Origin: a virus
Strand: one strand, 5' to 3'
DNA length: 57,340 nt
IMG/VR virus record: IMGVR_UViG_3300012001_000138
Location: 1 to 57,340 of that record
The notes beneath the pieces were generated by a model that saw only the letters and a program-made list of their open reading frames with translations, did no database searches and was not told the origin of the DNA. How positions within the stretch are numbered: position 1 is the first letter of the stretch; every line of letters starts with the position of its first letter. Both the position numbers and the translations under genes were made by a program. This document shows positions 1 through 57,340 of the stretch, one piece after another.

Positions 1-246
1 GTGGCCGAGCCTGGCGTCATCGTCGGCGCCCTCCTCGGACAGCACAGCGTCGTCCGGCCGCAGCTCGGCGAGCAGACGCACGATCAGCTGATGAGAGTGG
101 CGGTCACCGTCATCGCGAAGGCGCTGGGGATCCAGCTCGGGGTCCGCCCCGTCCCGCAACGCCACCAGCGCCTGGCCGGCGGCCTCGGCGACGTGAAGCG
201 CCACCTGGTGATCCGAATCGATGGTGATGGCCTCGCTTGTGAGCAC
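1..246 (-). CDS. cysQ: CysQ-like 3'(2'),5'-bisphosphate nucleotidase, 5' part (host sequence)
   Basis: This is the N-terminal 82 residues of a protein that runs off the left edge. Translated from a GTG at 246-244, it resembles the start of actinobacterial inositol-monophosphatase-family CysQ proteins: a run like HVAEAAGQALVALR, then GDRHSHQLI, then RPDDAVLSEEG, the last of which carries a metal-binding Glu in this family. CysQ dephosphorylates PAP/PAPS in sulfate assimilation. A purine-rich GGAAGGGG lies upstream of the GTG. It is a chromosomal housekeeping gene with no link to the phage genes to the right, from which it is separated by a run of C. I infer host DNA joined by an assembly error. 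The family assignment rests on motif memory only. Confidence 0.7.
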   Translation of the reverse strand, partial: MLTSEAITIDSDHQVALHVAEAAGQALVALRDGADPELDPQRLRDDGDRHSHQLIVRLLAELRPDDAVLSEEGADDDARLGH

Positions 247-340
247 TGTTGAACCCCTTCCCTGGACGACCGCGACCAGCGTGGACGCCGTCTCCACCCT
301 CACCCTAACGGGACAGAGGCCCCGGGGGGCTGGGCGGTGG

Positions 341-360
341 CCCCCCCCCCCCCCCCCCCC
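341..360. other. Run of 20 C at a probable chimeric join
   Basis: An uninterrupted C20 tract sits inside the reading frame of an ImmA-like peptidase, exactly where the protein stops looking like its family. The sequence to its left belongs to a different genome. A matching C15 run occurs at the other end of the contig (57266-57280), also inside the same gene. Long poly-G/poly-C reads are a known artefact of two-colour sequencing chemistry, so I read this as an assembly artefact and not as biology. Confidence 0.75.
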
Positions 361-641
361 GTTATTTGGGTTGCGCTGACGAAGGCTTCAGGGGTGATGA
401 GTTTCTGGGCGGCCCACTTGTCGGCGTGCCATTCGTTGGCCATGTCGGAGCGTGCGTGCCGGTAATGAGCGTGTCCGAGTTCGTGGGCCAGCACACAAAT
501 CTTTTGCCGCGGCGCCATCCCTCTTAGCAGGTGGATGCTGCGGCTGGCTAGGGAGTAGGCACCCATCCAGCCGACGGGCAGGAAGTCCTCCCATTCGATC
601 GCTATCCCCATTGTTGCGGCCAGTAGTAAGAGCTCGTCCAT
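361..641 (-). pseudogene. immA: ImmA/IrrE-like metallopeptidase, N-terminal part (gene split by contig ends)
   Basis: The N-terminal 93 or so residues contain the zinc-peptidase motif HELGH (ICVLAHELGHAHYRH), followed by NEWHADKWAAQKL, the usual third-ligand region of ImmA/IrrE (Peptidase_M78) proteins. These proteases cleave phage or ICE repressors, or regulate their stability. The gene lies 18 bases after the repressor gene in the same leftward operon. The frame then enters the C20 tract and becomes meaningless. The missing C-terminus is at 57111-57265; joining ATQIT to GVEAIAQHLGV through five G keeps the frame. It is probably intact in the real circular genome, although here it is broken. 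Confidence 0.85.
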
Positions 642-659
642 CCAAAAATCCCCATCATG

Positions 660-1151
660 CTATTCGGGGGACGAGTCTAGGTCGTCCTTCCCGGTGAATG
701 CTGCCATCCCTCCGAACCTGTTGAGCAGTTCTTCCTCGCTGGGGCGGACCGAGCGAGGGCGGAACTGCATGACGGTGGCGATGGTTTCGGCGTGGAGCCT
801 GACCATTTCGTGTCCGAGGTAGCGGAGGGATTCTTGGGCCGGGGCGGGCAGGGTCCCGCCGTCGGCGATGACTAGGGCGGTGGCGTCGGCTGTGGCTACG
901 GTAACGCCGAGGGAGCGGGCTGAGGCTAGTACGACCTCGGTGGTGGACACGCCGAGTCCCCGCGCCATTGCGGTGATGGATTCGGGGTCCGGGAAGTTTT
1001 TCATGGGGCGGGCGGTGTTGGTGAGTTGTTGGAGGCGTCGTCCGGCGGGTGCGCCGCCGCAGTCTTCTGAGAGGCGTTCGAAGGATCGGCCGCCTTTTCG
1101 GTCGAGTATAAGTTCGGCGAGAGTGGGTCCTGTGTTTGTGACGCGGGGCAT
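660..1151 (-). CDS. Immunity repressor, XRE-type HTH
   Basis: A 163-residue protein. Residues 10-75 read as a lambda-repressor-like HTH of the actinophage type (TLAELILDRKGGRSFERLSED ending in PDPESITAMARGLGVS), followed by an alpha-helical tail. It is the first gene of the leftward lysogeny operon, followed by the ImmA-like peptidase, which is the classic repressor/anti-repressor protease pairing. It diverges from the rightward early genes across a 316-base regulatory region containing repeated GTACCTG-type sites and a strong promoter, so it most likely represses that promoter and its own. The ATG at 1151 is preceded by a purine-rich AGGAGAAC. Confidence 0.8.
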   Translation of the reverse strand: MPRVTNTGPTLAELILDRKGGRSFERLSEDCGGAPAGRRLQQLTNTARPMKNFPDPESITAMARGLGVSTTEVVLASARSLGVTVATADATALVIADGGTLPAPAQESLRYLGHEMVRLHAETIATVMQFRPRSVRPSEEELLNRFGGMAAFTGKDDLDSSPE

Positions 1152-1467
1152 GGGGAGTTCTCCTGTGTCTGGGTTTTACGCCTGTTGGTTGGTGCCTCTC
1201 TTGCAGGCTATCGGCGTGTCGTGGGCGCCGCAATAGGTGGTGAGTACCTGTCTTGTTCCGGGTATGTACCTGTTGTTTGGTTTTTTTACGCTCAATGGTT
1301 TGTGTTTTGGGCGTGGGTACGTTATAAATGTTGATGTACCGCTTACCGGGAGCTAACCGGTAGCTGTCCACCCACCCACCAACCACCAACCACCTGTTCA
1401 ACGGCCTCAAAACAAGCACTGAGCGTAGATTCGCCGCTTAGTAGTGGGGGCCCGGGAAGGAAACCAC
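1152..1467. promoter_or_regulatory. Divergent immunity switch region
   Basis: No gene is visible here. It holds three partial repeats around GTACC (GAGTACCTG near 1245, ATGTACCTG near 1265, GATGTACC near 1333), the shared motif TTACGCTCAA (1286-1295), a good rightward sigma-70-type promoter, a dyad TACCGG/CCGGTA at 1344-1362, and a CCACCAACCACC leader near 1373. The layout, between a repressor gene and the early operon, fits a lysis-lysogeny operator region. Operator identity is inferred. Confidence 0.6.
1300..1328 (+). promoter_or_regulatory. Early rightward promoter (PR-like)
   Basis: TTGTGT at 1300-1305 and TATAAA at 1323-1328 are separated by exactly 17 bases, a near-consensus housekeeping-sigma promoter. 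It points to the early genes at 1468 onward. The dyad at 1344-1362 and a GATGTACC site at about 1333 lie at or just after the expected start, suitable for repressor binding. Confidence 0.65.
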
Positions 1468-1617
1468 GTGAGTAAGACCACAACCGGACGTCACGCCGCC
1501 GCCAAGACGCCGCTCCTGCAGCGCATCCGGGCCACCATCGCCGCCCGTACCGCCCGCACCGAAGCCCAGTACGCCGCATGGGCCACCACGAACACCACCT
1601 TGGAGGGAATTTCATGA
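1468..1617 (+). CDS. Small basic early protein, 49 aa
   Basis: A short open frame beginning with GTG, 6 bases after GGGAAGGAAA. It encodes an Arg/Ala/Thr-rich helix-prone peptide (LLQRIRATIAARTARTEAQY). Its TGA overlaps the ATG of the next HTH gene (ATGA), and this translational coupling supports it as real. It is the first gene of the rightward early operon. I do not recognise the family. Confidence 0.5.
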   Translation: MSKTTTGRHAAAKTPLLQRIRATIAARTARTEAQYAAWATTNTTLEGIS

Positions 1618-1886
1618 CAACCATCCCGGTCATCGCACCGCTCCGGACCCCGGAGGAAGTCGCCGCGCTGCTGGTCCACATCAGCCCGTTCACGATCCGC
1701 CGCCTCGTGCAGAAGAAGGAAATCGCCTACACCCCCGGGGCGCGGGGCAAGGTCCTGTTCAGCGAGGCCAATATCGCGGGCCTGCTGGAGCACCTGAACG
1801 TCCCGGCCGTCCCCACCCCAGTGGATGAGGACAACGTGTTCGGGACAACCGGCAGGTCCCATGCCCGGAACCGCAAAGCCTCTTAA
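1614..1886 (+). CDS. Excisionase-like HTH DNA-binding protein
   Basis: A 90-residue protein with a MerR/excisionase-type (HTH_17) fold: RTPEEVAALLVHISPFTIRRL, then KKEIAYTPGARGKVLFSEANI, a typical helix-turn-helix plus wing with a DNA-binding arginine pair. The start chosen is the ATG at 1614, 7 bases after GGAGGG; an upstream ATG at 1578 lacks a binding site. Its position at the head of the early operon suggests a Cro- or Xis-like early regulator. The exact role is inferred. Confidence 0.65.
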   Translation: MTTIPVIAPLRTPEEVAALLVHISPFTIRRLVQKKEIAYTPGARGKVLFSEANIAGLLEHLNVPAVPTPVDEDNVFGTTGRSHARNRKAS

Positions 1887-1964
1887 ACGCAGAAGGCCCC
1901 CGCCGAAGCGAGGGCCCTGCCGACAAGTACCAACCACCAACCAAGGAAAGAAGGTAACCAAGTC

Positions 1965-2345
1965 ATGACCGACATTATCAGCACCGTCACGAAAGTGGAA
2001 GCGGACCTCATCGTCCGGGACCGCGCCGCAGCCTACGTCGAAGCGCACGGGCCGGACTACACCCTCGACGGGTTCCCGTTCTGGGTCACCCGCCTCTCCA
2101 ACGACGTCGGGGCCGAGCTGGACCGCCGCACCCTCATCGACGTCGTTATCTCCATGGACGACACCGCGCAGGTCGAAAACGGCACCCACCCCCTGATCCA
2201 GCTCAACGCTGCCGGGACCGTGGATAACCGCGCCGCGCTCCTCGACTACGAGGGCGGCATCCTCACCAAAATGATCAACCACCTCCTCACCGCGGCCGGG
2301 TTCACCGGCGGCACCGTCAACGGCACCGGAAAGCAGGCAGCGTAA
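1965..2345 (+). CDS. Early protein of unknown function, 126 aa
   Basis: I do not recognise this protein. It is acidic with no cysteines or membrane segment. Its start follows a copy of the leader ACCAACCACCAACCAAGGA (1929-1947), seen at several phage gene starts. It ends two bases before the SbcC/RecF-like ATPase gene, so it is probably co-transcribed with the recombination genes and may act with them. Confidence 0.7.
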   Translation: MTDIISTVTKVEADLIVRDRAAAYVEAHGPDYTLDGFPFWVTRLSNDVGAELDRRTLIDVVISMDDTAQVENGTHPLIQLNAAGTVDNRAALLDYEGGILTKMINHLLTAAGFTGGTVNGTGKQAA

Positions 2346-2347
2346 CC

Positions 2348-3580
2348 ATGGGACGCAAAATAGTGAACCTTCGCGCAGAGAATGTCATGCGGCTCAAGGC
2401 CGTGGAAATCACCCCGGCCGGGAACGTCGTGATCGTGGGCGGGAACAACGGGGAGGGGAAGTCCTCGACGCTGAACGCGATGTGGCTGGCCCTCGGCGGC
2501 GGGGCCGCGTCCAAGGCCATCCCCCGCCCGGTCCGTGACGGTCAGGACGAGGCGTCCGTGACGCTGGACCTCGGGGACCTGATCGTGACCCGCAAGTGGA
2601 AGGGCGCCAAGTCGACCCTGACCGTGGAATCGGCCGACGGCGCCCGCTACTCCTCACCGCAGTCCATCCTTGACGGGCTGGTCGGCAAGCTCGCGTTCGA
2701 CCCGCTGGAGTTCGCCCAGTACCCCGCAGCGAAGCAGCGCGAAATCCTCCTCGGCATGGTGGCTCTCCCCTTCGACCCGGCCGAACTGGACCGCAAGCGC
2801 AAGGGACTGTTCGAGCAGCGGACCGACGTGACCCGGACCCTCAAACAGTACGAGGGCCAGCTCGCCGGAATGTTCACGGCGCCCGCCGGGACCCCCGACG
2901 CCGAGGTCTCCGTCAAGGACCTCCTCGACGAGTACCGGGCGGCGGAGGCAGCCACCGCCCGCATGCTCCAGATCGCCCGGGACGTCCAAAATAACGAGCT
3001 CCTCGTGACCCAGTTGCGGGAGAAGCTGGCCATGGCCGAGGAGGACCTGATCGGGAACCGGCTTGCGCTGGACACCTGCCCGGCACCGGCAAGCCTGTCC
3101 GAGATTCAGGACCGGTTGGATGACGTGGAGAACGTCAACGCGAACGTCCGGGCCAAGCTGGAACGGGCCGCGACCACGGCGCAGCGGGACGCAGTGGCGG
3201 CCAAGGTTGCCGAGCTGACCGCAGGCATCGCGGGGCTCGACAAGACCAAGGCCGACGGGCTGGCCGCCGCAGACTACCCCATCACCGGGCTCGGGTTCGA
3301 CGACGACGGGGTGGTCTACAACGAGGTCCCCTTCAAACAGGCCTCCTCCGCCGAACAGCTCCGGGTCTCGACCGCGATGGGCATGGCCCTGAACCCCGAG
3401 CTCCGGGTCATGCACATCCGGGACGGTTCCCTGCTGGACACCCGCAGCCTTGACCTGATCAGCCGCATGGCGGAGGCCAACGACTTCCAAATCTGGATCG
3501 AACGGGTCGGCACCGGCGACGAGGGCGCGGTCATCATCGAGGACGGCGAAGTCCAGACCCGGGCTCAGGTGGCGGCATGA
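2348..3580 (+). CDS. SbcC/RecF-like AAA ATPase
   Basis: A 410-residue ABC-type ATPase. Residues 1-25 form the first strand typical of SMC/RecF-like proteins (IVNLRAENVMRLKAVEI), followed by a Walker A motif GGNNGEGKSS at about 32-41. The middle (about 150-300) is predicted coiled coil. The C-terminal part has the ELRVMHIRDGSLLD stretch expected near Walker B and the D-loop. Phage copies of this family occur next to exonuclease and annealing genes, as here (PD-(D/E)XK nuclease, RecT-like protein), and are thought to act in double-strand-end processing during recombination-dependent replication. Confidence 0.75.
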   Translation: MGRKIVNLRAENVMRLKAVEITPAGNVVIVGGNNGEGKSSTLNAMWLALGGGAASKAIPRPVRDGQDEASVTLDLGDLIVTRKWKGAKSTLTVESADGARYSSPQSILDGLVGKLAFDPLEFAQYPAAKQREILLGMVALPFDPAELDRKRKGLFEQRTDVTRTLKQYEGQLAGMFTAPAGTPDAEVSVKDLLDEYRAAEAATARMLQIARDVQNNELLVTQLREKLAMAEEDLIGNRLALDTCPAPASLSEIQDRLDDVENVNANVRAKLERAATTAQRDAVAAKVAELTAGIAGLDKTKADGLAAADYPITGLGFDDDGVVYNEVPFKQASSAEQLRVSTAMGMALNPELRVMHIRDGSLLDTRSLDLISRMAEANDFQIWIERVGTGDEGAVIIEDGEVQTRAQVAA

Positions 3581-3873
3581 CACCCCTGATCGAAGGCACC
3601 CAGACCGGGGACCACACCTACGAGGTCACCATCCGTCCCCCACACGGCCGGGAGCTCACCCTCCACGTCGTCGGCGGCAAGCCGTGGCGGACCCGCAGCG
3701 GATACCGGCAGCCGAAGGCAGTCGTCAAGGCCAACCGGAACTCCGCCAGCTACATCACCGAGCACCGCGGTTTCGAGGCCGCCGTCAAGTCAGCGAACGC
3801 CCGGGCCAAGAAGTACCTGCGGGCCTACTCCATCCCCCGCACCATCAAGTCACGTCAGGAGATGGCAGCGTGA
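3577..3873 (+). CDS. Unknown protein, 98 aa, recombination operon
   Basis: It overlaps the preceding ATPase gene by four bases (ATGA) and the following gene by the same kind of overlap, so it is firmly part of the operon. The C-terminal half is basic (KSANARAKKYLRAYSIPRTI) and could contact nucleic acid. I do not recognise a family. Confidence 0.65.
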   Translation: MTPLIEGTQTGDHTYEVTIRPPHGRELTLHVVGGKPWRTRSGYRQPKAVVKANRNSASYITEHRGFEAAVKSANARAKKYLRAYSIPRTIKSRQEMAA

Positions 3874-4004
3874 GCCGCCCGAAGCAGGCCCCCATGGTCC
3901 TGACGGAGCGCGGGGAGTGGGTCGTGGAAGGTTTGGGCGCGGTCGCGGCGCTGGTCGTCATCCCCTTGTGCTTCTGGGTCCTCGCCAAGCTGGTCGGACT
4001 GTGA
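3870..4004 (+). CDS. Small single-pass membrane protein, 44 aa
   Basis: GTG start overlapping the upstream stop by GTGA. After a short polar N-terminus there is one clear hydrophobic segment (LGAVAALVVIPLCFWVLAKL, about residues 22-41). Small proteins of this design are common among early genes of actinophages. The function is unknown; inner-membrane location is expected. Confidence 0.6.
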   Translation: MSRPKQAPMVLTERGEWVVEGLGAVAALVVIPLCFWVLAKLVGL

Positions 4005-4102
4005 CCGCCGAACCCGTCTGCACCTGCCCCCGCAGCGACATTCAATGGCCGGACCTCCCCCCGGCCTGCCCCGTCCACCACCCGAAGGAAGGTCCCAAGT
4101 GA
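4001..4102 (+). CDS. Cys-rich micro-protein, 33 aa
   Basis: A 33-residue frame overlapping its neighbours by four bases at each end (GTGA), which argues for translational coupling. It has a CTCP motif and a later CPVHH motif, spaced so that they could bind one zinc ion. I do not recognise it. It could be a minimal zinc ribbon that assists the nuclease encoded just downstream. Confidence 0.45.
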   Translation: MTAEPVCTCPRSDIQWPDLPPACPVHHPKEGPK

Positions 4103-4965
4103 GTCTCGTATTCAACGCCGCAGCCCACTCCTACCTGATGGACGGCAAGAGGGTCCGGGGCGTGACCGGGCTCATCGACGGTGGCACCTCAAAAGCGGCC
4201 CTCGTGAAGTGGGCCCCGAAGTTCGTCGCCGAGTTCGTCGAAGCCAACTGGGACAAGGTCGAGGGCTGGCACCACGACCCGGCCGTGGACTTGGTCAAGC
4301 GCCTCAAGTACCTCCCGGAGAACTACCGGGACGAGGCCGGGGTCCGCGGCTCAGCGATCCACACCGCGGTCGAGGAAGTCGTGATGACGGGCTCCACGGA
4401 CGTCGACCCGGTCTACCTGCCCGAGGTCAACGCCCTGCTGGACCTGTATGAGGAGTGGGACATCCGGCCGCTGGAGATGACCCTGCGGGACGGGTCCACG
4501 ACCCTCATGGCGGAGAAGTCCGTCGGGAACCGGTCGCACTGGTATGCGGGACGGTTCGACCTGATCGGGACCGTGGGCAAGCTCGGCGGGGCCCTCTGCC
4601 AGATTGACACCAAGTCCTCGAACCATGTTTACGGGTCCATGTCCATGCAGCTCGCGGCGTACCGGAAGGCCGAGTTCTGGGTCGACGACGCGGACCCCGA
4701 GGCCGAGTACCCGATGCCCGTCATTGAGCGGAACCTCATCGCGCACGTCCAGCGGAACAAGGAGACGGGCGAGGTCGCGGCCGGGCTGCAGTCCGTGTCC
4801 GGCGGGCTCCCCTACACCCGGGAGCAGTCGGCCCGGGACATGGACGAGGCGTTCCGGGAGTTCCTCTGGGCGGCGTCCCTAACCAAGACCGCGGGCGCCC
4901 GCGACAAACGCATGTGGCCGACCATGCCAACCACCAACCACGTTTTCAAGGAGATCGCATCATGA
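4099..4965 (+). CDS. PD-(D/E)XK exonuclease (RecB/Cas4-like)
   Basis: A 288-residue protein with the RecB-family nuclease core: RGSAIHTAVEE around residue 90, AGRFDLIG around 155 (metal-binding Asp), QIDTKSS around 172 (the D-x-K of the motif) and MQLAAYRKAE about 14 residues later (the QxxxY motif of RecB-type enzymes). It probably resects phage DNA ends for the RecT-like annealing protein encoded next. The GTG at 4099 is chosen because GAAGGAAGG lies 7 bases upstream. Its last codons overlap the next start, and its C-terminal coding region contains an ACCAACCACC leader-like element. Confidence 0.8.
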   Translation: MSLVFNAAAHSYLMDGKRVRGVTGLIDGGTSKAALVKWAPKFVAEFVEANWDKVEGWHHDPAVDLVKRLKYLPENYRDEAGVRGSAIHTAVEEVVMTGSTDVDPVYLPEVNALLDLYEEWDIRPLEMTLRDGSTTLMAEKSVGNRSHWYAGRFDLIGTVGKLGGALCQIDTKSSNHVYGSMSMQLAAYRKAEFWVDDADPEAEYPMPVIERNLIAHVQRNKETGEVAAGLQSVSGGLPYTREQSARDMDEAFREFLWAASLTKTAGARDKRMWPTMPTTNHVFKEIAS

Positions 4966-6065
4966 CCGAAATTGCACTCAACGAGGCCCCCACGGCGGCG
5001 ACCGTCGCGTACCTCCCGGCCGCAGCAGCGACCCCGGGTTCCACCGTGGACCTGTCCGCCTACTGGGACCGCATGGGCATCGCCATTCAGATCGCGGGCC
5101 CGATGTGCACCACCCCGTTCGTGCCGACGGCGTTCCGTAACAAGCCCGAGGACACGGCCATGGCCATCATGTACGGCCTCAAGTACGGGATGGAACCGGA
5201 CGCGGCCCTGTCCTCCATCTTCCTGATCGGCGGGCGCCCGGGCATGTACTCCCGGGTCCAGCACGCGCTCCTCATGGCCCACGGCCACGAGGTCAAAATT
5301 ACGAAGCAGTCCGATGAGGTCTGCATCGTGAAGGGCCGCAGGAAGGGTGATGACGGGGACTGGACGGTCTCGGAGTGGACGATTGCCCGGGCCACACGGG
5401 CGGGCTACCTCTCCAATGACAAGTACAAGAAGGACCCCATCGCCATGCTGACCGCCCGGGCCCTTGGTGACGTCTGCCGCCTCGTGGCCCCGGACCTGCT
5501 CATGGGCATCGTGGCGTACAACGAGGCCGACGTCGAGGTCATGGAAGTCCTTGACGGGGACACCCTGCGGCCCCTGCAGGCGGAGCCGGTCACGGTCCAG
5601 CGCCGCGTCGGGACAGCCCCGCAGGCCACCGCGCCCCGCCCGTTCGTGAACCGCGTCCCCGTCCACGAGGCCGAGCCGGTACAGGCCGAGCCGTTGACCG
5701 GGGCTGAGGCGGACGACTCGTTCGACGTGGTGGGGGAGCCGACGGTCGAGTACGACGACGGCGTGTCCAATGTCGTCCAGATAACCCGCCCGGCAGCGAC
5801 CCCGGCACCGGCGAACGAGACGCAGATCGCGACCATGCTGGCCGAGATGGACAAGGCGGGGCATCGGACGAACCCGGCCAAGCGCAAGGCCGTCAAGGCG
5901 TACCTCGGGCGGGACCTTGACGGGCCCCACCAGATGACCGCGGACGAGGCCGACAAGTTCATCAACCACCTGCTGTTTCGGCAGGAAGTGACCACGGCGA
6001 CCGCCGCGGTCGACGCAGAATGGGGCCTCGAAACAGCCCCGAGCACCACCGAGGAGACCAACTAA
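4962..6065 (+). CDS. recT: RecT-like single-strand annealing protein
   Basis: A 367-residue protein. The core (about 25-190) matches the RecT/Bet pattern: LKYGMEPDAALSSIFLIGGR, then SRVQHALLMAHGHEV, then KDPIAMLTARALGDVCRL. The remainder is an acidic Pro/Ala-rich linker and a short helical C-terminal domain. It would anneal single strands left by the upstream exonuclease. Start at ATG 4962, overlapping the nuclease stop by ATGA. Next to SSB, this makes a complete phage recombination cassette. Confidence 0.75.
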   Translation: MTEIALNEAPTAATVAYLPAAAATPGSTVDLSAYWDRMGIAIQIAGPMCTTPFVPTAFRNKPEDTAMAIMYGLKYGMEPDAALSSIFLIGGRPGMYSRVQHALLMAHGHEVKITKQSDEVCIVKGRRKGDDGDWTVSEWTIARATRAGYLSNDKYKKDPIAMLTARALGDVCRLVAPDLLMGIVAYNEADVEVMEVLDGDTLRPLQAEPVTVQRRVGTAPQATAPRPFVNRVPVHEAEPVQAEPLTGAEADDSFDVVGEPTVEYDDGVSNVVQITRPAATPAPANETQIATMLAEMDKAGHRTNPAKRKAVKAYLGRDLDGPHQMTADEADKFINHLLFRQEVTTATAAVDAEWGLETAPSTTEETN

Positions 6066-6679
6066 TGTCCGGCGAAATCATCATTACAGTCCCCGGCCGC
6101 CTGACCGGCGACCCCGAGCTGCGGTTCACGCCCAGCGGGTCTGCGGTGGCCAACTTCACCATCGCGCACAACGCCCGGGAGTTCGACAAGCAGACCAACG
6201 CATGGAAGGACAAGCCCACCAACTTCTTCCCCTGCTCGGCGTGGCGGGAGATGGCCGAGAACGTGGCCGAGTCCCTGACCAAGGGCATGCCGGTCATTGC
6301 CACCGGTGAACTCAAGACCCGGTCATGGGAGACCAAGGAGGGTGAGAAGCGGTCCCGGCAGGAACTCGAAATCACCGCCATTGGCCCGGACTTGCGGTGG
6401 GTGGTGGCCAAGGCGGTCAAGACCGAACGCGGGAACGCCGCTGGCGGGGCGCAGGGCGGCTCGACCGGGTTCGGTGGCCAGCAGGGCGGCGGCGGGTTCG
6501 GCAACCAGCAGGGCGGCCAGCAGGCGTCGGCTCAGGGCGCGCAGGGTGGCGGGTTCGGTGGCTGGGGACCGGCCCACGAGGCACAGCCAGCAGCACAGGC
6601 CGACCCGTGGGCAACCCCGGGCGCGCAGGCGAACGCGGGCGGCTGGGGCAACGGCCCCGACGCTGAGCCCCCGTTCTAA
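6065..6679 (+). CDS. ssb: Single-stranded DNA-binding protein
   Basis: A 204-residue SSB. The OB fold occupies about residues 1-120: GRLTGDPELRFTPSGSAVANF, NFFPCSAWREMAENVAESL and KGMPVIATGEL are family hallmarks. It is followed by a Gly/Gln/Ala-rich linker and the acidic tip DAEPPF that recruits replication partners, as in bacterial SSB. TAATG overlap with recT. The actinobacterial-style Gly-rich tail suggests it can interact with host replication proteins. Confidence 0.93.
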   Translation: MSGEIIITVPGRLTGDPELRFTPSGSAVANFTIAHNAREFDKQTNAWKDKPTNFFPCSAWREMAENVAESLTKGMPVIATGELKTRSWETKEGEKRSRQELEITAIGPDLRWVVAKAVKTERGNAAGGAQGGSTGFGGQQGGGGFGNQQGGQQASAQGAQGGGFGGWGPAHEAQPAAQADPWATPGAQANAGGWGNGPDAEPPF

Positions 6680-6693
6680 GAGGAGCCCCCGAA

Positions 6694-7179
6694 ATGGCCA
6701 GCGAACCACACGCCCGCATGTTGCGGAGCATCTGGACTAATGAGGAGTGGTTGGACCTGTCCGTCACGGCCCAATGGCTGTATCAGCGGCTCGTCACCCA
6801 CCGGAAAGTCTCATTGGCTGGAGTGGTGGAGTGGCGACCGAAAGGGCTCACGCAATCGGCGGTCGGCGCCTCGCTGGAGCTCATTGAGGCCGCCGCCGCC
6901 GAACTGGCCGAGGCGCGGTTTATCGTGTTTGACGAGTCCACGGACGAGGCCCTCATCCGGTCGTTCGTCCGTAACGACGGCATGTTGTCACAGCCGAACA
7001 TGGCCACGGCGGTCGCGAACGCTTACGCGGACACCGGCTCCCGGAGGCTGCGGGGTGTGATCGTTTTTGAGCTCCTCAGGCTCAAGGATGACCAGCCCGG
7101 GCTCCGGTGGGACCGGCTCGCGGAGGTCCTAAATAAGCCCTCGATTGACCCGTGGACGACCCTGTCCGTGGTCGCCTGA
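6694..7179 (+). CDS. Replication-initiator-like winged-helix protein
   Basis: A 161-residue protein of the type found in actinophage replication modules: MLRSIWTNEEWLDLSVTAQWLYQRL near the start, then a winged-helix region (GLTQSAVGASLELIEAAAAELAEARFI), as in DnaD/phage-O-like initiators. The likely DNA-binding target is the repeat-rich non-coding region immediately downstream (7277-7389). A RBS AGGAG lies 8 bases upstream. Closely placed out-of-frame coding-like sequence after the stop (AAGGGTTCG repeats) could be the remnant of a longer C-terminus. Confidence 0.6.
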   Translation: MASEPHARMLRSIWTNEEWLDLSVTAQWLYQRLVTHRKVSLAGVVEWRPKGLTQSAVGASLELIEAAAAELAEARFIVFDESTDEALIRSFVRNDGMLSQPNMATAVANAYADTGSRRLRGVIVFELLRLKDDQPGLRWDRLAEVLNKPSIDPWTTLSVVA

Positions 7180-7208
7180 AACCCCCGGTCGGCGGGCTGT
7201 TGTCATCG

Positions 7209-7217
7209 TGTTACAGC
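7209..7217 (+). promoter_or_regulatory. TGTTACAGC promoter-like motif
   Basis: A copy of the genome-wide TGTTACnnT-type motif, here ending in C instead of T, upstream of the candidate origin and of the gene starting at 7436. It is weaker than the other copies. Confidence 0.35.
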
Positions 7218-7276
7218 TCGTCGGCCGACTTCGACCCCAGAAAATCCCTGTAAACGTATGGGAAATAAAGGGGTCG

Positions 7277-7389
7277 GGAACCCTTCGATAAAGGGTTCCG
7301 AAAGGGTTCGATCAAGGGTTTCGAAAATCGTCCCCCACTCCTTTACTCCTTAACTCCTTAACTCCTCTACTCCTTAACTCCGGTGGGGG
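7277..7389. repeat. Candidate replication origin: hairpin, AAGGGTT repeats and 8-bp tandem repeat
   Basis: The region begins with a perfect 9-bp hairpin (GGAACCCTT / AAGGGTTCC, 7277-7299). Direct copies of AAGGGTT follow at 7291, 7302 and 7314. Next is an 8-bp tandem array ACTCCTTA (units ACTCCTTT, ACTCCTTA, ACTCCTTA, ACTCCTCT, ACTCCTTA, partial) from 7337 to 7381. The array is bracketed by the inverted repeat CCCCCAC (7332-7338) and GTGGGGG (7383-7389). It is the most AT-rich stretch of the early region and lies just after an initiator-like gene. Iterons plus a strand-biased pyrimidine tract are typical of phage origins. Origin function is inferred. Confidence 0.5.
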
Positions 7390-7435
7390 TAAAGAAATCA
7401 ATCAAGTTACCTAAGTAGACGCGGAAGGAAAGATT

Positions 7436-7948
7436 TTGACTGATTCAAATTTCCAGCCCATCACCCTCCAGCAAGCCCAGATCGCCGCCGCGGCATGGCA
7501 CGAAATCCGGCCCGAGTGGGAAGTGAAGTCGATGATGACCAGACTGGAGGCCCACGCCTCCTCCGGCGCAGCCCGCAACTCCTCGTTCGCGGAGCTCCTG
7601 CGGGCTGGCATCAACGTCGCACTGAATCCCAAGGCCCTGACCCCGGCGGTCATCTTCCAGCCGGGCAAGCACTGGCTGGACGCGGAGCAGGCAGCGAACC
7701 CGGCCTTCACGGCCCGGTTCGGGAACGACACCTCGGAGGACTGCCCGAACCACCCCACGGTCAAGGCGTGGGACTGCCGCCCGTGCCGCCGGGCTGACCC
7801 GCCGCCCGCGAATTTGCGGGAGCGGATCGCGGCCGAGGCCGAGAGGGTCCGGGTAGCCCGGGCCGCGAAACTCACACCACCAACCACCACCAAGGAGAGC
7901 CACGATGGCGATACGCCAACTCAAGAGCCACAACCCGCTGCAGCGTAG
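7436..7948 (+). CDS. Unknown protein with a Cys-His pair motif, 170 aa
   Basis: Starts with TTG 5-14 bases after GGAAGGAAAG; no better start exists. The N-terminal 90 residues are helical, and the centre has a CPNH...CRPCRR arrangement that may bind zinc. The C-terminus is Pro/Thr-rich and overlaps the next gene by 44 bases. It lies between the candidate origin and the resolvase, so a role in replication is plausible. I do not recognise the family. Confidence 0.65.
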   Translation: MTDSNFQPITLQQAQIAAAAWHEIRPEWEVKSMMTRLEAHASSGAARNSSFAELLRAGINVALNPKALTPAVIFQPGKHWLDAEQAANPAFTARFGNDTSEDCPNHPTVKAWDCRPCRRADPPPANLRERIAAEAERVRVARAAKLTPPTTTKESHDGDTPTQEPQPAAA

Positions 7949-8489
7949 GCCGTTCACCCCGGCCGAGTACGCCCAACTCCACCACACGATCCAGTCCAAG
8001 GCCACGGTCGCCCTCAAGGACCTCGGCGCCCGGTTGGAGGCCGAACTCGCGGAGGCCCGCGCCGCGGCAGAGCGGGAACTGAAAGGCGCCGCTCAGGAGG
8101 TCGAGGAGCTGGAGCGTGGCGTGAAGCAGGCCAAGAACCGGATTGACCGTCTCCGCCGGTCCCTGCGGACGAAGCGGGACGAGGTTCAGACCCTTGAGGA
8201 GCTCCGGGAGGCAGTCCGGAACGGCACGGACAGGCTGGCCGCTACCCGCGTCGAGGCGCGTGAGCTCGCGGCCCTGATCGCTGCAGAGCAGAGCGAGGTG
8301 GAGGCATCCCGTCGGAAGCTGCGCCGGGTCAGGTCCCGGAGGGTGGGCGTCGAGGAGGAGACGGCCGCGGCGATGGCGCCGATGGATGCGGGCACCCGGC
8401 GTCTGCTGGATGCGGAGAACGAGGTCATTGAACTTTCCTCCCGCCGCCGAAACACCCCCGACGCGGTAATCGCCGCTGTAAGCGCCTAG
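7905..8489 (+). CDS. Long coiled-coil protein, 194 aa
   Basis: Residues about 25-170 are an almost uninterrupted coiled coil (RLEAELAEARAAAERELKG, EELERGVKQAKNRIDRLRRS). It has no enzymatic motif. The start at ATG 7905 follows the leader CCACCAACCACCACCAAGGAGA (7869-7890), which sits inside the coding end of the previous gene. A structural or scaffold role in replication is possible but not shown. Confidence 0.65.
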   Translation: MAIRQLKSHNPLQRRPFTPAEYAQLHHTIQSKATVALKDLGARLEAELAEARAAAERELKGAAQEVEELERGVKQAKNRIDRLRRSLRTKRDEVQTLEELREAVRNGTDRLAATRVEARELAALIAAEQSEVEASRRKLRRVRSRRVGVEEETAAAMAPMDAGTRRLLDAENEVIELSSRRRNTPDAVIAAVSA

Positions 8490-8493
8490 AAAG

Positions 8494-8518
8494 TTCCGGG
8501 TGGGACCACCACCCGGAA
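8494..8518. terminator. Hairpin after the coiled-coil gene
   Basis: A perfect 10-bp stem, TTCCGGGTGG and CCACCCGGAA, with a 5-base loop and no T run. It lies immediately after the gene end and may protect the 3' end or aid the weak intrinsic terminator that follows. Confidence 0.45.
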
Positions 8519-8548
8519 ACGGCCCACAAGGCTGCGACAGCCCGCAAA

Positions 8549-8572
8549 GCGCCGTGATGGGCGCCAATTTTT
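8549..8572 (+). terminator. Intrinsic terminator before rusA
   Basis: GCGCC / GGCGC stem followed by CAATTTTT. The short stem and five T suggest a weak intrinsic terminator between the replication genes and the resolvase gene. Confidence 0.5.
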
Positions 8573-8612
8573 GAACCACCCACCAACCACCAGTACCGAA
8601 AGAAGTCACCCA

Positions 8613-9116
8613 ATGGTTTCATTCAACGTCAACGGCATCCCGGGCCCGCAGGGTTCCAAGAAGGCCATCCCGCTCAGTCGGGGCAAGGGCGCCGCCCGCG
8701 TCTACACCGGCAAAGTTGCCTTGGTGGAGTCCTCCGCCAAGGTCAAGCCGTGGCGGGCCGCCGTCGTCGAGGCCGCCAAGGCAGCCGTCCCCGTGATGAT
8801 CGTGGGCGCCGTGAACGTGTCCATCACGTTCTACCTCCCCCGCCCGAAAAACCACTACGGGACCGGCCGGAACGCCGCCCGGCTCAGGGCCAGCGCCCCG
8901 CTGTACCCGGCAGTCAAGCCCGACGCTGACAAGCTCGTCCGGTCTACGCTCGATGCCCTCACGTCCGCGGGGGCCTACAGTGACGACGCCGTGGTCGTGG
9001 ACCTCCACTCAGCCAAAAGGTACGCCGACCACCGCGAACCGGGCGCGTGGATTCAGCTGCTCCCCAAGTCCAACACCCGGTCCATGGGCCAGCTCGCGAA
9101 CGCCGAGGTCGCCTGA
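8613..9116 (+). CDS. rusA: RusA-family Holliday junction resolvase
   Basis: A 167-residue protein with the RusA pattern: NGIPGPQGSKK at the N-terminus, ITFYLPRPKNH, then KPDADKLVRSTLDAL and YSDDAVVVDLHSAKRY. The Asp residues of KPDADK and SDDAVV correspond to the metal-binding acidic residues of the family. It cuts branched DNA intermediates before packaging, consistent with the upstream exonuclease/RecT module. ATG 8613 follows a variant leader (ACCACCCACCAACCACC...GAAAGAAG). Confidence 0.9.
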   Translation: MVSFNVNGIPGPQGSKKAIPLSRGKGAARVYTGKVALVESSAKVKPWRAAVVEAAKAAVPVMIVGAVNVSITFYLPRPKNHYGTGRNAARLRASAPLYPAVKPDADKLVRSTLDALTSAGAYSDDAVVVDLHSAKRYADHREPGAWIQLLPKSNTRSMGQLANAEVA

Positions 9117-9337
9117 TGGGTAGGGAAGCGTCCTACACGCCGTCCGTGAAGCCCGCCCGCGGGATCGTTGTCACCCTCAAGGGAATGCCGGGGACGTGGC
9201 AGCTTTCCGATAAGTCCCCGACCCGCGGCCATTGGTGGGCTGTGGCGATGGATGATGCCGCGAAAGCCCACGCCAGCTACACCGAAGCGACCGTCCGGGA
9301 TATGACCCGTGCGGCGTCCCTGAAAGGAACCCGATGA
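9116..9337 (+). CDS. Unknown small protein, 73 aa
   Basis: Its ATG overlaps the rusA stop (TGATG), and it overlaps the next gene by four bases. It is basic with an aromatic pair (GHWWAVAMDDAAKAH). No recognised family. Confidence 0.6.
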   Translation: MGREASYTPSVKPARGIVVTLKGMPGTWQLSDKSPTRGHWWAVAMDDAAKAHASYTEATVRDMTRAASLKGTR

Positions 9338-9840
9338 CCCCGCCACTGTCCAAGACCAAGTCGACCCTCCTGACCCCGGAGGAGACCGGCCGTGCCGCGG
9401 CCGGGATCAAGCTGCTGGCCGCGTCCAAGGGATACACCCGGTACACCGACCTCCACACCGCACTGACAGCGGCCGGCTACCCGGGCTCGTATGCGACGTT
9501 CGGGCGCCTGATGAACGCGGTCCGGCCCGCGCAGGAGTCCGAGGTGTCCGCGATTGCCCGGTTCTTCGGCGTCCAGCCGCGGGACCTGACCGGGGCTGCT
9601 GTGAACCCGGTCAAGGACCCTACCCCGCCGCGGCTGGTCGAGTACGACCTGCCGGTCCCGGAGGTGGCGGAGGGTCTCAAGCGGCTACCCCTGCCGGTCG
9701 GACGCAAACCCAAGGCCGCGAAGCTGGACCCGGGGCAGTTCCAAGCCCTCGCTGACGCCATCACGGAGCTAACGACGGCTGTGCGCGAGTTCGGCAAGGC
9801 TACGGGCGCACGGCGGGTCCCGCTGCAGGAAGTTTCCTGA
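9334..9840 (+). CDS. XRE-like HTH regulator, 168 aa
   Basis: An N-terminal HTH of the actinophage repressor/regulator type: LLAASKGYTRYTDLHTALTA, then ATFGRLMNAVRPAQESEVSAI and ARFFGVQPRDL, which is the Cro/C1-like helix arrangement. A Pro-rich linker and C-terminal helices follow. It closes the replication operon and may govern the switch to the accessory genes downstream, in front of which lies a large dyad. Confidence 0.6.
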   Translation: MTPPLSKTKSTLLTPEETGRAAAGIKLLAASKGYTRYTDLHTALTAAGYPGSYATFGRLMNAVRPAQESEVSAIARFFGVQPRDLTGAAVNPVKDPTPPRLVEYDLPVPEVAEGLKRLPLPVGRKPKAAKLDPGQFQALADAITELTTAVREFGKATGARRVPLQEVS

Positions 9841-9856
9841 CAGGCTTGTGAAGTAT

Positions 9857-9896
9857 GGTGGACTGTTGTTACAGTTACGAGTAACAGCAGTCCACC
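9857..9896. promoter_or_regulatory. 40-base dyad containing a promoter-like motif
   Basis: GGTGGACTG (9857-9865) pairs with CAGTCCACC (9888-9896), and TGTTAC (9867-9872) pairs with GTAACA (9881-9886), leaving one T-G wobble and an 8-base loop. The left arm includes TGTTACAGT, the shared promoter-like motif (9867-9875). The right arm runs directly into AACCAAGGAG, the leader of the gene at 9913. It could be an operator or a 5' hairpin controlling translation. Confidence 0.6.
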
Positions 9897-9912
9897 AACC
9901 AAGGAGCACAAA

Positions 9913-10134
9913 ATGAGCGAAGCAACCAACCCCACCCCACCCGACATCCAGAACTGGCTCCGCGCAGGTTCAGTCAAGCACGACGACATCCACTCGCTCC
10001 GCATCGACCGCACCCTTACCCCGGGAGTGGCGGAGAAGCGGAACTGGCGCTGCACCTGCGGCCACGACTTCGGCCTCCTCTACGACAACGCAGCCAAGGG
10101 CGCCTACCGCCTCCACCGCAAAGAATCCAACTAG
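9913..10134 (+). CDS. Small Cys-motif protein, 73 aa
   Basis: Start ATG 9 bases after CCAACCAAGGAG. It has one CTCGHDFG motif, which with a nearby Cys or His might bind metal, in an otherwise polar sequence. It is a monocistronic-looking gene between the large dyad and a hairpin, so it is possibly strongly expressed. Family not recognised. Confidence 0.65.
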   Translation: MSEATNPTPPDIQNWLRAGSVKHDDIHSLRIDRTLTPGVAEKRNWRCTCGHDFGLLYDNAAKGAYRLHRKESN

Positions 10135-10140
10135 CCCACC

Positions 10141-10164
10141 CGGGAGGGGCTCCGGCCCCTCCCG
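10141..10164. terminator. Strong GC hairpin
   Basis: Perfect 10-bp stem CGGGAGGGGC / GCCCCTCCCG with a TCCG loop, no T run. It sits in the short gap between two genes, immediately before another CAACCAAGGAG leader. It could be a terminator or RNA-processing element. Confidence 0.5.
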
Positions 10165-10182
10165 CAACCAAGGAGCCTCCCC

Positions 10183-10419
10183 ATGGATGAAGACGCTTAC
10201 CTTGTCCACCGTCACCACTGCACCTCAGTCCCCGGGGACACCCTCGACGTCTGGAAGCCCGTCAACCCGCAGGGGGACCCGTCCATTCAGATCAACCAGA
10301 CCGACGGGGACTCGGCCTTCGTCACCTACGCCGCCGATCAGGCCCTCGCACTCGCGGAGGCCATCCTCGAAGCCGCAGGGCTCAGCGACACCTACCGGAT
10401 TCGGAACGAACACGGGTAA
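10183..10419 (+). CDS. Unknown protein, 78 aa
   Basis: An acidic protein starting with ATG 10 bases after CAACCAAGGAGC. It contains PSIQINQTDGDSAFVTYAAD and a helix ALALAEAILEAAGL. This strand-then-helix layout is typical of small phage adaptor proteins. No family recognised. Confidence 0.65.
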   Translation: MDEDAYLVHRHHCTSVPGDTLDVWKPVNPQGDPSIQINQTDGDSAFVTYAADQALALAEAILEAAGLSDTYRIRNEHG

Positions 10420-10456
10420 CACGACCCGCGGGTACTAGGAATTTCGCTGTAACCGC

Positions 10457-10466
10457 GTTACGCTCA
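10457..10466 (+). promoter_or_regulatory. GTTACGCTCA promoter-like motif
   Basis: A copy of the motif also found at 1286, 15162 and 27296 (minus). Here it is followed by CAGGTACC and a CAACCAGCAGG leader, then the 10-residue leader peptide. It is oriented toward the downstream genes. Confidence 0.5.
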
Positions 10467-10525
10467 ACAGGTACCACAAACCCCAACCAGCAGGCGGCAA
10501 GCCTGCAACAACCAAGGAGACAACC

Positions 10526-10558
10526 ATGTCCAAAACCAGCCACCCCGGGACCACCTAA
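10526..10558 (+). CDS. Leader peptide, 10 aa
   Basis: ATG 9 bases after ACAACCAAGGAG, encoding MSKTSHPGTT and ending TAATG, so that its stop overlaps the ATG of the next gene. The strong binding site and coupling to a gene with no binding site of its own suggest it works as a translational leader for the operon. Confidence 0.4.
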   Translation: MSKTSHPGTT

Positions 10559-10845
10559 TGCCGTCCACCCCAGCCGTCGAGCTCCTCCCCGCCCAGTGGG
10601 ACGAGGGCATCCTCATCGCCCACCCCGCAGCGGTCATGCACTTCCTCGGCGTGGACGTCATGGTCCAGCGCTCCGTGATCGACGGAAAAATCCTTGTCAC
10701 CCTCGACGGTGACGACGAGGCCACCCGCATCGACCTCAACGACGGCACCGTTTTCAACGGCCCCGGCGAACCCACCCACCTCAGCGCCGAAGCCGTGCAG
10801 GCCGCCAAGGACTGGAACAACACCCCCATGGAGGACCTCCGATGA
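10558..10845 (+). CDS. Unknown acidic protein, 95 aa
   Basis: Translated by reinitiation from the 10-residue leader (TAATG). It is acidic with no cysteines; the visible core is AVMHFLGVDVMVQRSVIDGK followed by a beta-rich stretch. First full gene of a long operon of overlapping small genes to 14942. Family not recognised. Confidence 0.65.
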   Translation: MPSTPAVELLPAQWDEGILIAHPAAVMHFLGVDVMVQRSVIDGKILVTLDGDDEATRIDLNDGTVFNGPGEPTHLSAEAVQAAKDWNNTPMEDLR

Positions 10846-11078
10846 ACCAGCACACCATCACCATCAGCGTCACCCTCGTAGGGGACGCCACCCCGGAAGC
10901 CACCACCGCGCGCCTCGCGGAAATCGCGGACGCCGTCGAAGAACTCATCGACGACCGGTACTGCCCGGACAACTCCAAGGACTCCATCGAAGCCCCCTAC
11001 AGGTTCGACCGGACCCGCCCACCCTTCGTCGCCCGAGTCAGCGCCGTCCACGCCGCAGAAATGACCCAAGCAGCATGA
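10842..11078 (+). CDS. Unknown protein, 78 aa
   Basis: ATGA overlap with the preceding gene. Beta strand ITISVTLVGDA followed by a helix (ARLAEIADAVEELIDDRYC), resembling small single-domain phage proteins. The next gene starts inside its last codons. Unknown function. Confidence 0.65.
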   Translation: MNQHTITISVTLVGDATPEATTARLAEIADAVEELIDDRYCPDNSKDSIEAPYRFDRTRPPFVARVSAVHAAEMTQAA

Positions 11079-11362
11079 GCCGCCGTGTGGACGCACCCCA
11101 GACCACCAACGCCGACACGCCCCGCGCCGACCTGCTCCGGGCAGTAGCCCGGGAATGCGTGGCCCACTTCCCCCACGACGTCGACGAGTGCAGGCTCCAG
11201 CAGGCCCTCCCCCACAGTGACGCGAACACCATCACCACCGTGGAGCACATCACCGGCAAAACGGTTGACCTCAGCGGCCCCGGCAACCTCCCCGCACGCC
11301 TCCGCGCCGAGCTCCGCCGCTGGGCCATGCGCGACCAACTGAAAGGAACCACCCGTGGCTAA
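11075..11362 (+). CDS. Unknown protein, 95 aa
   Basis: Starts at ATG 11075, overlapping the previous stop. Helical N-terminus with ADLLRAVARECVAHFPHDVDECRLQQ, two Cys and two His in this stretch. Not recognised. It overlaps the next gene by eight bases. Confidence 0.6.
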   Translation: MSRRVDAPQTTNADTPRADLLRAVARECVAHFPHDVDECRLQQALPHSDANTITTVEHITGKTVDLSGPGNLPARLRAELRRWAMRDQLKGTTRG

Positions 11363-11549
11363 CACCATCGTCTCCAAAACCATCCCCTACCCCGCCTGCG
11401 ACGAGAACATCGTCGTCACCGGCGCCCTCCGCCTCACCTCCGAACGGACCCCCGACAACCGGTCCGCCGTCGTCTTCGTCGAGTTCAACCAAGACGCCCT
11501 CGACCGCCACGCCGCCACGCACCTCAGCGACGAGGAAGCCGCAGCGTGA
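11355..11549 (+). CDS. Unknown protein, 64 aa
   Basis: GTG start after AAAGGAACC. Predicted beta-rich (IVVTGALRLTSERTPDNRSAV). Coupled to its neighbours at both ends. No family recognised. Confidence 0.55.
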   Translation: MANTIVSKTIPYPACDENIVVTGALRLTSERTPDNRSAVVFVEFNQDALDRHAATHLSDEEAAA

Positions 11550-11980
11550 GCACCCACCCCAACTCCCGCACCAACGAGAACCGGGCCGGAACCACGTACC
11601 GGAAAACAGTGGACGTCAACGACTTCCTCACCCTCCAACGCACCGGCGCGACCGCCGCAGTCATCGCCGAACGCCTCGGCGTCACCCCACGCACCGTTGT
11701 CCGGCTCCGCTCCCGCCACGGGGTCGCCCAGCCCTACGCCCGCCACGCCCCCGTCAACGACGAGTGGAAAGCCCGCGTCAAAGACCTCCTCGACGACGGA
11801 GCCTCCATCTCCGACGTCTGCCGGACCCTGGACACCACCCACGACACCGTCAAACGCTATTTCCCCGACGCAGGGTGGACGAAGACCATGGCCTCGCACT
11901 ACGCCCGGGCAGTGCGCACCGCCAACGAAACACTCCGCCGCAACGGCCACGAACCGTTCAAGAACCTCGACCACAAGTAG
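11546..11980 (+). CDS. Double HTH DNA-binding protein, 144 aa
   Basis: Two helix-turn-helix-like segments: GATAAVIAERLGVTPRTVVRL (about 35-55) and GASISDVCRTLDTTHDTVKRYF (about 85-106), the Hin/Sigma-70-region-4 style of resolvase HTHs in tandem. It probably regulates or marks phage DNA. GTG start overlapping the upstream stop. Confidence 0.65.
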   Translation: MSTHPNSRTNENRAGTTYRKTVDVNDFLTLQRTGATAAVIAERLGVTPRTVVRLRSRHGVAQPYARHAPVNDEWKARVKDLLDDGASISDVCRTLDTTHDTVKRYFPDAGWTKTMASHYARAVRTANETLRRNGHEPFKNLDHK

Positions 11981-11988
11981 GAGCCCCC

Positions 11989-12357
11989 ATGGCCAAGACA
12001 GCCCCCACCGCGATCTACCAGATGACAGAGGGTGAAGTCCTCGTCCGTGGCACCACGGACCCCACAGAAGCCATCCGCATCATCGTCGAAGGCAACTACG
12101 AGGAGAACTGGCAGTGGGAGGAAATCATCGACGGCGCCTCCCGCGACGGAGTCATCGACCCCACCCTGACCGAGGACGACCGCGCCATCATGGTCGCCGA
12201 AGCCGCCGCCTTCTTCGACCGCCTCCTCAAGCCCCAGAACCACAGCACCGGCTGGTTCCGCCGGAACGTCCAAGCCCCCGGCGGCGACTACACATGGATG
12301 CTCGGGCACATGGACGGCCCCGGCCGCGGCAACTTCCGCGGCGTCCTGTTCGACTAA
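11989..12357 (+). CDS. Unknown acidic protein, 122 aa
   Basis: ATG 11989 follows AGGAG by five bases. Acidic and aromatic (NYEENWQWEEIIDGASRDGV), with a Trp/Met-rich end (DYTWMLGHMDGPGRGNF). No family recognised. Confidence 0.65.
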   Translation: MAKTAPTAIYQMTEGEVLVRGTTDPTEAIRIIVEGNYEENWQWEEIIDGASRDGVIDPTLTEDDRAIMVAEAAAFFDRLLKPQNHSTGWFRRNVQAPGGDYTWMLGHMDGPGRGNFRGVLFD

Positions 12358-12381
12358 CCACCACCAACCAAGGAGACCCCC

Positions 12382-12888
12382 ATGACCAAGCCCGAGAACC
12401 TCCCCGCACTCATCGCCGTCCTCAAGACCCGCGCGATCACCGAATCCGTCCTCCGCAGGGATGACCCGTACTACGACCTCGACAGCGGCGAGGCCTCCGC
12501 ATGGGACAAGACCGTCACCCCCGACGTCGTCCTGTCCCTCGTCTACGAACTCGAACGCCTCACCACCGCGACAGCCCCAGCCCACGAGTTCACCGGGACC
12601 GTCAAGCGGGCCGACGGCATCACCGTCACCGCCACCCTCACCGTCCCGGACACGCACCCCATGGCCACCCCCGGACCCCCGCGCCCATGGGACCGGGGCG
12701 AGGCCAGCAATCAGAACTTCATCGAGCTCGGGGAGCTCGCCATGATGGTCGCCCAGCGCGGCTACAGCATCGTCGAGAGCAACGAACGCTCCCGTGAACG
12801 CTGGGGCAAGCAAGACTATTGGGCCGACCTCCTCGACATCGCCCCACCCACCCCCGCCATCGAAGCCCCCAAGGAGACCGCCAAGTGA
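12382..12888 (+). CDS. Unknown protein, 168 aa
   Basis: Preceded by a well-formed leader ACCACCACCAACCAAGGAGACC (12357-12378), a likely internal translation boost. Strand-rich centre (GTVKRADGITVTATLTVP). No catalytic motif recognised. Overlaps the next gene by four bases. Confidence 0.65.
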   Translation: MTKPENLPALIAVLKTRAITESVLRRDDPYYDLDSGEASAWDKTVTPDVVLSLVYELERLTTATAPAHEFTGTVKRADGITVTATLTVPDTHPMATPGPPRPWDRGEASNQNFIELGELAMMVAQRGYSIVESNERSRERWGKQDYWADLLDIAPPTPAIEAPKETAK

Positions 12889-13112
12889 CCACCGAAACGC
12901 CCACCCTGACCCCCGAGGTCAAGACGTGGAACCACTCCCGCAAGGGCCCCATCACCGGCACTATCGTCCACACCAGCGCCGACGGCGAATGGGTCGACAT
13001 CGAGCTCGCCACCGACCATGAGCTCCGGTATAACGCCACCAGCGGCCGCGTCGACGAGAAGGGCGAAGTCGTCCGGGTCCGCAAGTCGTTCCTCACCGAG
13101 GTAGCCCAGTGA
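12885..13112 (+). CDS. Unknown beta-rich protein, 75 aa
   Basis: GTG start overlapping the previous TGA. The sequence alternates strands (GTIVHTSADGEWVDIELATD, LRYNATSGRVDEKGEVVRVR) and looks like a small barrel or SH3-like fold, although this is only a pattern impression. Unknown function. Confidence 0.55.
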   Translation: MTTETPTLTPEVKTWNHSRKGPITGTIVHTSADGEWVDIELATDHELRYNATSGRVDEKGEVVRVRKSFLTEVAQ

Positions 13113-13468
13113 CCACCACCGTCGAGGCCGCGGCCACCAACCCGCACCAGCCCACCGTCACCGAGAAGGCCATCACCTGCGGCGCCCCGGAATGCGGCTA
13201 CGCCATGCACCGCCACGGCAACCCGGACGGGACCAGCATGGACGAGTTCCTGCTCACCCTGTTCCAGCGCAACCACTCCGGGCAGTACGACGTCGGCCGC
13301 GCCCCGGACATCGCCGTCGACTGGGAAATCTCCGCCCTCTGCTCCGTCTGCCCCGACGGCATCGGCACGGTCGTCACCATCGACTCCGAAACCATCGCCT
13401 GCGAAGAATGCAACACCCACTGGAACCTCGACGGCACCGCCGGGGAACGCTCCGAGGGCGACCAGTGA
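13109..13468 (+). CDS. Zinc-ribbon protein, 119 aa
   Basis: Contains CGAPECGY, then CSVCPDG and CEECNTHW: three Cys pairs typical of one or two zinc ribbons. GTG start coupled to the previous gene. Small phage zinc-ribbon proteins often bind nucleic acid or host transcription proteins, but no specific family is recognised. Confidence 0.6.
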   Translation: MTTTVEAAATNPHQPTVTEKAITCGAPECGYAMHRHGNPDGTSMDEFLLTLFQRNHSGQYDVGRAPDIAVDWEISALCSVCPDGIGTVVTIDSETIACEECNTHWNLDGTAGERSEGDQ

Positions 13469-14043
13469 GCACCCGCAGCACAGCCCGCGCCAAGCTCGCC
13501 GCCCGCATGGAGGAATGCGTCGGGCGGGCGCCCATGACGTTCCTCGCCGACCCGCAGGTCCCGCTCCTCACCGCAGAACTCCTCATCCGCGACCTCCTCG
13601 AACTCGGCTGGACCAGTGAACCAACCATCGTTCACGTCCACCACGACACCGAAGCCCACGCCCGCAGCTTCAACGAAGGCTACGAGGCAGCAATCACGCA
13701 AGGTCTCGCGGACGACCCCACACTTGCCGACGACTGGCTGCAGACCAAGCTCCGGGAAGCGAGGGTGCAAGCACTCAGGGAAGCCGCGGAGGAACTGCCA
13801 TACCTCGACCGGCCCAAGAACATGCTCGTCCGGCAACAAGACGCCGCGCACTGGCTCCGCGCACGCGCCACAACCCTCGGGGAGGAAGATGAGCAACGGG
13901 TCCCCACCGACCACGGACCCAAGGCGAAAGCCCTCCGCGAGAAGTTCATGGCCCCCCCGGCATCCTGCCCCGCCCGGCTCACGGACGGCCGCAACGAACT
14001 CCGCTGCTGGCTCACCGCAGGCCACGAAGGGGACCACAAATGA
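13465..14043 (+). CDS. Unknown protein, 192 aa
   Basis: GTG start overlapping the zinc-ribbon stop. Mostly helical, with an acidic/basic centre and a C-terminal segment CPARLTDGRNELRCWLTAGHEGDHK, a motif with Cys...Cys...H..H common at the ends of actinophage proteins and probably zinc-binding. No enzymatic family recognised. Confidence 0.6.
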   Translation: MSTRSTARAKLAARMEECVGRAPMTFLADPQVPLLTAELLIRDLLELGWTSEPTIVHVHHDTEAHARSFNEGYEAAITQGLADDPTLADDWLQTKLREARVQALREAAEELPYLDRPKNMLVRQQDAAHWLRARATTLGEEDEQRVPTDHGPKAKALREKFMAPPASCPARLTDGRNELRCWLTAGHEGDHK

Positions 14044-14357
14044 GCCAACTCGACGACGCCCGGACCATCGCCAACGCATGGCGCGACGACCCCGACCTCA
14101 AGGTGGTCGCCCTCCGCACCGGCGGGCTCACCGTGGAGGAGTACCTCATCAGCCTCATCGCCGCGCAGGACTCCGCACTGTACGAGACCGGCGAGAAGCT
14201 CCGCGCAGCCACCACCAACACCACCCGCACCGAGGTCATCGAGGAGGTAGCCGCGTCGCTGGAGACCGCCCTCGAATGGGGTGGCGCCCACGGCCAACGC
14301 CAACGGCGCCCCAACAACTACGGCAACGCAGCCCGACACGTAAGGAGCCTCAAATGA
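14040..14357 (+). CDS. Unknown helical protein, 105 aa
   Basis: ATGA coupling to the gene before. Predominantly helical (EEYLISLIAAQDSALYETGE), basic C-terminus. No family recognised. Confidence 0.6.
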   Translation: MSQLDDARTIANAWRDDPDLKVVALRTGGLTVEEYLISLIAAQDSALYETGEKLRAATTNTTRTEVIEEVAASLETALEWGGAHGQRQRRPNNYGNAARHVRSLK

Positions 14358-14662
14358 CAGCCACCCTCGAAAAGCTCACCGTCCCGCGCCGCTGGCGTGC
14401 ATGGTGCGAACCCTGCCAAGACGGATACCAAGGCGCCAAACCCACCGCCAAGAAGTGGGCCGACACGCACAACCTCCACCACCACCTCGCGGAGCTCACA
14501 GAGCAGGCCAAGACCACCCGTGAGCAGTGGTACACCACCGAAGGTCGCACCGACGAAATGATCCCGTGGGACGACTTCTCCAACCACGAGAAACGCCAAG
14601 CCCTCGCCTACTGGGCTGACCTGCCAATTGAAAAAATCGAGCCCGCGGCTACGCCGCAGTAA
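14354..14662 (+). CDS. Unknown protein with a Cys pair, 102 aa
   Basis: ATG 14354 follows AAGGAG. N-terminal WRAWCEPCQDGYQGAK forms a half zinc knuckle with the nearby His cluster NLHHHLAEL, so it is probably a small C2H2-like finger. The rest is polar. Function unknown. Confidence 0.6.
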   Translation: MTATLEKLTVPRRWRAWCEPCQDGYQGAKPTAKKWADTHNLHHHLAELTEQAKTTREQWYTTEGRTDEMIPWDDFSNHEKRQALAYWADLPIEKIEPAATPQ

Positions 14663-14675
14663 GGACCCTGCCACC

Positions 14676-14942
14676 ATGACCAGCCAGACCACCGAACTCA
14701 GCGCCGTCACCATCGGCTCACCAGAAACACCCCTCGTCATCATCTTCAACCGCCTCCCCAACGGCGACCTCGCAGCAGACCTCAAAGGCAACATGGACCC
14801 ACAAGAAGTCATCCACCAACTCCGCTTCATCGCAGACCACATCGAAAACAAGGGCATCCCCACCGCACACCCCGAACCCGAGAAGTGCGACCCCAAAAAC
14901 GGCACCCACACCACCCCACACAAAGGCTGCATCCTCCGCTAA
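14676..14942 (+). CDS. Unknown protein, 88 aa, end of small-gene operon
   Basis: Beta strand then helix (TPLVIIFNRLPNGDLAADL, DPQEVIHQLRFIADHIENK), with a C-terminal tail holding two Cys and several His. Last gene before a 243-base promoter-bearing gap. Not recognised. Confidence 0.6.
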   Translation: MTSQTTELSAVTIGSPETPLVIIFNRLPNGDLAADLKGNMDPQEVIHQLRFIADHIENKGIPTAHPEPEKCDPKNGTHTTPHKGCILR

Positions 14943-15161
14943 GAACAAGGTGTAAACCCAACACCAAACCCAGCCGAAACCTGATAGGGTCAAAACACAA
15001 GAACAAGCGCGGCGCCCCTGTTGGCTCTCCGCCGTTAAAACTTTCTGGGAGGGTTGCTTGGTGGTTGGTTTGCTTGTCTCTTCTGGTCTGATTTAGTTCT
15101 CAAGGTTTGCCCTGCGGCGTCATTGTCCCCCTCTGGCGTCGTGGGGCTTTTCTTGTCCCTC

Positions 15162-15175
15162 GTTACGCTTAGTGG
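15162..15175 (+). promoter_or_regulatory. GTTACGCTTAGTGG promoter or operator motif
   Basis: Identical over 14 bases to the reverse complement of 27294-27307. Just downstream, GTTTCATGTACC (15181-15192) is also shared, in the same orientation as the copy at 27283-27294. It lies directly before the lipoprotein operon in the gap 14943-15185, otherwise empty apart from this site. Confidence 0.6.
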
Positions 15176-15185
15176 TTGGAGTTTC

Positions 15186-15410
15186 ATGTACCTGTCAGTT
15201 GTGAAGAAGGTGGCTGTGGCGGCCGCGGGCATGGTCCTGCTGGCCTCGTTGGCTGGGTGTGGGCAGAACGCCGATACGAACAAGGACGGTTCGTTGGGCG
15301 GCGACTATTCGAATGCTGGCGGGTTCGTGAAGCTGTCGGATGGGCGGTCGGTCATGTGCGTGGCGTATGGCAATGGTGGCGTCTCCTGCGACTGGGACCA
15401 CGCCAAGTGA
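15186..15410 (+). CDS. Small lipoprotein, 74 aa
   Basis: A signal peptide with basic start and hydrophobic core (VAVAAAGMVLLASLAGC), ending in a lipobox LAGC at about residue 24, so it should be lipid-anchored outside the cell membrane. The mature part is short and Gly-rich with two further Cys. First gene of a unit carrying three lipoproteins. Phage lipoproteins of this size often mediate superinfection exclusion; that role is inferred. Confidence 0.7.
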   Translation: MYLSVVKKVAVAAAGMVLLASLAGCGQNADTNKDGSLGGDYSNAGGFVKLSDGRSVMCVAYGNGGVSCDWDHAK

Positions 15411-15826
15411 CGGTGATGCGCGGGTTCATCCGCAAGGCGACAGCCCGCTATGGGGACACGCGGCTAACGCCGATGACCCATCAGTACACGATCGATACGT
15501 TTGTGGGTGAGGAGGGGCGGTTCCTTGCGGGGCAGCCCGTCACCCTCACGTCGGAGTACCACCAGTGCGAGCCCGCGGCCAAGCCCGAGGAGCCGTTGAC
15601 TGCTGCTGGCCTGTCCGCGGCGCACATTGGGTCACGGGTCCGGGTAGAGGTCCTTGGTGGGGCCGTGGTCGAGGACAAGCTGACCGCGGTCTTCGTCGGC
15701 GGCTCCCCGGCACGCATCAGCCTCACCTTCGAATACGTGAAGGCCTGCGCGGCGCTGTACGGCCCCCCTGACTTCGGTGTACTCCCGGACACCCCGGTCA
15801 CCATCGTCAAGGAGCCCACCAAGTGA
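15407..15826 (+). CDS. Unknown protein, 139 aa, lipoprotein operon
   Basis: GTG start at 15407 overlaps the lipoprotein stop; ATG 15416 is an alternative. No signal peptide is seen. Strand-rich with HQYTIDTFVGEEGRFLAGQPV and RISLTFEYVKACAALYGPPD, possibly a small beta-sandwich. Located between two lipoprotein genes. Confidence 0.6.
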   Translation: MTVMRGFIRKATARYGDTRLTPMTHQYTIDTFVGEEGRFLAGQPVTLTSEYHQCEPAAKPEEPLTAAGLSAAHIGSRVRVEVLGGAVVEDKLTAVFVGGSPARISLTFEYVKACAALYGPPDFGVLPDTPVTIVKEPTK

Positions 15827-16131
15827 CCCGGGCCGCTGCACGCCCCGCGCTGGCCCTCGTAGCGCTTCTGGCAGCCGCGACCCTCACCGGCTGCGATAAC
15901 GGCTCCTGCACGGCCAGCGGGACACTGCAGGCCACCAGCGTCGTCCAGACCAAGGGAGGCGGTGGAGGTGGTGGGCACTCGTCCGGCGGTGGAGGCGGCC
16001 ATTCCTCCGGCGAAGGCACGTCCTCGGGCAGTCACGCCAGCGAAGAGGACACCAGCACCGGAGGCGGAGCCAACGTCCCTCACCCCCCTGTCACCAGTGG
16101 CGGGTCCGACTGCAAGAAAGCAACCCCATGA
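15823..16131 (+). CDS. Gly/Ser-rich lipoprotein, 102 aa
   Basis: GTG start coupled to the previous gene. Hydrophobic signal (ALALVALLAAATLTGC) with a lipobox LTGC. The mature part has low-complexity GGGGGHSS runs and a C-terminal Cys. A flexible, surface-exposed lipoprotein is expected. Function unknown. Confidence 0.7.
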   Translation: MTRAAARPALALVALLAAATLTGCDNGSCTASGTLQATSVVQTKGGGGGGGHSSGGGGGHSSGEGTSSGSHASEEDTSTGGGANVPHPPVTSGGSDCKKATP

Positions 16132-16541
16132 ACCGAAGCGCTAGGCGCCTCTCTGCGGCCCTCGTAGCCGTCGCAGCGGTGGTTGCCCTGACAGGGTGCT
16201 CCGAGGGCGACGTGGCCATGGTGGCGGACGGCCCAGCCTGTTACCCGCCGCTCGCCTGCGGGACCTACTACCCCGTCCCCGCTTACCCCTACTACGCGCA
16301 CCCCTACATCGGGTATCTCCACGACCCCGCGCACGTCATCATCACCGGGGCAGGACCCCGCACGACCGTCATCTACCGGCCCTACAGCGCGCCTGTCCGG
16401 CCCGGGTTCCTCCCCGTGCCCAAGGACTTCAAACCAGCCCAGCAGGCGCCCGCCAAACAAGCCCCAGCACCCAAGCCAGCCCCAGCCAAGCCCGCAGCCC
16501 CAGCACTCCGCCCAGCCGCCCCAGCCCCAAGGAGCAAATGA
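16128..16541 (+). CDS. Tyr/Pro-rich lipoprotein, 137 aa
   Basis: Signal peptide and lipobox (LSAALVAVAAVVALTGC). The mature N-terminus is Tyr/Pro-rich (CGTYYPVPAYPYYAHPYIGY); the C-terminal third is an Ala/Pro/Lys repeat-like tail. Such Pro/Ala/Lys tails span cell wall in actinobacteria. Third lipoprotein in a row. Confidence 0.7.
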   Translation: MNRSARRLSAALVAVAAVVALTGCSEGDVAMVADGPACYPPLACGTYYPVPAYPYYAHPYIGYLHDPAHVIITGAGPRTTVIYRPYSAPVRPGFLPVPKDFKPAQQAPAKQAPAPKPAPAKPAAPALRPAAPAPRSK

Positions 16542-16825
16542 TGACTCAGCAAACCCCTGAGCCCGCCAAGGAGCCAGCGGAGCTCGTCGTCCCCGACTAC
16601 GAGCTCCGCGCGTCCCGCCGCGGCTACCTCATGGTCTACGGCAAACTCACCGAACACGAAGGCCGCCTCAACAACCTCCCCGAGGAGCCCGAACACTTCC
16701 GGCACTGCACCGGCACCTACGCCGCCGTCGCGGAAGTCGCCAAACGGCTCAACGAAACCCAGATCAGGTCCGGGTTCCTTGACTACCTCTACGCCCCCGA
16801 ACCCCGAAAGCTGGCCAACGCATGA
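16538..16825 (+). CDS. Unknown protein, 95 aa
   Basis: ATG 16538 after AAGGAG. Contains DYELRASRRGYLMVYGKL, then a helical end. No family recognised; coupled to its neighbours by overlaps of 4 bases. Confidence 0.6.
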   Translation: MMTQQTPEPAKEPAELVVPDYELRASRRGYLMVYGKLTEHEGRLNNLPEEPEHFRHCTGTYAAVAEVAKRLNETQIRSGFLDYLYAPEPRKLANA

Positions 16826-17052
16826 CCGCATTCATCCACCTCACCGACAAGGACGGGGACCCCGTCGCTCTCAAGGCTGACACCATCAACGGCGTCTACC
16901 GGAGCAGCGTCGAAAGCGGGGCGTTCTTCGCCCACGACCAGCAGGAACCAGCCCGCACCATCGTCGCCGCAGCGGCCGGTGGCTTCACCGTCATCCAGTC
17001 ACACCAAGAAGTCCTCGACCTCATCGCCGCCGCCGTGGAGCCCGCCAAGTGA
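16822..17052 (+). CDS. Unknown protein, 76 aa (phage IHLTDKDG type)
   Basis: The sequence FIHLTDKDGDPVALKADTIN, then TIVAAAAGGFTVIQSHQEVL, is a compact beta-beta-alpha pattern that I associate with small actinophage proteins similar to FlbD-like domains. Function unknown. Confidence 0.6.
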   Translation: MTAFIHLTDKDGDPVALKADTINGVYRSSVESGAFFAHDQQEPARTIVAAAAGGFTVIQSHQEVLDLIAAAVEPAK

Positions 17053-17327
17053 AGGCCCGGCACGCCCGTCGTATCCGGTTAGGCATCCTGTCCGGACGCG
17101 CCCACGCCGCCGTCGCCGTCTGCATCACCCGGGGAAGGTACATCATCAAACCCGTGGCCGACCCGCTGGAGTGGAAAGCCACCACCCACACCCTCCGCAG
17201 GGCGTTCCGCCGGGCCCTGTTCCCCACCTTCATCGTGGGTGCCGAAGCCAACGGCACTTACGCCATCAGCCGCATCCCCGCCATCCCCTCGACCCTCACC
17301 AACCTCTCCGGGAAGAAGAAGAAATGA
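17049..17327 (+). CDS. Unknown basic protein, 92 aa
   Basis: GTG start overlapping the upstream stop. Highly basic, with a helical THTLRRAFRRALFP core. It may bind nucleic acid or membrane. No family recognised. Confidence 0.55.
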   Translation: MKARHARRIRLGILSGRAHAAVAVCITRGRYIIKPVADPLEWKATTHTLRRAFRRALFPTFIVGAEANGTYAISRIPAIPSTLTNLSGKKKK

Positions 17328-17677
17328 CCGTCGTAGACCCCTCAACCCTGTCCCACAAAGACCAGCACCGCCTCCGCGCCCAAATGGTCCGCGAAGGGCA
17401 ACGCACCCTCGACACCCAGAAGCTCCTCGACTACCGGGCAGCGAAACCCACCCACAAGCCGAAGCCCGCCAAGACCATGACCGTCACCGCCACGGACGGG
17501 ACCACCGCCACCATCGAAGTCACGGACGTCAAGGTCAGCAAAGTCATCCGGGACGGTCCGGTCAGCGCCTACTCCATGGCCATCGCCAACGCCACGACCC
17601 CGAAGCCACTGCCCAAGGCGGACACCAGCCACGGCCTCCTCGCCCGCCTCAACGCCAACCTCCGGGACGCCAAGTGA
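17324..17677 (+). CDS. Unknown protein, 117 aa
   Basis: ATGA overlap. Helical basic N-terminus, then a strand-rich segment (MTVTATDGTTATIEVTDVKV). The latter resembles a small beta-sandwich. No family recognised. Confidence 0.6.
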   Translation: MTVVDPSTLSHKDQHRLRAQMVREGQRTLDTQKLLDYRAAKPTHKPKPAKTMTVTATDGTTATIEVTDVKVSKVIRDGPVSAYSMAIANATTPKPLPKADTSHGLLARLNANLRDAK

Positions 17678-17889
17678 TCATCCTGTTCCTGTTCATCGCC
17701 GCCCTGTTCGTTGCCGCCCTCGTGGCCGTGTTCCTGTTCGGTGTCCGGTCCATCAACGACGTCCTGAACTGGCCCGGCGTCCGCCCCCACACCATCGCCA
17801 TCGGCGTCACCCTCCGCGTCCTCGCCATCGCCGCGGCCCTCGCCATCCTCCTCGGCACCCCCCTTATTGGCCTCGGCCTCGCCCACTAA
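17674..17889 (+). CDS. Two-pass membrane protein, 71 aa
   Basis: GTG start coupled to the previous gene. Two hydrophobic segments (IILFLFIAALFVAALVAVF and LRVLAIAAALAILLG). A small membrane protein in an operon with three lipoproteins, so it may act with them at the envelope. Function unknown. Confidence 0.6.
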   Translation: MIILFLFIAALFVAALVAVFLFGVRSINDVLNWPGVRPHTIAIGVTLRVLAIAAALAILLGTPLIGLGLAH

Positions 17890-17907
17890 CCAGACGGAGA
17901 ACACACC

Positions 17908-18402
17908 TTGACCCACCGACTCACAGGCTCCATCACCACCGGATACGGAACAGACGCCGTCACCCGCTACTTCTGCGACTGCGGCCACTGGAACCGGACC
18001 TACGCCGCCACCCACGCACCAGACCATGAAGAGGTCGCCTCAGAGTGGGAGGAGCACCGGCAGCACGCCGCGGCTGAGGACCTCCGCACCGCCGCCACCA
18101 AGCCCACCACCCCGCCCGCCACACTGGACGCCCTCGTGGCCATCGCGCGGGCCCTCGCCGACACCGCTAAGGCAGGCGTCGCAGCCGCAGAGGCCCTGCA
18201 AGAGTTCGTGGACGCCCACAAGGAAGCCACAGACCGGGGCATCGGCGTCACCGTCGCCCGCCAACCGGACGGGTCCCTGACCTCCACCCCGAACGTGTTC
18301 GTCCCCGCCGGGACAGCGATCTTCATGGAACGCGATGACAGGCTCGACTACCTCCCACCACACCTCACCAAACTCGCCGCAACCCTCCCCGACGTAGCCT
18401 GA
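17908..18402 (+). CDS. Unknown protein, 164 aa
   Basis: TTG start 10 bases after GACGGAG. N-terminal CDCGHW motif, then His residues (HAPDHEEVASEWEEHRQH), typical of a small zinc finger, followed by an amphipathic helical region. A DNA-binding or adaptor role is possible. Family not recognised. Confidence 0.6.
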   Translation: MTHRLTGSITTGYGTDAVTRYFCDCGHWNRTYAATHAPDHEEVASEWEEHRQHAAAEDLRTAATKPTTPPATLDALVAIARALADTAKAGVAAAEALQEFVDAHKEATDRGIGVTVARQPDGSLTSTPNVFVPAGTAIFMERDDRLDYLPPHLTKLAATLPDVA

Positions 18403-18413
18403 ACAGGAGCCCC

Positions 18414-19253
18414 GTGGCTGAGTGCCAGTACTGCGAGTCCACCGTCCGGGACGACCGGACCCTCTGCCCGGTCTGCACGGCGTTCCTCCACACCCTCCTC
18501 TCCCAAGTCCCCGGCATCCTTGAGGAGCTCGACGTCGCCCTGACCCGGCAAGCCCGGCTGCGCCCCGTGAAGGGAGCGGCTGTACTGGACGCGGTGGAGC
18601 TCCCCTACAACCTGTCCGCGGCGGAGGCTGCCCGGAACATCAGGACGATGCTGCTGCCGTGGGTCCGTGTGGTGCATGTTGGGACGGGCGCCCCCTACCA
18701 GCCCAAGACGTCCACCGCAGCCCTCGCAAGGGGTTTGTGGAACTGGCGGGCGTGGCTGTCCCGCCACCACGAGGCAGGCCGCCTCCTCACCGAGCTCACC
18801 GGCGTCGTGGAGGACGTCCGGCGCATCATCGACACCCGCGTCGAGAAGGTATTCGTCGGGTCCTGCCGGTCGATCTTCAACTCCGAAGGGGAGCGCCAAC
18901 ACGCCTGCCCCGAGCACATGTACGCCCCCGCCCGCAACGTCGAGTTCACCTGCGGGAAGTGCGGGACCGTCCACCACGTCAAGACCCGGCAGCAGCAGGC
19001 CATCGCCGCCTCAGAGAACCGCGTCCTACCCCCGCAGACCATCGCCCGGGCCCTCACCCGCAACGGGGAGGCCCTGAGCGTGGAGCGGCTCTACAACTGG
19101 GTCAAACGCGGCCTCCTCAAACCCGCAGCCATCGACCCCACCAGCAAGCGGAAGCTCTACCGTGTCGGGGACGTCCGCGACGTCATGATCGCCACCGACG
19201 CCTCCCCCAACAACCCCCGCAAAGCACTCACCGAAATGAGGGACGCCGCATGA
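18414..19253 (+). CDS. Zinc-finger and MerR-like HTH protein, 279 aa
   Basis: An N-terminal zinc ribbon (CQYCES...CPVC, residues about 4-23), a helical centre, a second Cys group (CPEHMY...CGKCGTVHH), and a C-terminal MerR/excisionase-like HTH (LPPQTIARALTRNGEALSVE, VERLYNWVKRGLL). This architecture is common in actinophage accessory regions and suggests a DNA-binding regulator of phage transcription. GTG start after AGGAGCC. Confidence 0.65.
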   Translation: MAECQYCESTVRDDRTLCPVCTAFLHTLLSQVPGILEELDVALTRQARLRPVKGAAVLDAVELPYNLSAAEAARNIRTMLLPWVRVVHVGTGAPYQPKTSTAALARGLWNWRAWLSRHHEAGRLLTELTGVVEDVRRIIDTRVEKVFVGSCRSIFNSEGERQHACPEHMYAPARNVEFTCGKCGTVHHVKTRQQQAIAASENRVLPPQTIARALTRNGEALSVERLYNWVKRGLLKPAAIDPTSKRKLYRVGDVRDVMIATDASPNNPRKALTEMRDAA

Positions 19254-19504
19254 CGTTCTACCTCCTGACCGCCGCCACCGACCACGAATCCGAGGACCCG
19301 GTATTCCTCGCCGCCACACTGGACGAGGCCAAGGCCGCCGCCCAACTCCCCGGCCCGGGAGCAGGCGCACCGGACGAGTTCTGCATCTACGAGGCCCAGC
19401 CCGGGACCCGGCCGGAGCTAATCCTCTACAACGACGTCAGCCGCACATGGGACGCCGCGACACACCAGACCGTCTACGACCTGAGAGGCTGGACCCCCGC
19501 ATGA
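19250..19504 (+). CDS. Unknown protein, 84 aa
   Basis: ATGA overlap with the previous gene. Predicted alpha/beta (FYLLTAATDHESEDPVFLAA, LDEAKAAAQL). No family recognised. Confidence 0.6.
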   Translation: MTFYLLTAATDHESEDPVFLAATLDEAKAAAQLPGPGAGAPDEFCIYEAQPGTRPELILYNDVSRTWDAATHQTVYDLRGWTPA

Positions 19505-19806
19505 CGATTGCAGGGACCTTCCGGCACCCGCCCACCCCACCGGCCATCCAAGGCGACTTCGCCCCACTCCGCGTCGCACCACCGGTGACCATCACCGAGT
19601 TCCTACAGACAGCCGCCGAGGAAAACCTGAAGGATTTAGAGAGTTCCGTTGGGGTTCGGTACTTGAATGACCCACTGTTCCACCATCGGGTCATCGTTGG
19701 CGCCCGCATCCTCCATCACCTAATCCCGGACATTGAGCCGCATGTCGCTCGCCGCGCTGCACTACTGGTCATCGCCGCAAGCCAGCAGGAGCCGCTACGA
19801 CCATAG
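19501..19806 (+). CDS. Unknown protein, 101 aa, last gene before RNA region
   Basis: Coupled start. Mostly helical second half (VARRAALLVIAASQQ). The GC content falls slightly across this gene compared with its neighbours. No family recognised. Confidence 0.6.
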   Translation: MTIAGTFRHPPTPPAIQGDFAPLRVAPPVTITEFLQTAAEENLKDLESSVGVRYLNDPLFHHRVIVGARILHHLIPDIEPHVARRAALLVIAASQQEPLRP

Positions 19807-19923
19807 TGGGGTTCCGCCCAGCAGGCACCAACCATCCCGCCTAGTGGGTTGCAAAATGGTGTAGGAGTGACCGATACTGAGCAGGTAGCTTCCCCAGAAA
19901 TGGCGTGAAGCTGGCGTGAGTGT

Positions 19924-20040
19924 CCCGGCCGTCAGGCTAAGCCGGGGACCCCGGACCTCCCTCGCAGAGGAGGACCGTGGCCGACTCGGGCCGGGCTGCA
20001 AACAGTCCGGCCACGGGTAGTGGTTCGAATCCACCAGCGC
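19924..20040 (+). ncRNA. Structured RNA or degenerate tRNA with a T-arm-like end
   Basis: CCCGGC/GCCGGG, CCTCC/GGAGG and CCGTGGCC/GGCCACGG (19975-20036) are consecutive or nested stems. The last encloses CCGGGCT-GCAAAC-AGTCCGG. It is followed by GTGGTTCGAATCCAC, which looks exactly like a tRNA T-arm, and then AGCGCCGGA. I could not find a matching 5' acceptor strand, so a normal tRNA is unlikely. A tRNA-like structured RNA or decayed tRNA (Cys-like GCA loop) remains possible. Confidence 0.35.
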
Positions 20041-20041
20041 C

Positions 20042-20115
20042 GGACGGGTAGCTCAGTCGCGGTTAGAGCACGCGAGTAAGATCGCACGACGCAGGTTCAA
20101 GTCCTGCCCCGCCCA
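20042..20115 (+). tRNA. tRNA-like gene, unusual anticodon loop
   Basis: A 74-base cloverleaf. Acceptor GGACGGG pairs with CCCGCCC (one A-C mismatch) with discriminator A; D-arm GCTC/GAGC; T-arm GCAGG-TTCAAGT-CCTGC is perfect. The anticodon stem is only GCGA/TCGC around a six-base loop GTAAGA, one short of the normal seven, so the identity is unclear; AAG (Leu) would be the reading if T is position 33. No CCA is encoded. It may be degenerate, or a tRNA fragment used otherwise. Confidence 0.6.
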
Positions 20116-20223
20116 CGCACGGGTCCTAACCCCGAGCACAACGGCTACAAGCCACTCTGGGTCGCCTTGGAAGACAGGCGGGCAAAGACTTGGCCGACAA
20201 CTGAATAACTCAAACAACACGCA

Positions 20224-20263
20224 GGGCCCCGGCAGACTTCCACCAGCCGGGGCCCTTCCGTTT
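20224..20263 (+). terminator. Strong intrinsic terminator after tRNA
   Basis: Perfect 10-bp stem GGGCCCCGGC (20224-20233) with GCCGGGGCCC (20246-20255), followed by TTCCGTTT. It ends the tRNA transcript before the DNA-modification operon. Confidence 0.8.
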
Positions 20264-20290
20264 GCCCACCGATCCCCCGGAGGAACCCCC

Positions 20291-20542
20291 GTGCCCCTAC
20301 GCACCCACCACCTCAGCATCACCGGCACCGACGGCATCGGCGCCACGACCACCGTCCTTATCGACGGGGAACCGGCCCGCGCCCTCACCGGCCTCACCCT
20401 CACCATTGACGCGGACTCACTCACCCGCGCCGAACTGCAGCTCGTCATGACGCCCGTACAGGTGGACGTCGACGCCGTGGTCACCCTGCTCCCGGACACC
20501 GTGGCCCAGCTCATCGCGCTCGGCTGGACCCCGCCAGCATGA
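20291..20542 (+). CDS. Unknown protein, 83 aa
   Basis: GTG start 9 bases after GGAGGAA. Beta-rich (LSITGTDGIGATTTVLIDGE). First gene of the operon that continues into the modification genes. No family recognised. Confidence 0.6.
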   Translation: MPLRTHHLSITGTDGIGATTTVLIDGEPARALTGLTLTIDADSLTRAELQLVMTPVQVDVDAVVTLLPDTVAQLIALGWTPPA

Positions 20543-20721
20543 GGGCCCTCCTGATCGTCGCCCTGTATGCCGCGGTTGGCGCCCTGATCGGCTGTGCCAT
20601 CGGCGGCCTCCTGAACACCTTCGCCCTCCCCCACCTGACCACCACCGAACGCGGCGTCCTCTGCGTCATGCTCGCCCTCCTCTACGCCGTCTGGCTCGGC
20701 TGCCGCCGGGACAAATGGTGA
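20539..20721 (+). CDS. Two-pass membrane protein, 60 aa
   Basis: ATGA overlap. Two hydrophobic helices (LLIVALYAAVGALIGCAIGG and GVLCVMLALLYAVWLG). Function unknown; small membrane proteins here could influence infection or lysis timing. Confidence 0.6.
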   Translation: MRALLIVALYAAVGALIGCAIGGLLNTFALPHLTTTERGVLCVMLALLYAVWLGCRRDKW

Positions 20722-20810
20722 CCCCCGAGACCGCGACCATCTACTTCCTGCTGGTCGCACTCATCGGTGCCCTCGTCCTCCTCTACAACCCCGAACCACC
20801 CACCGCCTAG
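20718..20810 (+). CDS. Single-pass membrane micro-protein, 30 aa
   Basis: GTG start overlapping the previous stop (GTGA). It is one transmembrane helix (IYFLLVALIGALVLLY) with a short Pro-rich tail and is followed by AGGAG for the next gene. Its size and coupling make it plausible but unproven. Confidence 0.45.
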   Translation: MTPETATIYFLLVALIGALVLLYNPEPPTA

Positions 20811-20817
20811 GAGCCCC

Positions 20818-21405
20818 ATGACCGCCGCGCCCACCCGCCTCACCCACGAACTCACCATCGAATACGTCCCCCTCACCAACCTCTCCACCTACCCCGGGAA
20901 CGCCCGCCTCGGCGACGTGGACGCCATCGCCGAATCCATGGACGAGAACGGCATCTTCGACGCCATCGTCGTCCAACGCTCCACCGGCTACGTCCTCGAC
21001 GGGAACCACCGCTACCTCGCCATGACCCAGATGGGGGAGGAGCAGGCCCCCGTCATTTACGTGGACGTGGACGACGAACGGGCCAAACGCATCGTCCTCG
21101 TCGCTAACCGGACCAACGACCTCGCCACCTACGACAACACCGCGCTCATCGCCCTCCTGCAGGACCTCCCCGACCTCGTGGGCACCGGCTTCGAAGATGA
21201 CGACCTGTCCGCCCTCATCGCGCTCAACGAGGACGACACCGACTGGGACGACGAGGACCTCCAAGACACCCTCAACGACGCCGACAAAGCAGGCTGGCCC
21301 GTGCTGCGCATCCAGATCGACCCCACGTCCAAGGAACAGTTCGACTCGATCCCCGGCGAAGACGACGTCGCCCGGTTCTACTACCTCCTCGAACAGGCCC
21401 TCTAA
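20818..21405 (+). CDS. ParB-like nuclease-domain protein
   Basis: A 195-residue protein. Residues about 15-95 form a ParB/Srx N-terminal domain: VPLTNLSTYPGNARLGDVDA, AESMDENGIFDAIVVQRS, and the diagnostic GNHRYLAM (ParB/nuclease motif). The C-terminal part is acidic. The next gene, DpdA-like, starts at the base after its stop, so they are probably a functional pair. ParB-domain proteins near phage modification genes may target or nick DNA, or bind nucleotides (CTP/ATP). That role is inferred. Confidence 0.75.
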   Translation: MTAAPTRLTHELTIEYVPLTNLSTYPGNARLGDVDAIAESMDENGIFDAIVVQRSTGYVLDGNHRYLAMTQMGEEQAPVIYVDVDDERAKRIVLVANRTNDLATYDNTALIALLQDLPDLVGTGFEDDDLSALIALNEDDTDWDDEDLQDTLNDADKAGWPVLRIQIDPTSKEQFDSIPGEDDVARFYYLLEQAL

Positions 21406-22350
21406 GTGGGTGTCAACGTCCTGCTCTCCTACGCCTTCCACGACAAGACCGACCTCGCCAAGGTCCGCAAGTCCCTCGTGTGCGGGCGCATGATGATCGA
21501 CTCCGGCGCGTTCACCGCCTACACCACGGGCAAGACCATCCACCTCAAGGACTACGCCGAGTACTTGGAGACGTGGCGTGGGCAGTGGGACCATGCCGTC
21601 ACCCTCGACGTCATCGGCGACCCGGCCGGGTCCAAGCGGCAGACCACCAAGCTCCATGCCATGGGCCTGCCCGTGATGCCGGTGTTCACCCGGGGCGAGT
21701 CCATCAAGGAGTTCGACGCCATGGTCAAAGACGTCGGCTACGTCTGCGTCGGCGGCATGGTCGGCCTACCCCCGGCCATCGTGGAGAAAAGGACCGCGCT
21801 CCTGCAGCGCAGGGCTGAACAGAACGGCGGCGGCATCCACGCCCTCGGCGTCGGCGCGATCCCCACCCTGCGCCGCGCCAAGCCCTACAGCGCGGACGCC
21901 TCCAACGTCTCCGGGGCGTTCCGGTTCGGGACCATCCTCTGCTTCGACGGGGAACGGGTCATCAACATGCCCGTGAGCGACAAGGCCAAGCTGCGCAAGC
22001 ACGCCGACCACCTCGCCGCCCACGACATTGACGTCGCCAAACTCGCCACCACCGGCAGGATGCCCTCTGGTTCCACGGGACGCCCGGAGCTCATGCGCGG
22101 CATGTCCCTGTCCTACGCCGCGGCCGATGAATGGCTCAAGCCCCGCACCAAGGCGCCCGTCCCCCACGGGACCACGGACGTCCCCGGCACCCATCTCTAC
22201 TCCTCAATCGTGGCAGGGTTCCTGCTGGACCCTGCCACGGCCCTCGACAAGGAACTCCACGAGGGCTACAACCCGCGCATCTGGGCCCGCCACGGCCGCA
22301 ACCACCAATGCCACCCCCAACACCGCCGCAGCATCCCCGCTGCGGCCTGA
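21406..22350 (+). CDS. dpdA: DpdA-like 7-deazaguanine DNA transglycosylase
   Basis: A 314-residue protein related to tRNA-guanine transglycosylases but of the phage/DNA type: RMMIDSGAFTAYTTGK (Asp 32, equivalent to the DSGGF motif of TGT) and VTLDVIGD near residue 67. The order DpdA-QueC-QueD-QueE-FolE matches the published phage systems that exchange guanine in DNA for preQ0 or derivatives (Hutinet and co-workers). The expected reaction is base exchange at deoxyguanosine. GTG start directly after the ParB-like stop. C-terminal zinc-type His/Cys residues are not obvious. Confidence 0.85.
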   Translation: MGVNVLLSYAFHDKTDLAKVRKSLVCGRMMIDSGAFTAYTTGKTIHLKDYAEYLETWRGQWDHAVTLDVIGDPAGSKRQTTKLHAMGLPVMPVFTRGESIKEFDAMVKDVGYVCVGGMVGLPPAIVEKRTALLQRRAEQNGGGIHALGVGAIPTLRRAKPYSADASNVSGAFRFGTILCFDGERVINMPVSDKAKLRKHADHLAAHDIDVAKLATTGRMPSGSTGRPELMRGMSLSYAAADEWLKPRTKAPVPHGTTDVPGTHLYSSIVAGFLLDPATALDKELHEGYNPRIWARHGRNHQCHPQHRRSIPAAA

Positions 22351-22368
22351 CCAACCGAAGGAAACTCG

Positions 22369-23073
22369 ATGTCAAACCACCCACCCATCCTGATCGCACG
22401 GCTCAAGAAGCAGGTCGTCCTCCTCTCCGGCGGCATGGACTCCACCACCCTCCTCGCCCTCGCCCTCACCCGCGGCCCCGTCCTCGGCGCCCTGTCCGTG
22501 AACTACGGCCAGCGCCACGCCGTTGAACTGGAGGCAGCCAAGGACGTCGCCGCGTTCTACGGCGTCCCCCACTTCATCCTCGACCTCACGAGCTGGGGCT
22601 CCCTGCTGACCGGCTCAGCCCTGACCGACCCATCCGTGGAGGTCCCCGAGGGTCACTACGCCGCCCCGTCCATGGCCGTCACCGTGGTTCCCAACCGCAA
22701 CGCCACGATGCTCATGGCCGCTGCCGGTGTCGCTGAGTCCCTCGGCGCTGAGGTCGTCCTGACCGCCGTGCACAACGGGGACCACCACGTCTATCCGGAC
22801 TGCCGCCCCGAGTTCATCGCCGCCGCGTCGCTCGCCGCGAACCTTGGCACCGGCGGGGCAGTGTCGATCGATGCCCCGTTCGTGAACGTGTCCAAGACCG
22901 ACATCGCCAAGCTCGGCCACGACCTCGGCGCCCCGCTGCACCTGTCGTGGTCCTGCTACAAGGGCGGCACCCGCCACTGCGGCGCCTGCGGGACGTGCGT
23001 GGAACGCCGTGAAGCGTTCACCGACTCCGGTGTCACCGACCCCACCATCTACCTCACAGGAGCCACAGCATGA
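22369..23073 (+). CDS. queC: QueC, preQ0 synthase
   Basis: A 234-residue ATP-dependent enzyme converting 7-carboxy-7-deazaguanine to preQ0. The PP-loop motif SGGMDST is at residues 20-26, and NYGQRHAVELEAAKDVA is characteristic. The C-terminal zinc site is SWSCYKGGTRHCGACGTC. Full length for the family, with no fused amidotransferase domain, which argues against the Gat-QueC branch that makes archaeosine-like bases. Confidence 0.95.
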   Translation: MSNHPPILIARLKKQVVLLSGGMDSTTLLALALTRGPVLGALSVNYGQRHAVELEAAKDVAAFYGVPHFILDLTSWGSLLTGSALTDPSVEVPEGHYAAPSMAVTVVPNRNATMLMAAAGVAESLGAEVVLTAVHNGDHHVYPDCRPEFIAAASLAANLGTGGAVSIDAPFVNVSKTDIAKLGHDLGAPLHLSWSCYKGGTRHCGACGTCVERREAFTDSGVTDPTIYLTGATA

Positions 23074-23471
23074 CCCGCATTTACGCCACCATCTCCAAGG
23101 AGTTCGCGTTCAGCAGCTCCCACCAGCTCGACGGGCTCCCGGAGGACCACCCGTGCTCCCGGATGCACGGCCACAACTACGCCGTCAAGCTGTCCCTCTC
23201 CGGGGAGCTGGACGCCACCGGGTTCGTCATGGATTACCGGGCGCTCGCCCCGTTCAAGGACTACCTCGACGGGGACCTTGACCACCGGCACCTCAACGAT
23301 GTTCTTGGGTTCCAGCCGACGGCGGAGAACATGGCCAGTCACCTCGCGCACATGGCCGAGAACCTCCTGCCCCTGCCGGACTCCGTGGGGCACGTGGCGA
23401 TCAGCGTCTCCGAGACGCCGAAGACGTGGGCCACGGTCAACGTGTTCCGTCATGTGGAGAGGAACCTGTGA
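23070..23471 (+). CDS. queD: QueD, 6-carboxytetrahydropterin synthase
   Basis: A 133-residue PTPS-family enzyme forming 6-carboxy-5,6,7,8-tetrahydropterin. Visible features: FAFSSSHQL (zinc His 18), HPCSRMHGHNY with catalytic Cys 29 and zinc His 33 and 35, and DLDHRHLND. ATGA overlap with queC indicates coupled translation. Confidence 0.93.
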   Translation: MTRIYATISKEFAFSSSHQLDGLPEDHPCSRMHGHNYAVKLSLSGELDATGFVMDYRALAPFKDYLDGDLDHRHLNDVLGFQPTAENMASHLAHMAENLLPLPDSVGHVAISVSETPKTWATVNVFRHVERNL

Positions 23472-24211
23472 GCGCCCCGGCCATGCTTGACCTGACCCCG
23501 TCCGAGGGGGCCCCGCGGCTGCCGTTTGTGGAAGCGTTCGGGCCGACCCTGCAGGGCGAAGGGCCCGCCGCGGGCCGGGCCTCGTCCTTCGTGCGTTTCG
23601 GTGGCTGCAACCTGTCCTGCTCGTGGTGTGACAGCCCCTACACGTGGGACGCGGAACGGTTCGACCTCCGCAAGGAAATCGCCCTCCTGTCCCCGGAGGA
23701 CATCGTCGCGCGCATCCCGGACGCGCCCCTCGTCATCGTCACCGGCGGCGAGCCGCTGCTGAATCAGCGGCATAAGGCGTGGGAGCAATTCCTGTTCCTG
23801 CTCCGGCAGCGGTTCGCCTACGTCCACATCGAAACGAACGGGACCATCGTCCCCAACGACGTCACGCTCGCCTACGTGGACACCTTCATCGTGTCCCCCA
23901 AGCAGGCCCACGCCGGGGAGCACAAACGCACCCAGAACCCGGCGCTGAATGTTGGCTGGTCCAAGCTTCACGACGACTACGAGGCGCACCTCAAGATCGT
24001 GGTCGAGGACGCCGCCGGAGTCGATGCCGCGGTCGAGCTGGCCATGAATCACCACTGGCCCAAGGACCGGGTCTGGGTCATGCCCGAAGGGACCACCGCG
24101 GACGTCCTCAACGCCCGCTTCCCGGAGGTCGCCACCGCCGCGGCCGAACACCACATCAACGCATCCCACCGCCTGCACGTGCTGGCGTGGACCGACGTAA
24201 GGGGCCACTAA
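23468..24211 (+). CDS. queE: QueE, 7-carboxy-7-deazaguanine synthase (radical SAM)
   Basis: About 247 residues from GTG 23468 (ATG 23483 is the alternative). GPTLQGEGPAAGRASSFVR precedes the radical-SAM cluster motif CNLSCSWC (Cys 47, 51, 54), followed by DSPYTWD, then VIVTGGEPLL, which are hallmarks of QueE. It rearranges carboxytetrahydropterin to 7-carboxy-7-deazaguanine. Confidence 0.93.
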   Translation: MSAPAMLDLTPSEGAPRLPFVEAFGPTLQGEGPAAGRASSFVRFGGCNLSCSWCDSPYTWDAERFDLRKEIALLSPEDIVARIPDAPLVIVTGGEPLLNQRHKAWEQFLFLLRQRFAYVHIETNGTIVPNDVTLAYVDTFIVSPKQAHAGEHKRTQNPALNVGWSKLHDDYEAHLKIVVEDAAGVDAAVELAMNHHWPKDRVWVMPEGTTADVLNARFPEVATAAAEHHINASHRLHVLAWTDVRGH

Positions 24212-24820
24212 GTGACCAACCCTCACATCATCGACCTCGACGCCCGCCGGTTCACCAACAGGGACCCCGTGGCTGAGGCTGTCCGGGAACTCCTGTACGC
24301 GCTCGGCGTGGACGAGGGCGACCACACGGCCGACACCCCGGCCCGTGTGGCGAAGTCGTGGCGGGCCCAGCTCGCCGGATACAACGAGGACCCGGCCGTC
24401 CACCTTGAGAAGCAGTTCAGCGCCCCCGGCCAGCCCGGCCTCGTGGCCGTCCACGGCATCCGGTTCGCCTCCACCTGCGCACACCACCTGCTCCCCATCA
24501 CGGGGACCGCGACCATCGCCTACAGGGCCAAGGACGGAGGCGACGTCGTGGGCCTGTCCAAGCTCGCCCGCGTCCTCGAAGGGTATGCCAAACGGCTACA
24601 GGTACAGGAACGCCTCGGCGCGCAGGTCGCGGACGCCATCGTGGACAAACTGGACCCCGTCGGCGCGGCCGTCATCATCACGGCCGAGCACGGGTGCATG
24701 ACCGTCCGCGGCGTCAACCAGCCCACCGCGGCAACGACCACCATCGCCACCCGGGGCCAATGGGATGAGTTCAACCCCGAACTCGCCCACCTCATCGCCA
24801 TCCACCACAAAAACAGCTAG
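24212..24820 (+). CDS. folE: FolE, GTP cyclohydrolase I
   Basis: A 202-residue enzyme making dihydroneopterin triphosphate from GTP, the entry point to the deazaguanine pathway. Residues HGIRFASTCAHHLLPITG carry the zinc ligands (Cys 89, His 92 region), and EHGCMTVRGVNQP holds the second Cys. GTG start next to the queE stop. Carrying its own folE frees the phage from host pterin supply. Confidence 0.94.
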   Translation: MTNPHIIDLDARRFTNRDPVAEAVRELLYALGVDEGDHTADTPARVAKSWRAQLAGYNEDPAVHLEKQFSAPGQPGLVAVHGIRFASTCAHHLLPITGTATIAYRAKDGGDVVGLSKLARVLEGYAKRLQVQERLGAQVADAIVDKLDPVGAAVIITAEHGCMTVRGVNQPTAATTTIATRGQWDEFNPELAHLIAIHHKNS

Positions 24821-24827
24821 GAGCATC

Positions 24828-25061
24828 ATGAGCAAGATCACCGCAGTAGCAAGCCTGTACACCAAAAAAGACGCAGGTAACGGGCAGACGGCCCTCGCAT
24901 TCGGAGCGGACTACAACGACGAGCGGAATAAGGAGTGGGCGAAGTACACGCCCGGGCTGTCCGTTCAAATGACGGTCCTCGACTCTGTGGGCGAGCAGTT
25001 CGAGCAGGGCGGCCGCTACCTGCTCACCTTCGAGCGCGCCGACGCCCCTGTAAGCGCCTAA
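24828..25061 (+). CDS. Unknown protein, 77 aa, end of modification operon
   Basis: Contains DYNDERNKEWAKYTPGLSVQM and GEQFEQGGRYLLTFERA. This NKEWA...TPGLS pattern is widespread in actinophage proteins of unknown function, frequently near structural genes, so the link to base modification may be only positional. It begins 8 bases after folE. Confidence 0.7.
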   Translation: MSKITAVASLYTKKDAGNGQTALAFGADYNDERNKEWAKYTPGLSVQMTVLDSVGEQFEQGGRYLLTFERADAPVSA

Positions 25062-25108
25062 AACAGAGCATCCCCTCCCGGAATACCCGGGAGGGGATGC
25101 TAGGCGCT
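25053..25108. terminator. Bidirectional hairpin terminator between convergent genes
   Basis: A perfect 15-bp stem, AGCATCCCCTCCCGG (25067-25081) with CCGGGAGGGGATGCT (25087-25101), is extended by an outer AGCGCCTA / TAGGCGCT pairing. It lies between the rightward modification operon and a leftward HTH gene, so it can terminate both strands. Confidence 0.75.
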
Positions 25109-25167
25109 GCTGGGCCCGAAAGCGGGCCGGACAGCACAAACCAAATTGAATCTCTGGAACCGCCAGT

Positions 25168-25419
25168 CTACCGGCGCTTCTGACGGACACCGCCACCGGC
25201 GCCACGGCCGGGACGCTTCTTGATCCACGCCTCAATCGTCTTGGCCTGCCACGCCGGGGACAGCCCGATGGTGAAGTCCGGCTCGGGAATGTCCCCCGGG
25301 CGCGGGGCACCTGCGGCGCGGTGGGCGCGCGCCTTCGCAAGGTAGGTCCGGACGGCCCGAATATCGACGCCGATCCTTTCCGCGACCTGCTCATAGCCCC
25401 ATAACTTAGGTTTAGACAT
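25168..25419 (-). CDS. HTH protein, excisionase/Xis-like paralogue
   Basis: Leftward, 83 residues from ATG 25419 (a longer GTG reading exists). HTH YEQVAERIGVDIRAVRTYLA, then PDFTIGLSPAWQAKTIEAWI. The FTIGxSPAW signature recurs in the HTH protein at 56531-56743, so the two are probably duplicates with different operators. Basic Arg/Gly-rich tail. It may regulate the neighbouring DUF932 operon. Confidence 0.65.
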   Translation of the reverse strand: MSKPKLWGYEQVAERIGVDIRAVRTYLAKARAHRAAGAPRPGDIPEPDFTIGLSPAWQAKTIEAWIKKRPGRGAGGGVRQKRR

Positions 25420-25503
25420 AACACCACGGTAGCCCACCACGGGCCTCCCTTCAAAGACGGAGGGGCGGCGCCCGACCGGACACCGCCCCCACTGACTGGC
25501 TGG

Positions 25504-26499
25504 TTAGACGCTGAGGAGCTGGAAGGCCTTGGCCTTGACCTCAACACCCTTCTCGCCGATAGCCCGGGCCGCCCGGGCAGCCTGCACGTCCCCCTTGGCC
25601 CCGCGCACTGGAGCGAAGTAGTCCACGTACTCCGTGACCGCTTGGTAGGCGCCCCAGCGGGTGCCCCTGATCTGCGTGGCCGTCGGGGAATCGTGGAACA
25701 GGCCCATGAGGTCCGTGTGGGTTTGGAGCATCTTGTTCGCGGACGCCTTGTTCTTGGACTCCGTGTCCACCTTGCCGAACGTGCGGTCGATGAGGTCCTT
25801 GAACTGGGCGTCGGTGATGGAGGCCTGAATCATCTTCTCGGCCTCCTGCTGGAACCCGTCGATGTACTTGAAGGACAGTCCCAGCGCCTCGCGGGCCGCC
25901 GCCATGGCCTGTGCGTGGTTCTTGGTGTGCCGGATGCTGACCGCGGACACGGCGCCCTTGATGGCCGCTGCCTGCGTGTTGGCGCAGACGATCCGGACCG
26001 GGGTGACGAGGAGCTTGAAGGCGCCGCGGCCGTCGTGGCGGTTGCACGCGCTGATGTAGTACTTCATCTCGTCCACGCCGCCGATGGTCATGTGCTCGGG
26101 CATCCGCATGGTCACGAACACTTCCTTGCCGCCGCGGAGGGAACCGGCCGTTTCGAAGTGGGCGCCGGATTCATCGACGAGCGCGTTGAGGAGCTCGCAG
26201 TGGTCTTCGTTCTGGATGGGGGTGTAGGCGCCGCCGACCGGGCCGAGGTACTCCGGCTCGCTGGTGAACGGGTTCGTGCGGACGGTCCCGAAGGCGTTGC
26301 CGGTGTCGAGGACTGTGCCGTCGGGGAGGTGGACTTTCATGGGTTCGCAGCGGACGTCCCAGTCCTTGAGGTGGGCGACTTCCAGCGCGGTTTCGGCGGT
26401 GAAGACGTCCGGGAGGATGGTGCCGAGTTTGTGCCATGCGTCTTCGCGGGCGGAAACGAATGCTGCTTTGGTGCCGTGGGTTTCGATTTCGTGTGCCAT
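25504..26499 (-). CDS. DUF932 protein, 331 aa
   Basis: Matches the DUF932 pattern known in phages and plasmids: AFVSAREDAWHKLGTILP near the start, LLVTPVRIVCANTQAAAIKG, then IRHTKNHAQAMAAAREALG. Its molecular role is unknown; such proteins are often strongly expressed early. Start ATG 26499 after AGAAGGAG. Transcribed leftward, opposite to nearly all neighbours, from a promoter-like TGTTACAGT (minus, 26552-26560) with the short leader ACCAACCAAGGAG. Confidence 0.8.
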   Translation of the reverse strand: MAHEIETHGTKAAFVSAREDAWHKLGTILPDVFTAETALEVAHLKDWDVRCEPMKVHLPDGTVLDTGNAFGTVRTNPFTSEPEYLGPVGGAYTPIQNEDHCELLNALVDESGAHFETAGSLRGGKEVFVTMRMPEHMTIGGVDEMKYYISACNRHDGRGAFKLLVTPVRIVCANTQAAAIKGAVSAVSIRHTKNHAQAMAAAREALGLSFKYIDGFQQEAEKMIQASITDAQFKDLIDRTFGKVDTESKNKASANKMLQTHTDLMGLFHDSPTATQIRGTRWGAYQAVTEYVDYFAPVRGAKGDVQAARAARAIGEKGVEVKAKAFQLLSV

Positions 26500-26551
26500 G
26501 GTGTTGCTCCTTCTGTGTGGGCTGGTCGCCCGCTCCTTGGTTGGTAGTAAA

Positions 26552-26560
26552 ACTGTAACA
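26552..26560 (-). promoter_or_regulatory. TGTTACAGT promoter-like motif for DUF932 gene
   Basis: On the minus strand TGTTACAGT, then TTTACTACCAACCAAGGAG. The motif fits an extended -10 element (TGn TAnnnT) with a very short leader. It is one of several copies oriented to the next gene. Confidence 0.6.
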
Positions 26561-26578
26561 CACTTACACCGATAGGGC

Positions 26579-26803
26579 CTAGCCGGCATCAGCCTCCACG
26601 AAAGATTCAGGCCGGGCGTGATGCATCTCGTCGGGGAACCCCATCGCGTCCACGACCCCGACCCACACCCGCCCCAGTGGGCGCCCCAGCCCCGCCAGAA
26701 AGATGCACTGACGGCACTTGCAGTCCCGCATCCAGACCACCCGGGCCCCGTGCATGTCCTCCAGCGAGCCCCGGTAGACCAGCCCCGCGCCCCGGGCGCT
26801 CAC
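26579..26803 (-). CDS. Unknown protein with CxCxxC, 74 aa
   Basis: GTG start overlapping the stop of the upstream leftward gene. Contains DCKCRQCIF, a probable zinc- or iron-binding cluster, then DAMGFPDEMH. No family recognised. Confidence 0.55.
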   Translation of the reverse strand: MSARGAGLVYRGSLEDMHGARVVWMRDCKCRQCIFLAGLGRPLGRVWVGVVDAMGFPDEMHHARPESFVEADAG

Positions 26804-27231
26804 GCAGCGCCACCGGACATGCGCGCGATGATGACGTCGCCGGTCAGGTCCGTGTCCGACCACGGGAGCTCCCACCGCTGGACGAACTCCTTGGCGCCCT
26901 CCCGGCCCAACTCCCCGACGTAGACGTCCAGCCCGTAGGACGAACTGACTGCGGCGTTGCGTTCCATGGCGAGCTCCAGCGCACGAAAGTTGGTGATGAG
27001 CTCGACCTCGCGGGCGTCCATAGCGGCATTGTTCTCCATCCATGCCTGCTCCGGCCACTTGCCCGAGTCGGTCAGGGCCGCGAAGTGGGTTCCCCATCCA
27101 ACACTCCACCCCTCCCAGACGGTGTGACCCAGCAGGGGTCGGTGGGCGCAGTGAATGACGTGACCCGGCGCCCATGTCCGGGACGGTGCCCAGCGGTCGC
27201 GGTGGACGTAGAGCTTTTCGATCTGAGCCAT
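26800..27231 (-). CDS. Unknown protein, 143 aa
   Basis: Leftward gene with Trp-rich first half (WAPSRTWAPGHVIHCAHRP) and acidic alpha/beta second half ending DTDLTGDVIIARMSG. No family recognised. Its promoter is probably the TGTTACGCT motif on the minus strand (27300-27308). Confidence 0.6.
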   Translation of the reverse strand: MAQIEKLYVHRDRWAPSRTWAPGHVIHCAHRPLLGHTVWEGWSVGWGTHFAALTDSGKWPEQAWMENNAAMDAREVELITNFRALELAMERNAAVSSSYGLDVYVGELGREGAKEFVQRWELPWSDTDLTGDVIIARMSGGAA

Positions 27232-27282
27232 GGTGGGCTCCTTTCGGGTGGGGGCGTCCCGTGGGGCCGCCTGTTGGTTGGT

Positions 27283-27308
27283 GTTTCATGTACCCACTAA
27301 GCGTAACA
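27283..27308 (-). promoter_or_regulatory. Leftward promoter region with shared motifs
   Basis: On the minus strand TGTTACGCTTAGTGGGTACATGAAAC, then CACCAACCAACAGG. GTTACGCTTAGTGG matches 15162-15175 exactly and GGTACATGAAAC is the complement of 15181-15192. It directs the leftward 27231-26579 genes. No comparable promoter was seen for the rightward TerS-like gene within 27309-27351. Confidence 0.6.
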
Positions 27309-27351
27309 CCGCTACACCTGTTCTTGTCTCTCCCGAATCCGAAAGGACCCC

Positions 27352-27885
27352 GTGACCCGATTCAACCCCCACGACGGCGCAGCCCTCGAAGGCACCGAGA
27401 AAGCCGTCAAAGCATGGGAAGCCCGCAAACTCGGCGCCACCCTCGCCCAAGCCGCGAAAGTCGCAGGCTACGCCAACCGCGGAGCAGCACACAACGCCAT
27501 CAGCACCCTCAAACGCGGCCTCCAGATCGAAGCCGCCGAAGAGATGGTGGCCATGGAAAGCGAACGGCTCGACGGTTACCTGTTCGCCCTCGCCACCAAG
27601 ATCAAGGCCGGGGACGAGAAGGCCATCAACACCGCCATCAAAATCAGTGAACGCCGGGCCAAACTCCTCGGCCTCGACGACTTCGAACGGCGCATGGCTG
27701 AGGTCAACGAACGCAAGATGGCCCTGCAGGAACGGGACGCCGTCGCCGTCGCCACGATGATGGCCAACGTCATCCGGAAGCTGGAGCTGGACCCGGATAA
27801 GACCGGCCTCGCCCGGGAACTGGTCATGGCCGAACTTAAGGCCCTTGGCACCGCCTCCCAGACCATTGAAGGCGAACTCGCATGA
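27352..27885 (+). CDS. Small terminase subunit (TerS-like)
   Basis: A 177-residue protein just before the large terminase. N-terminal HTH-like helices (LGATLAQAAKVAGYANRGAA), a long helical centre (KAINTAIKISERRAKLLGLD) and a C-terminal helical segment, the general plan of terminase small subunits. It would bind the packaging site and recruit TerL. GTG start after GAAAGGA. Function inferred from fold pattern and position. Confidence 0.65.
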   Translation: MTRFNPHDGAALEGTEKAVKAWEARKLGATLAQAAKVAGYANRGAAHNAISTLKRGLQIEAAEEMVAMESERLDGYLFALATKIKAGDEKAINTAIKISERRAKLLGLDDFERRMAEVNERKMALQERDAVAVATMMANVIRKLELDPDKTGLARELVMAELKALGTASQTIEGELA

Positions 27886-27921
27886 CGCCCACTAGGCACC
27901 AGTTGCGCCGCCCATTAGTGA

Positions 27922-27960
27922 CCGGTACAGTTCCTCTAGGATTGATCGAACTGTCACCGG
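27922..27960. repeat. Dyad between terS and terL
   Basis: CCGGTACAGTTC (27922-27933) pairs with GAACTGTCACCGG (27948-27960), one bulged base, 14-base spacer. In the 110-base gap of the terminase genes, it could be a packaging-site element, an operator or a terminator. No T run is present. Confidence 0.45.
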
Positions 27961-27995
27961 GACCCCCGTAAAGAATCCTGTGACAGGAGACCCCC

Positions 27996-29477
27996 TTGCT
28001 CGACGTGGACCTCGTCGCCGCCCAATTCGACCAGATCATGGACACGGGCGAGAAGAAACCCAAGTGGGAGACCCCCGGGGACCTCGCAGCGTTCCTCAAC
28101 ACCAAGACCGTCCAGACCGAAGCCCTCGACCTCATCGACGAGGAACTCGTCAAGGCCTTCAACACCCCCGACGCGCGCCTCATCATCAGCGTCCCCCCGC
28201 AGGAGGGCAAGTCCACCCGCTGCGGCGTGTTCTTCCCCCTCTGGGTCCTCACCCAGAAGCCCGGGACCCGCATGGTCATGACCTCGTTCTCGGACCGGCT
28301 GGCCAAACGCAACAGCCGTGACGTGCGCAACCACATTGTCAGTGACGGCGGCAAGCTCGGGCTGGCCATGTCCCACGACGTCGCCAATCAGGCCGAGTGG
28401 CAGGTCGCCGGGGACCGTGGCGGCATGTACGCCGTGTCCGTCGGTGGTGCCCTCACCGGCCAGCCCGCAGACCTCCTCATCATCGATGACCCCCACAAGG
28501 GCGCGAAGGAAGCCGACTCCGAGACGCAGCGCGAGGACGTGTTCGAGTGGTGGACCTCCACCGCCTCCACCCGTCTGGCCCCCGGCGCGCCCGTCGTGCT
28601 GATCCTGACCCGCTGGCACGAGGACGACCTCGCCGGAAAGCTCATGGCCGCCGAGGACGGCGACATTTGGCGGTACATCAACATCCCCGCCCAAGCCGAC
28701 CACAACCCGGACAAGGGTGAGGAAGACGCGCTCGGCCGCCAGCCCGGGGAATGGCTGAACTCCGCCCGCAAACGGACCGTCGCCCAGTGGGAGGCCATCA
28801 AGAAGCGGATCGGTGGCCGCCCCCGCATCTGGAACGCCCTCTACCAAGGCCGCCCCTCCGCGACCGAAGGCTCCCTGTTCAAACGGGTCTGGTGGAAGTC
28901 CTACGACACCCCCATGTGGACCAAGCACGCGGACGGTTCGTACACCATCCCGGAGGGCTCCGGGACCCTCGTCATGAGCTGGGACATGACGTTCAAGGAA
29001 ACCAAGGGCTCCGACTATGTGGTCGGGCAAGTCTGGTTGCACCGCGGCCCGAACGTCTACCTCGTCGATCAGGTCCGCAAACGCATGGGCTTCTCCGCGA
29101 CCGTCAAGGCCGTCGAAGCCCTCGTGGCCAAGTGGCCGCAATGCGCCACCAAACTCGTCGAGGACAAAGCCAACGGCACTGCAGTCCTTGACGTGCTGCG
29201 CACCAAAATGCCGGGCCTGATCGCTATCTCCCCCAGCGAATCCAAGACGGCGAGGGCCGAAGCGGTCACCCCGTTCATTGAGGCCGGAAACGTCCACCTC
29301 CCCTCGTTCCTGCCGTTCGCGGAGGAACTCATCGAGGAAGCCGCGGCGTTCCCGACCGGCGCCCACGACGACCAAGTGGACACCCTCACCCAAGCACTCA
29401 ACCGAATCTTCATCCGTGGCGGACGCGCCGCTGGCTGGCTCTCCTTCATGCGGGAGGCCAGCACAACAACCGAATAG
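27996..29477 (+). CDS. terL: Large terminase subunit (TerL)
   Basis: A 493-residue packaging motor with TTG start after GACAGGAGA. Walker A-type SVPPQEGKST (residues about 65-74), Walker B DLLIIDDP (about 159-166), then a C-terminal RNase-H-like nuclease with TLVMSWDMTFKE and the late acidic GAHDDQVDTL. Full length for the family. It packages DNA into the prohead through the portal encoded next. Confidence 0.95.
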   Translation: MLDVDLVAAQFDQIMDTGEKKPKWETPGDLAAFLNTKTVQTEALDLIDEELVKAFNTPDARLIISVPPQEGKSTRCGVFFPLWVLTQKPGTRMVMTSFSDRLAKRNSRDVRNHIVSDGGKLGLAMSHDVANQAEWQVAGDRGGMYAVSVGGALTGQPADLLIIDDPHKGAKEADSETQREDVFEWWTSTASTRLAPGAPVVLILTRWHEDDLAGKLMAAEDGDIWRYINIPAQADHNPDKGEEDALGRQPGEWLNSARKRTVAQWEAIKKRIGGRPRIWNALYQGRPSATEGSLFKRVWWKSYDTPMWTKHADGSYTIPEGSGTLVMSWDMTFKETKGSDYVVGQVWLHRGPNVYLVDQVRKRMGFSATVKAVEALVAKWPQCATKLVEDKANGTAVLDVLRTKMPGLIAISPSESKTARAEAVTPFIEAGNVHLPSFLPFAEELIEEAAAFPTGAHDDQVDTLTQALNRIFIRGGRAAGWLSFMREASTTTE

Positions 29478-29488
29478 AAGGAGGCCTC

Positions 29489-32470
29489 GTGGGCTGGCTT
29501 GAACAACTGGGACTCCGGAAGTCCGTGAACAGCCCCGAGCAGCGGGAACAGGTCGCCATCGCCACCGCGGCCGCCCGCACCCAGATGGAAGGGACGGCCT
29601 TCTCCCCCGGCGTCCCCATCCAGCCCTTCGAGGGTGTTGGCGGGCCCGCGAAGGCGTGGGCGGTCCCGGCAGGGTACAACATCAGGTCCCGCCCGCAACG
29701 TGATTCCCGGCTGTCCTTTGAAATCCTCAAAGCCCTCACGGACTCCTACGACGTCGCGTCCATGTGCATCGCGCACCGCATCAACTCGATCCGGTCCCTT
29801 GAATGGTCCATCGTGCCCGCGGACGGTTTGGACGGGAACATTGAGGAAGCCGTCAGGATCGCCACCCGCCACATGAAACGCCCGGACGGGGCCCGGTCCT
29901 TCCGCACATGGCTGGCCATGTACCTCGAAGACATTCTCCGCTACGACGCGGGCACCCTGCATAAGCGCCGGGACCGTATCGGCCGGGTCATCGGCCTTGA
30001 GGTCGTCTCCGGGTACACCATTGCCCCGGTACTGGACATCTTTGGGCGCCGCCCGGTCGGGGACGCCCCCGCGTTCGTGCAGTTCGTGAACGGTACGGCG
30101 TGGAAGTGGTTCACGGCCGCGGACCTCATCTACGAACCGTTCCGCCCGCAGGCTGACTCCCCGTATGGTGTCGCGCCGTTGGAAGCTGTCATCCTCGCCG
30201 TGAACACGGACCTGAGGTTCCAGCAGCACTTCCTGAACTACTTCACCGAGGGCACCGTCCCGGAGGGCTTCATCATCCTCCCGGAGGAAGCGTCGCAGGC
30301 CACGCAGCTCAAAGAGTTCCAAGAGGTTTTCGACTCGTACATGTACGGGGACATGGCGGCTAAACGCCAGCTCAAGGTCCTGCCCGGCGGGGCGGACGTC
30401 AAGTTCTCCAAGGACGCGACGTTCGACTCGAACTTCGCCGAGTTCCTCATGCGCAAAGTCTTCGCCGCCTACCACGTCCAGCCCCAAGAACTCGGCTACA
30501 CCATGGACGTCAACAGGTCCACCGGCGACAACCAAGAGGACATCAGTTTCCGCACCGGGGACCTCCCCATCATCAACCACATCCAAGACATCCTCAACGA
30601 GTACCTCCAACTGGACCTTGGCCTGCCGGTCAAGTTCCAGTTCGACACGGGCAAGGAGACCGAGGACAAGGTCGCGGTCGCGCAGGCGGACAAGATTCAC
30701 ATCGAGCTCGGTGTCGTGTCCGTGGACGAGGTCCGGGAGATGCGGTACGGCCTCCCGGCCGACGCTGAGAACCGGGTGCCCCGCTTCATCCTTGGCACGG
30801 GTAACGCCGTGCCCATCCCCCTCCGGTCCATCATCGCCTCCGCCGGGGCGACGGACCCGGAGACCGCTGCACCGTTGGAGGGCACTCTGGTTGACGCCAG
30901 CACCGGCCCTGCCCCGGCTGTAGCCCCTGCACTCCCTGTCGGGGGTGAACATCAGAAGGTCTCCATCTCCTCAGACGGGCCCACACCGGGGAGGGTTGCA
31001 GTTACGCCCGCCCCGGTCACCGGGCCAAGCGTTGCCACAGGAACGGCCTCGGATGCGACCCCCGGCGGGGCCATTACTAAGTCGGGACCTGTTGCGGCCG
31101 GGCTTGCGCTCAAGGCCGCGGACACGGGCCGGGTCCTCATGATCCAACGGACCCTTGACCCGGAGGACCCTGCGGCTGGCCGGTGGGAGTTCCCCGGCGG
31201 CCACATCGAGGACGGGGAAGCCCCTGAGGCTGCGGCCGTGCGTGAGTGGGGCGAAGAAACCGGGCTCACCCTCCCGGCTGACGCGGCCCCTGTTGGCGCG
31301 TGGGCGACCCCTGACGGCGTCTACGCAGGCTACGTCTACAAGGTCCCCGCTGAGGCTGCCATCCCCATCAACACCGGCGACGGTGAAGACGGGGAGACCC
31401 TCGCATGGTTCGACCCTGCCCACCTTGACGGGTTCCCCGCACTCCGGGACGAACTCGCCCGGGACCTCCCCACGGACGCCCTCGCCAAGGGCCTCCGCAA
31501 GGAGCTGGAGCAGTGGCGGTCCAACACCCTCACCCGGCTCAAGCGTGGCCAGTCGCCGCGCCGCTACCGGGGCGCGGAGTACCTGCCTGCCGCTGCGGTG
31601 GACGCCATTTGGGGCGCACTGCAGAAGACGCAGGACAGTGGCAACGCGGGCGGCATCTTTGACGCCGCCATGGAAGCCGCCGTCGGCGCCGCCGCTGGTG
31701 GTGGTAACCCAAAAGCGCTACCCGCCCCTAGCTGGCGGGACGCGCCCCCGGTAGCCACCCCGCAGCACGACGTGGACCTGCAACTCACGGACCACTACAC
31801 GGAGCAGTTACAGGCCGCGTTACGGGCCTTCCTGTCCCCGGAGGCTGTGGCGGCGGCCATCGAGCACCACATTGAGGCGCCCCTCGTGCATTCCATCGAG
31901 ACGGCCCTCGCGGAGGGTGCGACCCCGCAGTCGCTCTCCACGGTGCTCAACGAGATGATCCGGGACGCCTACGGGGCCGGGGAGATGGCCGCGAAGGTCC
32001 AGCTCGGGCAAGACGTCCCGGGCTGGTCCATCTGGGCCCCGGGCACCCCGCCCGAGGCCCTGCACGCTGACCTGTCGTGGGAACAGGCCCTCCAGCAGGC
32101 CCGCATCAGCCTCAAGGGCATCTCGGACACCACGTTCGAACGCATCGGCCGGATCATCGAGGACGGCGTGGACGAAGGCCATTCCGTGGACCGGATGGCC
32201 CACGCCATCGGGGAGTTCCTTGAGGACTACGACCGGGCCGAAGTCATTGCCCACACCGAATCGGCCCGCATGATCTCCCTCGCCACCTCAGCCCAGTACC
32301 GGGCCGACGGGATCGCCTCGTGGGACTGGATCATCTCAGCCGGTGCCTGCACGTACTGCACGGACAGGTTCGACCAGAACCCGCACCCCATGGGCGCACC
32401 AACCCCGCCCGGTCACCCCCGCTGCCGCTGCTCCATGGCGCCCAGCAAAACACCCCTCACCACCCCATAA
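29489..32470 (+). CDS. Portal-Nudix-MuF triple fusion, 993 aa
   Basis: Three modules in one uninterrupted frame. (1) Residues about 40-450: portal protein (DSRLSFEILKALTDSYDVAS, NRSTGDNQEDISFR). (2) A Pro/Ala-rich linker, then a Nudix hydrolase domain at about 538-670 with a perfect Nudix box: GHIEDGE at 571-577 and REWGEETGL at 585-593, preceded by GRWEFPG. (3) About 800-990: MuF-type minor head protein with HTESARMIS, then CTYC (954-957) and HPRCRC (976-981). Portal-MuF fusions occur in some phages. A central Nudix domain is unusual and would put a nucleotide-diphosphate hydrolase in every virion. GTG start after AGAAGGAGG. Confidence 0.85.
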   Translation: MGWLEQLGLRKSVNSPEQREQVAIATAAARTQMEGTAFSPGVPIQPFEGVGGPAKAWAVPAGYNIRSRPQRDSRLSFEILKALTDSYDVASMCIAHRINSIRSLEWSIVPADGLDGNIEEAVRIATRHMKRPDGARSFRTWLAMYLEDILRYDAGTLHKRRDRIGRVIGLEVVSGYTIAPVLDIFGRRPVGDAPAFVQFVNGTAWKWFTAADLIYEPFRPQADSPYGVAPLEAVILAVNTDLRFQQHFLNYFTEGTVPEGFIILPEEASQATQLKEFQEVFDSYMYGDMAAKRQLKVLPGGADVKFSKDATFDSNFAEFLMRKVFAAYHVQPQELGYTMDVNRSTGDNQEDISFRTGDLPIINHIQDILNEYLQLDLGLPVKFQFDTGKETEDKVAVAQADKIHIELGVVSVDEVREMRYGLPADAENRVPRFILGTGNAVPIPLRSIIASAGATDPETAAPLEGTLVDASTGPAPAVAPALPVGGEHQKVSISSDGPTPGRVAVTPAPVTGPSVATGTASDATPGGAITKSGPVAAGLALKAADTGRVLMIQRTLDPEDPAAGRWEFPGGHIEDGEAPEAAAVREWGEETGLTLPADAAPVGAWATPDGVYAGYVYKVPAEAAIPINTGDGEDGETLAWFDPAHLDGFPALRDELARDLPTDALAKGLRKELEQWRSNTLTRLKRGQSPRRYRGAEYLPAAAVDAIWGALQKTQDSGNAGGIFDAAMEAAVGAAAGGGNPKALPAPSWRDAPPVATPQHDVDLQLTDHYTEQLQAALRAFLSPEAVAAAIEHHIEAPLVHSIETALAEGATPQSLSTVLNEMIRDAYGAGEMAAKVQLGQDVPGWSIWAPGTPPEALHADLSWEQALQQARISLKGISDTTFERIGRIIEDGVDEGHSVDRMAHAIGEFLEDYDRAEVIAHTESARMISLATSAQYRADGIASWDWIISAGACTYCTDRFDQNPHPMGAPTPPGHPRCRCSMAPSKTPLTTP

Positions 32471-32481
32471 GGAGCCCCCAC

Positions 32482-32826
32482 ATGGCTAACTACACCTACA
32501 CCCTGCCCGGGTCCACCGACGGTTTCACGGCCGTCCTGTACGTGGACCCGGCCTGCACCGTCCCGGCGACCGTGACGGCACTGAACGGGGCGCCCATCCC
32601 GGACTCCGTCGTGGTGGCCGGGCGCGACGGGGCATCGTTCCAGTCCGCGTCCAGCCCGCTCTACACCCCGGCCGCTGACGGGACCGCGACGGTCCTAAAC
32701 CCGGCACTGAACTTCGCCACCCCGTCCGCCGTAACCGGGGCGAAGGGCGCGAACGCCGCGCTGGGCTCCCTCATTACGGCCCTGATCGCGGTGGGCATCC
32801 CCATCACAGACCAGACCACGGCCTAA
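32482..32826 (+). CDS. Unknown structural-operon protein, 114 aa
   Basis: Beta-rich N-terminus (YTYTLPGSTDGFTAVLYVDP), helical hydrophobic end (ANAALGSLITALIAVGIPIT). It lies between portal and protease. It may be a decoration or virion protein. ATG after AGGAG. Confidence 0.6.
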   Translation: MANYTYTLPGSTDGFTAVLYVDPACTVPATVTALNGAPIPDSVVVAGRDGASFQSASSPLYTPAADGTATVLNPALNFATPSAVTGAKGANAALGSLITALIAVGIPITDQTTA

Positions 32827-33200
32827 TGAGCGACGCGCCCGCCCGGTACGTCCTCGGCGTGGCCTACCCCGCGAACCGGGTGGACGGGCACGACGAGTTC
32901 ATGACCGCCCCCACGGTGCAGAAAGCCGCGTGGGGATACATCGCGAAGGGCCAGATCGGTCTCCACCACGCGGACGGCACCACCGGCCACGCGGAGGTCG
33001 TCGAGTCCTACATCTACAGAGGGCCCGACTGGACGCAGACCGCCGCGGACGGGTCCACGCAGGTCATCAAGTCCGGCGACTGGCTCGTCGGCGCCATCTT
33101 CGACGAGCCCACATGGGCTGACGTCCAGTCCGGCAAGTTCAACGGCTGGTCCATTCAAGGGCTCGCCGCCCGCCGCCCCTCACAGGAAGAAACCCCATGA
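32826..33200 (+). CDS. XkdF-like prohead protease
   Basis: A 124-residue match to the XkdF pattern: RYVLGVAYPANRVDGHDEFM, IGLHHADG, HAEVVESYI, GDWLVGAIFDEP and FNGWSIQG. XkdF proteins are proposed serine proteases that cleave scaffold and capsid; here it lies before the scaffold and capsid genes. TAATG overlap with the gene before and overlapping start of the scaffold gene after it. Confidence 0.75.
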   Translation: MSDAPARYVLGVAYPANRVDGHDEFMTAPTVQKAAWGYIAKGQIGLHHADGTTGHAEVVESYIYRGPDWTQTAADGSTQVIKSGDWLVGAIFDEPTWADVQSGKFNGWSIQGLAARRPSQEETP

Positions 33201-34375
33201 GCACTGAACTCATCAACCCCGACATTGACAGGGTGGACGCCGTGTCCGGCCCCGCCACCGGCATCCCGTTCCTCATGTTCAAGAACGCCGACGGCGGGCC
33301 GGTGGCCAAGGCCAGCGACGACGCGGAGGACGTGGCCGAAGAGGTCGCTGAGGCTGACGGCCCCAACATCGACGGCACCCCCGTCGCGGACGCGGACATC
33401 GTCGAAGCCTCACCGGGTGACCCTGCATGGGAGGCCGTGGACGCTGCCAAGGCCCGCGTCGCCGTGGCAGGCCTCGCGGCACTGCAGAGCCTCGTCGAGG
33501 AGCTCTCCCAGCGCGAAGCCGCGGAGGGTACTGAGGACCGTTGGGACCTCTGCGACGCCGGTGAGGCACTGGAGTTCGCCCTCGGTGTGCTGGCCCGCTT
33601 CTCCGTCACGGAGCAGCTTGAGGCTGACGACGCGGCCGAGGCTGTGGACGTTGCCAAGAGCCGCGCCGAGCAGGTCCTCAAGGCCCTTCACCTTGAAGTC
33701 CACGAAGGAACCCCCGCCAAGCCGGAGCCCGGGGCTGTAGACCCTGTAGCCCCCGTGGTGGACGCCATGGCCCCCGAGGTCCCCGAAGCTCCGGTGGCAC
33801 CGGCCGAACCGGTCCCGCCGGTCGCCAAGGCCGGTGAGCCGCTCCCGTCCGGGCTGCAGGAAATCCTCGACACGTTCGTGGAGTCCTACTCCGCCTACAA
33901 GGAAGCGCAGGACACGGGCGCGGAGTCCGGCGTGGAAGCGTCCGACTTCACCGAGGCCGCACCCGCAGAAGCCCCCGTCGCGGACGCAATCACCCCGGAA
34001 GCTCCAGTTACCCCCGAGGCGCCTACCGTCCCGGCAGCGCCCGAGCCTGCCCCGCCCGTCGCACCCCACGAGCCACCGGCCGCCCCCGCTGAGGAGGACC
34101 CGGCCGAGAAGCTCAAGAAATCCATGCAGGACGCCATCACCGAGGCCGTCAAAGCCGCGACCGCGCCGCTCCTGAAACAGATCGACGTCCTCGAACGGAC
34201 GCCCGTAGATTCCGGCCCCATGCTGGCCGGTCAACAGCCCGGCACGGCCGGGCAGCCCTTGGTTCGCGGACAGGAAGAAGGCGCGGTGGCAAAGGGACTC
34301 ACGTCCGCCACAGCGCAGGCCGCACCCGGAACAAACGCCCTCGCAGACGGCATCAAAGCCCTCTACCGGCGGTAA
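33197..34375 (+). CDS. Scaffolding protein
   Basis: A 392-residue acidic, Ala/Pro/Glu-rich, low-complexity protein between protease and capsid, with a conserved start (DRVDAVSGPATGIPFLMFK) and a C-terminal helical part (EKLKKSMQDAITEAVKAA), as in scaffold proteins that bind capsid through the C-terminus. Its N-terminus resembles the part that follows XkdF in fused homologues. Predicted coiled and extended rather than folded. Confidence 0.65.
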   Translation: MSTELINPDIDRVDAVSGPATGIPFLMFKNADGGPVAKASDDAEDVAEEVAEADGPNIDGTPVADADIVEASPGDPAWEAVDAAKARVAVAGLAALQSLVEELSQREAAEGTEDRWDLCDAGEALEFALGVLARFSVTEQLEADDAAEAVDVAKSRAEQVLKALHLEVHEGTPAKPEPGAVDPVAPVVDAMAPEVPEAPVAPAEPVPPVAKAGEPLPSGLQEILDTFVESYSAYKEAQDTGAESGVEASDFTEAAPAEAPVADAITPEAPVTPEAPTVPAAPEPAPPVAPHEPPAAPAEEDPAEKLKKSMQDAITEAVKAATAPLLKQIDVLERTPVDSGPMLAGQQPGTAGQPLVRGQEEGAVAKGLTSATAQAAPGTNALADGIKALYRR

Positions 34376-34417
34376 CCAGCACCACCCCCAAACCCGCTTC
34401 ATCCTGAAAGGAACCCC

Positions 34418-35914
34418 ATGACCACCCCCATGGAAGCACTCAGCGCCGACACGCTGGAATCCATCAAGAAGGCCCAGACGACCGGCATCACCGTCGGCAC
34501 CGGCATCACCGGTGTTGACCTGTCCGGCCTCATCAGCCTCATCCCCGTCCGCACCCCCCTGTTCGACCGCATCCAGCGCGTCACCGGTGCTGGCTCGGAC
34601 AACGCCTCGTGGAAGGCGCTGACGAACATGAACACGCAGCAGCCTTCCCCGTTCGCCGGGCGTGAAGCCGGTGGTAAGAAAGTCGTGTTCAACGAGGCAC
34701 AGGTCTACGCCCAGTACCAGCCGCTCCGCATGGTCGGCCAGTACACCCTCGACGCCCGCGACCTCGCCAAGGACTACGCGGACGTCAAGGCCATCTCCGT
34801 GGCCGGGACGATGCACCAGTGGAAGATCGCCGCGAACAAGGCGTACCACGGCGCGCAGGCGTTCGCGCTCCCGGCCATCGGCACCGTGACCCTGACCGAA
34901 CTGACCTCCGGCGGCGTCATCCCGGCGTCCTCCCCGGTCTTCGTCAAGGCGCAGGCCCGCTCCGGCCAGAACTACTACTGGCCCAACTGGGACGGCACCG
35001 CCGGTTCCGGCATCGCCTCCGCCGAGGCGACCCTGACCACGGCTGCCGCCGCCGGTCACTCCGTCGTCGCAGCCGTCGCCGAAGTCCCGGGCGCTTTCGC
35101 CTACGACTGGTTCGTCTCCGGCACCACCGGTACTGAGAAGTACTACACCACGACCACCGTGAACACCGTGACCATCACGGTCGTCCCGACGGTGAACGCC
35201 GCGACTGCCCCGAAGATCCCCGCCATGACCACGGTGGTCCCCACCGCCCCCGCGACCGTGGACACCACCATCGGTAAGGGCTCGGACGGCACCATCTCCG
35301 CGTTCAACGGCCTCCACGCCACCCTGTACGGCGACTACGGCGCCAACTCCCTCGTCACCAAGGGCACGGGCACCGCCTCCGGCGCGACCCTGATCTCCCT
35401 TGACGGCGGCAAGCTCACCCTTGGTGGACAGGGCGTCAACGAGATTGACAACCTCCTCATCGCCCTCTGGGAGTCCGCCGACCTGTCCCCGTCCGGTCTG
35501 ATCATGAACGGTCAGCAGTCCAAGGACATCGCGGCCCGCGTGTTCTCGGCCGGTGCGGCGTCCACGTTCCTGCAGCCGAACTCCGAGAACCGTATCGGCG
35601 TGACTGCCGGTGGTTCGGCCGCGCAGTACGTCAACCCGGTCACCGGCGACGTCATCCCGATCATCGTGGACCCCCACGCCCCGGCCGGTCGCATCGCGGC
35701 CATCACCGATCACGTGGAGTACCCGAACGCGGGCATCACCAACACGCTGGAGGCCCGCACGCTCCGCGACGTGTCCCAGTGGGACTACGCCGTCGCGCAC
35801 GCGGTGGGCGCTGGTGGCGGCCCGGCTGAGGTGTGGGACGTGTCCTCGATGGAGACGTTCGTGAACCGCGCCCCGGTCACCATGGGCGTCATCTCGAACA
35901 TCTCCAAGGGCTAG
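34418..35914 (+). CDS. Major capsid protein with inserted domain
   Basis: A 498-residue protein with an HK97-type order: N-terminal helix, TPLFDRIQRVTGAGSDNASW, then MVGQYTLDARDLAKDYADVK, and a C-terminal GPAEVWDVSSMETFVNRAP. Residues about 155-280 look like an added Ig-like domain (GHSVVAAVAEVPGAFAYDWF, KYYTTTTVNTVTITVVP) that would sit on the capsid surface. A similar domain appears in the tail protein at 51460. ATG after GAAAGGA. Confidence 0.85.
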   Translation: MTTPMEALSADTLESIKKAQTTGITVGTGITGVDLSGLISLIPVRTPLFDRIQRVTGAGSDNASWKALTNMNTQQPSPFAGREAGGKKVVFNEAQVYAQYQPLRMVGQYTLDARDLAKDYADVKAISVAGTMHQWKIAANKAYHGAQAFALPAIGTVTLTELTSGGVIPASSPVFVKAQARSGQNYYWPNWDGTAGSGIASAEATLTTAAAAGHSVVAAVAEVPGAFAYDWFVSGTTGTEKYYTTTTVNTVTITVVPTVNAATAPKIPAMTTVVPTAPATVDTTIGKGSDGTISAFNGLHATLYGDYGANSLVTKGTGTASGATLISLDGGKLTLGGQGVNEIDNLLIALWESADLSPSGLIMNGQQSKDIAARVFSAGAASTFLQPNSENRIGVTAGGSAAQYVNPVTGDVIPIIVDPHAPAGRIAAITDHVEYPNAGITNTLEARTLRDVSQWDYAVAHAVGAGGGPAEVWDVSSMETFVNRAPVTMGVISNISKG

Positions 35915-35935
35915 TCACTAGCCCCAGTTAGACCG

Positions 35936-35975
35936 GTGGGGCCTCGTCGCGAGGGGATACGCGGCGGGGCCCCAC
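35936..35975 (+). terminator. Hairpin after the capsid gene
   Basis: GTGGGGCC (35936-35943) with GGCCCCAC (35968-35975) and a GC-rich inner part. It lacks a T run but follows the capsid gene, where partial termination is common in siphoviruses. Confidence 0.55.
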
Positions 35976-36017
35976 CCCCTTACACCCCACCCCCGACTTT
36001 TTTCAAGGAGCTTCCCC

Positions 36018-36275
36018 TTGCGCATCAAGCACACGACCGGCGCGGCCGGTTCCCTCGTTCACGACGGCGCTGTCTACGCACCGGAGGAGGACGGGTATTT
36101 CCGTATCCCGTTTGACCTCGCCCAGACCCTCCTCAAGCACCCGTTCTGGGAGGCCGAGCCTGCCGTGCCCGTCGTCCAGCCGGAGCCCGAGGAGCCCGAG
36201 TTGACCCCGGCCCAGAAGGGCGCCCTGACCAAGGCCGCCAAAGCCGCAGAAGCCGCCGACGCGGACGCCACCTAA
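36018..36275 (+). CDS. Head-tail joining accessory protein, 85 aa
   Basis: TTG start 10 bases after AAGGAG. A small beta-rich protein (GSLVHDGAVYAPEEDGYFRI) with an acidic tail (EPEEPELTPAQKGALTKAAK). It lies between capsid and connector and could be a capsid-attached or connector protein. Not recognised with confidence. Confidence 0.55.
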   Translation: MRIKHTTGAAGSLVHDGAVYAPEEDGYFRIPFDLAQTLLKHPFWEAEPAVPVVQPEPEEPELTPAQKGALTKAAKAAEAADADAT

Positions 36276-36299
36276 CCACCCCCCCCCTAGGAGGACGCC

Positions 36300-37163
36300 A
36301 TGTTCGTTGCACCCACCGCGGCCACCTACGCGACCCGCGTCCCGTACATCACCCCGGGTGAGTTCCGGGCCCACCCGACCGGGGTGGACACCAAGCAGCT
36401 CGTCCCGAGCGGGGACCCGGCGCAGAATGACCAAGCCCTCCTGCAGATCATCCGGCGGGCCTCCTCCTACGCCGACAGCATCGCCGAGAAAATACTGGCC
36501 GCGACGCTGGACACCCAATACGGGCGGTACACGCTCCAACGGGACGGGTCCGTTCGGGTCCCGCTGGACTTCTCCCCCATCGTGGCGGTTGACACGGTCA
36601 CGGCAGGGCTGCGGGCCGGGTCACAGATCGCGCTCGTGCAGGACGAGGACTGGTCGTTGGAAGGTCGCATCCTCTCCGTTCCCACCTCGTTATCTGCCGC
36701 GTCCGGGACCAAAGTCTTCGTGACCGTCAGGTACATCAACGGATGGTCCAACGCGGTCCTAACCGGGTCAGCGTTCGTCGGCGGGACCTCCGTAACCGTC
36801 TCCAACGGGCTCGGCCTCGTACCCGGCCTGACCCTGTCCCTGTCCGGGGACCGGACCTCCGAGTTCGTCGTTATCGCCCCGTCCTACGTCCCCTCCACTG
36901 CGCCGGGGCCGGTCACGGTCCCCCTCGCGACCCCACTCGCGTTCGGCTACGTGACCGGGGACGTGGCCACCGCCATCCCGGCATCCGTGAAACTCGCCGT
37001 CATCTTCCTAACCGCAGGCATCATCAAGGCCCGCGGCTCCGGCGGCCTCGTCATGGCCTCCACCCACGCGAACCCGGAGCAGGAAGCCTCGTTCCACGAC
37101 GTCGCGGGCACCGACCTTGCCATGGCCATCGACGCGCTCGCGCAGTACCGGCGGACCATCTGA
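36300..37163 (+). CDS. Head-to-tail connector protein
   Basis: A 287-residue protein at the adaptor position. The N-terminal helical half (QALLQIIRRASSYADSIAEKI) and C-terminal helices (ASVKLAVIFLTAGIIKARGS) enclose a beta-rich middle, as in gp6/gp15-like connectors. It should bind the portal ring and extend the neck. Confidence 0.65.
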   Translation: MFVAPTAATYATRVPYITPGEFRAHPTGVDTKQLVPSGDPAQNDQALLQIIRRASSYADSIAEKILAATLDTQYGRYTLQRDGSVRVPLDFSPIVAVDTVTAGLRAGSQIALVQDEDWSLEGRILSVPTSLSAASGTKVFVTVRYINGWSNAVLTGSAFVGGTSVTVSNGLGLVPGLTLSLSGDRTSEFVVIAPSYVPSTAPGPVTVPLATPLAFGYVTGDVATAIPASVKLAVIFLTAGIIKARGSGGLVMASTHANPEQEASFHDVAGTDLAMAIDALAQYRRTI

Positions 37164-37666
37164 TGCCGTCCCGCACCGTCCGTGCCGCCATCCGGAACTA
37201 CCTTGCCACCACCGCGGGCGTGACCAACGCCTACAAGGACGAACCGCGCTACGCCGTCGAAGGGCAGTGGTACGACCAAGCAGGGGCGCACGGGACCGTC
37301 ATTTACGTCCACATCGATGATGAGCGGGAGTCCCGCATCGTCCTCACCGGGTCCCCGGCAACGGGCCAGCGCATCGACTATGACGTGTCCGTCGTCATCC
37401 TCTACGAATACCTCGTCCCGGACGGGGAAGTCAGCGCCGACGATTGGGTGGACGGGCTCGATGACCTGATCGCCGCACTCAAGGCCCGGCTCCGGGCGGA
37501 CCCCTCCATGGGGACCGTCGCGGTCCCGGGTGGCCCACAGCTTGTCATGGCCGCGCAGGAGGATAACGCGCTCCACATTGCCCGGGACCTGCCCAAGCAG
37601 TCCGGCGGCGTTGTCCGGTCATGGAACGTCCTGCAGTTTAGGGCGTCCGAGATTTTGAGCGGGTAG
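37163..37666 (+). CDS. Tail-terminator/neck-like protein, 167 aa
   Basis: TGATG overlap with the connector. Alpha/beta with ESRIVLTGSPATGQRIDYDV, then a helical turn VDGLDDLIAALKARLRADPS. This is the general plan of tail terminators in this genome position. Assignment by position and fold pattern only. Confidence 0.55.
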   Translation: MPSRTVRAAIRNYLATTAGVTNAYKDEPRYAVEGQWYDQAGAHGTVIYVHIDDERESRIVLTGSPATGQRIDYDVSVVILYEYLVPDGEVSADDWVDGLDDLIAALKARLRADPSMGTVAVPGGPQLVMAAQEDNALHIARDLPKQSGGVVRSWNVLQFRASEILSG

Positions 37667-38142
37667 TGGCAAACTCCCGCCGCCTTGGCGTCCACTCCCG
37701 CCATGCCATCCGGCTCGGTGTCCGGCCCCGGTCCGCAGTCCACCGAAAGGTCGGGGTCCGGCACCACACGTTCCGGCGGCTCTCCGGTGTCGGTGGTGGG
37801 GCGGCGAACTTCCATACGGCCAAGGCCCGTGCCGCGAACCATGCCCGCCTCTCGGCACGGGCGAAAGCGAAAGCCGCTGCCCGCACCGCCGTCCTCCGTT
37901 CACCGGCGCACCGGCAGGCCCTCCGGCTGGCGGCCCGCACGGTCGCGCTCCGGAAGGCCGCGGCGCGGACCGCGCAACTCCGCTCCCCCGCCCGCCGGAC
38001 CACCCTCCGGCTGGCGTCCCGGGCAGCAGCCCTTACCCGCCCGAAGATCTCCAAGCCCAAAGCCCCCCGCCGCCCAGCCAAACCCAAGCAGACCGTCCGG
38101 GGCGCCCCCATCAGTGCCCAGTCCTACATCAACATGTTCTGA
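37666..38142 (+). CDS. Highly basic, repeat-containing protein, 158 aa
   Basis: GTG start shares its first base with the previous stop; the frame ends 12 bases before the next gene, so it fills its gap exactly. About a third of its residues are Arg, Lys or His. It contains two copies of a unit of the form RTAxLRSPAxRxxLRLAxRxxAL, 28 residues apart. It resembles histone-H1 or protamine-like tails more than a tail protein. A DNA-binding or head-interior role is inferred; no family recognised. Confidence 0.6.
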   Translation: MANSRRLGVHSRHAIRLGVRPRSAVHRKVGVRHHTFRRLSGVGGGAANFHTAKARAANHARLSARAKAKAAARTAVLRSPAHRQALRLAARTVALRKAAARTAQLRSPARRTTLRLASRAAALTRPKISKPKAPRRPAKPKQTVRGAPISAQSYINMF

Positions 38143-38154
38143 AAGGTCCCCACC

Positions 38155-38499
38155 GTGCCCAAGTACAACTACACCGGCTCCACCCCCCGGCTCCTGACCG
38201 GCCTCATTCAAGGCGTCAACGCCCACCACACCCCCGCGGACGGTGCCCCCACGGACCTCCCTGACGGTTCAACGATCGTCGTCGAGCCCGGCGACGTCGT
38301 GGACACCGGTGACCTGCTGTACCCGACGCACGAGTTCGTGGACCTCGCGACCGGGTCCGCGTCCGTGACCCCGGCGGACGTCCCCGTCGTGCAGGCCCCA
38401 GCCCCCGTCCCGGCCCCCACGCCTGCCCCGGCAGCTCCGGCCACGGACGCCGCCCCGGCACCCGTGGACCCCGCCCCAGCCCCCGCCCCCACCTTCTAA
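38155..38499 (+). CDS. Unknown structural-operon protein with Pro/Ala tail, 114 aa
   Basis: GTG start after GAAAGGT. Beta-rich first half, then a tail of repeated Ala-Pro units. It precedes the major tail protein. Possibly a tail or neck accessory protein; not recognised. Confidence 0.55.
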   Translation: MPKYNYTGSTPRLLTGLIQGVNAHHTPADGAPTDLPDGSTIVVEPGDVVDTGDLLYPTHEFVDLATGSASVTPADVPVVQAPAPVPAPTPAPAAPATDAAPAPVDPAPAPAPTF

Positions 38500-38513
38500 G
38501 GAGCCACTGACTC

Positions 38514-39491
38514 ATGACCGCTCTCGTTCTCACCCCCGGTAACCTCCAGTGGCTCGGCCTCGCCGTCGAATCCACCCCCGGCACCCCGGCCGCCGCGCCG
38601 ACCGTGTTCGTACCCATCGACTCCCCCAAGTGGGGCGCGAAGATCACCGCCCTCGTCGATCAGGCCCTCCGCGGCTTCATGGGCGCCGACTACCAGCAGG
38701 CGCAGGGCTCCCGCATGGACGAGGTCTCCTATAAGACCTACATGTACCCGTCCAGCTTCTTCACCCACCTCCGCGCCATCCTCGGCGGCACCGACACCGT
38801 GACAGGCTCCGCTGACCCGTGGACCCACAAGGTCTCGCTCCTGAACACCGCCGCCCTCCCGACCTATACGGCGTGGCTGGCCATGGGTGACGGCAAGTCC
38901 ATGCAGGTCCCCGGCATGGTCCTCGGCGACCTCAAGATCACCGTCAAAGCCAACGAACTGCCCACCATCGACGTCTCGTGGACGGGCCTGTCCGCTGCCA
39001 TCGTGACGTCCCCGACGAACACGCCCGCGACGGACGCCCCCATGCCTCCGTTCACCGCGAACATCACCGTCGGCGGCGCCAACCTTGGCAAGTACACGGA
39101 CATGTCGCTGGACTTCAAGCGCAACGTCCAGCCGGTCCTGACGCTGAACGGTACGGCGAACCCGTCCAGCATCTACTCCGGTGTCCTGTCCGTCACCGGG
39201 ACCACGAACGCCGTGTTCTCCGGCACCGCGGACTCGGACCTGACCAACCTCCTCACCAACGGTCAGCCCGCGCTCGTCCTGACGATCAACCCGCAGGGAG
39301 ACGCGGTCCACAAGGCCACCATCCAGTGCTCGAAGATCGCCTACGACAGTTCGGACCCGCAGCCCTCCCAGAACGGGTACATGACGATCAGCAACGCCTT
39401 CAAGGCACTCCTGAACGCCACGGACGCCCTCGACGGGAAGATGAGCCCCGTTCAGGTCCAGCTCCTCAACACCGCCGCCACCCCGCTCTAA
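38514..39491 (+). CDS. Major tail tube protein
   Basis: A 325-residue protein starting LVLTPGNLQWLGLAVESTPG, a start common to actinophage tail-tube proteins. The beta-rich body ends QPSQNGYMTISNAFKALLNA. It precedes the tail chaperones and tape measure in the conserved siphovirus order. Confidence 0.75.
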   Translation: MTALVLTPGNLQWLGLAVESTPGTPAAAPTVFVPIDSPKWGAKITALVDQALRGFMGADYQQAQGSRMDEVSYKTYMYPSSFFTHLRAILGGTDTVTGSADPWTHKVSLLNTAALPTYTAWLAMGDGKSMQVPGMVLGDLKITVKANELPTIDVSWTGLSAAIVTSPTNTPATDAPMPPFTANITVGGANLGKYTDMSLDFKRNVQPVLTLNGTANPSSIYSGVLSVTGTTNAVFSGTADSDLTNLLTNGQPALVLTINPQGDAVHKATIQCSKIAYDSSDPQPSQNGYMTISNAFKALLNATDALDGKMSPVQVQLLNTAATPL

Positions 39492-39526
39492 CCAACCCCA
39501 CCCCGGAAACAGGAGTTATCCCCCTC

Positions 39527-39985
39527 ATGTCTACACAGGTCACCATCCCCGGCGGCACCGCCGAACTGTTCACCGCCCCCGAACTCACCCCCCGACGCCG
39601 CCGCCCGCTGGAAAAACTCGACGTCCTCAACGGCCCCCTGTTCGCCAAGATCAGGGTCGCCCGGACGGTCACGAAAGCGGACGGCACGTCGGAGGAGAAC
39701 GTGGGCTTGTTCGGCCCCGATCTGGTCCTCACCGACCATGACGCGGACCTCCTGACCCGGTATCAGGACGCGAAGGTCTGGGCCCGGCTCAAGAGCTGGA
39801 CCCTGACCGACGCGCTCCCGGCCAGCCCGGACGCCCTGCTGGATGTCCCGGGCCCGGTCTACGACGCCCTCGCCGTGGGTGTTGCGGCGCTGGAGAAGGC
39901 CGAGGCGGTCGTGGTGGACCCGTTCACCCCGTCCGAGGCGACGTTGGAGAACCCCGAATCCCCTATTGGGGCCTCCGCCGTCTAG
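39527..39985 (+). CDS. Tail assembly chaperone (gpG-like)
   Basis: A 152-residue protein that ends with TAG at 39983-39985. It is the N-terminal product of the chaperone pair used to fold the tape measure. Helical C-terminal half (YDALAVGVAALEKAEAVVVD). ATG after AGGAG. Confidence 0.75.
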   Translation: MSTQVTIPGGTAELFTAPELTPRRRRPLEKLDVLNGPLFAKIRVARTVTKADGTSEENVGLFGPDLVLTDHDADLLTRYQDAKVWARLKSWTLTDALPASPDALLDVPGPVYDALAVGVAALEKAEAVVVDPFTPSEATLENPESPIGASAV

Positions 39986-40224
39986 GCGACCTGTTACGAG
40001 GCCTACCCGTTAGTGAGGGTGCCATCCCGGCGGAGACGCTGGGCCGGTACTCCGAATACCGGTATCGGCGGCTGTTCCACATCAGCCATGAGGAATACAT
40101 GGACACCCCGCTTGAGGACATTGAGTGGATGCTCCACATGGAGCGGACCGAGACGGCGGCGCGGGCACCCAAACGTCCCGCGCCGCTGGCCCCGCCCGCC
40201 CCACCAACACCACGGATCGGGTGA
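39955..40224 (+). CDS. Tail assembly chaperone, frameshifted extension (gpT-like)
   Basis: The -1 frame is open from upstream of the stop of the first chaperone to TGA 40222-40224 and encodes LGRYSEYRYRRLFHISHEEY, then DTPLEDIEWMLHME and a Pro-rich end, the usual gpT pattern. A CCCC tract at 39952-39955 (codon AAC-CCC-GAA) allows a P-site Pro tRNA to re-pair after a -1 slip, giving a fusion product from 39527 to 40224. The exact slip site is inferred. Confidence 0.65.
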   Translation, partial: RIPYWGLRRLGDLLRGLPVSEGAIPAETLGRYSEYRYRRLFHISHEEYMDTPLEDIEWMLHMERTETAARAPKRPAPLAPPAPPTPRIG

Positions 40225-40230
40225 GTTTGG

Positions 40231-40674
40231 ATGGGCGGGTCATGGTCCGGGATTAGTGAGGCAATCAACGGGCTCAACCTCATGAACCAACGGGTGGACA
40301 AGGCCAACGCCTTGTCCACCACCGAGGTCGGGGCCGAAGTGGAGCGGGCCGCGAAAGCCAATTTCGAGGGCGCCCACCGGCGTAACGAACCGCGCGTCCC
40401 CAACTCCTCCAACAAACCCAACATCGTCACCGGCACCTTGCGCCGGTCCATCCGCACCACTGGCGTCCAACGCCTCGCCGGAGGCTACAGCACCACCGTC
40501 GGGCCGACCGCGATTTACGGGCGCCGGGTGGAGCTCGGCTTCACGGGCGCGGACTCCCGCGGCCGCCGCTACAACCAGCCCGCCTACCCGTTCTTCGGGC
40601 CCGGCGTCAAAGAGGTCCGGCTCCGCGTCCACGAAATCAGTGTCCGCAACTGGACCGCCGCCGTCCACGGCTAA
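40231..40674 (+). CDS. HK97-gp10-like tail component, 147 aa
   Basis: Central TGTLRRSIRTTGVQRLAGGY, then TAIYGRRVELGFTG and QPAYPFFGPGVKE, the pattern of gp10-like/tail-completion proteins (TxxLxxSI, YxxxxExG, PxPFL). Its unusual place after the chaperones, not before the tail tube, is noted. Start at ATG 40231 with weak ribosome site. Confidence 0.7.
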   Translation: MGGSWSGISEAINGLNLMNQRVDKANALSTTEVGAEVERAAKANFEGAHRRNEPRVPNSSNKPNIVTGTLRRSIRTTGVQRLAGGYSTTVGPTAIYGRRVELGFTGADSRGRRYNQPAYPFFGPGVKEVRLRVHEISVRNWTAAVHG

Positions 40675-40724
40675 CACCCCGCACCACCCCCCCATAACTC
40701 CACAACACGAGAGGCGGCCCCGCC

Positions 40725-43700
40725 GTGGCTTTCCTGCCCCCTGTCATCATGGAAATCCGTGCTCAGGCCGCCCAGTTCTTCGCCACCGTGGAGAAGGTCG
40801 CCGCCGCCACGCAGGCCATGGCCGATGAGACAGTCATCGCCACGGACGGCATGGGTTCAAAGGTCACCGCACGCACCGAAAAAATGGGTGCCTCCGTGTC
40901 CGCCGCTACCGAGGCGATGGCCGCGAAAGCGTCCGCCCAGACCGAAGGCATGGCCGCCCGGGTCGTCGCCGAAATCGACTCCATGAGCACCGGCGGGACC
41001 GCCGGGGCTGAGGGTATGGCTGCGAAAGTCACGGCCAGCATCGAGGAAATGGCGGCGGCCGTCTACCACGGCATGACCGAAATGACCGCCCAGACCTCGG
41101 CGGCGATGAAGGAGCAGTCCGCGTCCGTGGTCCGGGCGCAGGAAGCCAACACGGTCGCCGTGACCAAGGCAGCGGACGTGATTGCTGCCGCGGACTCCCG
41201 GGTCGTCAAAGCCGAGGAAGAAAAAGCGGCCGCCACGAAGGTCGCCGGGCTGCAGATGCAGTCCACGTTCGAGAAGACCGCCCTGTCCGGGGTAGCCTCC
41301 ATGGGCACCATGACCGGGGCCTTCGCCGGGGCCGCCCTCAAGCAGGCCGAAGCCGCGAAGGGTGCTGAGGCGAACCTGATGGGCGTGGCCAACGGCATCA
41401 CCAAAGTCGCGGCCGTCGCAGGGATCGCCATCGGCGTCATCGGTCTGGACATGGCCGCCCACTTCCAAAAATCCACGACCCTCCTCGTGACCGCTGGTGG
41501 GGAAGCGAAAGCGAACCTCGGGTTCGTCCGGGACGGCATTCTTGGGGTCGCGAAGGACACGGGTACGTCCACGGAGCAGCTCTCCGAAGGCATGTACGTG
41601 ATGGAGAAGGCAGGTTACCGGGGGGCGTCCGGGCTCGCCGCGCTCCGGGCCTCCGCTGAGGGTGCCAAGGCCGAGAACGTGGACCTTGCCACCATGACGC
41701 AGGCGACCACGGACATCCTGTTGGACTACGGCTACAAAATGGACAACGCCAAGGACGCCACCGCTTCCTCCGTGTCCGTCGTGAACCAGCTCGTGGCCGC
41801 CTCAGGTGCCGCGAAAACCACGATGCAGGACTTCGCAGCTTCCATGGCCGCCGTCGTCCCCATCGCCTCCTCAGCGCACATCAGCTTCGCCGAGGTTGGT
41901 GGGGCGCTGGCGACCATGACCCAGCACGGGCAGACCGCGCAGCAGTCCTCCCAGAACCTTGCCAACCTCATCCAGTCCCTCATCAAACCCAACCTGCAGG
42001 CCGCCGCGTCCATGCAGCAGATGGGCATCGACACGACGGACCTCGCCAAGAACCTCGGGAACACCGGCCTGTCCGGGGCGCTGAAAACCATCCACGATCA
42101 GGTCGTCTCCCACATGGGCCCGGACGGGCTCGTCCTGCAGGACACGATGGCGAAGAACAAGAACGCCACTCGGGACTTGAAAGCTGAGATGGCGGCCATG
42201 CCGCCGGAGCTTGCCAAACTCTCCCAAGGCCTCCTCGACGGGACCACAAGCCAGAAGGAATACGGGAAGGCCACCAAGGACCTTGGCGGCGTCGCGGGCG
42301 CGTCCGGGAACCAGTTCATGGCCCTCTACAAGTCCTCGCAGGGCTACAACACGGCCCTCAAGCAGGGCGCCCCGCTGATGATGACCTATCAGGCCGAAAT
42401 GACCAAGGTCCTCGGGAACGTGACCGCCGCACGCGCGGCCACGATGCTGCTAATGAACAACAGCGATGACCTGTACCGGTCCATCGCGCTCGTCACCGAC
42501 GCGGCAAAGCAGTCCGGGGACCACATCAGCACGTGGGCCGAAACCCAGTCGCAGCTCTCCGTGCAACTGGATCAGGCCAAGCAGCGGTCCGAGACGCTGG
42601 CCATCGAAATCGGGTCGAAACTGATCCCGGCCGCGAATGGGGCCCTGTCCGGCTTCGCCGACCTGTTCCACGGCTTCGAGCAAGGCAACCCTGTCCTCCT
42701 CGGCATCGCCGGGGTCCTCGGCGGCGTCATGGTCGTCTCCCTCGCCGCGTACACGATCAAAATGATCGAGGCCGGGGTCGCGACCGTCGACAAAATGATC
42801 ACAATGGGCGCCGAGGCCATAGCCATGGGCGGCAAGTTCGTCGCCGGGTTCCTCACCTCGGAAATCGCCGTCGGCCAGTTCTCCTCCAAAGCCGAAATCG
42901 CCGGGGCCAAGGTCCGCGGCATGGCACCCGCCCTCGGCGCCGTCGGCGTCGTGGCAGGGGTCGTCGGGATCGCCTTCATGGGCCTGAATGAGGCGCAGAA
43001 GGCGTGGGGGACGAACGACACCGCCCCCAAGGCCGACAAAATCCAGAAGGCCCTCGCAGCCCTCGGGACCACCGCGGACACGACCGGCAAAGTCCAGATG
43101 GACAACCTGTTCAAACAGTTCGACTCCGGGGCATTGAAGGCCGCCCCGAAGAACGTGGACGACCTCGATTCGGCAATCAAAGCCGTCACGCACGAGAGCT
43201 TCGACGACACAATGAACAAGGTCGGCGACTCCATCTCCCGGGCCTTCGGTGCCGGGACGACGTCGGGAATCGGGCAGGTCGAGGACCGGCTCAAGGGCGT
43301 CGGTGATTCCCTCGGGAAAATGGTTTCAGGCGGGCAGATCGACACGGCCGCTATCTCGTTCAACAAGCTCGCGACCTCCTACGAGCAGAACGGGAAGTCC
43401 GCGCAGGACGCCCTTGACACCATGCCCGGCTATAAGACCGCCCTTGTCGATCTGGCAGCCCAGACCGGGCAGACCCTTGCCCCGCAGGAGCTCCTTGAGC
43501 TGGCCATGGGTAAGGTCCCGAAGTCCATGCAGACCGCGGCGACGGCCACGACCACCTACACGGACGCGGCCGGGAACGTCCGGCCCATGAACGACCAGAT
43601 GAAGAAGTCGTTCGACGACGCTGGCGTGGCCATCGACGGGCAGATCACGGACCTTGGCAAACTGTACGACGCCATGGTCAAGACCGGCCTCGCGAACCTC

Positions 43701-44690
43701 TCCGCGAGGGACGCTGAGTTCCGGTTCGGGGACGCAGCCCGGACGGCGACGGAGAAAGCCGACGCGCTAAAAACGAAGCTCGGCGGGGACCTCTCAAGCG
43801 CCCTCGACGGGACCGGGGCCGACTTCAACAAGACCACGGCCGCCGGTAAGGAAGCGGAGGACCAGTTCTCGAACGTCGCCCAATCCGGTCTGCAGACGGC
43901 CTCGGTGCTGGCACATGACGTGACCAAGGGCGCCGGGGACGTGTCCAAGTCGCTCGGGGACACCGTGACGGCCATGGAGAAGACCGCTACAGGGTTCGGT
44001 CTTGGCAAAGACGCGGCGGAAGCCCTGACCCGGAAGGTCCTGAACATTCCGCCGGGTGTGGATATCAAGTCGTGGCTGGATGACACGGCCGCGAAGCAGG
44101 TCGCGGGCCTCAAGAAGGACCTCGACGGGCAGGACGGCCGCACCGTCAACGTCGCCATCAAAATCAACCCCATCGGGGAGCAGCGGTTCATCGACGCGGC
44201 CCTCGGCATCCCACTTCCCCCGGCGTCCATCGCCATCAACCCGGACGCCAACAAGGCTACGGGCGGGCTCCTCTCCCACATTCCCGGGAGGGCCGGGGGC
44301 GGGATTGTGGGGTTCGCCCGGGGCGGCTCTCCGCTCCTTGACGTGGGCCCGGGAGGGCTCCTTCACGGGCCCGGGTCCGGGACGTCGGACAGTATCCACG
44401 CGGCCGTGTCCAACGGCGAGTTCGTCATCCGGGAGGCCATGGTCCGCCGGTACGGGCTGGGACTGTTCAACTCCTTGAACGACGGCACGTTCGGGGCCAC
44501 CCAGTCCCACGCCTCAGTCTCAGCACTGGCCCCGGTCAACACCCCGCAGCTCGCCTACGCGGGCGGGGGTGGGCAGCGGGTGACGAACAACCACAAGACC
44601 GTCCATAACAGCGTGACCATCCACGCGGACGGGGTAGACCCCCGGCGGCTCTCCGCCGAACTCGGGAATCAGCTCCAGCTCATGTCCTAA
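40725..44690 (+). CDS. Tape measure protein
   Basis: A 1321-residue protein with helical N-terminus, then a hydrophobic centre (VVAGVVGIAFMGLNEAQKA) and a Gly-rich end, HGPGSGTSDSIHAAVSNGEF, typical of actinophage tape measures. At about 1.5 angstrom per residue it predicts a tail near 200 nm. GTG start after GAGAGGCGG. The protein would pass to the host membrane during DNA injection. Confidence 0.92.
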   Translation: MAFLPPVIMEIRAQAAQFFATVEKVAAATQAMADETVIATDGMGSKVTARTEKMGASVSAATEAMAAKASAQTEGMAARVVAEIDSMSTGGTAGAEGMAAKVTASIEEMAAAVYHGMTEMTAQTSAAMKEQSASVVRAQEANTVAVTKAADVIAAADSRVVKAEEEKAAATKVAGLQMQSTFEKTALSGVASMGTMTGAFAGAALKQAEAAKGAEANLMGVANGITKVAAVAGIAIGVIGLDMAAHFQKSTTLLVTAGGEAKANLGFVRDGILGVAKDTGTSTEQLSEGMYVMEKAGYRGASGLAALRASAEGAKAENVDLATMTQATTDILLDYGYKMDNAKDATASSVSVVNQLVAASGAAKTTMQDFAASMAAVVPIASSAHISFAEVGGALATMTQHGQTAQQSSQNLANLIQSLIKPNLQAAASMQQMGIDTTDLAKNLGNTGLSGALKTIHDQVVSHMGPDGLVLQDTMAKNKNATRDLKAEMAAMPPELAKLSQGLLDGTTSQKEYGKATKDLGGVAGASGNQFMALYKSSQGYNTALKQGAPLMMTYQAEMTKVLGNVTAARAATMLLMNNSDDLYRSIALVTDAAKQSGDHISTWAETQSQLSVQLDQAKQRSETLAIEIGSKLIPAANGALSGFADLFHGFEQGNPVLLGIAGVLGGVMVVSLAAYTIKMIEAGVATVDKMITMGAEAIAMGGKFVAGFLTSEIAVGQFSSKAEIAGAKVRGMAPALGAVGVVAGVVGIAFMGLNEAQKAWGTNDTAPKADKIQKALAALGTTADTTGKVQMDNLFKQFDSGALKAAPKNVDDLDSAIKAVTHESFDDTMNKVGDSISRAFGAGTTSGIGQVEDRLKGVGDSLGKMVSGGQIDTAAISFNKLATSYEQNGKSAQDALDTMPGYKTALVDLAAQTGQTLAPQELLELAMGKVPKSMQTAATATTTYTDAAGNVRPMNDQMKKSFDDAGVAIDGQITDLGKLYDAMVKTGLANLSARDAEFRFGDAARTATEKADALKTKLGGDLSSALDGTGADFNKTTAAGKEAEDQFSNVAQSGLQTASVLAHDVTKGAGDVSKSLGDTVTAMEKTATGFGLGKDAAEALTRKVLNIPPGVDIKSWLDDTAAKQVAGLKKDLDGQDGRTVNVAIKINPIGEQRFIDAALGIPLPPASIAINPDANKATGGLLSHIPGRAGGGIVGFARGGSPLLDVGPGGLLHGPGSGTSDSIHAAVSNGEFVIREAMVRRYGLGLFNSLNDGTFGATQSHASVSALAPVNTPQLAYAGGGGQRVTNNHKTVHNSVTIHADGVDPRRLSAELGNQLQLMS

Positions 44691-44723
44691 CCCCGCACCA
44701 CCGAGCAAGGAAGGGACCCGCTC

Positions 44724-45644
44724 ATGGCCCTGTCGGATTACCAGATTCAACTCCCGGACGGGGCGATTGTTGGCGCTGGCCAGCCCGTGGGCCTGTTGGA
44801 GACAACAGGCCTGCGGGACCTCGCGAACCTGCGGTCCGCTGACGTGGATGCGGGGCAGGCTGACGGGTCCGTCCCGGGCCTGTCCTACGCCACGAAACGG
44901 GCGGTCCAGTTCAAATTCCTGATCGCCTCCCCCGGGGGCGGGGCGGAGGCCGCCTACGCGCCGCTGTCCCGGAACTGGCAGAACATCAGGGACCCCTCCA
45001 CGGTCGTGCTGACGGCGGGCTCGTACCTGTCCCAGCTCGCCGCGGGCGGGACCCGGCCGGTGTCCGGTGTGCAGGTCCAGCTCCCGGGCCGGGCCGCCCC
45101 GGTACTGCTCCTCGGCAGGCCCTCGAAACTAGGCCTGCCCGTGGACCGGACCTATCAGTTCGGTTGGTGGGAGATTGCGGCCGAATGGTCGGTCCCGGAC
45201 GGGCTGATCTACGGCGCGGTCCCGAACATTGCCACGGCCTACGGGATGCAGGTGTCCAAGGGCGCCCCGTTCCCGTGGGTCTTCCCCGTCGTGTTCCCCC
45301 CCTCCACCGGCGGGACCGTGACGGCCATCAACGCCGGGTCCTACCCCGCAAAACCGGTCTACCGGATCACGGGGCCCGTCACGACCCCGAGGATCAGCAA
45401 CCCGGCCACCGGGCAGGCCATCCAAATCAACCTGACCATCGGGCCGGGTGACCTCCTCATCGTGGACACAGCCTCCCGGGCGGTCCGCCTGAACGGGGTG
45501 AACCGGAACAACGCACTAGACGTGGGCTCGAGTTTCTTCGACGTCGCCCCGGGCGGTGCCGCGCTCCGATACTCCTCCTCCGATTCGAACCCGACGGGCT
45601 CCCAACTGTCCATCTACACGCTGGACACCTACTCGACCCTCTAG
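44724..45644 (+). CDS. Distal tail / baseplate protein
   Basis: A 306-residue protein immediately after the tape measure, the standard place for the Dit-like protein. Starts MALSDYQIQLPDGAIVGAGQ; C-terminal beta-rich galectin-like part (PVYRITGPVTTPRISNPATG). It forms the ring joining tail tube and fibres. RBS AAGGAAGGG. Confidence 0.7.
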   Translation: MALSDYQIQLPDGAIVGAGQPVGLLETTGLRDLANLRSADVDAGQADGSVPGLSYATKRAVQFKFLIASPGGGAEAAYAPLSRNWQNIRDPSTVVLTAGSYLSQLAAGGTRPVSGVQVQLPGRAAPVLLLGRPSKLGLPVDRTYQFGWWEIAAEWSVPDGLIYGAVPNIATAYGMQVSKGAPFPWVFPVVFPPSTGGTVTAINAGSYPAKPVYRITGPVTTPRISNPATGQAIQINLTIGPGDLLIVDTASRAVRLNGVNRNNALDVGSSFFDVAPGGAALRYSSSDSNPTGSQLSIYTLDTYSTL

Positions 45645-45656
45645 GAGGCGTACCCC

Positions 45657-46772
45657 GTGCAGAACTACCGTGTGTCCGCGTGGGACCTGAACGCGAACAC
45701 CCTCCTCACGGACCTCGCGGTCAGGGACTCCTCCTACAACGTCCGCATGAACGATGCTGGCGAGTGCTCGTTCTCGCTCCCCCTCGCGGACCCCATGGCG
45801 AAGGACCTGACCGCCGTCATTCTCGGGCTCGATGACGTGCCGTTCAAAGTGTTGGTGACGGCGAACGATAACAGCCGCATCCTGTACGCCGGGATGGTGA
45901 CGAAACCGGCGATGGAGTCCTCCAGTGAGTGGCTGATCTGCACGGGCAAGGCCCTCCCGTCGTACTTCCTGCAGACCGTCATCCCGAACGATTACACGGC
46001 GCCAATCGACCCGGCCGTGCTGGTCCAGAACGTGATCGCCGACGTGCAGGCCCAGCCCGGCTACAACATCGGCATCCTTACCCGGCAGCAGGTCGCCGCT
46101 ACCCCGGCGAACATCACCCCCGTCTACCCGAAGACCCAGCGGACCACTGTCGCTCAGGTCCTCACAGACGTCACCGCAGCCGTCGCCCCGGGCACCGGCG
46201 GGGTGGACTACTACATGGAGCACGCCTTCATTAGCGGGGCCCCGCAGCACACCCTTGTCGTGGCCGCGCCCCGGTCCGGGCGGTCCTCGGTCACGTCCCA
46301 GCTCAAGCTCGACCTGATGGGCCCGGGCGTGGAGTGGAAGAGGTCAGCGGATTCGACCGCGGCCGGGAACCACATCACCGTCGTCGGGTCAGGGTCCGGG
46401 GCGGTCCAGCCGAACGCGACCGCAACCGCAACGTTCCCCGTCGGCGGGGCAGGCCAGCCGCCGCGCCTCGATCAGATCCTCCAGTTCAACCACATCCAGT
46501 CCCAATCCCAGCTCCAACTCATCGCAAATGGTGCCGTGCAAATGTTCGGTCATTCCGTGCTCGCCCTGACCGTGACCCTCCCGACGGACTTCGAGGGCCT
46601 CTCCCTTGGCGACTTCACCATCGGCGATGACGTGCAGGTCTGGTCCGAGCCGTCCATCTGGTTCCCAAAGGGCCTGAATGTGTGGCTGCGGATTGTCGCG
46701 TACCGGGTGGACCTCGCCAACGAGGGCGTCTCAAAAATGACCCTGACATTCAACCGTCCCCCCGTGTTCTAA
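45657..46772 (+). CDS. Baseplate hub protein (Gp37-like)
   Basis: A 371-residue protein with an N-terminal pattern YRVSAWDLNANTLLTDLAVR and FSLPLADP, as in the Gp37-like tail hub family of actinophages (Rhodococcus phage ReqiPepy6 type). GTG start after AGGAGGCG. It probably carries the tail-tip complex to which receptor-binding proteins attach. Confidence 0.65.
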   Translation: MQNYRVSAWDLNANTLLTDLAVRDSSYNVRMNDAGECSFSLPLADPMAKDLTAVILGLDDVPFKVLVTANDNSRILYAGMVTKPAMESSSEWLICTGKALPSYFLQTVIPNDYTAPIDPAVLVQNVIADVQAQPGYNIGILTRQQVAATPANITPVYPKTQRTTVAQVLTDVTAAVAPGTGGVDYYMEHAFISGAPQHTLVVAAPRSGRSSVTSQLKLDLMGPGVEWKRSADSTAAGNHITVVGSGSGAVQPNATATATFPVGGAGQPPRLDQILQFNHIQSQSQLQLIANGAVQMFGHSVLALTVTLPTDFEGLSLGDFTIGDDVQVWSEPSIWFPKGLNVWLRIVAYRVDLANEGVSKMTLTFNRPPVF

Positions 46773-46784
46773 GGAGCCCCACCC

Positions 46785-47486
46785 GTGGTGAACGCCAACC
46801 TTGACCCGTCCTACTGGCTCGCCCAGCAGGTCCGCCAGATCGCCGCGCAGCTCGCGGCCCTCGCCACCCAGCCCGTCCTCGCCAACGCATCCAGCGACGG
46901 GCCAAACGGGTCCATGAGCATCGTCCGGGACGCCGTGTCCGGCCAGCCCGCCATCACCTTCATCTACACCGGTGGGGGCGGGTCCCTGACCGCCCAGATT
47001 TATGAGACGACAGGCGGGTCCATCCAGATCACCGGCGGCCTGCAGGTCTCCGGGCCCAAGAGTTTCGTCATGACCCACCCCACCAAACCCGGATACCTCC
47101 TCCGGCACGCTTCCACGGAGTCGCCGGTGAACGGTGTGGAGTATTGGGGCACCTCGATCACCGACTCCACCGGCAAAGCGGTCGTGACCCTCCCGGCCTA
47201 CTTTGAGGCCCTCACGAAACCGGACAACAGGATTGTTCAACTCACCGCGCAGGGCGCCCCCACCTCGCTCGCGTACGACCCCATAGTGGCCGGGGCGTTC
47301 ACGGTCAGGGGCGTGTCCGGGACCCCGTTCTCGTGGCTGGTGAAGGCGGAGCGGGCGTCCCAGTCCGGGGACTGGCCCATTGACTTCCCCGCTGAGGAAC
47401 CCGGCGCCGTAGAGGGGCCCCCGGAGACGGACACCCCGCCACCGGCAGCACCACCGTCCCTGATGACCGCAAACCCGACCGTCTAA
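46785..47486 (+). CDS. Minor tail protein, 233 aa
   Basis: Helical N-terminus (SYWLAQQVRQIAAQLAALAT), beta-rich centre, and a Pro-rich end. It follows the hub gene and looks like a fibre attachment or minor tail component. GTG start after AAGGAG. Family not named with confidence. Confidence 0.6.
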   Translation: MVNANLDPSYWLAQQVRQIAAQLAALATQPVLANASSDGPNGSMSIVRDAVSGQPAITFIYTGGGGSLTAQIYETTGGSIQITGGLQVSGPKSFVMTHPTKPGYLLRHASTESPVNGVEYWGTSITDSTGKAVVTLPAYFEALTKPDNRIVQLTAQGAPTSLAYDPIVAGAFTVRGVSGTPFSWLVKAERASQSGDWPIDFPAEEPGAVEGPPETDTPPPAAPPSLMTANPTV

Positions 47487-47502
47487 CCGAAAGGCCCCCG
47501 CC

Positions 47503-48447
47503 ATGGCCGTCAGCGCCGCCCCCTTTGCCCTCAAAAACCTTGCCGCCGGGCTCGATGCCGAACAGCTCCGCCAAGCCGTCGCCTCGCTCGTGCCGAACGC
47601 TGGCGGGCTCGTCCAGTCCGGGGACCTCGCCGTCACCCAGACCACTGTCGCGTCCCTTGGTGTGCTCGTCGGTGTCGGGCGGGCGTGGATGCCCGGCACC
47701 GTCACGGCCAACGTCTCGGGCCAGTCCTACTCCACGCAGGGCCAGTACTTCGCGCTCAACGACGCCCCGGTCACCGTCACCCTTGACCCCGCGAACGCCA
47801 CGAACCCCCGCATCGACCTCATCTACATCGGCGCCGTAGACACCCAATACGGCGGGGCCTCCGACAAAATCTGGATCAGCAAAGTCACCGGCGCCCCAGC
47901 AGCGACCCCCGTCGTCCCGACCCTGCCCGCGAACTCCATCGCCCTCGGACAAGTCGCCGTCGCCGCCAACGCCACCAACGTCACCAACGCCAACATCACC
48001 GCCATCGCGTCCATCCCAACGACAGCCCCCGCCCGGGGAGTGATGGCCAAGAAGCGGGTCGCCGGGGGTGGCTCTTACGCGGGAAGCGGTATTGGTGTCG
48101 TTGATAACCTCGCCTCCATCACCTTCGTTGGTGGCAGGCACTATGAAATCACGTGGCAGCTGACCAGTTACAACGGCACCGTGAACGGAACCTACGCAGC
48201 ATTTGACATCAATACATGCTCTACCGCAGACGCCCCGGCTGTTACTACGGGTCTCACCCAACTGGACTCCGCGACTTTTTCGGCCCCAACTTCGGGCTAT
48301 GGGCAGGCGGCAACCTTCTCTGCGTATTACGACCCCACAGTTACAACCACCGTGCAAATAAAGTTCACCATGCGGACGGTAGTAGGCACCCAAATGAATC
48401 TCCCGGGATACACATGGACCATCAAGGACCTCGGCGCCCAGTACTAG
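47503..48447 (+). CDS. Minor tail protein with variable C-terminal domain
   Basis: A 314-residue protein. The N-terminal 185 residues are a common actinophage tail module (VTVTLDPANATNPRIDLIYI, SIALGQVAVAANATNVTNA). From about residue 185 the base composition becomes visibly less GC-biased in third positions and the sequence turns into a beta-sandwich-like receptor domain. This is probably a receptor-binding tip acquired by exchange. Confidence 0.65.
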   Translation: MAVSAAPFALKNLAAGLDAEQLRQAVASLVPNAGGLVQSGDLAVTQTTVASLGVLVGVGRAWMPGTVTANVSGQSYSTQGQYFALNDAPVTVTLDPANATNPRIDLIYIGAVDTQYGGASDKIWISKVTGAPAATPVVPTLPANSIALGQVAVAANATNVTNANITAIASIPTTAPARGVMAKKRVAGGGSYAGSGIGVVDNLASITFVGGRHYEITWQLTSYNGTVNGTYAAFDINTCSTADAPAVTTGLTQLDSATFSAPTSGYGQAATFSAYYDPTVTTTVQIKFTMRTVVGTQMNLPGYTWTIKDLGAQY

Positions 48448-48490
48448 CCGTCCCACCCCCACCCGCACCACCGTTTGGAGTCGCCACGTC

Positions 48491-48889
48491 ATGCCCCCTT
48501 GGATCACCACCTTCCTCGCCGTCGCGGCCGGGGTCGCCACCCTCGCCGGGATGGTCGTCGCCGTCCGGCAGGCCACGCCCGTTGTCCGCAACATTATCGG
48601 CGTCTTCAACGACCTCGCCGGGGAAGCGGCCCGACCCGGGGTCCCGGCCCGGCCCGGGATCGTCGAGTCGCTCGCCAGTATCAAAGCCACCCAGCAAGCC
48701 CACGGGGTCGAGATGGCCGAGATACGGGTCGAGCAGCAGCGGCAGGGCGTCGAGTTGGAGGGCGTCAAGCACGAGCTGCACCCCAATTCGGGCGGGTCGC
48801 TCCGGGACGCGGTGGACCGGCTGGAGAAGGCCGGGGCCCTCCGTAAGGGGTTCGCCCGGTTCTTCCACGCCCCGCGGGCCGCCCAGTGA
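48491..48889 (+). CDS. DUF2746-type membrane protein
   Basis: A 132-residue protein with an N-terminal transmembrane helix (WITTFLAVAAGVATLAGMVV), then GEAARPGVPARPGIVESLAS, a signature of the DUF2746 actinophage family found near lysis genes. Coiled-coil C-terminal half. Probably part of the lysis or tail-membrane apparatus. Confidence 0.7.
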   Translation: MPPWITTFLAVAAGVATLAGMVVAVRQATPVVRNIIGVFNDLAGEAARPGVPARPGIVESLASIKATQQAHGVEMAEIRVEQQRQGVELEGVKHELHPNSGGSLRDAVDRLEKAGALRKGFARFFHAPRAAQ

Positions 48890-49188
48890 ACCGGCTCAGT
48901 ACCGTCCTTGACGCGGCCGCGGTAAGGATCACGTCAGCGGTCGGGACGATGTACTGCGCGGTCGTGTTCGCGGGGATCGCCGTCCTTGCCACCCCGGGCC
49001 TGTTCCCACAGTCCCTCACGAGTGTGGCCCAGTGGGTCGCGCAAGCGTTCCTGCAGCTCGTCCTCCTCTCCGTCATCATGGTCGGCCAGCGCCTCGACGG
49101 GGCCCGCACGGAGGCCCTCATCCGGGAAACCCACGACACGGTCATCGAGGAGCTCGCGGCCATCCGGGCCCTCACCCCCCACCCCTGA
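48886..49188 (+). CDS. Membrane protein of lysis region, 100 aa
   Basis: GTG overlap with the gene before. Two hydrophobic segments (GTMYCAVVFAGIAVLATPG and AFLQLVLLSVIMVGQRL). Its place beside DUF2746 and the lysin suggests a second holin or antiholin-like function, which is inferred. Confidence 0.6.
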   Translation: MNRLSTVLDAAAVRITSAVGTMYCAVVFAGIAVLATPGLFPQSLTSVAQWVAQAFLQLVLLSVIMVGQRLDGARTEALIRETHDTVIEELAAIRALTPHP

Positions 49189-49211
49189 CCACCCAGCCAC
49201 CACACCACCCC

Positions 49212-49240
49212 TCAAGGCCCCTCCCCCGGGGTCTTTTTTA
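49212..49240 (+). terminator. Intrinsic terminator before the lysin
   Basis: GGCCCC, TCCC loop, CGGGGTC and a run of six T (one G-T wobble). A standard rho-independent terminator ends the upstream tail and membrane genes. Confidence 0.8.
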
Positions 49241-49264
49241 TGCCCAAAAATAAGGAGCGCCACC

Positions 49265-50323
49265 ATGGCACTGACCGGCATTGACATCTCCAGCTATCAG
49301 GCAGGCATTGACCTCGCCACCGTCCCGGCCGATTTCGTCCTCATCAAGGCGACCGGCGGGAACGGGTACGTCAACCCCGCCTGCGACACCGAGTATCAGG
49401 CCGCACGGGCCGCGGGCAAGCTCGTGGGCGTTTACCACTACGCGCACGAGGCAGGCTTCCAGTCCGATGCGGTGAGTGAGGCCAACTTCTTCCTCGCCAG
49501 CATTGCGGGCTACCTGACCGGCGACACGGTCCTCGTCCTCGACTTCGAGGGTGACAACGACCGCGACGTCGCGTGGGCCCGCCTCTGGCTGGACACCGTC
49601 TACGCCGCGACCGGGGTCCGGCCCGTGATTTACCTGAACACCTCCGAGCTGGCCGCCTCCGACTGGTCCCCGGTCTACGGCGCGAATTACGGACTCTGGG
49701 TCGCCCAGTACGCAGTAACCAGCCCCACCGAGGGCTATAACGACTACGCGGGGACCCCGGCCGTGAACGACACCCCACCGGCCGTGAATTGGGGTGGCGT
49801 GGCGCCGCTGATGTGGCAGTACGCGGATAACGCCCGGCTGCCCGGCTACGGTGGCGGGCTGGACGCTAACGTCCTCTACGGGGACGCGGACACGTGGCAC
49901 GCCTACGCGCGGCCCGACGGCGCGGTCGTGGAGGCCCACCCGGCGCCACTGGCCACCCCAACCCCCGCGCCCGCTCCTGCCCCCGCTCCTGCCCCCGTGG
50001 CGGGCCCGGGACAGTGCACCGTCGAAGCCGGTGACACGTTCGGGTCCATCGCCTCCCAGTACGGCATCTCCCTCGCCGCGCTCGAAGCCGTCAACCCCGA
50101 ATGGCCCGACTACAACGTCATCCACCCCGGGGACGTCCTGAACCTCCCCGGCGGCATCGGTGGCACGGGACCGACCGTGCCCGTGAGCCAGTGCATCGTC
50201 TCCCCCGGCGACACCCTCACGTCCATCGCCGCCCAGTTCGGGACCACCGTGGACCACCTTGTGGCCGTCAACGGCCTCACCGACCCGGACCACATCGAAG
50301 CCGGACAGACCCTCAACCTCTAG
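49265..50323 (+). CDS. lysA: GH25 muramidase endolysin with two LysM repeats
   Basis: A 352-residue lysin. Catalytic domain residues 1-210: MALTGIDISSYQAGIDL and TVLVLDFEGDN carry the GH25 acidic residues (DxE), with MWQYADN towards its end. A Pro/Ala linker follows, then two LysM modules (QCTVEAGDTFGSIASQYGIS and QCIVSPGDTLTSIAAQFGTT) that bind peptidoglycan. It hydrolyses the beta-1,4 glycan bond. ATG after AAGGAGCG. Confidence 0.95.
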   Translation: MALTGIDISSYQAGIDLATVPADFVLIKATGGNGYVNPACDTEYQAARAAGKLVGVYHYAHEAGFQSDAVSEANFFLASIAGYLTGDTVLVLDFEGDNDRDVAWARLWLDTVYAATGVRPVIYLNTSELAASDWSPVYGANYGLWVAQYAVTSPTEGYNDYAGTPAVNDTPPAVNWGGVAPLMWQYADNARLPGYGGGLDANVLYGDADTWHAYARPDGAVVEAHPAPLATPTPAPAPAPAPAPVAGPGQCTVEAGDTFGSIASQYGISLAALEAVNPEWPDYNVIHPGDVLNLPGGIGGTGPTVPVSQCIVSPGDTLTSIAAQFGTTVDHLVAVNGLTDPDHIEAGQTLNL

Positions 50324-50332
50324 ACCCCCACC

Positions 50333-50356
50333 GGCGGGCCCCACCCGGGGCCCGCC
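50333..50356 (+). terminator. GC hairpin between lysin and holin
   Basis: Perfect 10-bp stem GGCGGGCCCC / GGGGCCCGCC with an ACCC loop, no T run. It may attenuate transcription between lysin and holin genes. Confidence 0.5.
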
Positions 50357-50382
50357 ACCCGATCCCCCGGAAAGGCACCACC

Positions 50383-50826
50383 ATGCTCATCACCATCCTC
50401 GGCGTCACCCTCGACGGGTGGGCTGCGCTGAACCTCGGCATCCAGTTCATCCTCCCCCTCCTCGTCGGCCTTGTCACCACCAAGCTGACCGGCCAGAAAC
50501 AGCAGGCCCTCCTCCTGCTCACCCTCACCCTCGTCGCCACCATCGCCGCGCAGGCACTCGAAGCCCACGACGCGGGCCTGCCCCTGAACCTGTCCCAGAT
50601 CATCGCCGTGGCCATCGTGAACTACGCAGTGTCCCTCCTGACGCACTACGGCATCTGGAAGCCGACCGGCCTGTCCTCCCTACTCCTCGCCGTCGTCACC
50701 AAGTCCTCCCCCGCAGCCATTCCCCCGGCCCCGGACCCCTCCGCACCCGTCACCCCCGCGGCCCCCGTCCCGGCACTCTACGTCGTCAACAACACGGCGC
50801 CACCCGCCTCACGCATGGCCGGATAA
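50383..50826 (+). CDS. Holin
   Basis: A 147-residue membrane protein with hydrophobic helices (LNLGIQFILPLLVGLVTTKL, LLLTLTLVATIAAQAL and IIAVAIVNYAVSLL) and a Pro-rich C-terminal tail. Its position directly after the lysin fits a holin. ATG after GAAAGGC. Confidence 0.7.
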   Translation: MLITILGVTLDGWAALNLGIQFILPLLVGLVTTKLTGQKQQALLLLTLTLVATIAAQALEAHDAGLPLNLSQIIAVAIVNYAVSLLTHYGIWKPTGLSSLLLAVVTKSSPAAIPPAPDPSAPVTPAAPVPALYVVNNTAPPASRMAG

Positions 50827-50888
50827 CCGGCCCAAGCCATTCGCGGCCTCCCCATCGTGGAAGGCCTTTCAAATCTTAGGAGCGACGC

Positions 50889-51458
50889 ATGACCTACCCG
50901 GCCGGGGTACAGCTTTCAACGCTGACCTTCAGCAACCCGACAACTTTCCTCGGCAACCCTGCCGCCCGCACGACGGTCACGCTCCAGTCAACGGCGGCCG
51001 TCGTGTGGGCTGCGACCGGCGACCCGATTGACGACTTCGCCGAAACCGTGGACCCCGGTCCCGGCATGCACGGTTCTTTGACGGCCCCGTTCGTTAACCA
51101 GACCGGCTTCACGGACCAAGCGGGGAATAGCTTCACCGGGTGGGCGTATATCGTGACCCGGACGGCATGGCTCGGGAACGTGTTCAAAACGGTTCAGAAG
51201 AACTGGCAACCCGTGATCGGTCAGAACACGGTTGACTTCGACACTCTGCCGGGCGGAGCAATCGGGCTGCCGGTGTCCACCCCGCCACTCGTGGTGACCT
51301 CGGTGGTCGGGCAGACCGGCGCGGTCACCGGCGCGCAGATAGCCGCAGACCCGGCTCTTAATGCCACCTATGCCCCCGTTGCGGGCAGCATCAACTACGC
51401 GTCACCCGCACAAGCGGCCAACCTTTCCGCCGCACTTTCAATGATTTTAGGAGTCTGA
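50889..51458 (+). CDS. Tail fibre-like protein, 189 aa
   Basis: Beta-rich N-terminal half, then VTSVVGQTGAVTGAQIAADP, a phrase frequent in phage fibre shafts. Lower GC and different codon use from the lysin. It starts a second group of tail genes after lysis. RBS AGGAG. Confidence 0.65.
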   Translation: MTYPAGVQLSTLTFSNPTTFLGNPAARTTVTLQSTAAVVWAATGDPIDDFAETVDPGPGMHGSLTAPFVNQTGFTDQAGNSFTGWAYIVTRTAWLGNVFKTVQKNWQPVIGQNTVDFDTLPGGAIGLPVSTPPLVVTSVVGQTGAVTGAQIAADPALNATYAPVAGSINYASPAQAANLSAALSMILGV

Positions 51459-51459
51459 C

Positions 51460-52170
51460 ATGGCCGGTAATGATGTTCTGCACGCTGCTTCAGTCAGCCC
51501 GCAGGCGCTTGTCTCGCAGCAGCTCGGTACCACGGACGCGGCACTTTACACGGTGCCCGCCGCGCAGTCCGTGAAGGTCGCTCACGGGGTGCTGTGCAAC
51601 GTGACCGGGACGATCCCCGCCCCTGCCGCGAATGGTGCCCTCACGGCTACGGCGGCGGGTACGCTCGCAGCGGCGACCTATTATGTCCGTTCGACGTGGA
51701 CGAACGCGGCCGGTGAGACACTCGCATCTCCTGAGACGAGCCTCGCCGTCGCGGTGAACAATGTTCTGAACGTCGCGGCCCCGTCATCCCCGCCTGCTGC
51801 CGCGACCGGGTGGAACGTGTACGTTTCCACGGCGACGGGAACTGAGACGCGGCAGAACGGTACAACCCCCGTAGCGCTCGGGACGGCGTGGGTTGAACCG
51901 ACCACGGGCCTTGTCGCCGGCACGGCGCTGCCCACCTCCCAGACCACGGCCACGGCTGTGAACGTTTTTCTGTCGGTCATCAAATCGGGCGGCTCGGTCG
52001 GGGACAACACGCACAGGGTCATCAACAACTTCTCACTGGTCGCCAATGACTCGCAGTCTCTCAGCAGCTACGTGGCTGGTGCCATGCTCGGCCCCGGTGA
52101 CATCCTCGCCGGATACGCCCAATACGCGGGCTCCGTAGACGTTGTTGTGACGGGGACGGTGCAAGCATGA
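51460..52170 (+). CDS. Tail protein with FN3/Ig-like domain
   Basis: A 236-residue protein. Central domain TYYVRSTWTNAAGETLASPE, then WNVYVSTATGTETRQNG, is the FN3/Ig-like fold often found on actinophage surfaces and similar in pattern to the capsid insertion. It may mediate attachment to cell-wall glycans. Confidence 0.65.
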   Translation: MAGNDVLHAASVSPQALVSQQLGTTDAALYTVPAAQSVKVAHGVLCNVTGTIPAPAANGALTATAAGTLAAATYYVRSTWTNAAGETLASPETSLAVAVNNVLNVAAPSSPPAAATGWNVYVSTATGTETRQNGTTPVALGTAWVEPTTGLVAGTALPTSQTTATAVNVFLSVIKSGGSVGDNTHRVINNFSLVANDSQSLSSYVAGAMLGPGDILAGYAQYAGSVDVVVTGTVQA

Positions 52171-53414
52171 GCCGGTCGCTGAGTCGGTCCGGCTCGCTCC
52201 AAGTACCGGCAGAGAATGCCACTTATGACACCAAGGGTGAGGGCGGCATATCGTTACTCGCTGCATTGCCGAAACTCATGGCAGCCATCCGCACCTACAA
52301 CGACAACACGAAACCCACACTTCGCGTAATTGGGAATGGATCATCAGTGGGGGTTGGCGCAACCCTCCCGGACCCGCTCACACAGGCACCCGTTGCGCGA
52401 CTTTTCTCGCAACTTTCCCCTGTCATCAACCGGCTTGGTAACCTGACCCTGACCAACACCAATGGGTCCGTCAACGGCTCCACAATCCAACAGGGCGCAG
52501 ACACCGACTACGCCACGGCGAAGACCACAGCGGGAGGTACGCCCTCCCTCGTCGTGCTGGCCTACGGGATGAACGACGGGCAGTCGGCCCAGTACCACAC
52601 AGGCCAGACCTACCCGGCCGTCTACACCGCGGGACGGAAACTCCTCGCACAGGCGAACCAGGACGGCGCGGATGCCATCATCATGACGAGCCCACACCCG
52701 CATAGCACCCGGAATCCATGGGGCCTTGCCGGCTTGTCCCCGACGTACCCGACCACCGGCGCTGCTATCCCGCTGGACACACTCGCCGGTTCTGTCGTGA
52801 CGGTAAAGTCTCCATCGGGAGCGAACGTTTCAGCCTCCTACCGGCACCTGCGCGTCAACGAGGCACTGCGTCAACTCGCCGCCGACACCGGATCAGTGCT
52901 GCTGGACGTCGAAAAATACTGGTTCGACGCACTCGCCGCCTACGGTGAAGACGCGCTGTTCAATACTGCCGAATACGCCCACCCCAACCTCTTGGGGCAC
53001 CAGCAGTCGTACTGGAAGGCCATTGACGCGCTCGTGCGCGGGTTCCAGCGCCCGCCTATTCAAGCGGCCGGTGTCGCCGCTCAACGCTCCGTGATTGACA
53101 GTGTGACTATCGGCGCAAACCAGATCCTCATCGCCAGCGGCGGCTCCGTCGTCATTGCCATCCCGGCCAACACTGTTGGGGAGCTGACTGTCTGGGGTTC
53201 TTCGGGCGGCGCTTGGCACTCGGTTTACATTGGGTCCGTGATTGCCAACGCTACTGCGGTCGCTGTGGCCCAATCATCGACAGGGTTCGTGGCTCCGGGC
53301 AACGTTATTTCAGGTGTGGCTGGCTCCGGTACAACCCTCAATGTCACCGTATCCACTGCGGCGACAGGCTCCGCCGGGGAAGTCGCCTGGTCCTACACCT
53401 ACTTCACGCCGTAG
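52167..53414 (+). CDS. Tail protein with SGNH hydrolase/esterase domain
   Basis: A 415-residue protein. SGNH blocks are visible: GNGSSVGVG (block I, nucleophile Ser), VLAYGMNDGQ (block III) and AEYAHPNLLGHQQ (block V, catalytic Asp/His). N- and C-terminal parts are beta-rich. It probably removes acyl groups from host surface glycans to help adsorption. Start overlaps the previous gene by ATGA. Confidence 0.75.
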   Translation: MSRSLSRSGSLQVPAENATYDTKGEGGISLLAALPKLMAAIRTYNDNTKPTLRVIGNGSSVGVGATLPDPLTQAPVARLFSQLSPVINRLGNLTLTNTNGSVNGSTIQQGADTDYATAKTTAGGTPSLVVLAYGMNDGQSAQYHTGQTYPAVYTAGRKLLAQANQDGADAIIMTSPHPHSTRNPWGLAGLSPTYPTTGAAIPLDTLAGSVVTVKSPSGANVSASYRHLRVNEALRQLAADTGSVLLDVEKYWFDALAAYGEDALFNTAEYAHPNLLGHQQSYWKAIDALVRGFQRPPIQAAGVAAQRSVIDSVTIGANQILIASGGSVVIAIPANTVGELTVWGSSGGAWHSVYIGSVIANATAVAVAQSSTGFVAPGNVISGVAGSGTTLNVTVSTAATGSAGEVAWSYTYFTP

Positions 53415-53961
53415 GACCGTTGAGGCCGCCTACTGCTTCCAAGTCACCGGCCGCAACCATGCGCACGATGAATTCTGAGCCCGCGTCAGTCGGCAGAAGG
53501 TCAATGACACCCGGGACGCCGTTTATGTAGCCGTTTGATTCCGGTATCCGCGTTGTAAACAGCTTGTCCTCAAAAAGATTTGTGAACAGGATGGTCATCC
53601 CGGGATGGATCACATACGCATAATCGCCCGGCCTCAGACCTTCGAAGGCGAGCCTCGCATAGTGCCTGATCACTTGATTCTCGACCTGCGTGTACCTGTG
53701 GGACAACAGACTGAGGTTCCGCTTGAACTGGATGATGGACAGCTTCGGGATGTCCTTCACAAGGTCATACCTGACGTGGCAAGTGGAGCACAGGACGATC
53801 ATGTTCTCGAACGCGTGTACTTTCACCTTCGCCCAGGGCTCAATGTGAGCCATCTGCAGACCGACAGTCTGTCGGCAGGTGGGGATAGCGCATCTGTATC
53901 CGGACTCTTCCTTGAGGCGGCGCTCCAGAGGTAAGGGCACGGCAGGGCGATTTTCAGACAT
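53404..53961 (-). CDS. HNH endonuclease, antisense to the late genes
   Basis: A 185-residue protein on the minus strand whose end overlaps the tail esterase gene by 11 bases. HNH core: CAIPTCRQTVGLQMAHIEPW, then ENMIVLCSTCHVRYD (Cys pairs and His). Codon use is less GC-biased than neighbours, suggesting later acquisition. It may be a moron with defensive or homing function; HNH nucleases are not otherwise recognised near TerS here. Start ATG 53961; longer readings are unsupported. Confidence 0.75.
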   Translation of the reverse strand: MSENRPAVPLPLERRLKEESGYRCAIPTCRQTVGLQMAHIEPWAKVKVHAFENMIVLCSTCHVRYDLVKDIPKLSIIQFKRNLSLLSHRYTQVENQVIRHYARLAFEGLRPGDYAYVIHPGMTILFTNLFEDKLFTTRIPESNGYINGVPGVIDLLPTDAGSEFIVRMVAAGDLEAVGGLNGPTA

Positions 53962-54006
53962 GGCACCAATCCTAGAGCCCGCAAGACCGGTTAAGTGCCC
54001 AACGTT

Positions 54007-54043
54007 TAGAGCCCCGTCCCCGTTTTGGGGGCGGGGCTCTTTC
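54007..54043 (+). terminator. Intrinsic terminator for late transcription
   Basis: GAGCCCCG-T-CCCC pairs with GGGG-CGGGGCTC (one bulged T) around GTTTTG, followed by TTTC. It ends rightward late transcripts that read through the antisense HNH gene. Confidence 0.75.
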
Positions 54044-54140
54044 GGCGTATGGTGGGGGCAACCCCCCAAAATGACGGCGACCCGCCCAGAGCTGTAACTC
54101 TGAACGGGCCTATTGCCGCCAACCATCCCCGCTAAGGAAC

Positions 54141-55073
54141 ATGGAAGACGACATGCAACACGCTACCCTTATTGGCCTGCCCTCCGCACGCATCACAACC
54201 ACGGCGGAACTCGCCGCCGCCGGTTACCTTGCCCGCTATAACGGGGGCACCCGCGAAACCTACAAGGTGTCCCTCAAGCTGCTGTTTCAGTGGTGCGGCA
54301 ACCTTGGCGTTGAAGTACTGGACGGTATGCGTCGGCCGGTACTGGAGCTTTTCGCCCGCTACCTTGAAGACGAGCGCCATAACGCCCCCGTCACGGTCGC
54401 CCACCACCTCTCCATCATCCGCGGATATTACTCGTTCGCCGAGATTGACGGGTATATCGAGAAGTCCCCGGCCACCCACATCCGGATGCCCCGCGTATAT
54501 AGGGACGAGTCGAGCACGCTGGGCCTTGACCGGATGGAGCTGGGGTCCCTGATCCAGACGGCACGGGCCTCGCACGTCATGGACGCGGCTTTGGTGACGT
54601 TGATGGGGATGCTGGGGCTCCGCGTGTCGGAGGCCTGCGCGGTGAAGGTGGAGGACTACCAGACCATCGAGCGCGGCCACCGTGTCCTTCGCCTTGTCGG
54701 GAAGGGCGGGAAGCCTGCCACGATGCCCCTACCGGTCCCGGTGATCCGGGCGCTGGACGCCGCTGCAGGTGACCGCGTGTCGGGCCCGCTGCTGCTTCGG
54801 AGGAAGTCGGGGCTGCCCATGAACCGGAAGTCCGCGGCGTTGGCCATCGCGCGCCTCTGTAAGGCCTCGGGAATTACGAAACGTATCAGCCCTCACTCGC
54901 TTCGCCACTCGTACGTTACAGCGGCGCTGGACGCCGGTGTGCCCCTGCGTGACGTGCAGGTCGCGGCCCGGCACTCGGACCCGCGGATTACCGCCCGGTA
55001 CGACAGGGCCCGCCATAACCACGATAGGCACGCAAACCACACGGTGGCAGCGTTCCTCGCCGGAGCCGCCTAA
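54141..55073 (+). CDS. Tyrosine recombinase, XerC/D-like
   Basis: A 310-residue recombinase. The catalytic residues are all visible: Arg in GLRVSEACAV, Lys in LVGKGGKP, HSLRHSY, VAARHSD and Tyr in ITARYDRAR. N-terminal SAM-like helical domain at about 30-110. Shape and spacing resemble XerC/D and the shorter phage integrases, without an arm-binding domain. It lies beside a second tyrosine integrase, which is unusual. A role in dimer resolution or alternative integration is possible. Confidence 0.85.
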   Translation: MEDDMQHATLIGLPSARITTTAELAAAGYLARYNGGTRETYKVSLKLLFQWCGNLGVEVLDGMRRPVLELFARYLEDERHNAPVTVAHHLSIIRGYYSFAEIDGYIEKSPATHIRMPRVYRDESSTLGLDRMELGSLIQTARASHVMDAALVTLMGMLGLRVSEACAVKVEDYQTIERGHRVLRLVGKGGKPATMPLPVPVIRALDAAAGDRVSGPLLLRRKSGLPMNRKSAALAIARLCKASGITKRISPHSLRHSYVTAALDAGVPLRDVQVAARHSDPRITARYDRARHNHDRHANHTVAAFLAGAA

Positions 55074-55087
55074 CACCTAACACAACT

Positions 55088-55124
55088 GGAGCCCCACCCT
55101 CGATCTGAGGGTGGGGCTCCTTTT
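55088..55124 (+). terminator. Intrinsic terminator after XerC/D-like gene
   Basis: Perfect 14-bp stem GGAGCCCCACCCTC / GAGGGTGGGGCTCC with a GATCT loop, followed by TTTTG. It is among the strongest terminators in the genome. Confidence 0.9.
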
Positions 55125-55141
55125 GTCGTTGGCGGGCAGTG

Positions 55142-55365
55142 GTTGAAATGTTGAAAATACGAGTTGAAAAGCTCAACGACAGTCCACCTCCGGTTAGCGG
55201 TCGGACGCCCTCCAGTCCGCTAGGATACAGGCATACCAAGGAAAGGAGGAGGGCTACTTCTACACCTTTCTAACGGGTCCGATTCCCGTCAGCCGCTCCC
55301 ATTTAGCCCTACTCCCGTAAGGGAAGTTTTGGGCCGTGTTGAAATGAGCGGCAAAAGTGTTGAAA
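55142..55365. other. attP: Candidate attP: arm repeats flanking a tRNA-like core
   Basis: GTTGAAA occurs at 55142, 55150 and 55163 on the left and at 55338 and 55359 on the right; such paired direct repeats look like integrase arm sites. Between them, 55273-55301 reads ACGGGTCCGATTCCCGT then CAGCCGCTCCCA, the shape of a tRNA T-arm and 3' end, a usual core for tyrosine integrases. One T-loop base departs from the conserved TTC, so the exact target tRNA is uncertain. Confidence 0.5.
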
Positions 55366-55385
55366 GCTGTAGCCCACTAGGCGTC

Positions 55386-56534
55386 ATGGCAAGTATTAGA
55401 CAGCACCAACGCAAGGACGGCTCGACGAGCTTCTACGTCCTCTGGCGGGACCGGGGGACCCAGACGTCCCGGGGCTTTGACGATGAGTCGGAGGCGAAGC
55501 GGTTCAAGGCGTTCCTTGACGCGAACGGCCAGTCGCTCACGCTGGCGACAAAGGCTGCCCGGGCCGCGAAGGGTGAGGGTCCCACGGTGGGTGAGTTCGT
55601 GGCCGAGCATATTGCGGGCTTGACGGGGGTGACGGAGCGGACCCCGGATGACTACCGGCGGGAGTTGCGGCTCCACATCGTCCCGACGTTGGGGAGCATC
55701 AAGGTCAAGCAGCTCACTCGGCGCCGGGTCCGGGAGTGGATCAACCTGCTGGAGAAGCAGGGGGCGTCGCCGAAGTCGATTAGCAACCGGCACGGGCTGT
55801 TGTCCTCGGCGATGGCCACCGCGGTCGAGGACGGCATTCGGGCGGACAATCCCTGCCGGGGCATTCGGCTGCCGGGCAAGGACCGGCGCGGGGACAAGGA
55901 GAAGTTCTTGGAGGTCCCGCAGTACCATCTTTTGCTGCGGCAGTTCGATGACCAGTGGAAGCCGCTGATCGAGTTGCTGGCCGGGACCGGCGCGCGGTGG
56001 GGTGAGGTCACTGCGCTCCTCGTGGGCGACGTGATGCTGGACGAGAAGGTCCCCTACGTCGCGATTGATAAGGCGTGGAAGCGGCTGCCGGGGAACCGGT
56101 GGGAGGTGGGCCCGCCGAAGTCGGACAAGTCCGTCCGGGACGTGTCCATCAGTGCGGGGCTGGCGAAGGTGCTCAGGCCGCTGGTGGACGGGCGTGAGCT
56201 GGAGGATCGGCTGATCCTCAACACCACGGGCACGGGGCACCTGTTGTACTCCAATTTCCAGTCCCGGCCGTGGCGGACGGCAGTGAAGGCGGCAATGACC
56301 AAGACGAAAGCGAACCCCCGGCCGCTCCGGTATAAGCCCACGATTCATCACCTCCGGCACTCGCACGCGAGTTGGCTGCTGAATGACGGGGTGGACATTT
56401 ACACGGTGTCCCGCAGATTGGGGCACGAGTCGATCACGACCACGACGGGGATTTACGGGCACCTGTCCCACCGGTCGGAGAAGGCCGCGGCGGAGTCCCT
56501 GATGCGGGCGCTCCACAACGAGGACGAGGACTAG
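55386..56534 (+). CDS. int: Phage integrase (tyrosine recombinase)
   Basis: A 382-residue integrase from ATG 55386. Residues 1-50 form an arm-binding domain (DGSTSFYVLWRDRGTQTSRG); about 65-150 is the SAM-like core-binding domain; catalytic domain with Arg in GTGARWGEV, Lys in PKSDKS, HHLRHSH, RRLGHESITT and the terminal Tyr in GIYGHLS. The upstream GTG at 55329 would add 19 residues without better support. It integrates the genome at attP and, with Xis, excises it. Confidence 0.93.
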   Translation: MASIRQHQRKDGSTSFYVLWRDRGTQTSRGFDDESEAKRFKAFLDANGQSLTLATKAARAAKGEGPTVGEFVAEHIAGLTGVTERTPDDYRRELRLHIVPTLGSIKVKQLTRRRVREWINLLEKQGASPKSISNRHGLLSSAMATAVEDGIRADNPCRGIRLPGKDRRGDKEKFLEVPQYHLLLRQFDDQWKPLIELLAGTGARWGEVTALLVGDVMLDEKVPYVAIDKAWKRLPGNRWEVGPPKSDKSVRDVSISAGLAKVLRPLVDGRELEDRLILNTTGTGHLLYSNFQSRPWRTAVKAAMTKTKANPRPLRYKPTIHHLRHSHASWLLNDGVDIYTVSRRLGHESITTTTGIYGHLSHRSEKAAAESLMRALHNEDED

Positions 56535-56743
56535 GCGCTGGCCTTCCTGTTGTAGGGGTTCGCTGCGGCTGGGTTCGAGGCGAGCCAGTCCTCGATTTTC
56601 TTGCCGGACCATGCCGGAGACTGACCGATGGTGAAGGTCGGGGCGGGGAGGTGCCCGCGGAGCTTCCACTGCCGGAGGGTGTTGTATTCGATGCCGGTGC
56701 GTTCGGCGAGGTCTTTGAGGGTGTAGATGGGGTCCGTGGCCAT
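56531..56743 (-). CDS. Excisionase-like HTH protein (Xis)
   Basis: A 70-residue leftward gene that converges with int, overlapping it by four bases. MerR-type HTH TLKDLAERTGIEYNTLRQWK, then a wing LPAPTFTIGQSPAWSGKK. Paralogue of the protein at 25168. Its size, neighbour and fold support a recombination directionality factor. Confidence 0.7.
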   Translation of the reverse strand: MATDPIYTLKDLAERTGIEYNTLRQWKLRGHLPAPTFTIGQSPAWSGKKIEDWLASNPAAANPYNRKASA

Positions 56744-56751
56744 TACCGGTC

Positions 56752-56979
56752 CTACTTGTTTTCGAGGGCGGCGAGGACGCGGCGGCCGAACCCTGCTCCG
56801 GCGAGGATGAGCCCGGCGACGAGGATGACGATGGCGAGCGGGCTGGCGATGTGGGCTGCCGCTGCGAAGAACGCGGTGAGGAGGAGCCCGATGGCGGCGA
56901 TAATGATTCCGGCTTTGATGAGGCCTGTCCCGGGGCGCGTCTTGGTGGGGGCGGGGCTGGTGGTGTCGGTAGCGTTCAT
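56752..56979 (-). CDS. Two-pass membrane protein, 75 aa
   Basis: Polar Thr/Pro-rich start, then LIKAGIIIAAIGLLLTAFFA and ASPLAIVILVAGLILAGAG. Encoded in the lysogeny operon region, so it may be expressed from the prophage and act in superinfection exclusion. That role is inferred from context. Leader ACCACCAACCAGCAAGGGAG on the minus strand. Confidence 0.65.
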   Translation of the reverse strand: MNATDTTSPAPTKTRPGTGLIKAGIIIAAIGLLLTAFFAAAAHIASPLAIVILVAGLILAGAGFGRRVLAALENK

Positions 56980-57018
56980 GGTGATACTCCCTTGCTGGTT
57001 GGTGGTACTGGTGGTTGA

Positions 57019-57027
57019 AATGTAACA
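57019..57027 (-). promoter_or_regulatory. TGTTACATT promoter-like motif
   Basis: Minus-strand GGTGTTACATTTCAACCACC, followed by ACCACCAACC and an RBS for the membrane protein gene. It belongs to the extended -10-like motif family seen across the genome. Confidence 0.55.
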
Positions 57028-57066
57028 CCGCAACACCACGGGGACCAACCTTTCGGGCAAAAGAAT

Positions 57067-57094
57067 GTCCGGGCCCCGCTGCTGGAGTCCGGAC
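57067..57094 (-). terminator. Hairpin after the immA fragment
   Basis: Minus strand GTCCGG ... CCGGAC, then ATTCTTTTG. It would end the repressor-immA transcript before the next leftward gene. Confidence 0.6.
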
Positions 57095-57110
57095 GGTCCT
57101 GTTTCTTTGG

Positions 57111-57265
57111 TTACGCGGCCAACATGCACGTCTGTTGGAACGTTGGCGTGTGGAGCTGGAGTTTGAGCGGCTGGAACTCCATGAATTGTCCCGGGCCGCG
57201 TGAGGCCCTCATGTAGACGCTGAGGAGGTGGGGGGTGACGCCGAGGTGCTGCGCGATGGCCTCTA
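57111..57265 (-). pseudogene. immA: ImmA/IrrE-like metallopeptidase, C-terminal part
   Basis: An open frame from the poly-C tract to TAA 57113-57111: VEAIAQHLGVTPHLLSVYMR, then a tail ending QQTCMLAA. AIAQHLGVTPHLL is the typical C-terminal HTH-like segment of phage ImmA proteins. Together with 361-641 it gives a full-length gene when the genome is closed into a circle. Confidence 0.8.
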
Positions 57266-57340
57266 CCCCCCCCCCCCCCCTTTTTTGTGTGGGGCGTTCG
57301 AGGGGTCTGGGGGGGGGGGGTTTTTGGGGGGGCCCCTTTT
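57266..57340. other. Low-quality end: C, T and G homopolymers
   Basis: C15, T6, then G11, T5 and G7 runs with little other sequence. It does not resemble the rest of the genome and is best read as sequencing or assembly noise. Confidence 0.8.

Follow-up and report, generated by a model that had tools for sequence, protein, structure and literature searches.

This locus raises two questions: which base its enzymes would place in phage DNA, and why a gene for a ParB-like protein stands at the head of a set of genes for base modification. The window (the whole stretch of DNA that was analyzed, 57,340 bases) is the record of an actinobacterial phage, and it may be missing a few kb because it has no annotated end repeats (the related phage Sonali has 61,073 bases). 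Our explanation is that the locus is a dPreQ0 operon in which the ParB-like protein is a dedicated partner of DpdA, coupled to it through a C-terminal tail, and that tail and dpdA are exchanged as a cassette. We give this explanation as a whole a probability of roughly 0.7.

The preQ0 operon and its predicted base

Genes for the ParB-like protein, DpdA, QueC, QueD, QueE and FolE form one tight operon on the + strand at 20818-24820 (Table 1). The original prediction of a six-gene preQ0 island at this position was borne out by family matches, coordinates and intact motifs. Its description of the genes as overlapping or abutting also holds, with one exception: adjacent genes abut or share 4 nt, but queC starts 18 nt past the end of dpdA. 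The likeliest start of queE is the GTG at 23468, overlapping the queD stop. The motifs expected of each pathway enzyme are intact in QueC (SGGMDS, YGQRHAVE, VPNRN, YPDC and the Cys cluster), QueE (CNLSCSWC), QueD (HGHN) and FolE (CAHH and HGC). Chance assembly of these six genes is excluded. A promoter scan gave no signal above chance.

Table 1. Coordinates of the genes, ParB domains and exchanged cassette in the window.
Feature	Position	Strand	Evidence and remarks
ParB-like protein	20818-21405	+	PF02195 E 5e-6; phrog_723 3e-41; TAA stop 21403-21405
ParB-like protein, N-terminal ParB/Srx NTP-binding-type domain, residues 1-133	20818-21216	+	PF02195; AlphaFold2 (AF2); identity to Sonali
ParB-like protein, linker and C-terminal tail, residues 134-195	21217-21402	+	AF2; tail follows DpdA
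Exchanged cassette relative to Sonali: ParB tail, dpdA and 5' end of queC	21218-22406	+	Sharp identity boundaries
DpdA, DNA-guanine transglycosylase, 314 aa	21406-22350	+	phrog_887 2e-33; GTG start abuts parB stop
QueC, 7-cyano-7-deazaguanine (preQ0) synthase	22369-23073	+	PF06508 4e-63; TIGR00364 above cut-off
QueD, 6-carboxytetrahydropterin synthase	23070-23471	+	PF01242 1e-28; TIGR03367 84 bits (cut-off 89)
QueE, 7-carboxy-7-deazaguanine synthase	23468-24211	+	TIGR03365 2e-27; radical SAM 2e-9; phrog_2076 7e-62
FolE, GTP cyclohydrolase I	24212-24820	+	PF01227 3e-53

DpdA had no match in Pfam or NCBIfam. We assign it to DpdA by its sequence families and by viral folds, because fold matches to solved tRNA-guanine transglycosylases (TGTs) are weak. 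The AlphaFold2 model (pLDDT 92.1, pTM 0.90) resembles the folds of the Sonali and Megan DpdA proteins, and TGTs weakly; a fold search of the PDB returned mostly generic TIM barrels, with TGTs among them at TM 0.38-0.42. The best sequence match in the PDB was 7ui4, a DNA-guanine transglycosylase (E 0.02). Residues D32, G34, A35, D68, G116, H145 and D164 are invariant, with D32, D68, H145 and D164 the same in all 24 aligned DpdA sequences. We considered decay of dpdA and rejected it: the frame is open, the model is confident and the active-site residues are intact. No part of the broad DpdA alignment was sufficiently conserved to scan genomes with, and a scan with the clade of DpdA found in the window gave a single close match. 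A conserved histidine, His196 in DpdA of phage 9g, is reported to be missing from DpdA2; H145 is a candidate for the corresponding residue.

QueF (PF14489), DUF5591 (PF17884, a stand-in for ArcS), GATase_6, PF03883 (a stand-in for DpdC) and PF02592 (YhhQ-type) had no match in the 57,340-base record, which may be short by a few kb. QueC is a single-domain protein of 234 aa without a GAT domain. The claim that QueF, ArcS-like and Gat-QueC functions are absent, made earlier for the island together with a proposal to look for queF and arcS elsewhere in the genome, therefore stands for the record as a whole. The locus has a DpdA with a conserved site and a full preQ0 pathway with its motifs, and none of these three functions. 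By analogy with related phages, the base in the DNA of this phage is expected to be dPreQ0. Phages CAjan and Rosebush, which belong to the same gene-content group, carry dPreQ0 at ~32% and ~28% of G, respectively (PMC6884629). Deletion of dpdA from CAjan abolished the resistance of its DNA to restriction, in agreement with the protective role established for DpdA phages. In a PHROGs scan of 30 genes of the studied phage, RecT, an exonuclease, SSB and RusA were present and no DNA polymerase was found, which fits base exchange after synthesis.

Two other fates of the preQ0 were weighed. The base could be a further derivative (dADG, dPreQ1 or a new one) made by an unrecognized phage enzyme or by the host, for instance through a QueF of its own. 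Many small genes of the record have no assignment, and other tailoring products are reported from phages, but none of the known tailoring families that we tested is in the record and the measured phages with the same gene set have dPreQ0; we regard a further derivative as quite unlikely. Even less probable, to the point of being nearly negligible, is that the pathway supplies queuosine for tRNA. DpdA is a TGT homologue, and the GenBank label is queuine tRNA-ribosyltransferase. Its matches, however, are to phage DpdA families and a DNA-guanine transglycosylase, with no Pfam or NCBIfam match to a tRNA-TGT, and QueF, which is required for preQ1-based tRNA modification, is absent from the record. 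We rejected the tRNA pathway on these grounds.

Exchange and co-inheritance of the ParB tail and DpdA

One of the closest known relatives of the operon is in the Arthrobacter phage Sonali, whose genes gp86-gp91 (MK411746) have the identical order, ParB-DpdA-QueC-QueD-QueE-FolE, and similar flanks. QueC, QueD, QueE and FolE are 83%, 63%, 75% and 74% identical between the two phages, whereas DpdA is 29% identical and the ParB tails are unlike. Nucleotide identity to Sonali is 70-88% in the ParB N domain from 20858, drops at 21218 (ParB codon ~133) and returns at ~22407. Sliding identity is 0.7-0.9 outside this cassette and mostly 0.3-0.55 inside it. The C-terminal tail of ParB and the whole of dpdA therefore differ from Sonali as one cassette. 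An alignment artefact as the source of the DpdA difference was rejected: the boundaries are sharp, and DpdAs of the window type (50-60% identity) carry the matching tail elsewhere. Sonali carries an additional small DpdA-like gene, gp81, to which nothing in the window matches at the nucleotide level.

Site counts indicate a dual origin of parB. The ratio of sites for Sonali to sites for another locus, L033, was 45:5 in the N domain and 5:12 in the tail (Fisher p 4e-6), compared to 17:109 in DpdA, 69:12 in QueE and 48:12 in FolE. A locus from Pseudonocardiaceae (L205) has DpdA and tail of the window type with a different ParB N domain. The studied phage and Sonali amount to a natural experiment: pathway and ParB N domain are common to both, and one 1.2-kb cassette sets them apart.

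We compared ParB and DpdA over larger sets of loci. ParB was in the same locus in 73 of the 77 DpdA loci of the first set. Partial Mantel correlations over 69 loci were 0.57 for tail and DpdA (p 0.002), 0.18 for N domain and DpdA and 0.05 for N domain and tail; these p values are approximate because the loci are phylogenetically related. In a replication set of independent loci, the correlation was 0.37 for tail and DpdA (p 0.002) and -0.04 for N domain and tail; that for N domain and DpdA (0.42) was on a par with that of the tail. The tail model matched 23 of 28 independent loci. Held-out tail models matched 45 of the 69 DpdA-linked ParBs versus 1 of 60 ParBs without DpdA, and failed for two entire DpdA clades, which bear other tails. 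Tail and DpdA seem to travel as a single cassette, both in inheritance and in exchange.

The ParB-like protein as a proposed partner of DpdA

The blocks of the ParB N domain within residues 11-130 were modeled by AlphaFold2 at pLDDT 92-98, and are followed by a low-confidence linker (63-70) and two helices. The closest PDB folds of the N domain are CTP- or CDP-bound ParB, followed by sulfiredoxin and SerK. Assignment as a ParABS partition protein was rejected, the score of 25.4 bits being below the TIGR00180 cut-off of 58.45. Most ParBs without DpdA lack the tail, and several are fused to DNA methyltransferases. The original prediction listed the ParB-like gene and assigned it no role. ParB domains found alongside DNA-modifying enzymes of phages have been described as having an unknown function (PMC12783734), and a concrete, testable role can be proposed. 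FolE, QueD, QueE and QueC would convert GTP to preQ0, and DpdA would swap selected guanines in replicated phage DNA for it; the resulting dPreQ0 would block host restriction, as reported for related phages. We infer that the upstream ParB-like protein serves DpdA as a dedicated partner, its N domain acting as an NTP-binding module of the DNA-clamp type that loads DpdA on DNA or switches it there. The tail of ~60 residues would couple ParB to the matching DpdA, and such coupling could be the reason that tail and dpdA are exchanged as one cassette. Their exchange would alter where the writer acts and leave preQ0 synthesis untouched.

The same operon could have arisen with the tail merely hitchhiking, if homologous recombination in the parB N domain and the start of queC swaps everything between them and no functional link joins tail and DpdA. 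The cassette edges do fall within the most conserved flanks, and the tail adjoins dpdA, so that recombination inside the conserved N domain could bring it along. In addition, a pair of loci with dpdA before parB (L034 and L007) share the N domain (53%) and DpdA (45%) and not the tail (22%), as linkage predicts. However, the correlation of tail and DpdA is seen at every parB-dpdA gap, including those >300 nt, and is equal across near and far thirds of DpdA, and ParBs without DpdA have mostly other kinds of tail. We consider hitchhiking somewhat unlikely; shared ancestry of the loci is a further possible source of the correlations. A smaller chance, which we would call slim, is that modification does not need the ParB-like protein, which would be a nuclease or regulator acting for example in degradation of host DNA or in DndB-like repression of the operon. 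The GenBank name is ParB-like nuclease, and reported ParB/Srx proteins include nicking enzymes and the regulator DndB. Against this role, ParB is paired almost universally with DpdA in this family and is missing from clamp-linked dpdA loci, its tail tracks DpdA, and other phages fuse ParB domains to DNA methyltransferases.

Partnership of ParB with DpdA may be part of a broader pattern. A clamp or polymerase gene was nearby in 0 of 104 distinct ParB-linked dpdA loci, and ParB was absent from 10 of 10 clamp-linked loci, a set that is largely one lineage and partly hand-chosen. From these counts and the tail results we tentatively suggest, while rating it short of even odds, that phage DpdA needs a DNA-clamp-type partner of one of two kinds: a linked sliding clamp and polymerase (the CAjan type, without ParB) or a linked ParB fold. 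The ParB N domain would then serve DNA-base-modifying enzymes in general as a loader, either by fusion to methyltransferases or by connection to DpdA through an exchangeable, DpdA-specific tail, and exchange of tail and dpdA would change writer and target sites with preQ0 synthesis kept. Rosebush and CAjan have the same base and different patterns of protection from restriction; exchange of the writer, rather than of the base pathway, may explain such differences among same-base phages.

Relation to known systems

The island is of a known type, its order being already annotated in Sonali, and it adds one more phage with a known protective DNA modification. What is new is that the writer and the tail of its ParB-like neighbor appear to form one unit of inheritance and exchange. 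Escherichia phage CAjan and other phages with clamp-linked dpdA likewise have DpdA and the four preQ0 enzymes, but have no ParB, and dpdA lies at sliding-clamp and DNA polymerase genes. Bacterial Dpd systems (DpdA, DpdB, DpdC) also pair a TGT-type DpdA with a partner of the ParB superfamily, DpdB, which is reported to be the source of the ATPase activity used in insertion. The literature links dpdB to DndB domains; the studied ParB matched PF02195 (ParB_N) and had no DndB-type domain, and no DpdC-type family or restriction operon was found.

Mycobacteriophage CRB2 (genes 1-6) and other cluster B phages have an operon of ParB-like protein, DpdA, QueC, QueD, QueE and FolE as well, and its authors considered ORF1 of CRB2 a possible dpdB homologue (PMC6392294). 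These phages differ in having a distant DpdA (25-30%), another type of tail and an operon that adjoins terminase genes. In the Microbacterium phages Megan and Nicole72, ParB again adjoins DpdA, QueD, QueE and FolE, but DpdA is present as two tandem paralogues (~47% identical) and QueC is of the GAT-QueC type, 455-462 aa long, so that dG+ rather than dPreQ0 is predicted there.

The preQ0 operon and its predicted product

Family searches supported the original prediction of a compact six-gene preQ0 island. The products of the six + strand genes matched a ParB-domain protein, DpdA, QueC, QueD, QueE and FolE, and the genes abut or overlap except for an 18-nt gap 5' of queC. dpdA starts with a GTG directly after the parB stop codon, and the likeliest queE start (GTG, 23468) overlaps the queD stop; our QueE queries started two codons 5', at 23462, which did not affect the matches. 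QueC contains all five canonical signature motifs (defined in PMC13329287), with its Cys residues spaced slightly closer together. The CxxxCxxC motif is present in QueE, as are the respective His/Cys motifs in QueD and FolE. This kind of island is already known, and is annotated in a close relative with the same operon, Arthrobacter phage Sonali (MK411746).

DpdA matched phrog_887 (2e-33) and had no match in Pfam or NCBIfam. Its AlphaFold2 model (24 sequences; pLDDT 92, pTM 0.90) had among its closest viral models Sonali gp87, the Megan DpdAs and Vibrio phage nt-1 protein R9TGF0. Fold matches in the PDB were TIM barrels, some of them TGTs, and the best PDB sequence match to the family profile was the DNA-guanine transglycosylase 7ui4 (weak, E 0.02). 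Window-type DpdAs, 50-60% identical to that of the window, occurred in a few viral contigs and one Pseudonocardiaceae MAG.

QueF, DUF5591 (used here for ArcS), GATase_6, PF03883 (used for DpdC) and PF02592 (YhhQ-type) had no match in the 57,340-base record, in agreement with the earlier claim that QueF, ArcS-like and Gat-QueC domains were missing. Microbacterium phages Megan and Nicole72, unlike the window, have a GAT-QueC fusion. A survey predicted preQ0 or ADG for phages with the window's gene set, and dPreQ0 was measured in two of these, Rosebush and CAjan (PMC6884629). CAjan without dpdA loses both the base and resistance. Because the tailoring families were unmatched and the measured phages with the same gene set carry dPreQ0, this base is the best prediction for the phage DNA. 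A QueC match was missing in approximately 29 of 77 DpdA loci, some of them truncated. In one locus (L033) with no queC found, the base is possibly a methylated or uncyanated 7-deazaguanine.

Features in the window and in compared dpdA loci
Sequence	Position	Strand	Feature
Window	18414-19253		relative of Sonali gp80
Window	~20010-20044		apparent 3' half of another tRNA
Window	20042-20115		tRNA-like gene just upstream of operon, probably degenerate (Rfam 46 bits; abnormal anticodon loop, unassignable anticodon)
Window	20818-24820	+	preQ0 operon
Window	21403-21405	+	parB stop (TAA)
Window	25067-25101	-	strong 16-pair hairpin, then T-rich stretch; likely terminator separating island from leftward genes
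Window	29489-32470		993-aa protein with portal, MutT/Nudix and MuF-type head-morphogenesis segments
Window	54141-55073, 55329-56534		adjacent integrase genes (both phrog_1)
Sonali (L001)	5054-5671		gp81, second, small DpdA-like gene beside HTH gene gp80; no nucleotide match in window
Nicole72 (L002)	670-2751		two tandem DpdA paralogues (~47% identical) per one ParB
Megan (L004)	670-2543		as in Nicole72
IMGVR_UViG_3300031456_000057 (L033)	1898-2710		SAM-dependent methyltransferase at expected queC place
Mycobacterium phage Rinkes (L036)	1-1299		gp1, 5' of dpdA: ParB domain fused to DUF6610; possible natural ParB fusion with another modification-related domain

A cassette of ParB tail and DpdA

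Protein identity to Sonali was 83% for QueC, 63% for QueD, 75% for QueE, 74% for FolE and ~60% for ParB, and 29% for DpdA. Sliding nucleotide identity was 0.70-0.88 over 20858-21217, mostly 0.3-0.55 from 21218 to ~22406, and 0.7-0.88 from 22407. The drop at 21218 therefore places the change at ParB codon ~133. In the ParB model (pTM 0.68) a confident N domain is joined to a small helical tail by a linker of low confidence, so the break coincides with the domain boundary. In three-way site comparisons with Sonali and L033, the window sided with Sonali in the ParB N domain (45:5), with L033 in the ParB tail (12:5) and DpdA (109:17), and again with Sonali in QueE (69:12) and FolE (48:12); four other sequences in place of L033 gave similar counts. 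The counts thus show that the switch of affiliation occurs within a single protein, ParB. A second clear case was locus L067 compared with L086, L095 and L096 (DpdA ~70%, ParB tail ~57%; ParB N domain ~29%, QueE/FolE ~42%).

Co-inheritance of tail and DpdA

Among 69 loci with ParB, DpdA, QueE and FolE, partial Mantel correlation (499 permutations, lowest possible p 0.002) was 0.57 for tail and DpdA (p 0.002), 0.18 for N domain and DpdA, and 0.05 for N domain and tail. The tail-DpdA value was 0.54 after thinning to 58 loci (<70% DpdA identity). With whole DpdA clades left out of training, a tail model (threshold at least 15 bits) recognised 45 of 69 DpdA-linked tails but, among ParBs that lack DpdA, 1 of 60; the misses were mostly two DpdA clades bearing other tails. 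ParB N domains found without DpdA had other C-termini, several being DNA methyltransferases. A Pseudonocardiaceae locus (L205) has a window-type tail adjoining a window-type DpdA, and a different N domain. Thirty-nine new independent DpdA loci included 28 with ParB, 23 of which had the tail. Correlations there were 0.37 for tail-DpdA (p 0.002), -0.04 for N-tail and 0.42 for N-DpdA; thus the tail-DpdA coupling and the independence of the ParB halves replicate, and the weak N-DpdA link does not stay weak.

The pathway, writer, cassette and co-inheritance are computational results. The folds closest to the ParB N domain are those of CTP-bound ParB clamps, sulfiredoxin and SerK, and we infer that this domain loads DpdA or switches it on in an NTP-driven way. 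The tail would couple ParB to DpdA, and swapping tail and dpdA together could alter writer properties. The main rival is that the tail hitchhikes with dpdA by linkage, as favoured by a reversed-order pair of loci (L034/L007). The tail-DpdA correlation was 0.42-0.73 in every parB-dpdA gap class, and was equal across the DpdA thirds (0.54, 0.52, 0.52), matching the 0.54 between the first and last thirds of DpdA itself. ParB folds bind CTP, ATP or GTP, and phage fusions to methyltransferases are known (PMC12704722). The ParB-superfamily protein DpdB is described as a working partner of bacterial DpdA. Because the phage ParB differs from DpdB in domain content, we suggest only a likeness in how the two may work. 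The ParB-DpdA pairing was previously pointed out for CRB2; neither the tail-DpdA cassette nor the alternation of ParB and clamp turned up in the searchable literature, which excludes most subscription papers.

Clamp-linked loci and the rest of the genome

dpdA adjoins sliding-clamp and polymerase genes in CAjan, Knedl, pVco-14, HdK1, RHph_X3_2 and Ssp-JY38. A ParB domain was missing in all ten clamp-linked loci (these six, Erebus, PSTCR4, Sulfitobacter phage M39 and L271), and none of 104 distinct ParB-linked dpdA loci had a clamp or polymerase match; 11 further DpdA loci had neither. Most of the clamp loci belong to a single lineage, and three of them were used to seed the clamp model, so this exclusivity is only suggestive and does not count independent events.

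The window, a virus record from IMG/VR, is 66% GC. A PHROGs scan of thirty other window genes identified an exonuclease, RecT, SSB, a replication initiator, RusA, terminase, portal, tail, endolysin and two integrases, and no DNA polymerase, which fits post-replicative base exchange by DpdA. Its two adjacent integrase genes make it probable that the phage is temperate; in Sonali there is a single integrase gene. Portal and MuF-type segments are joined in the 993-aa window protein, and Sonali has a portal-MuF fusion by annotation.
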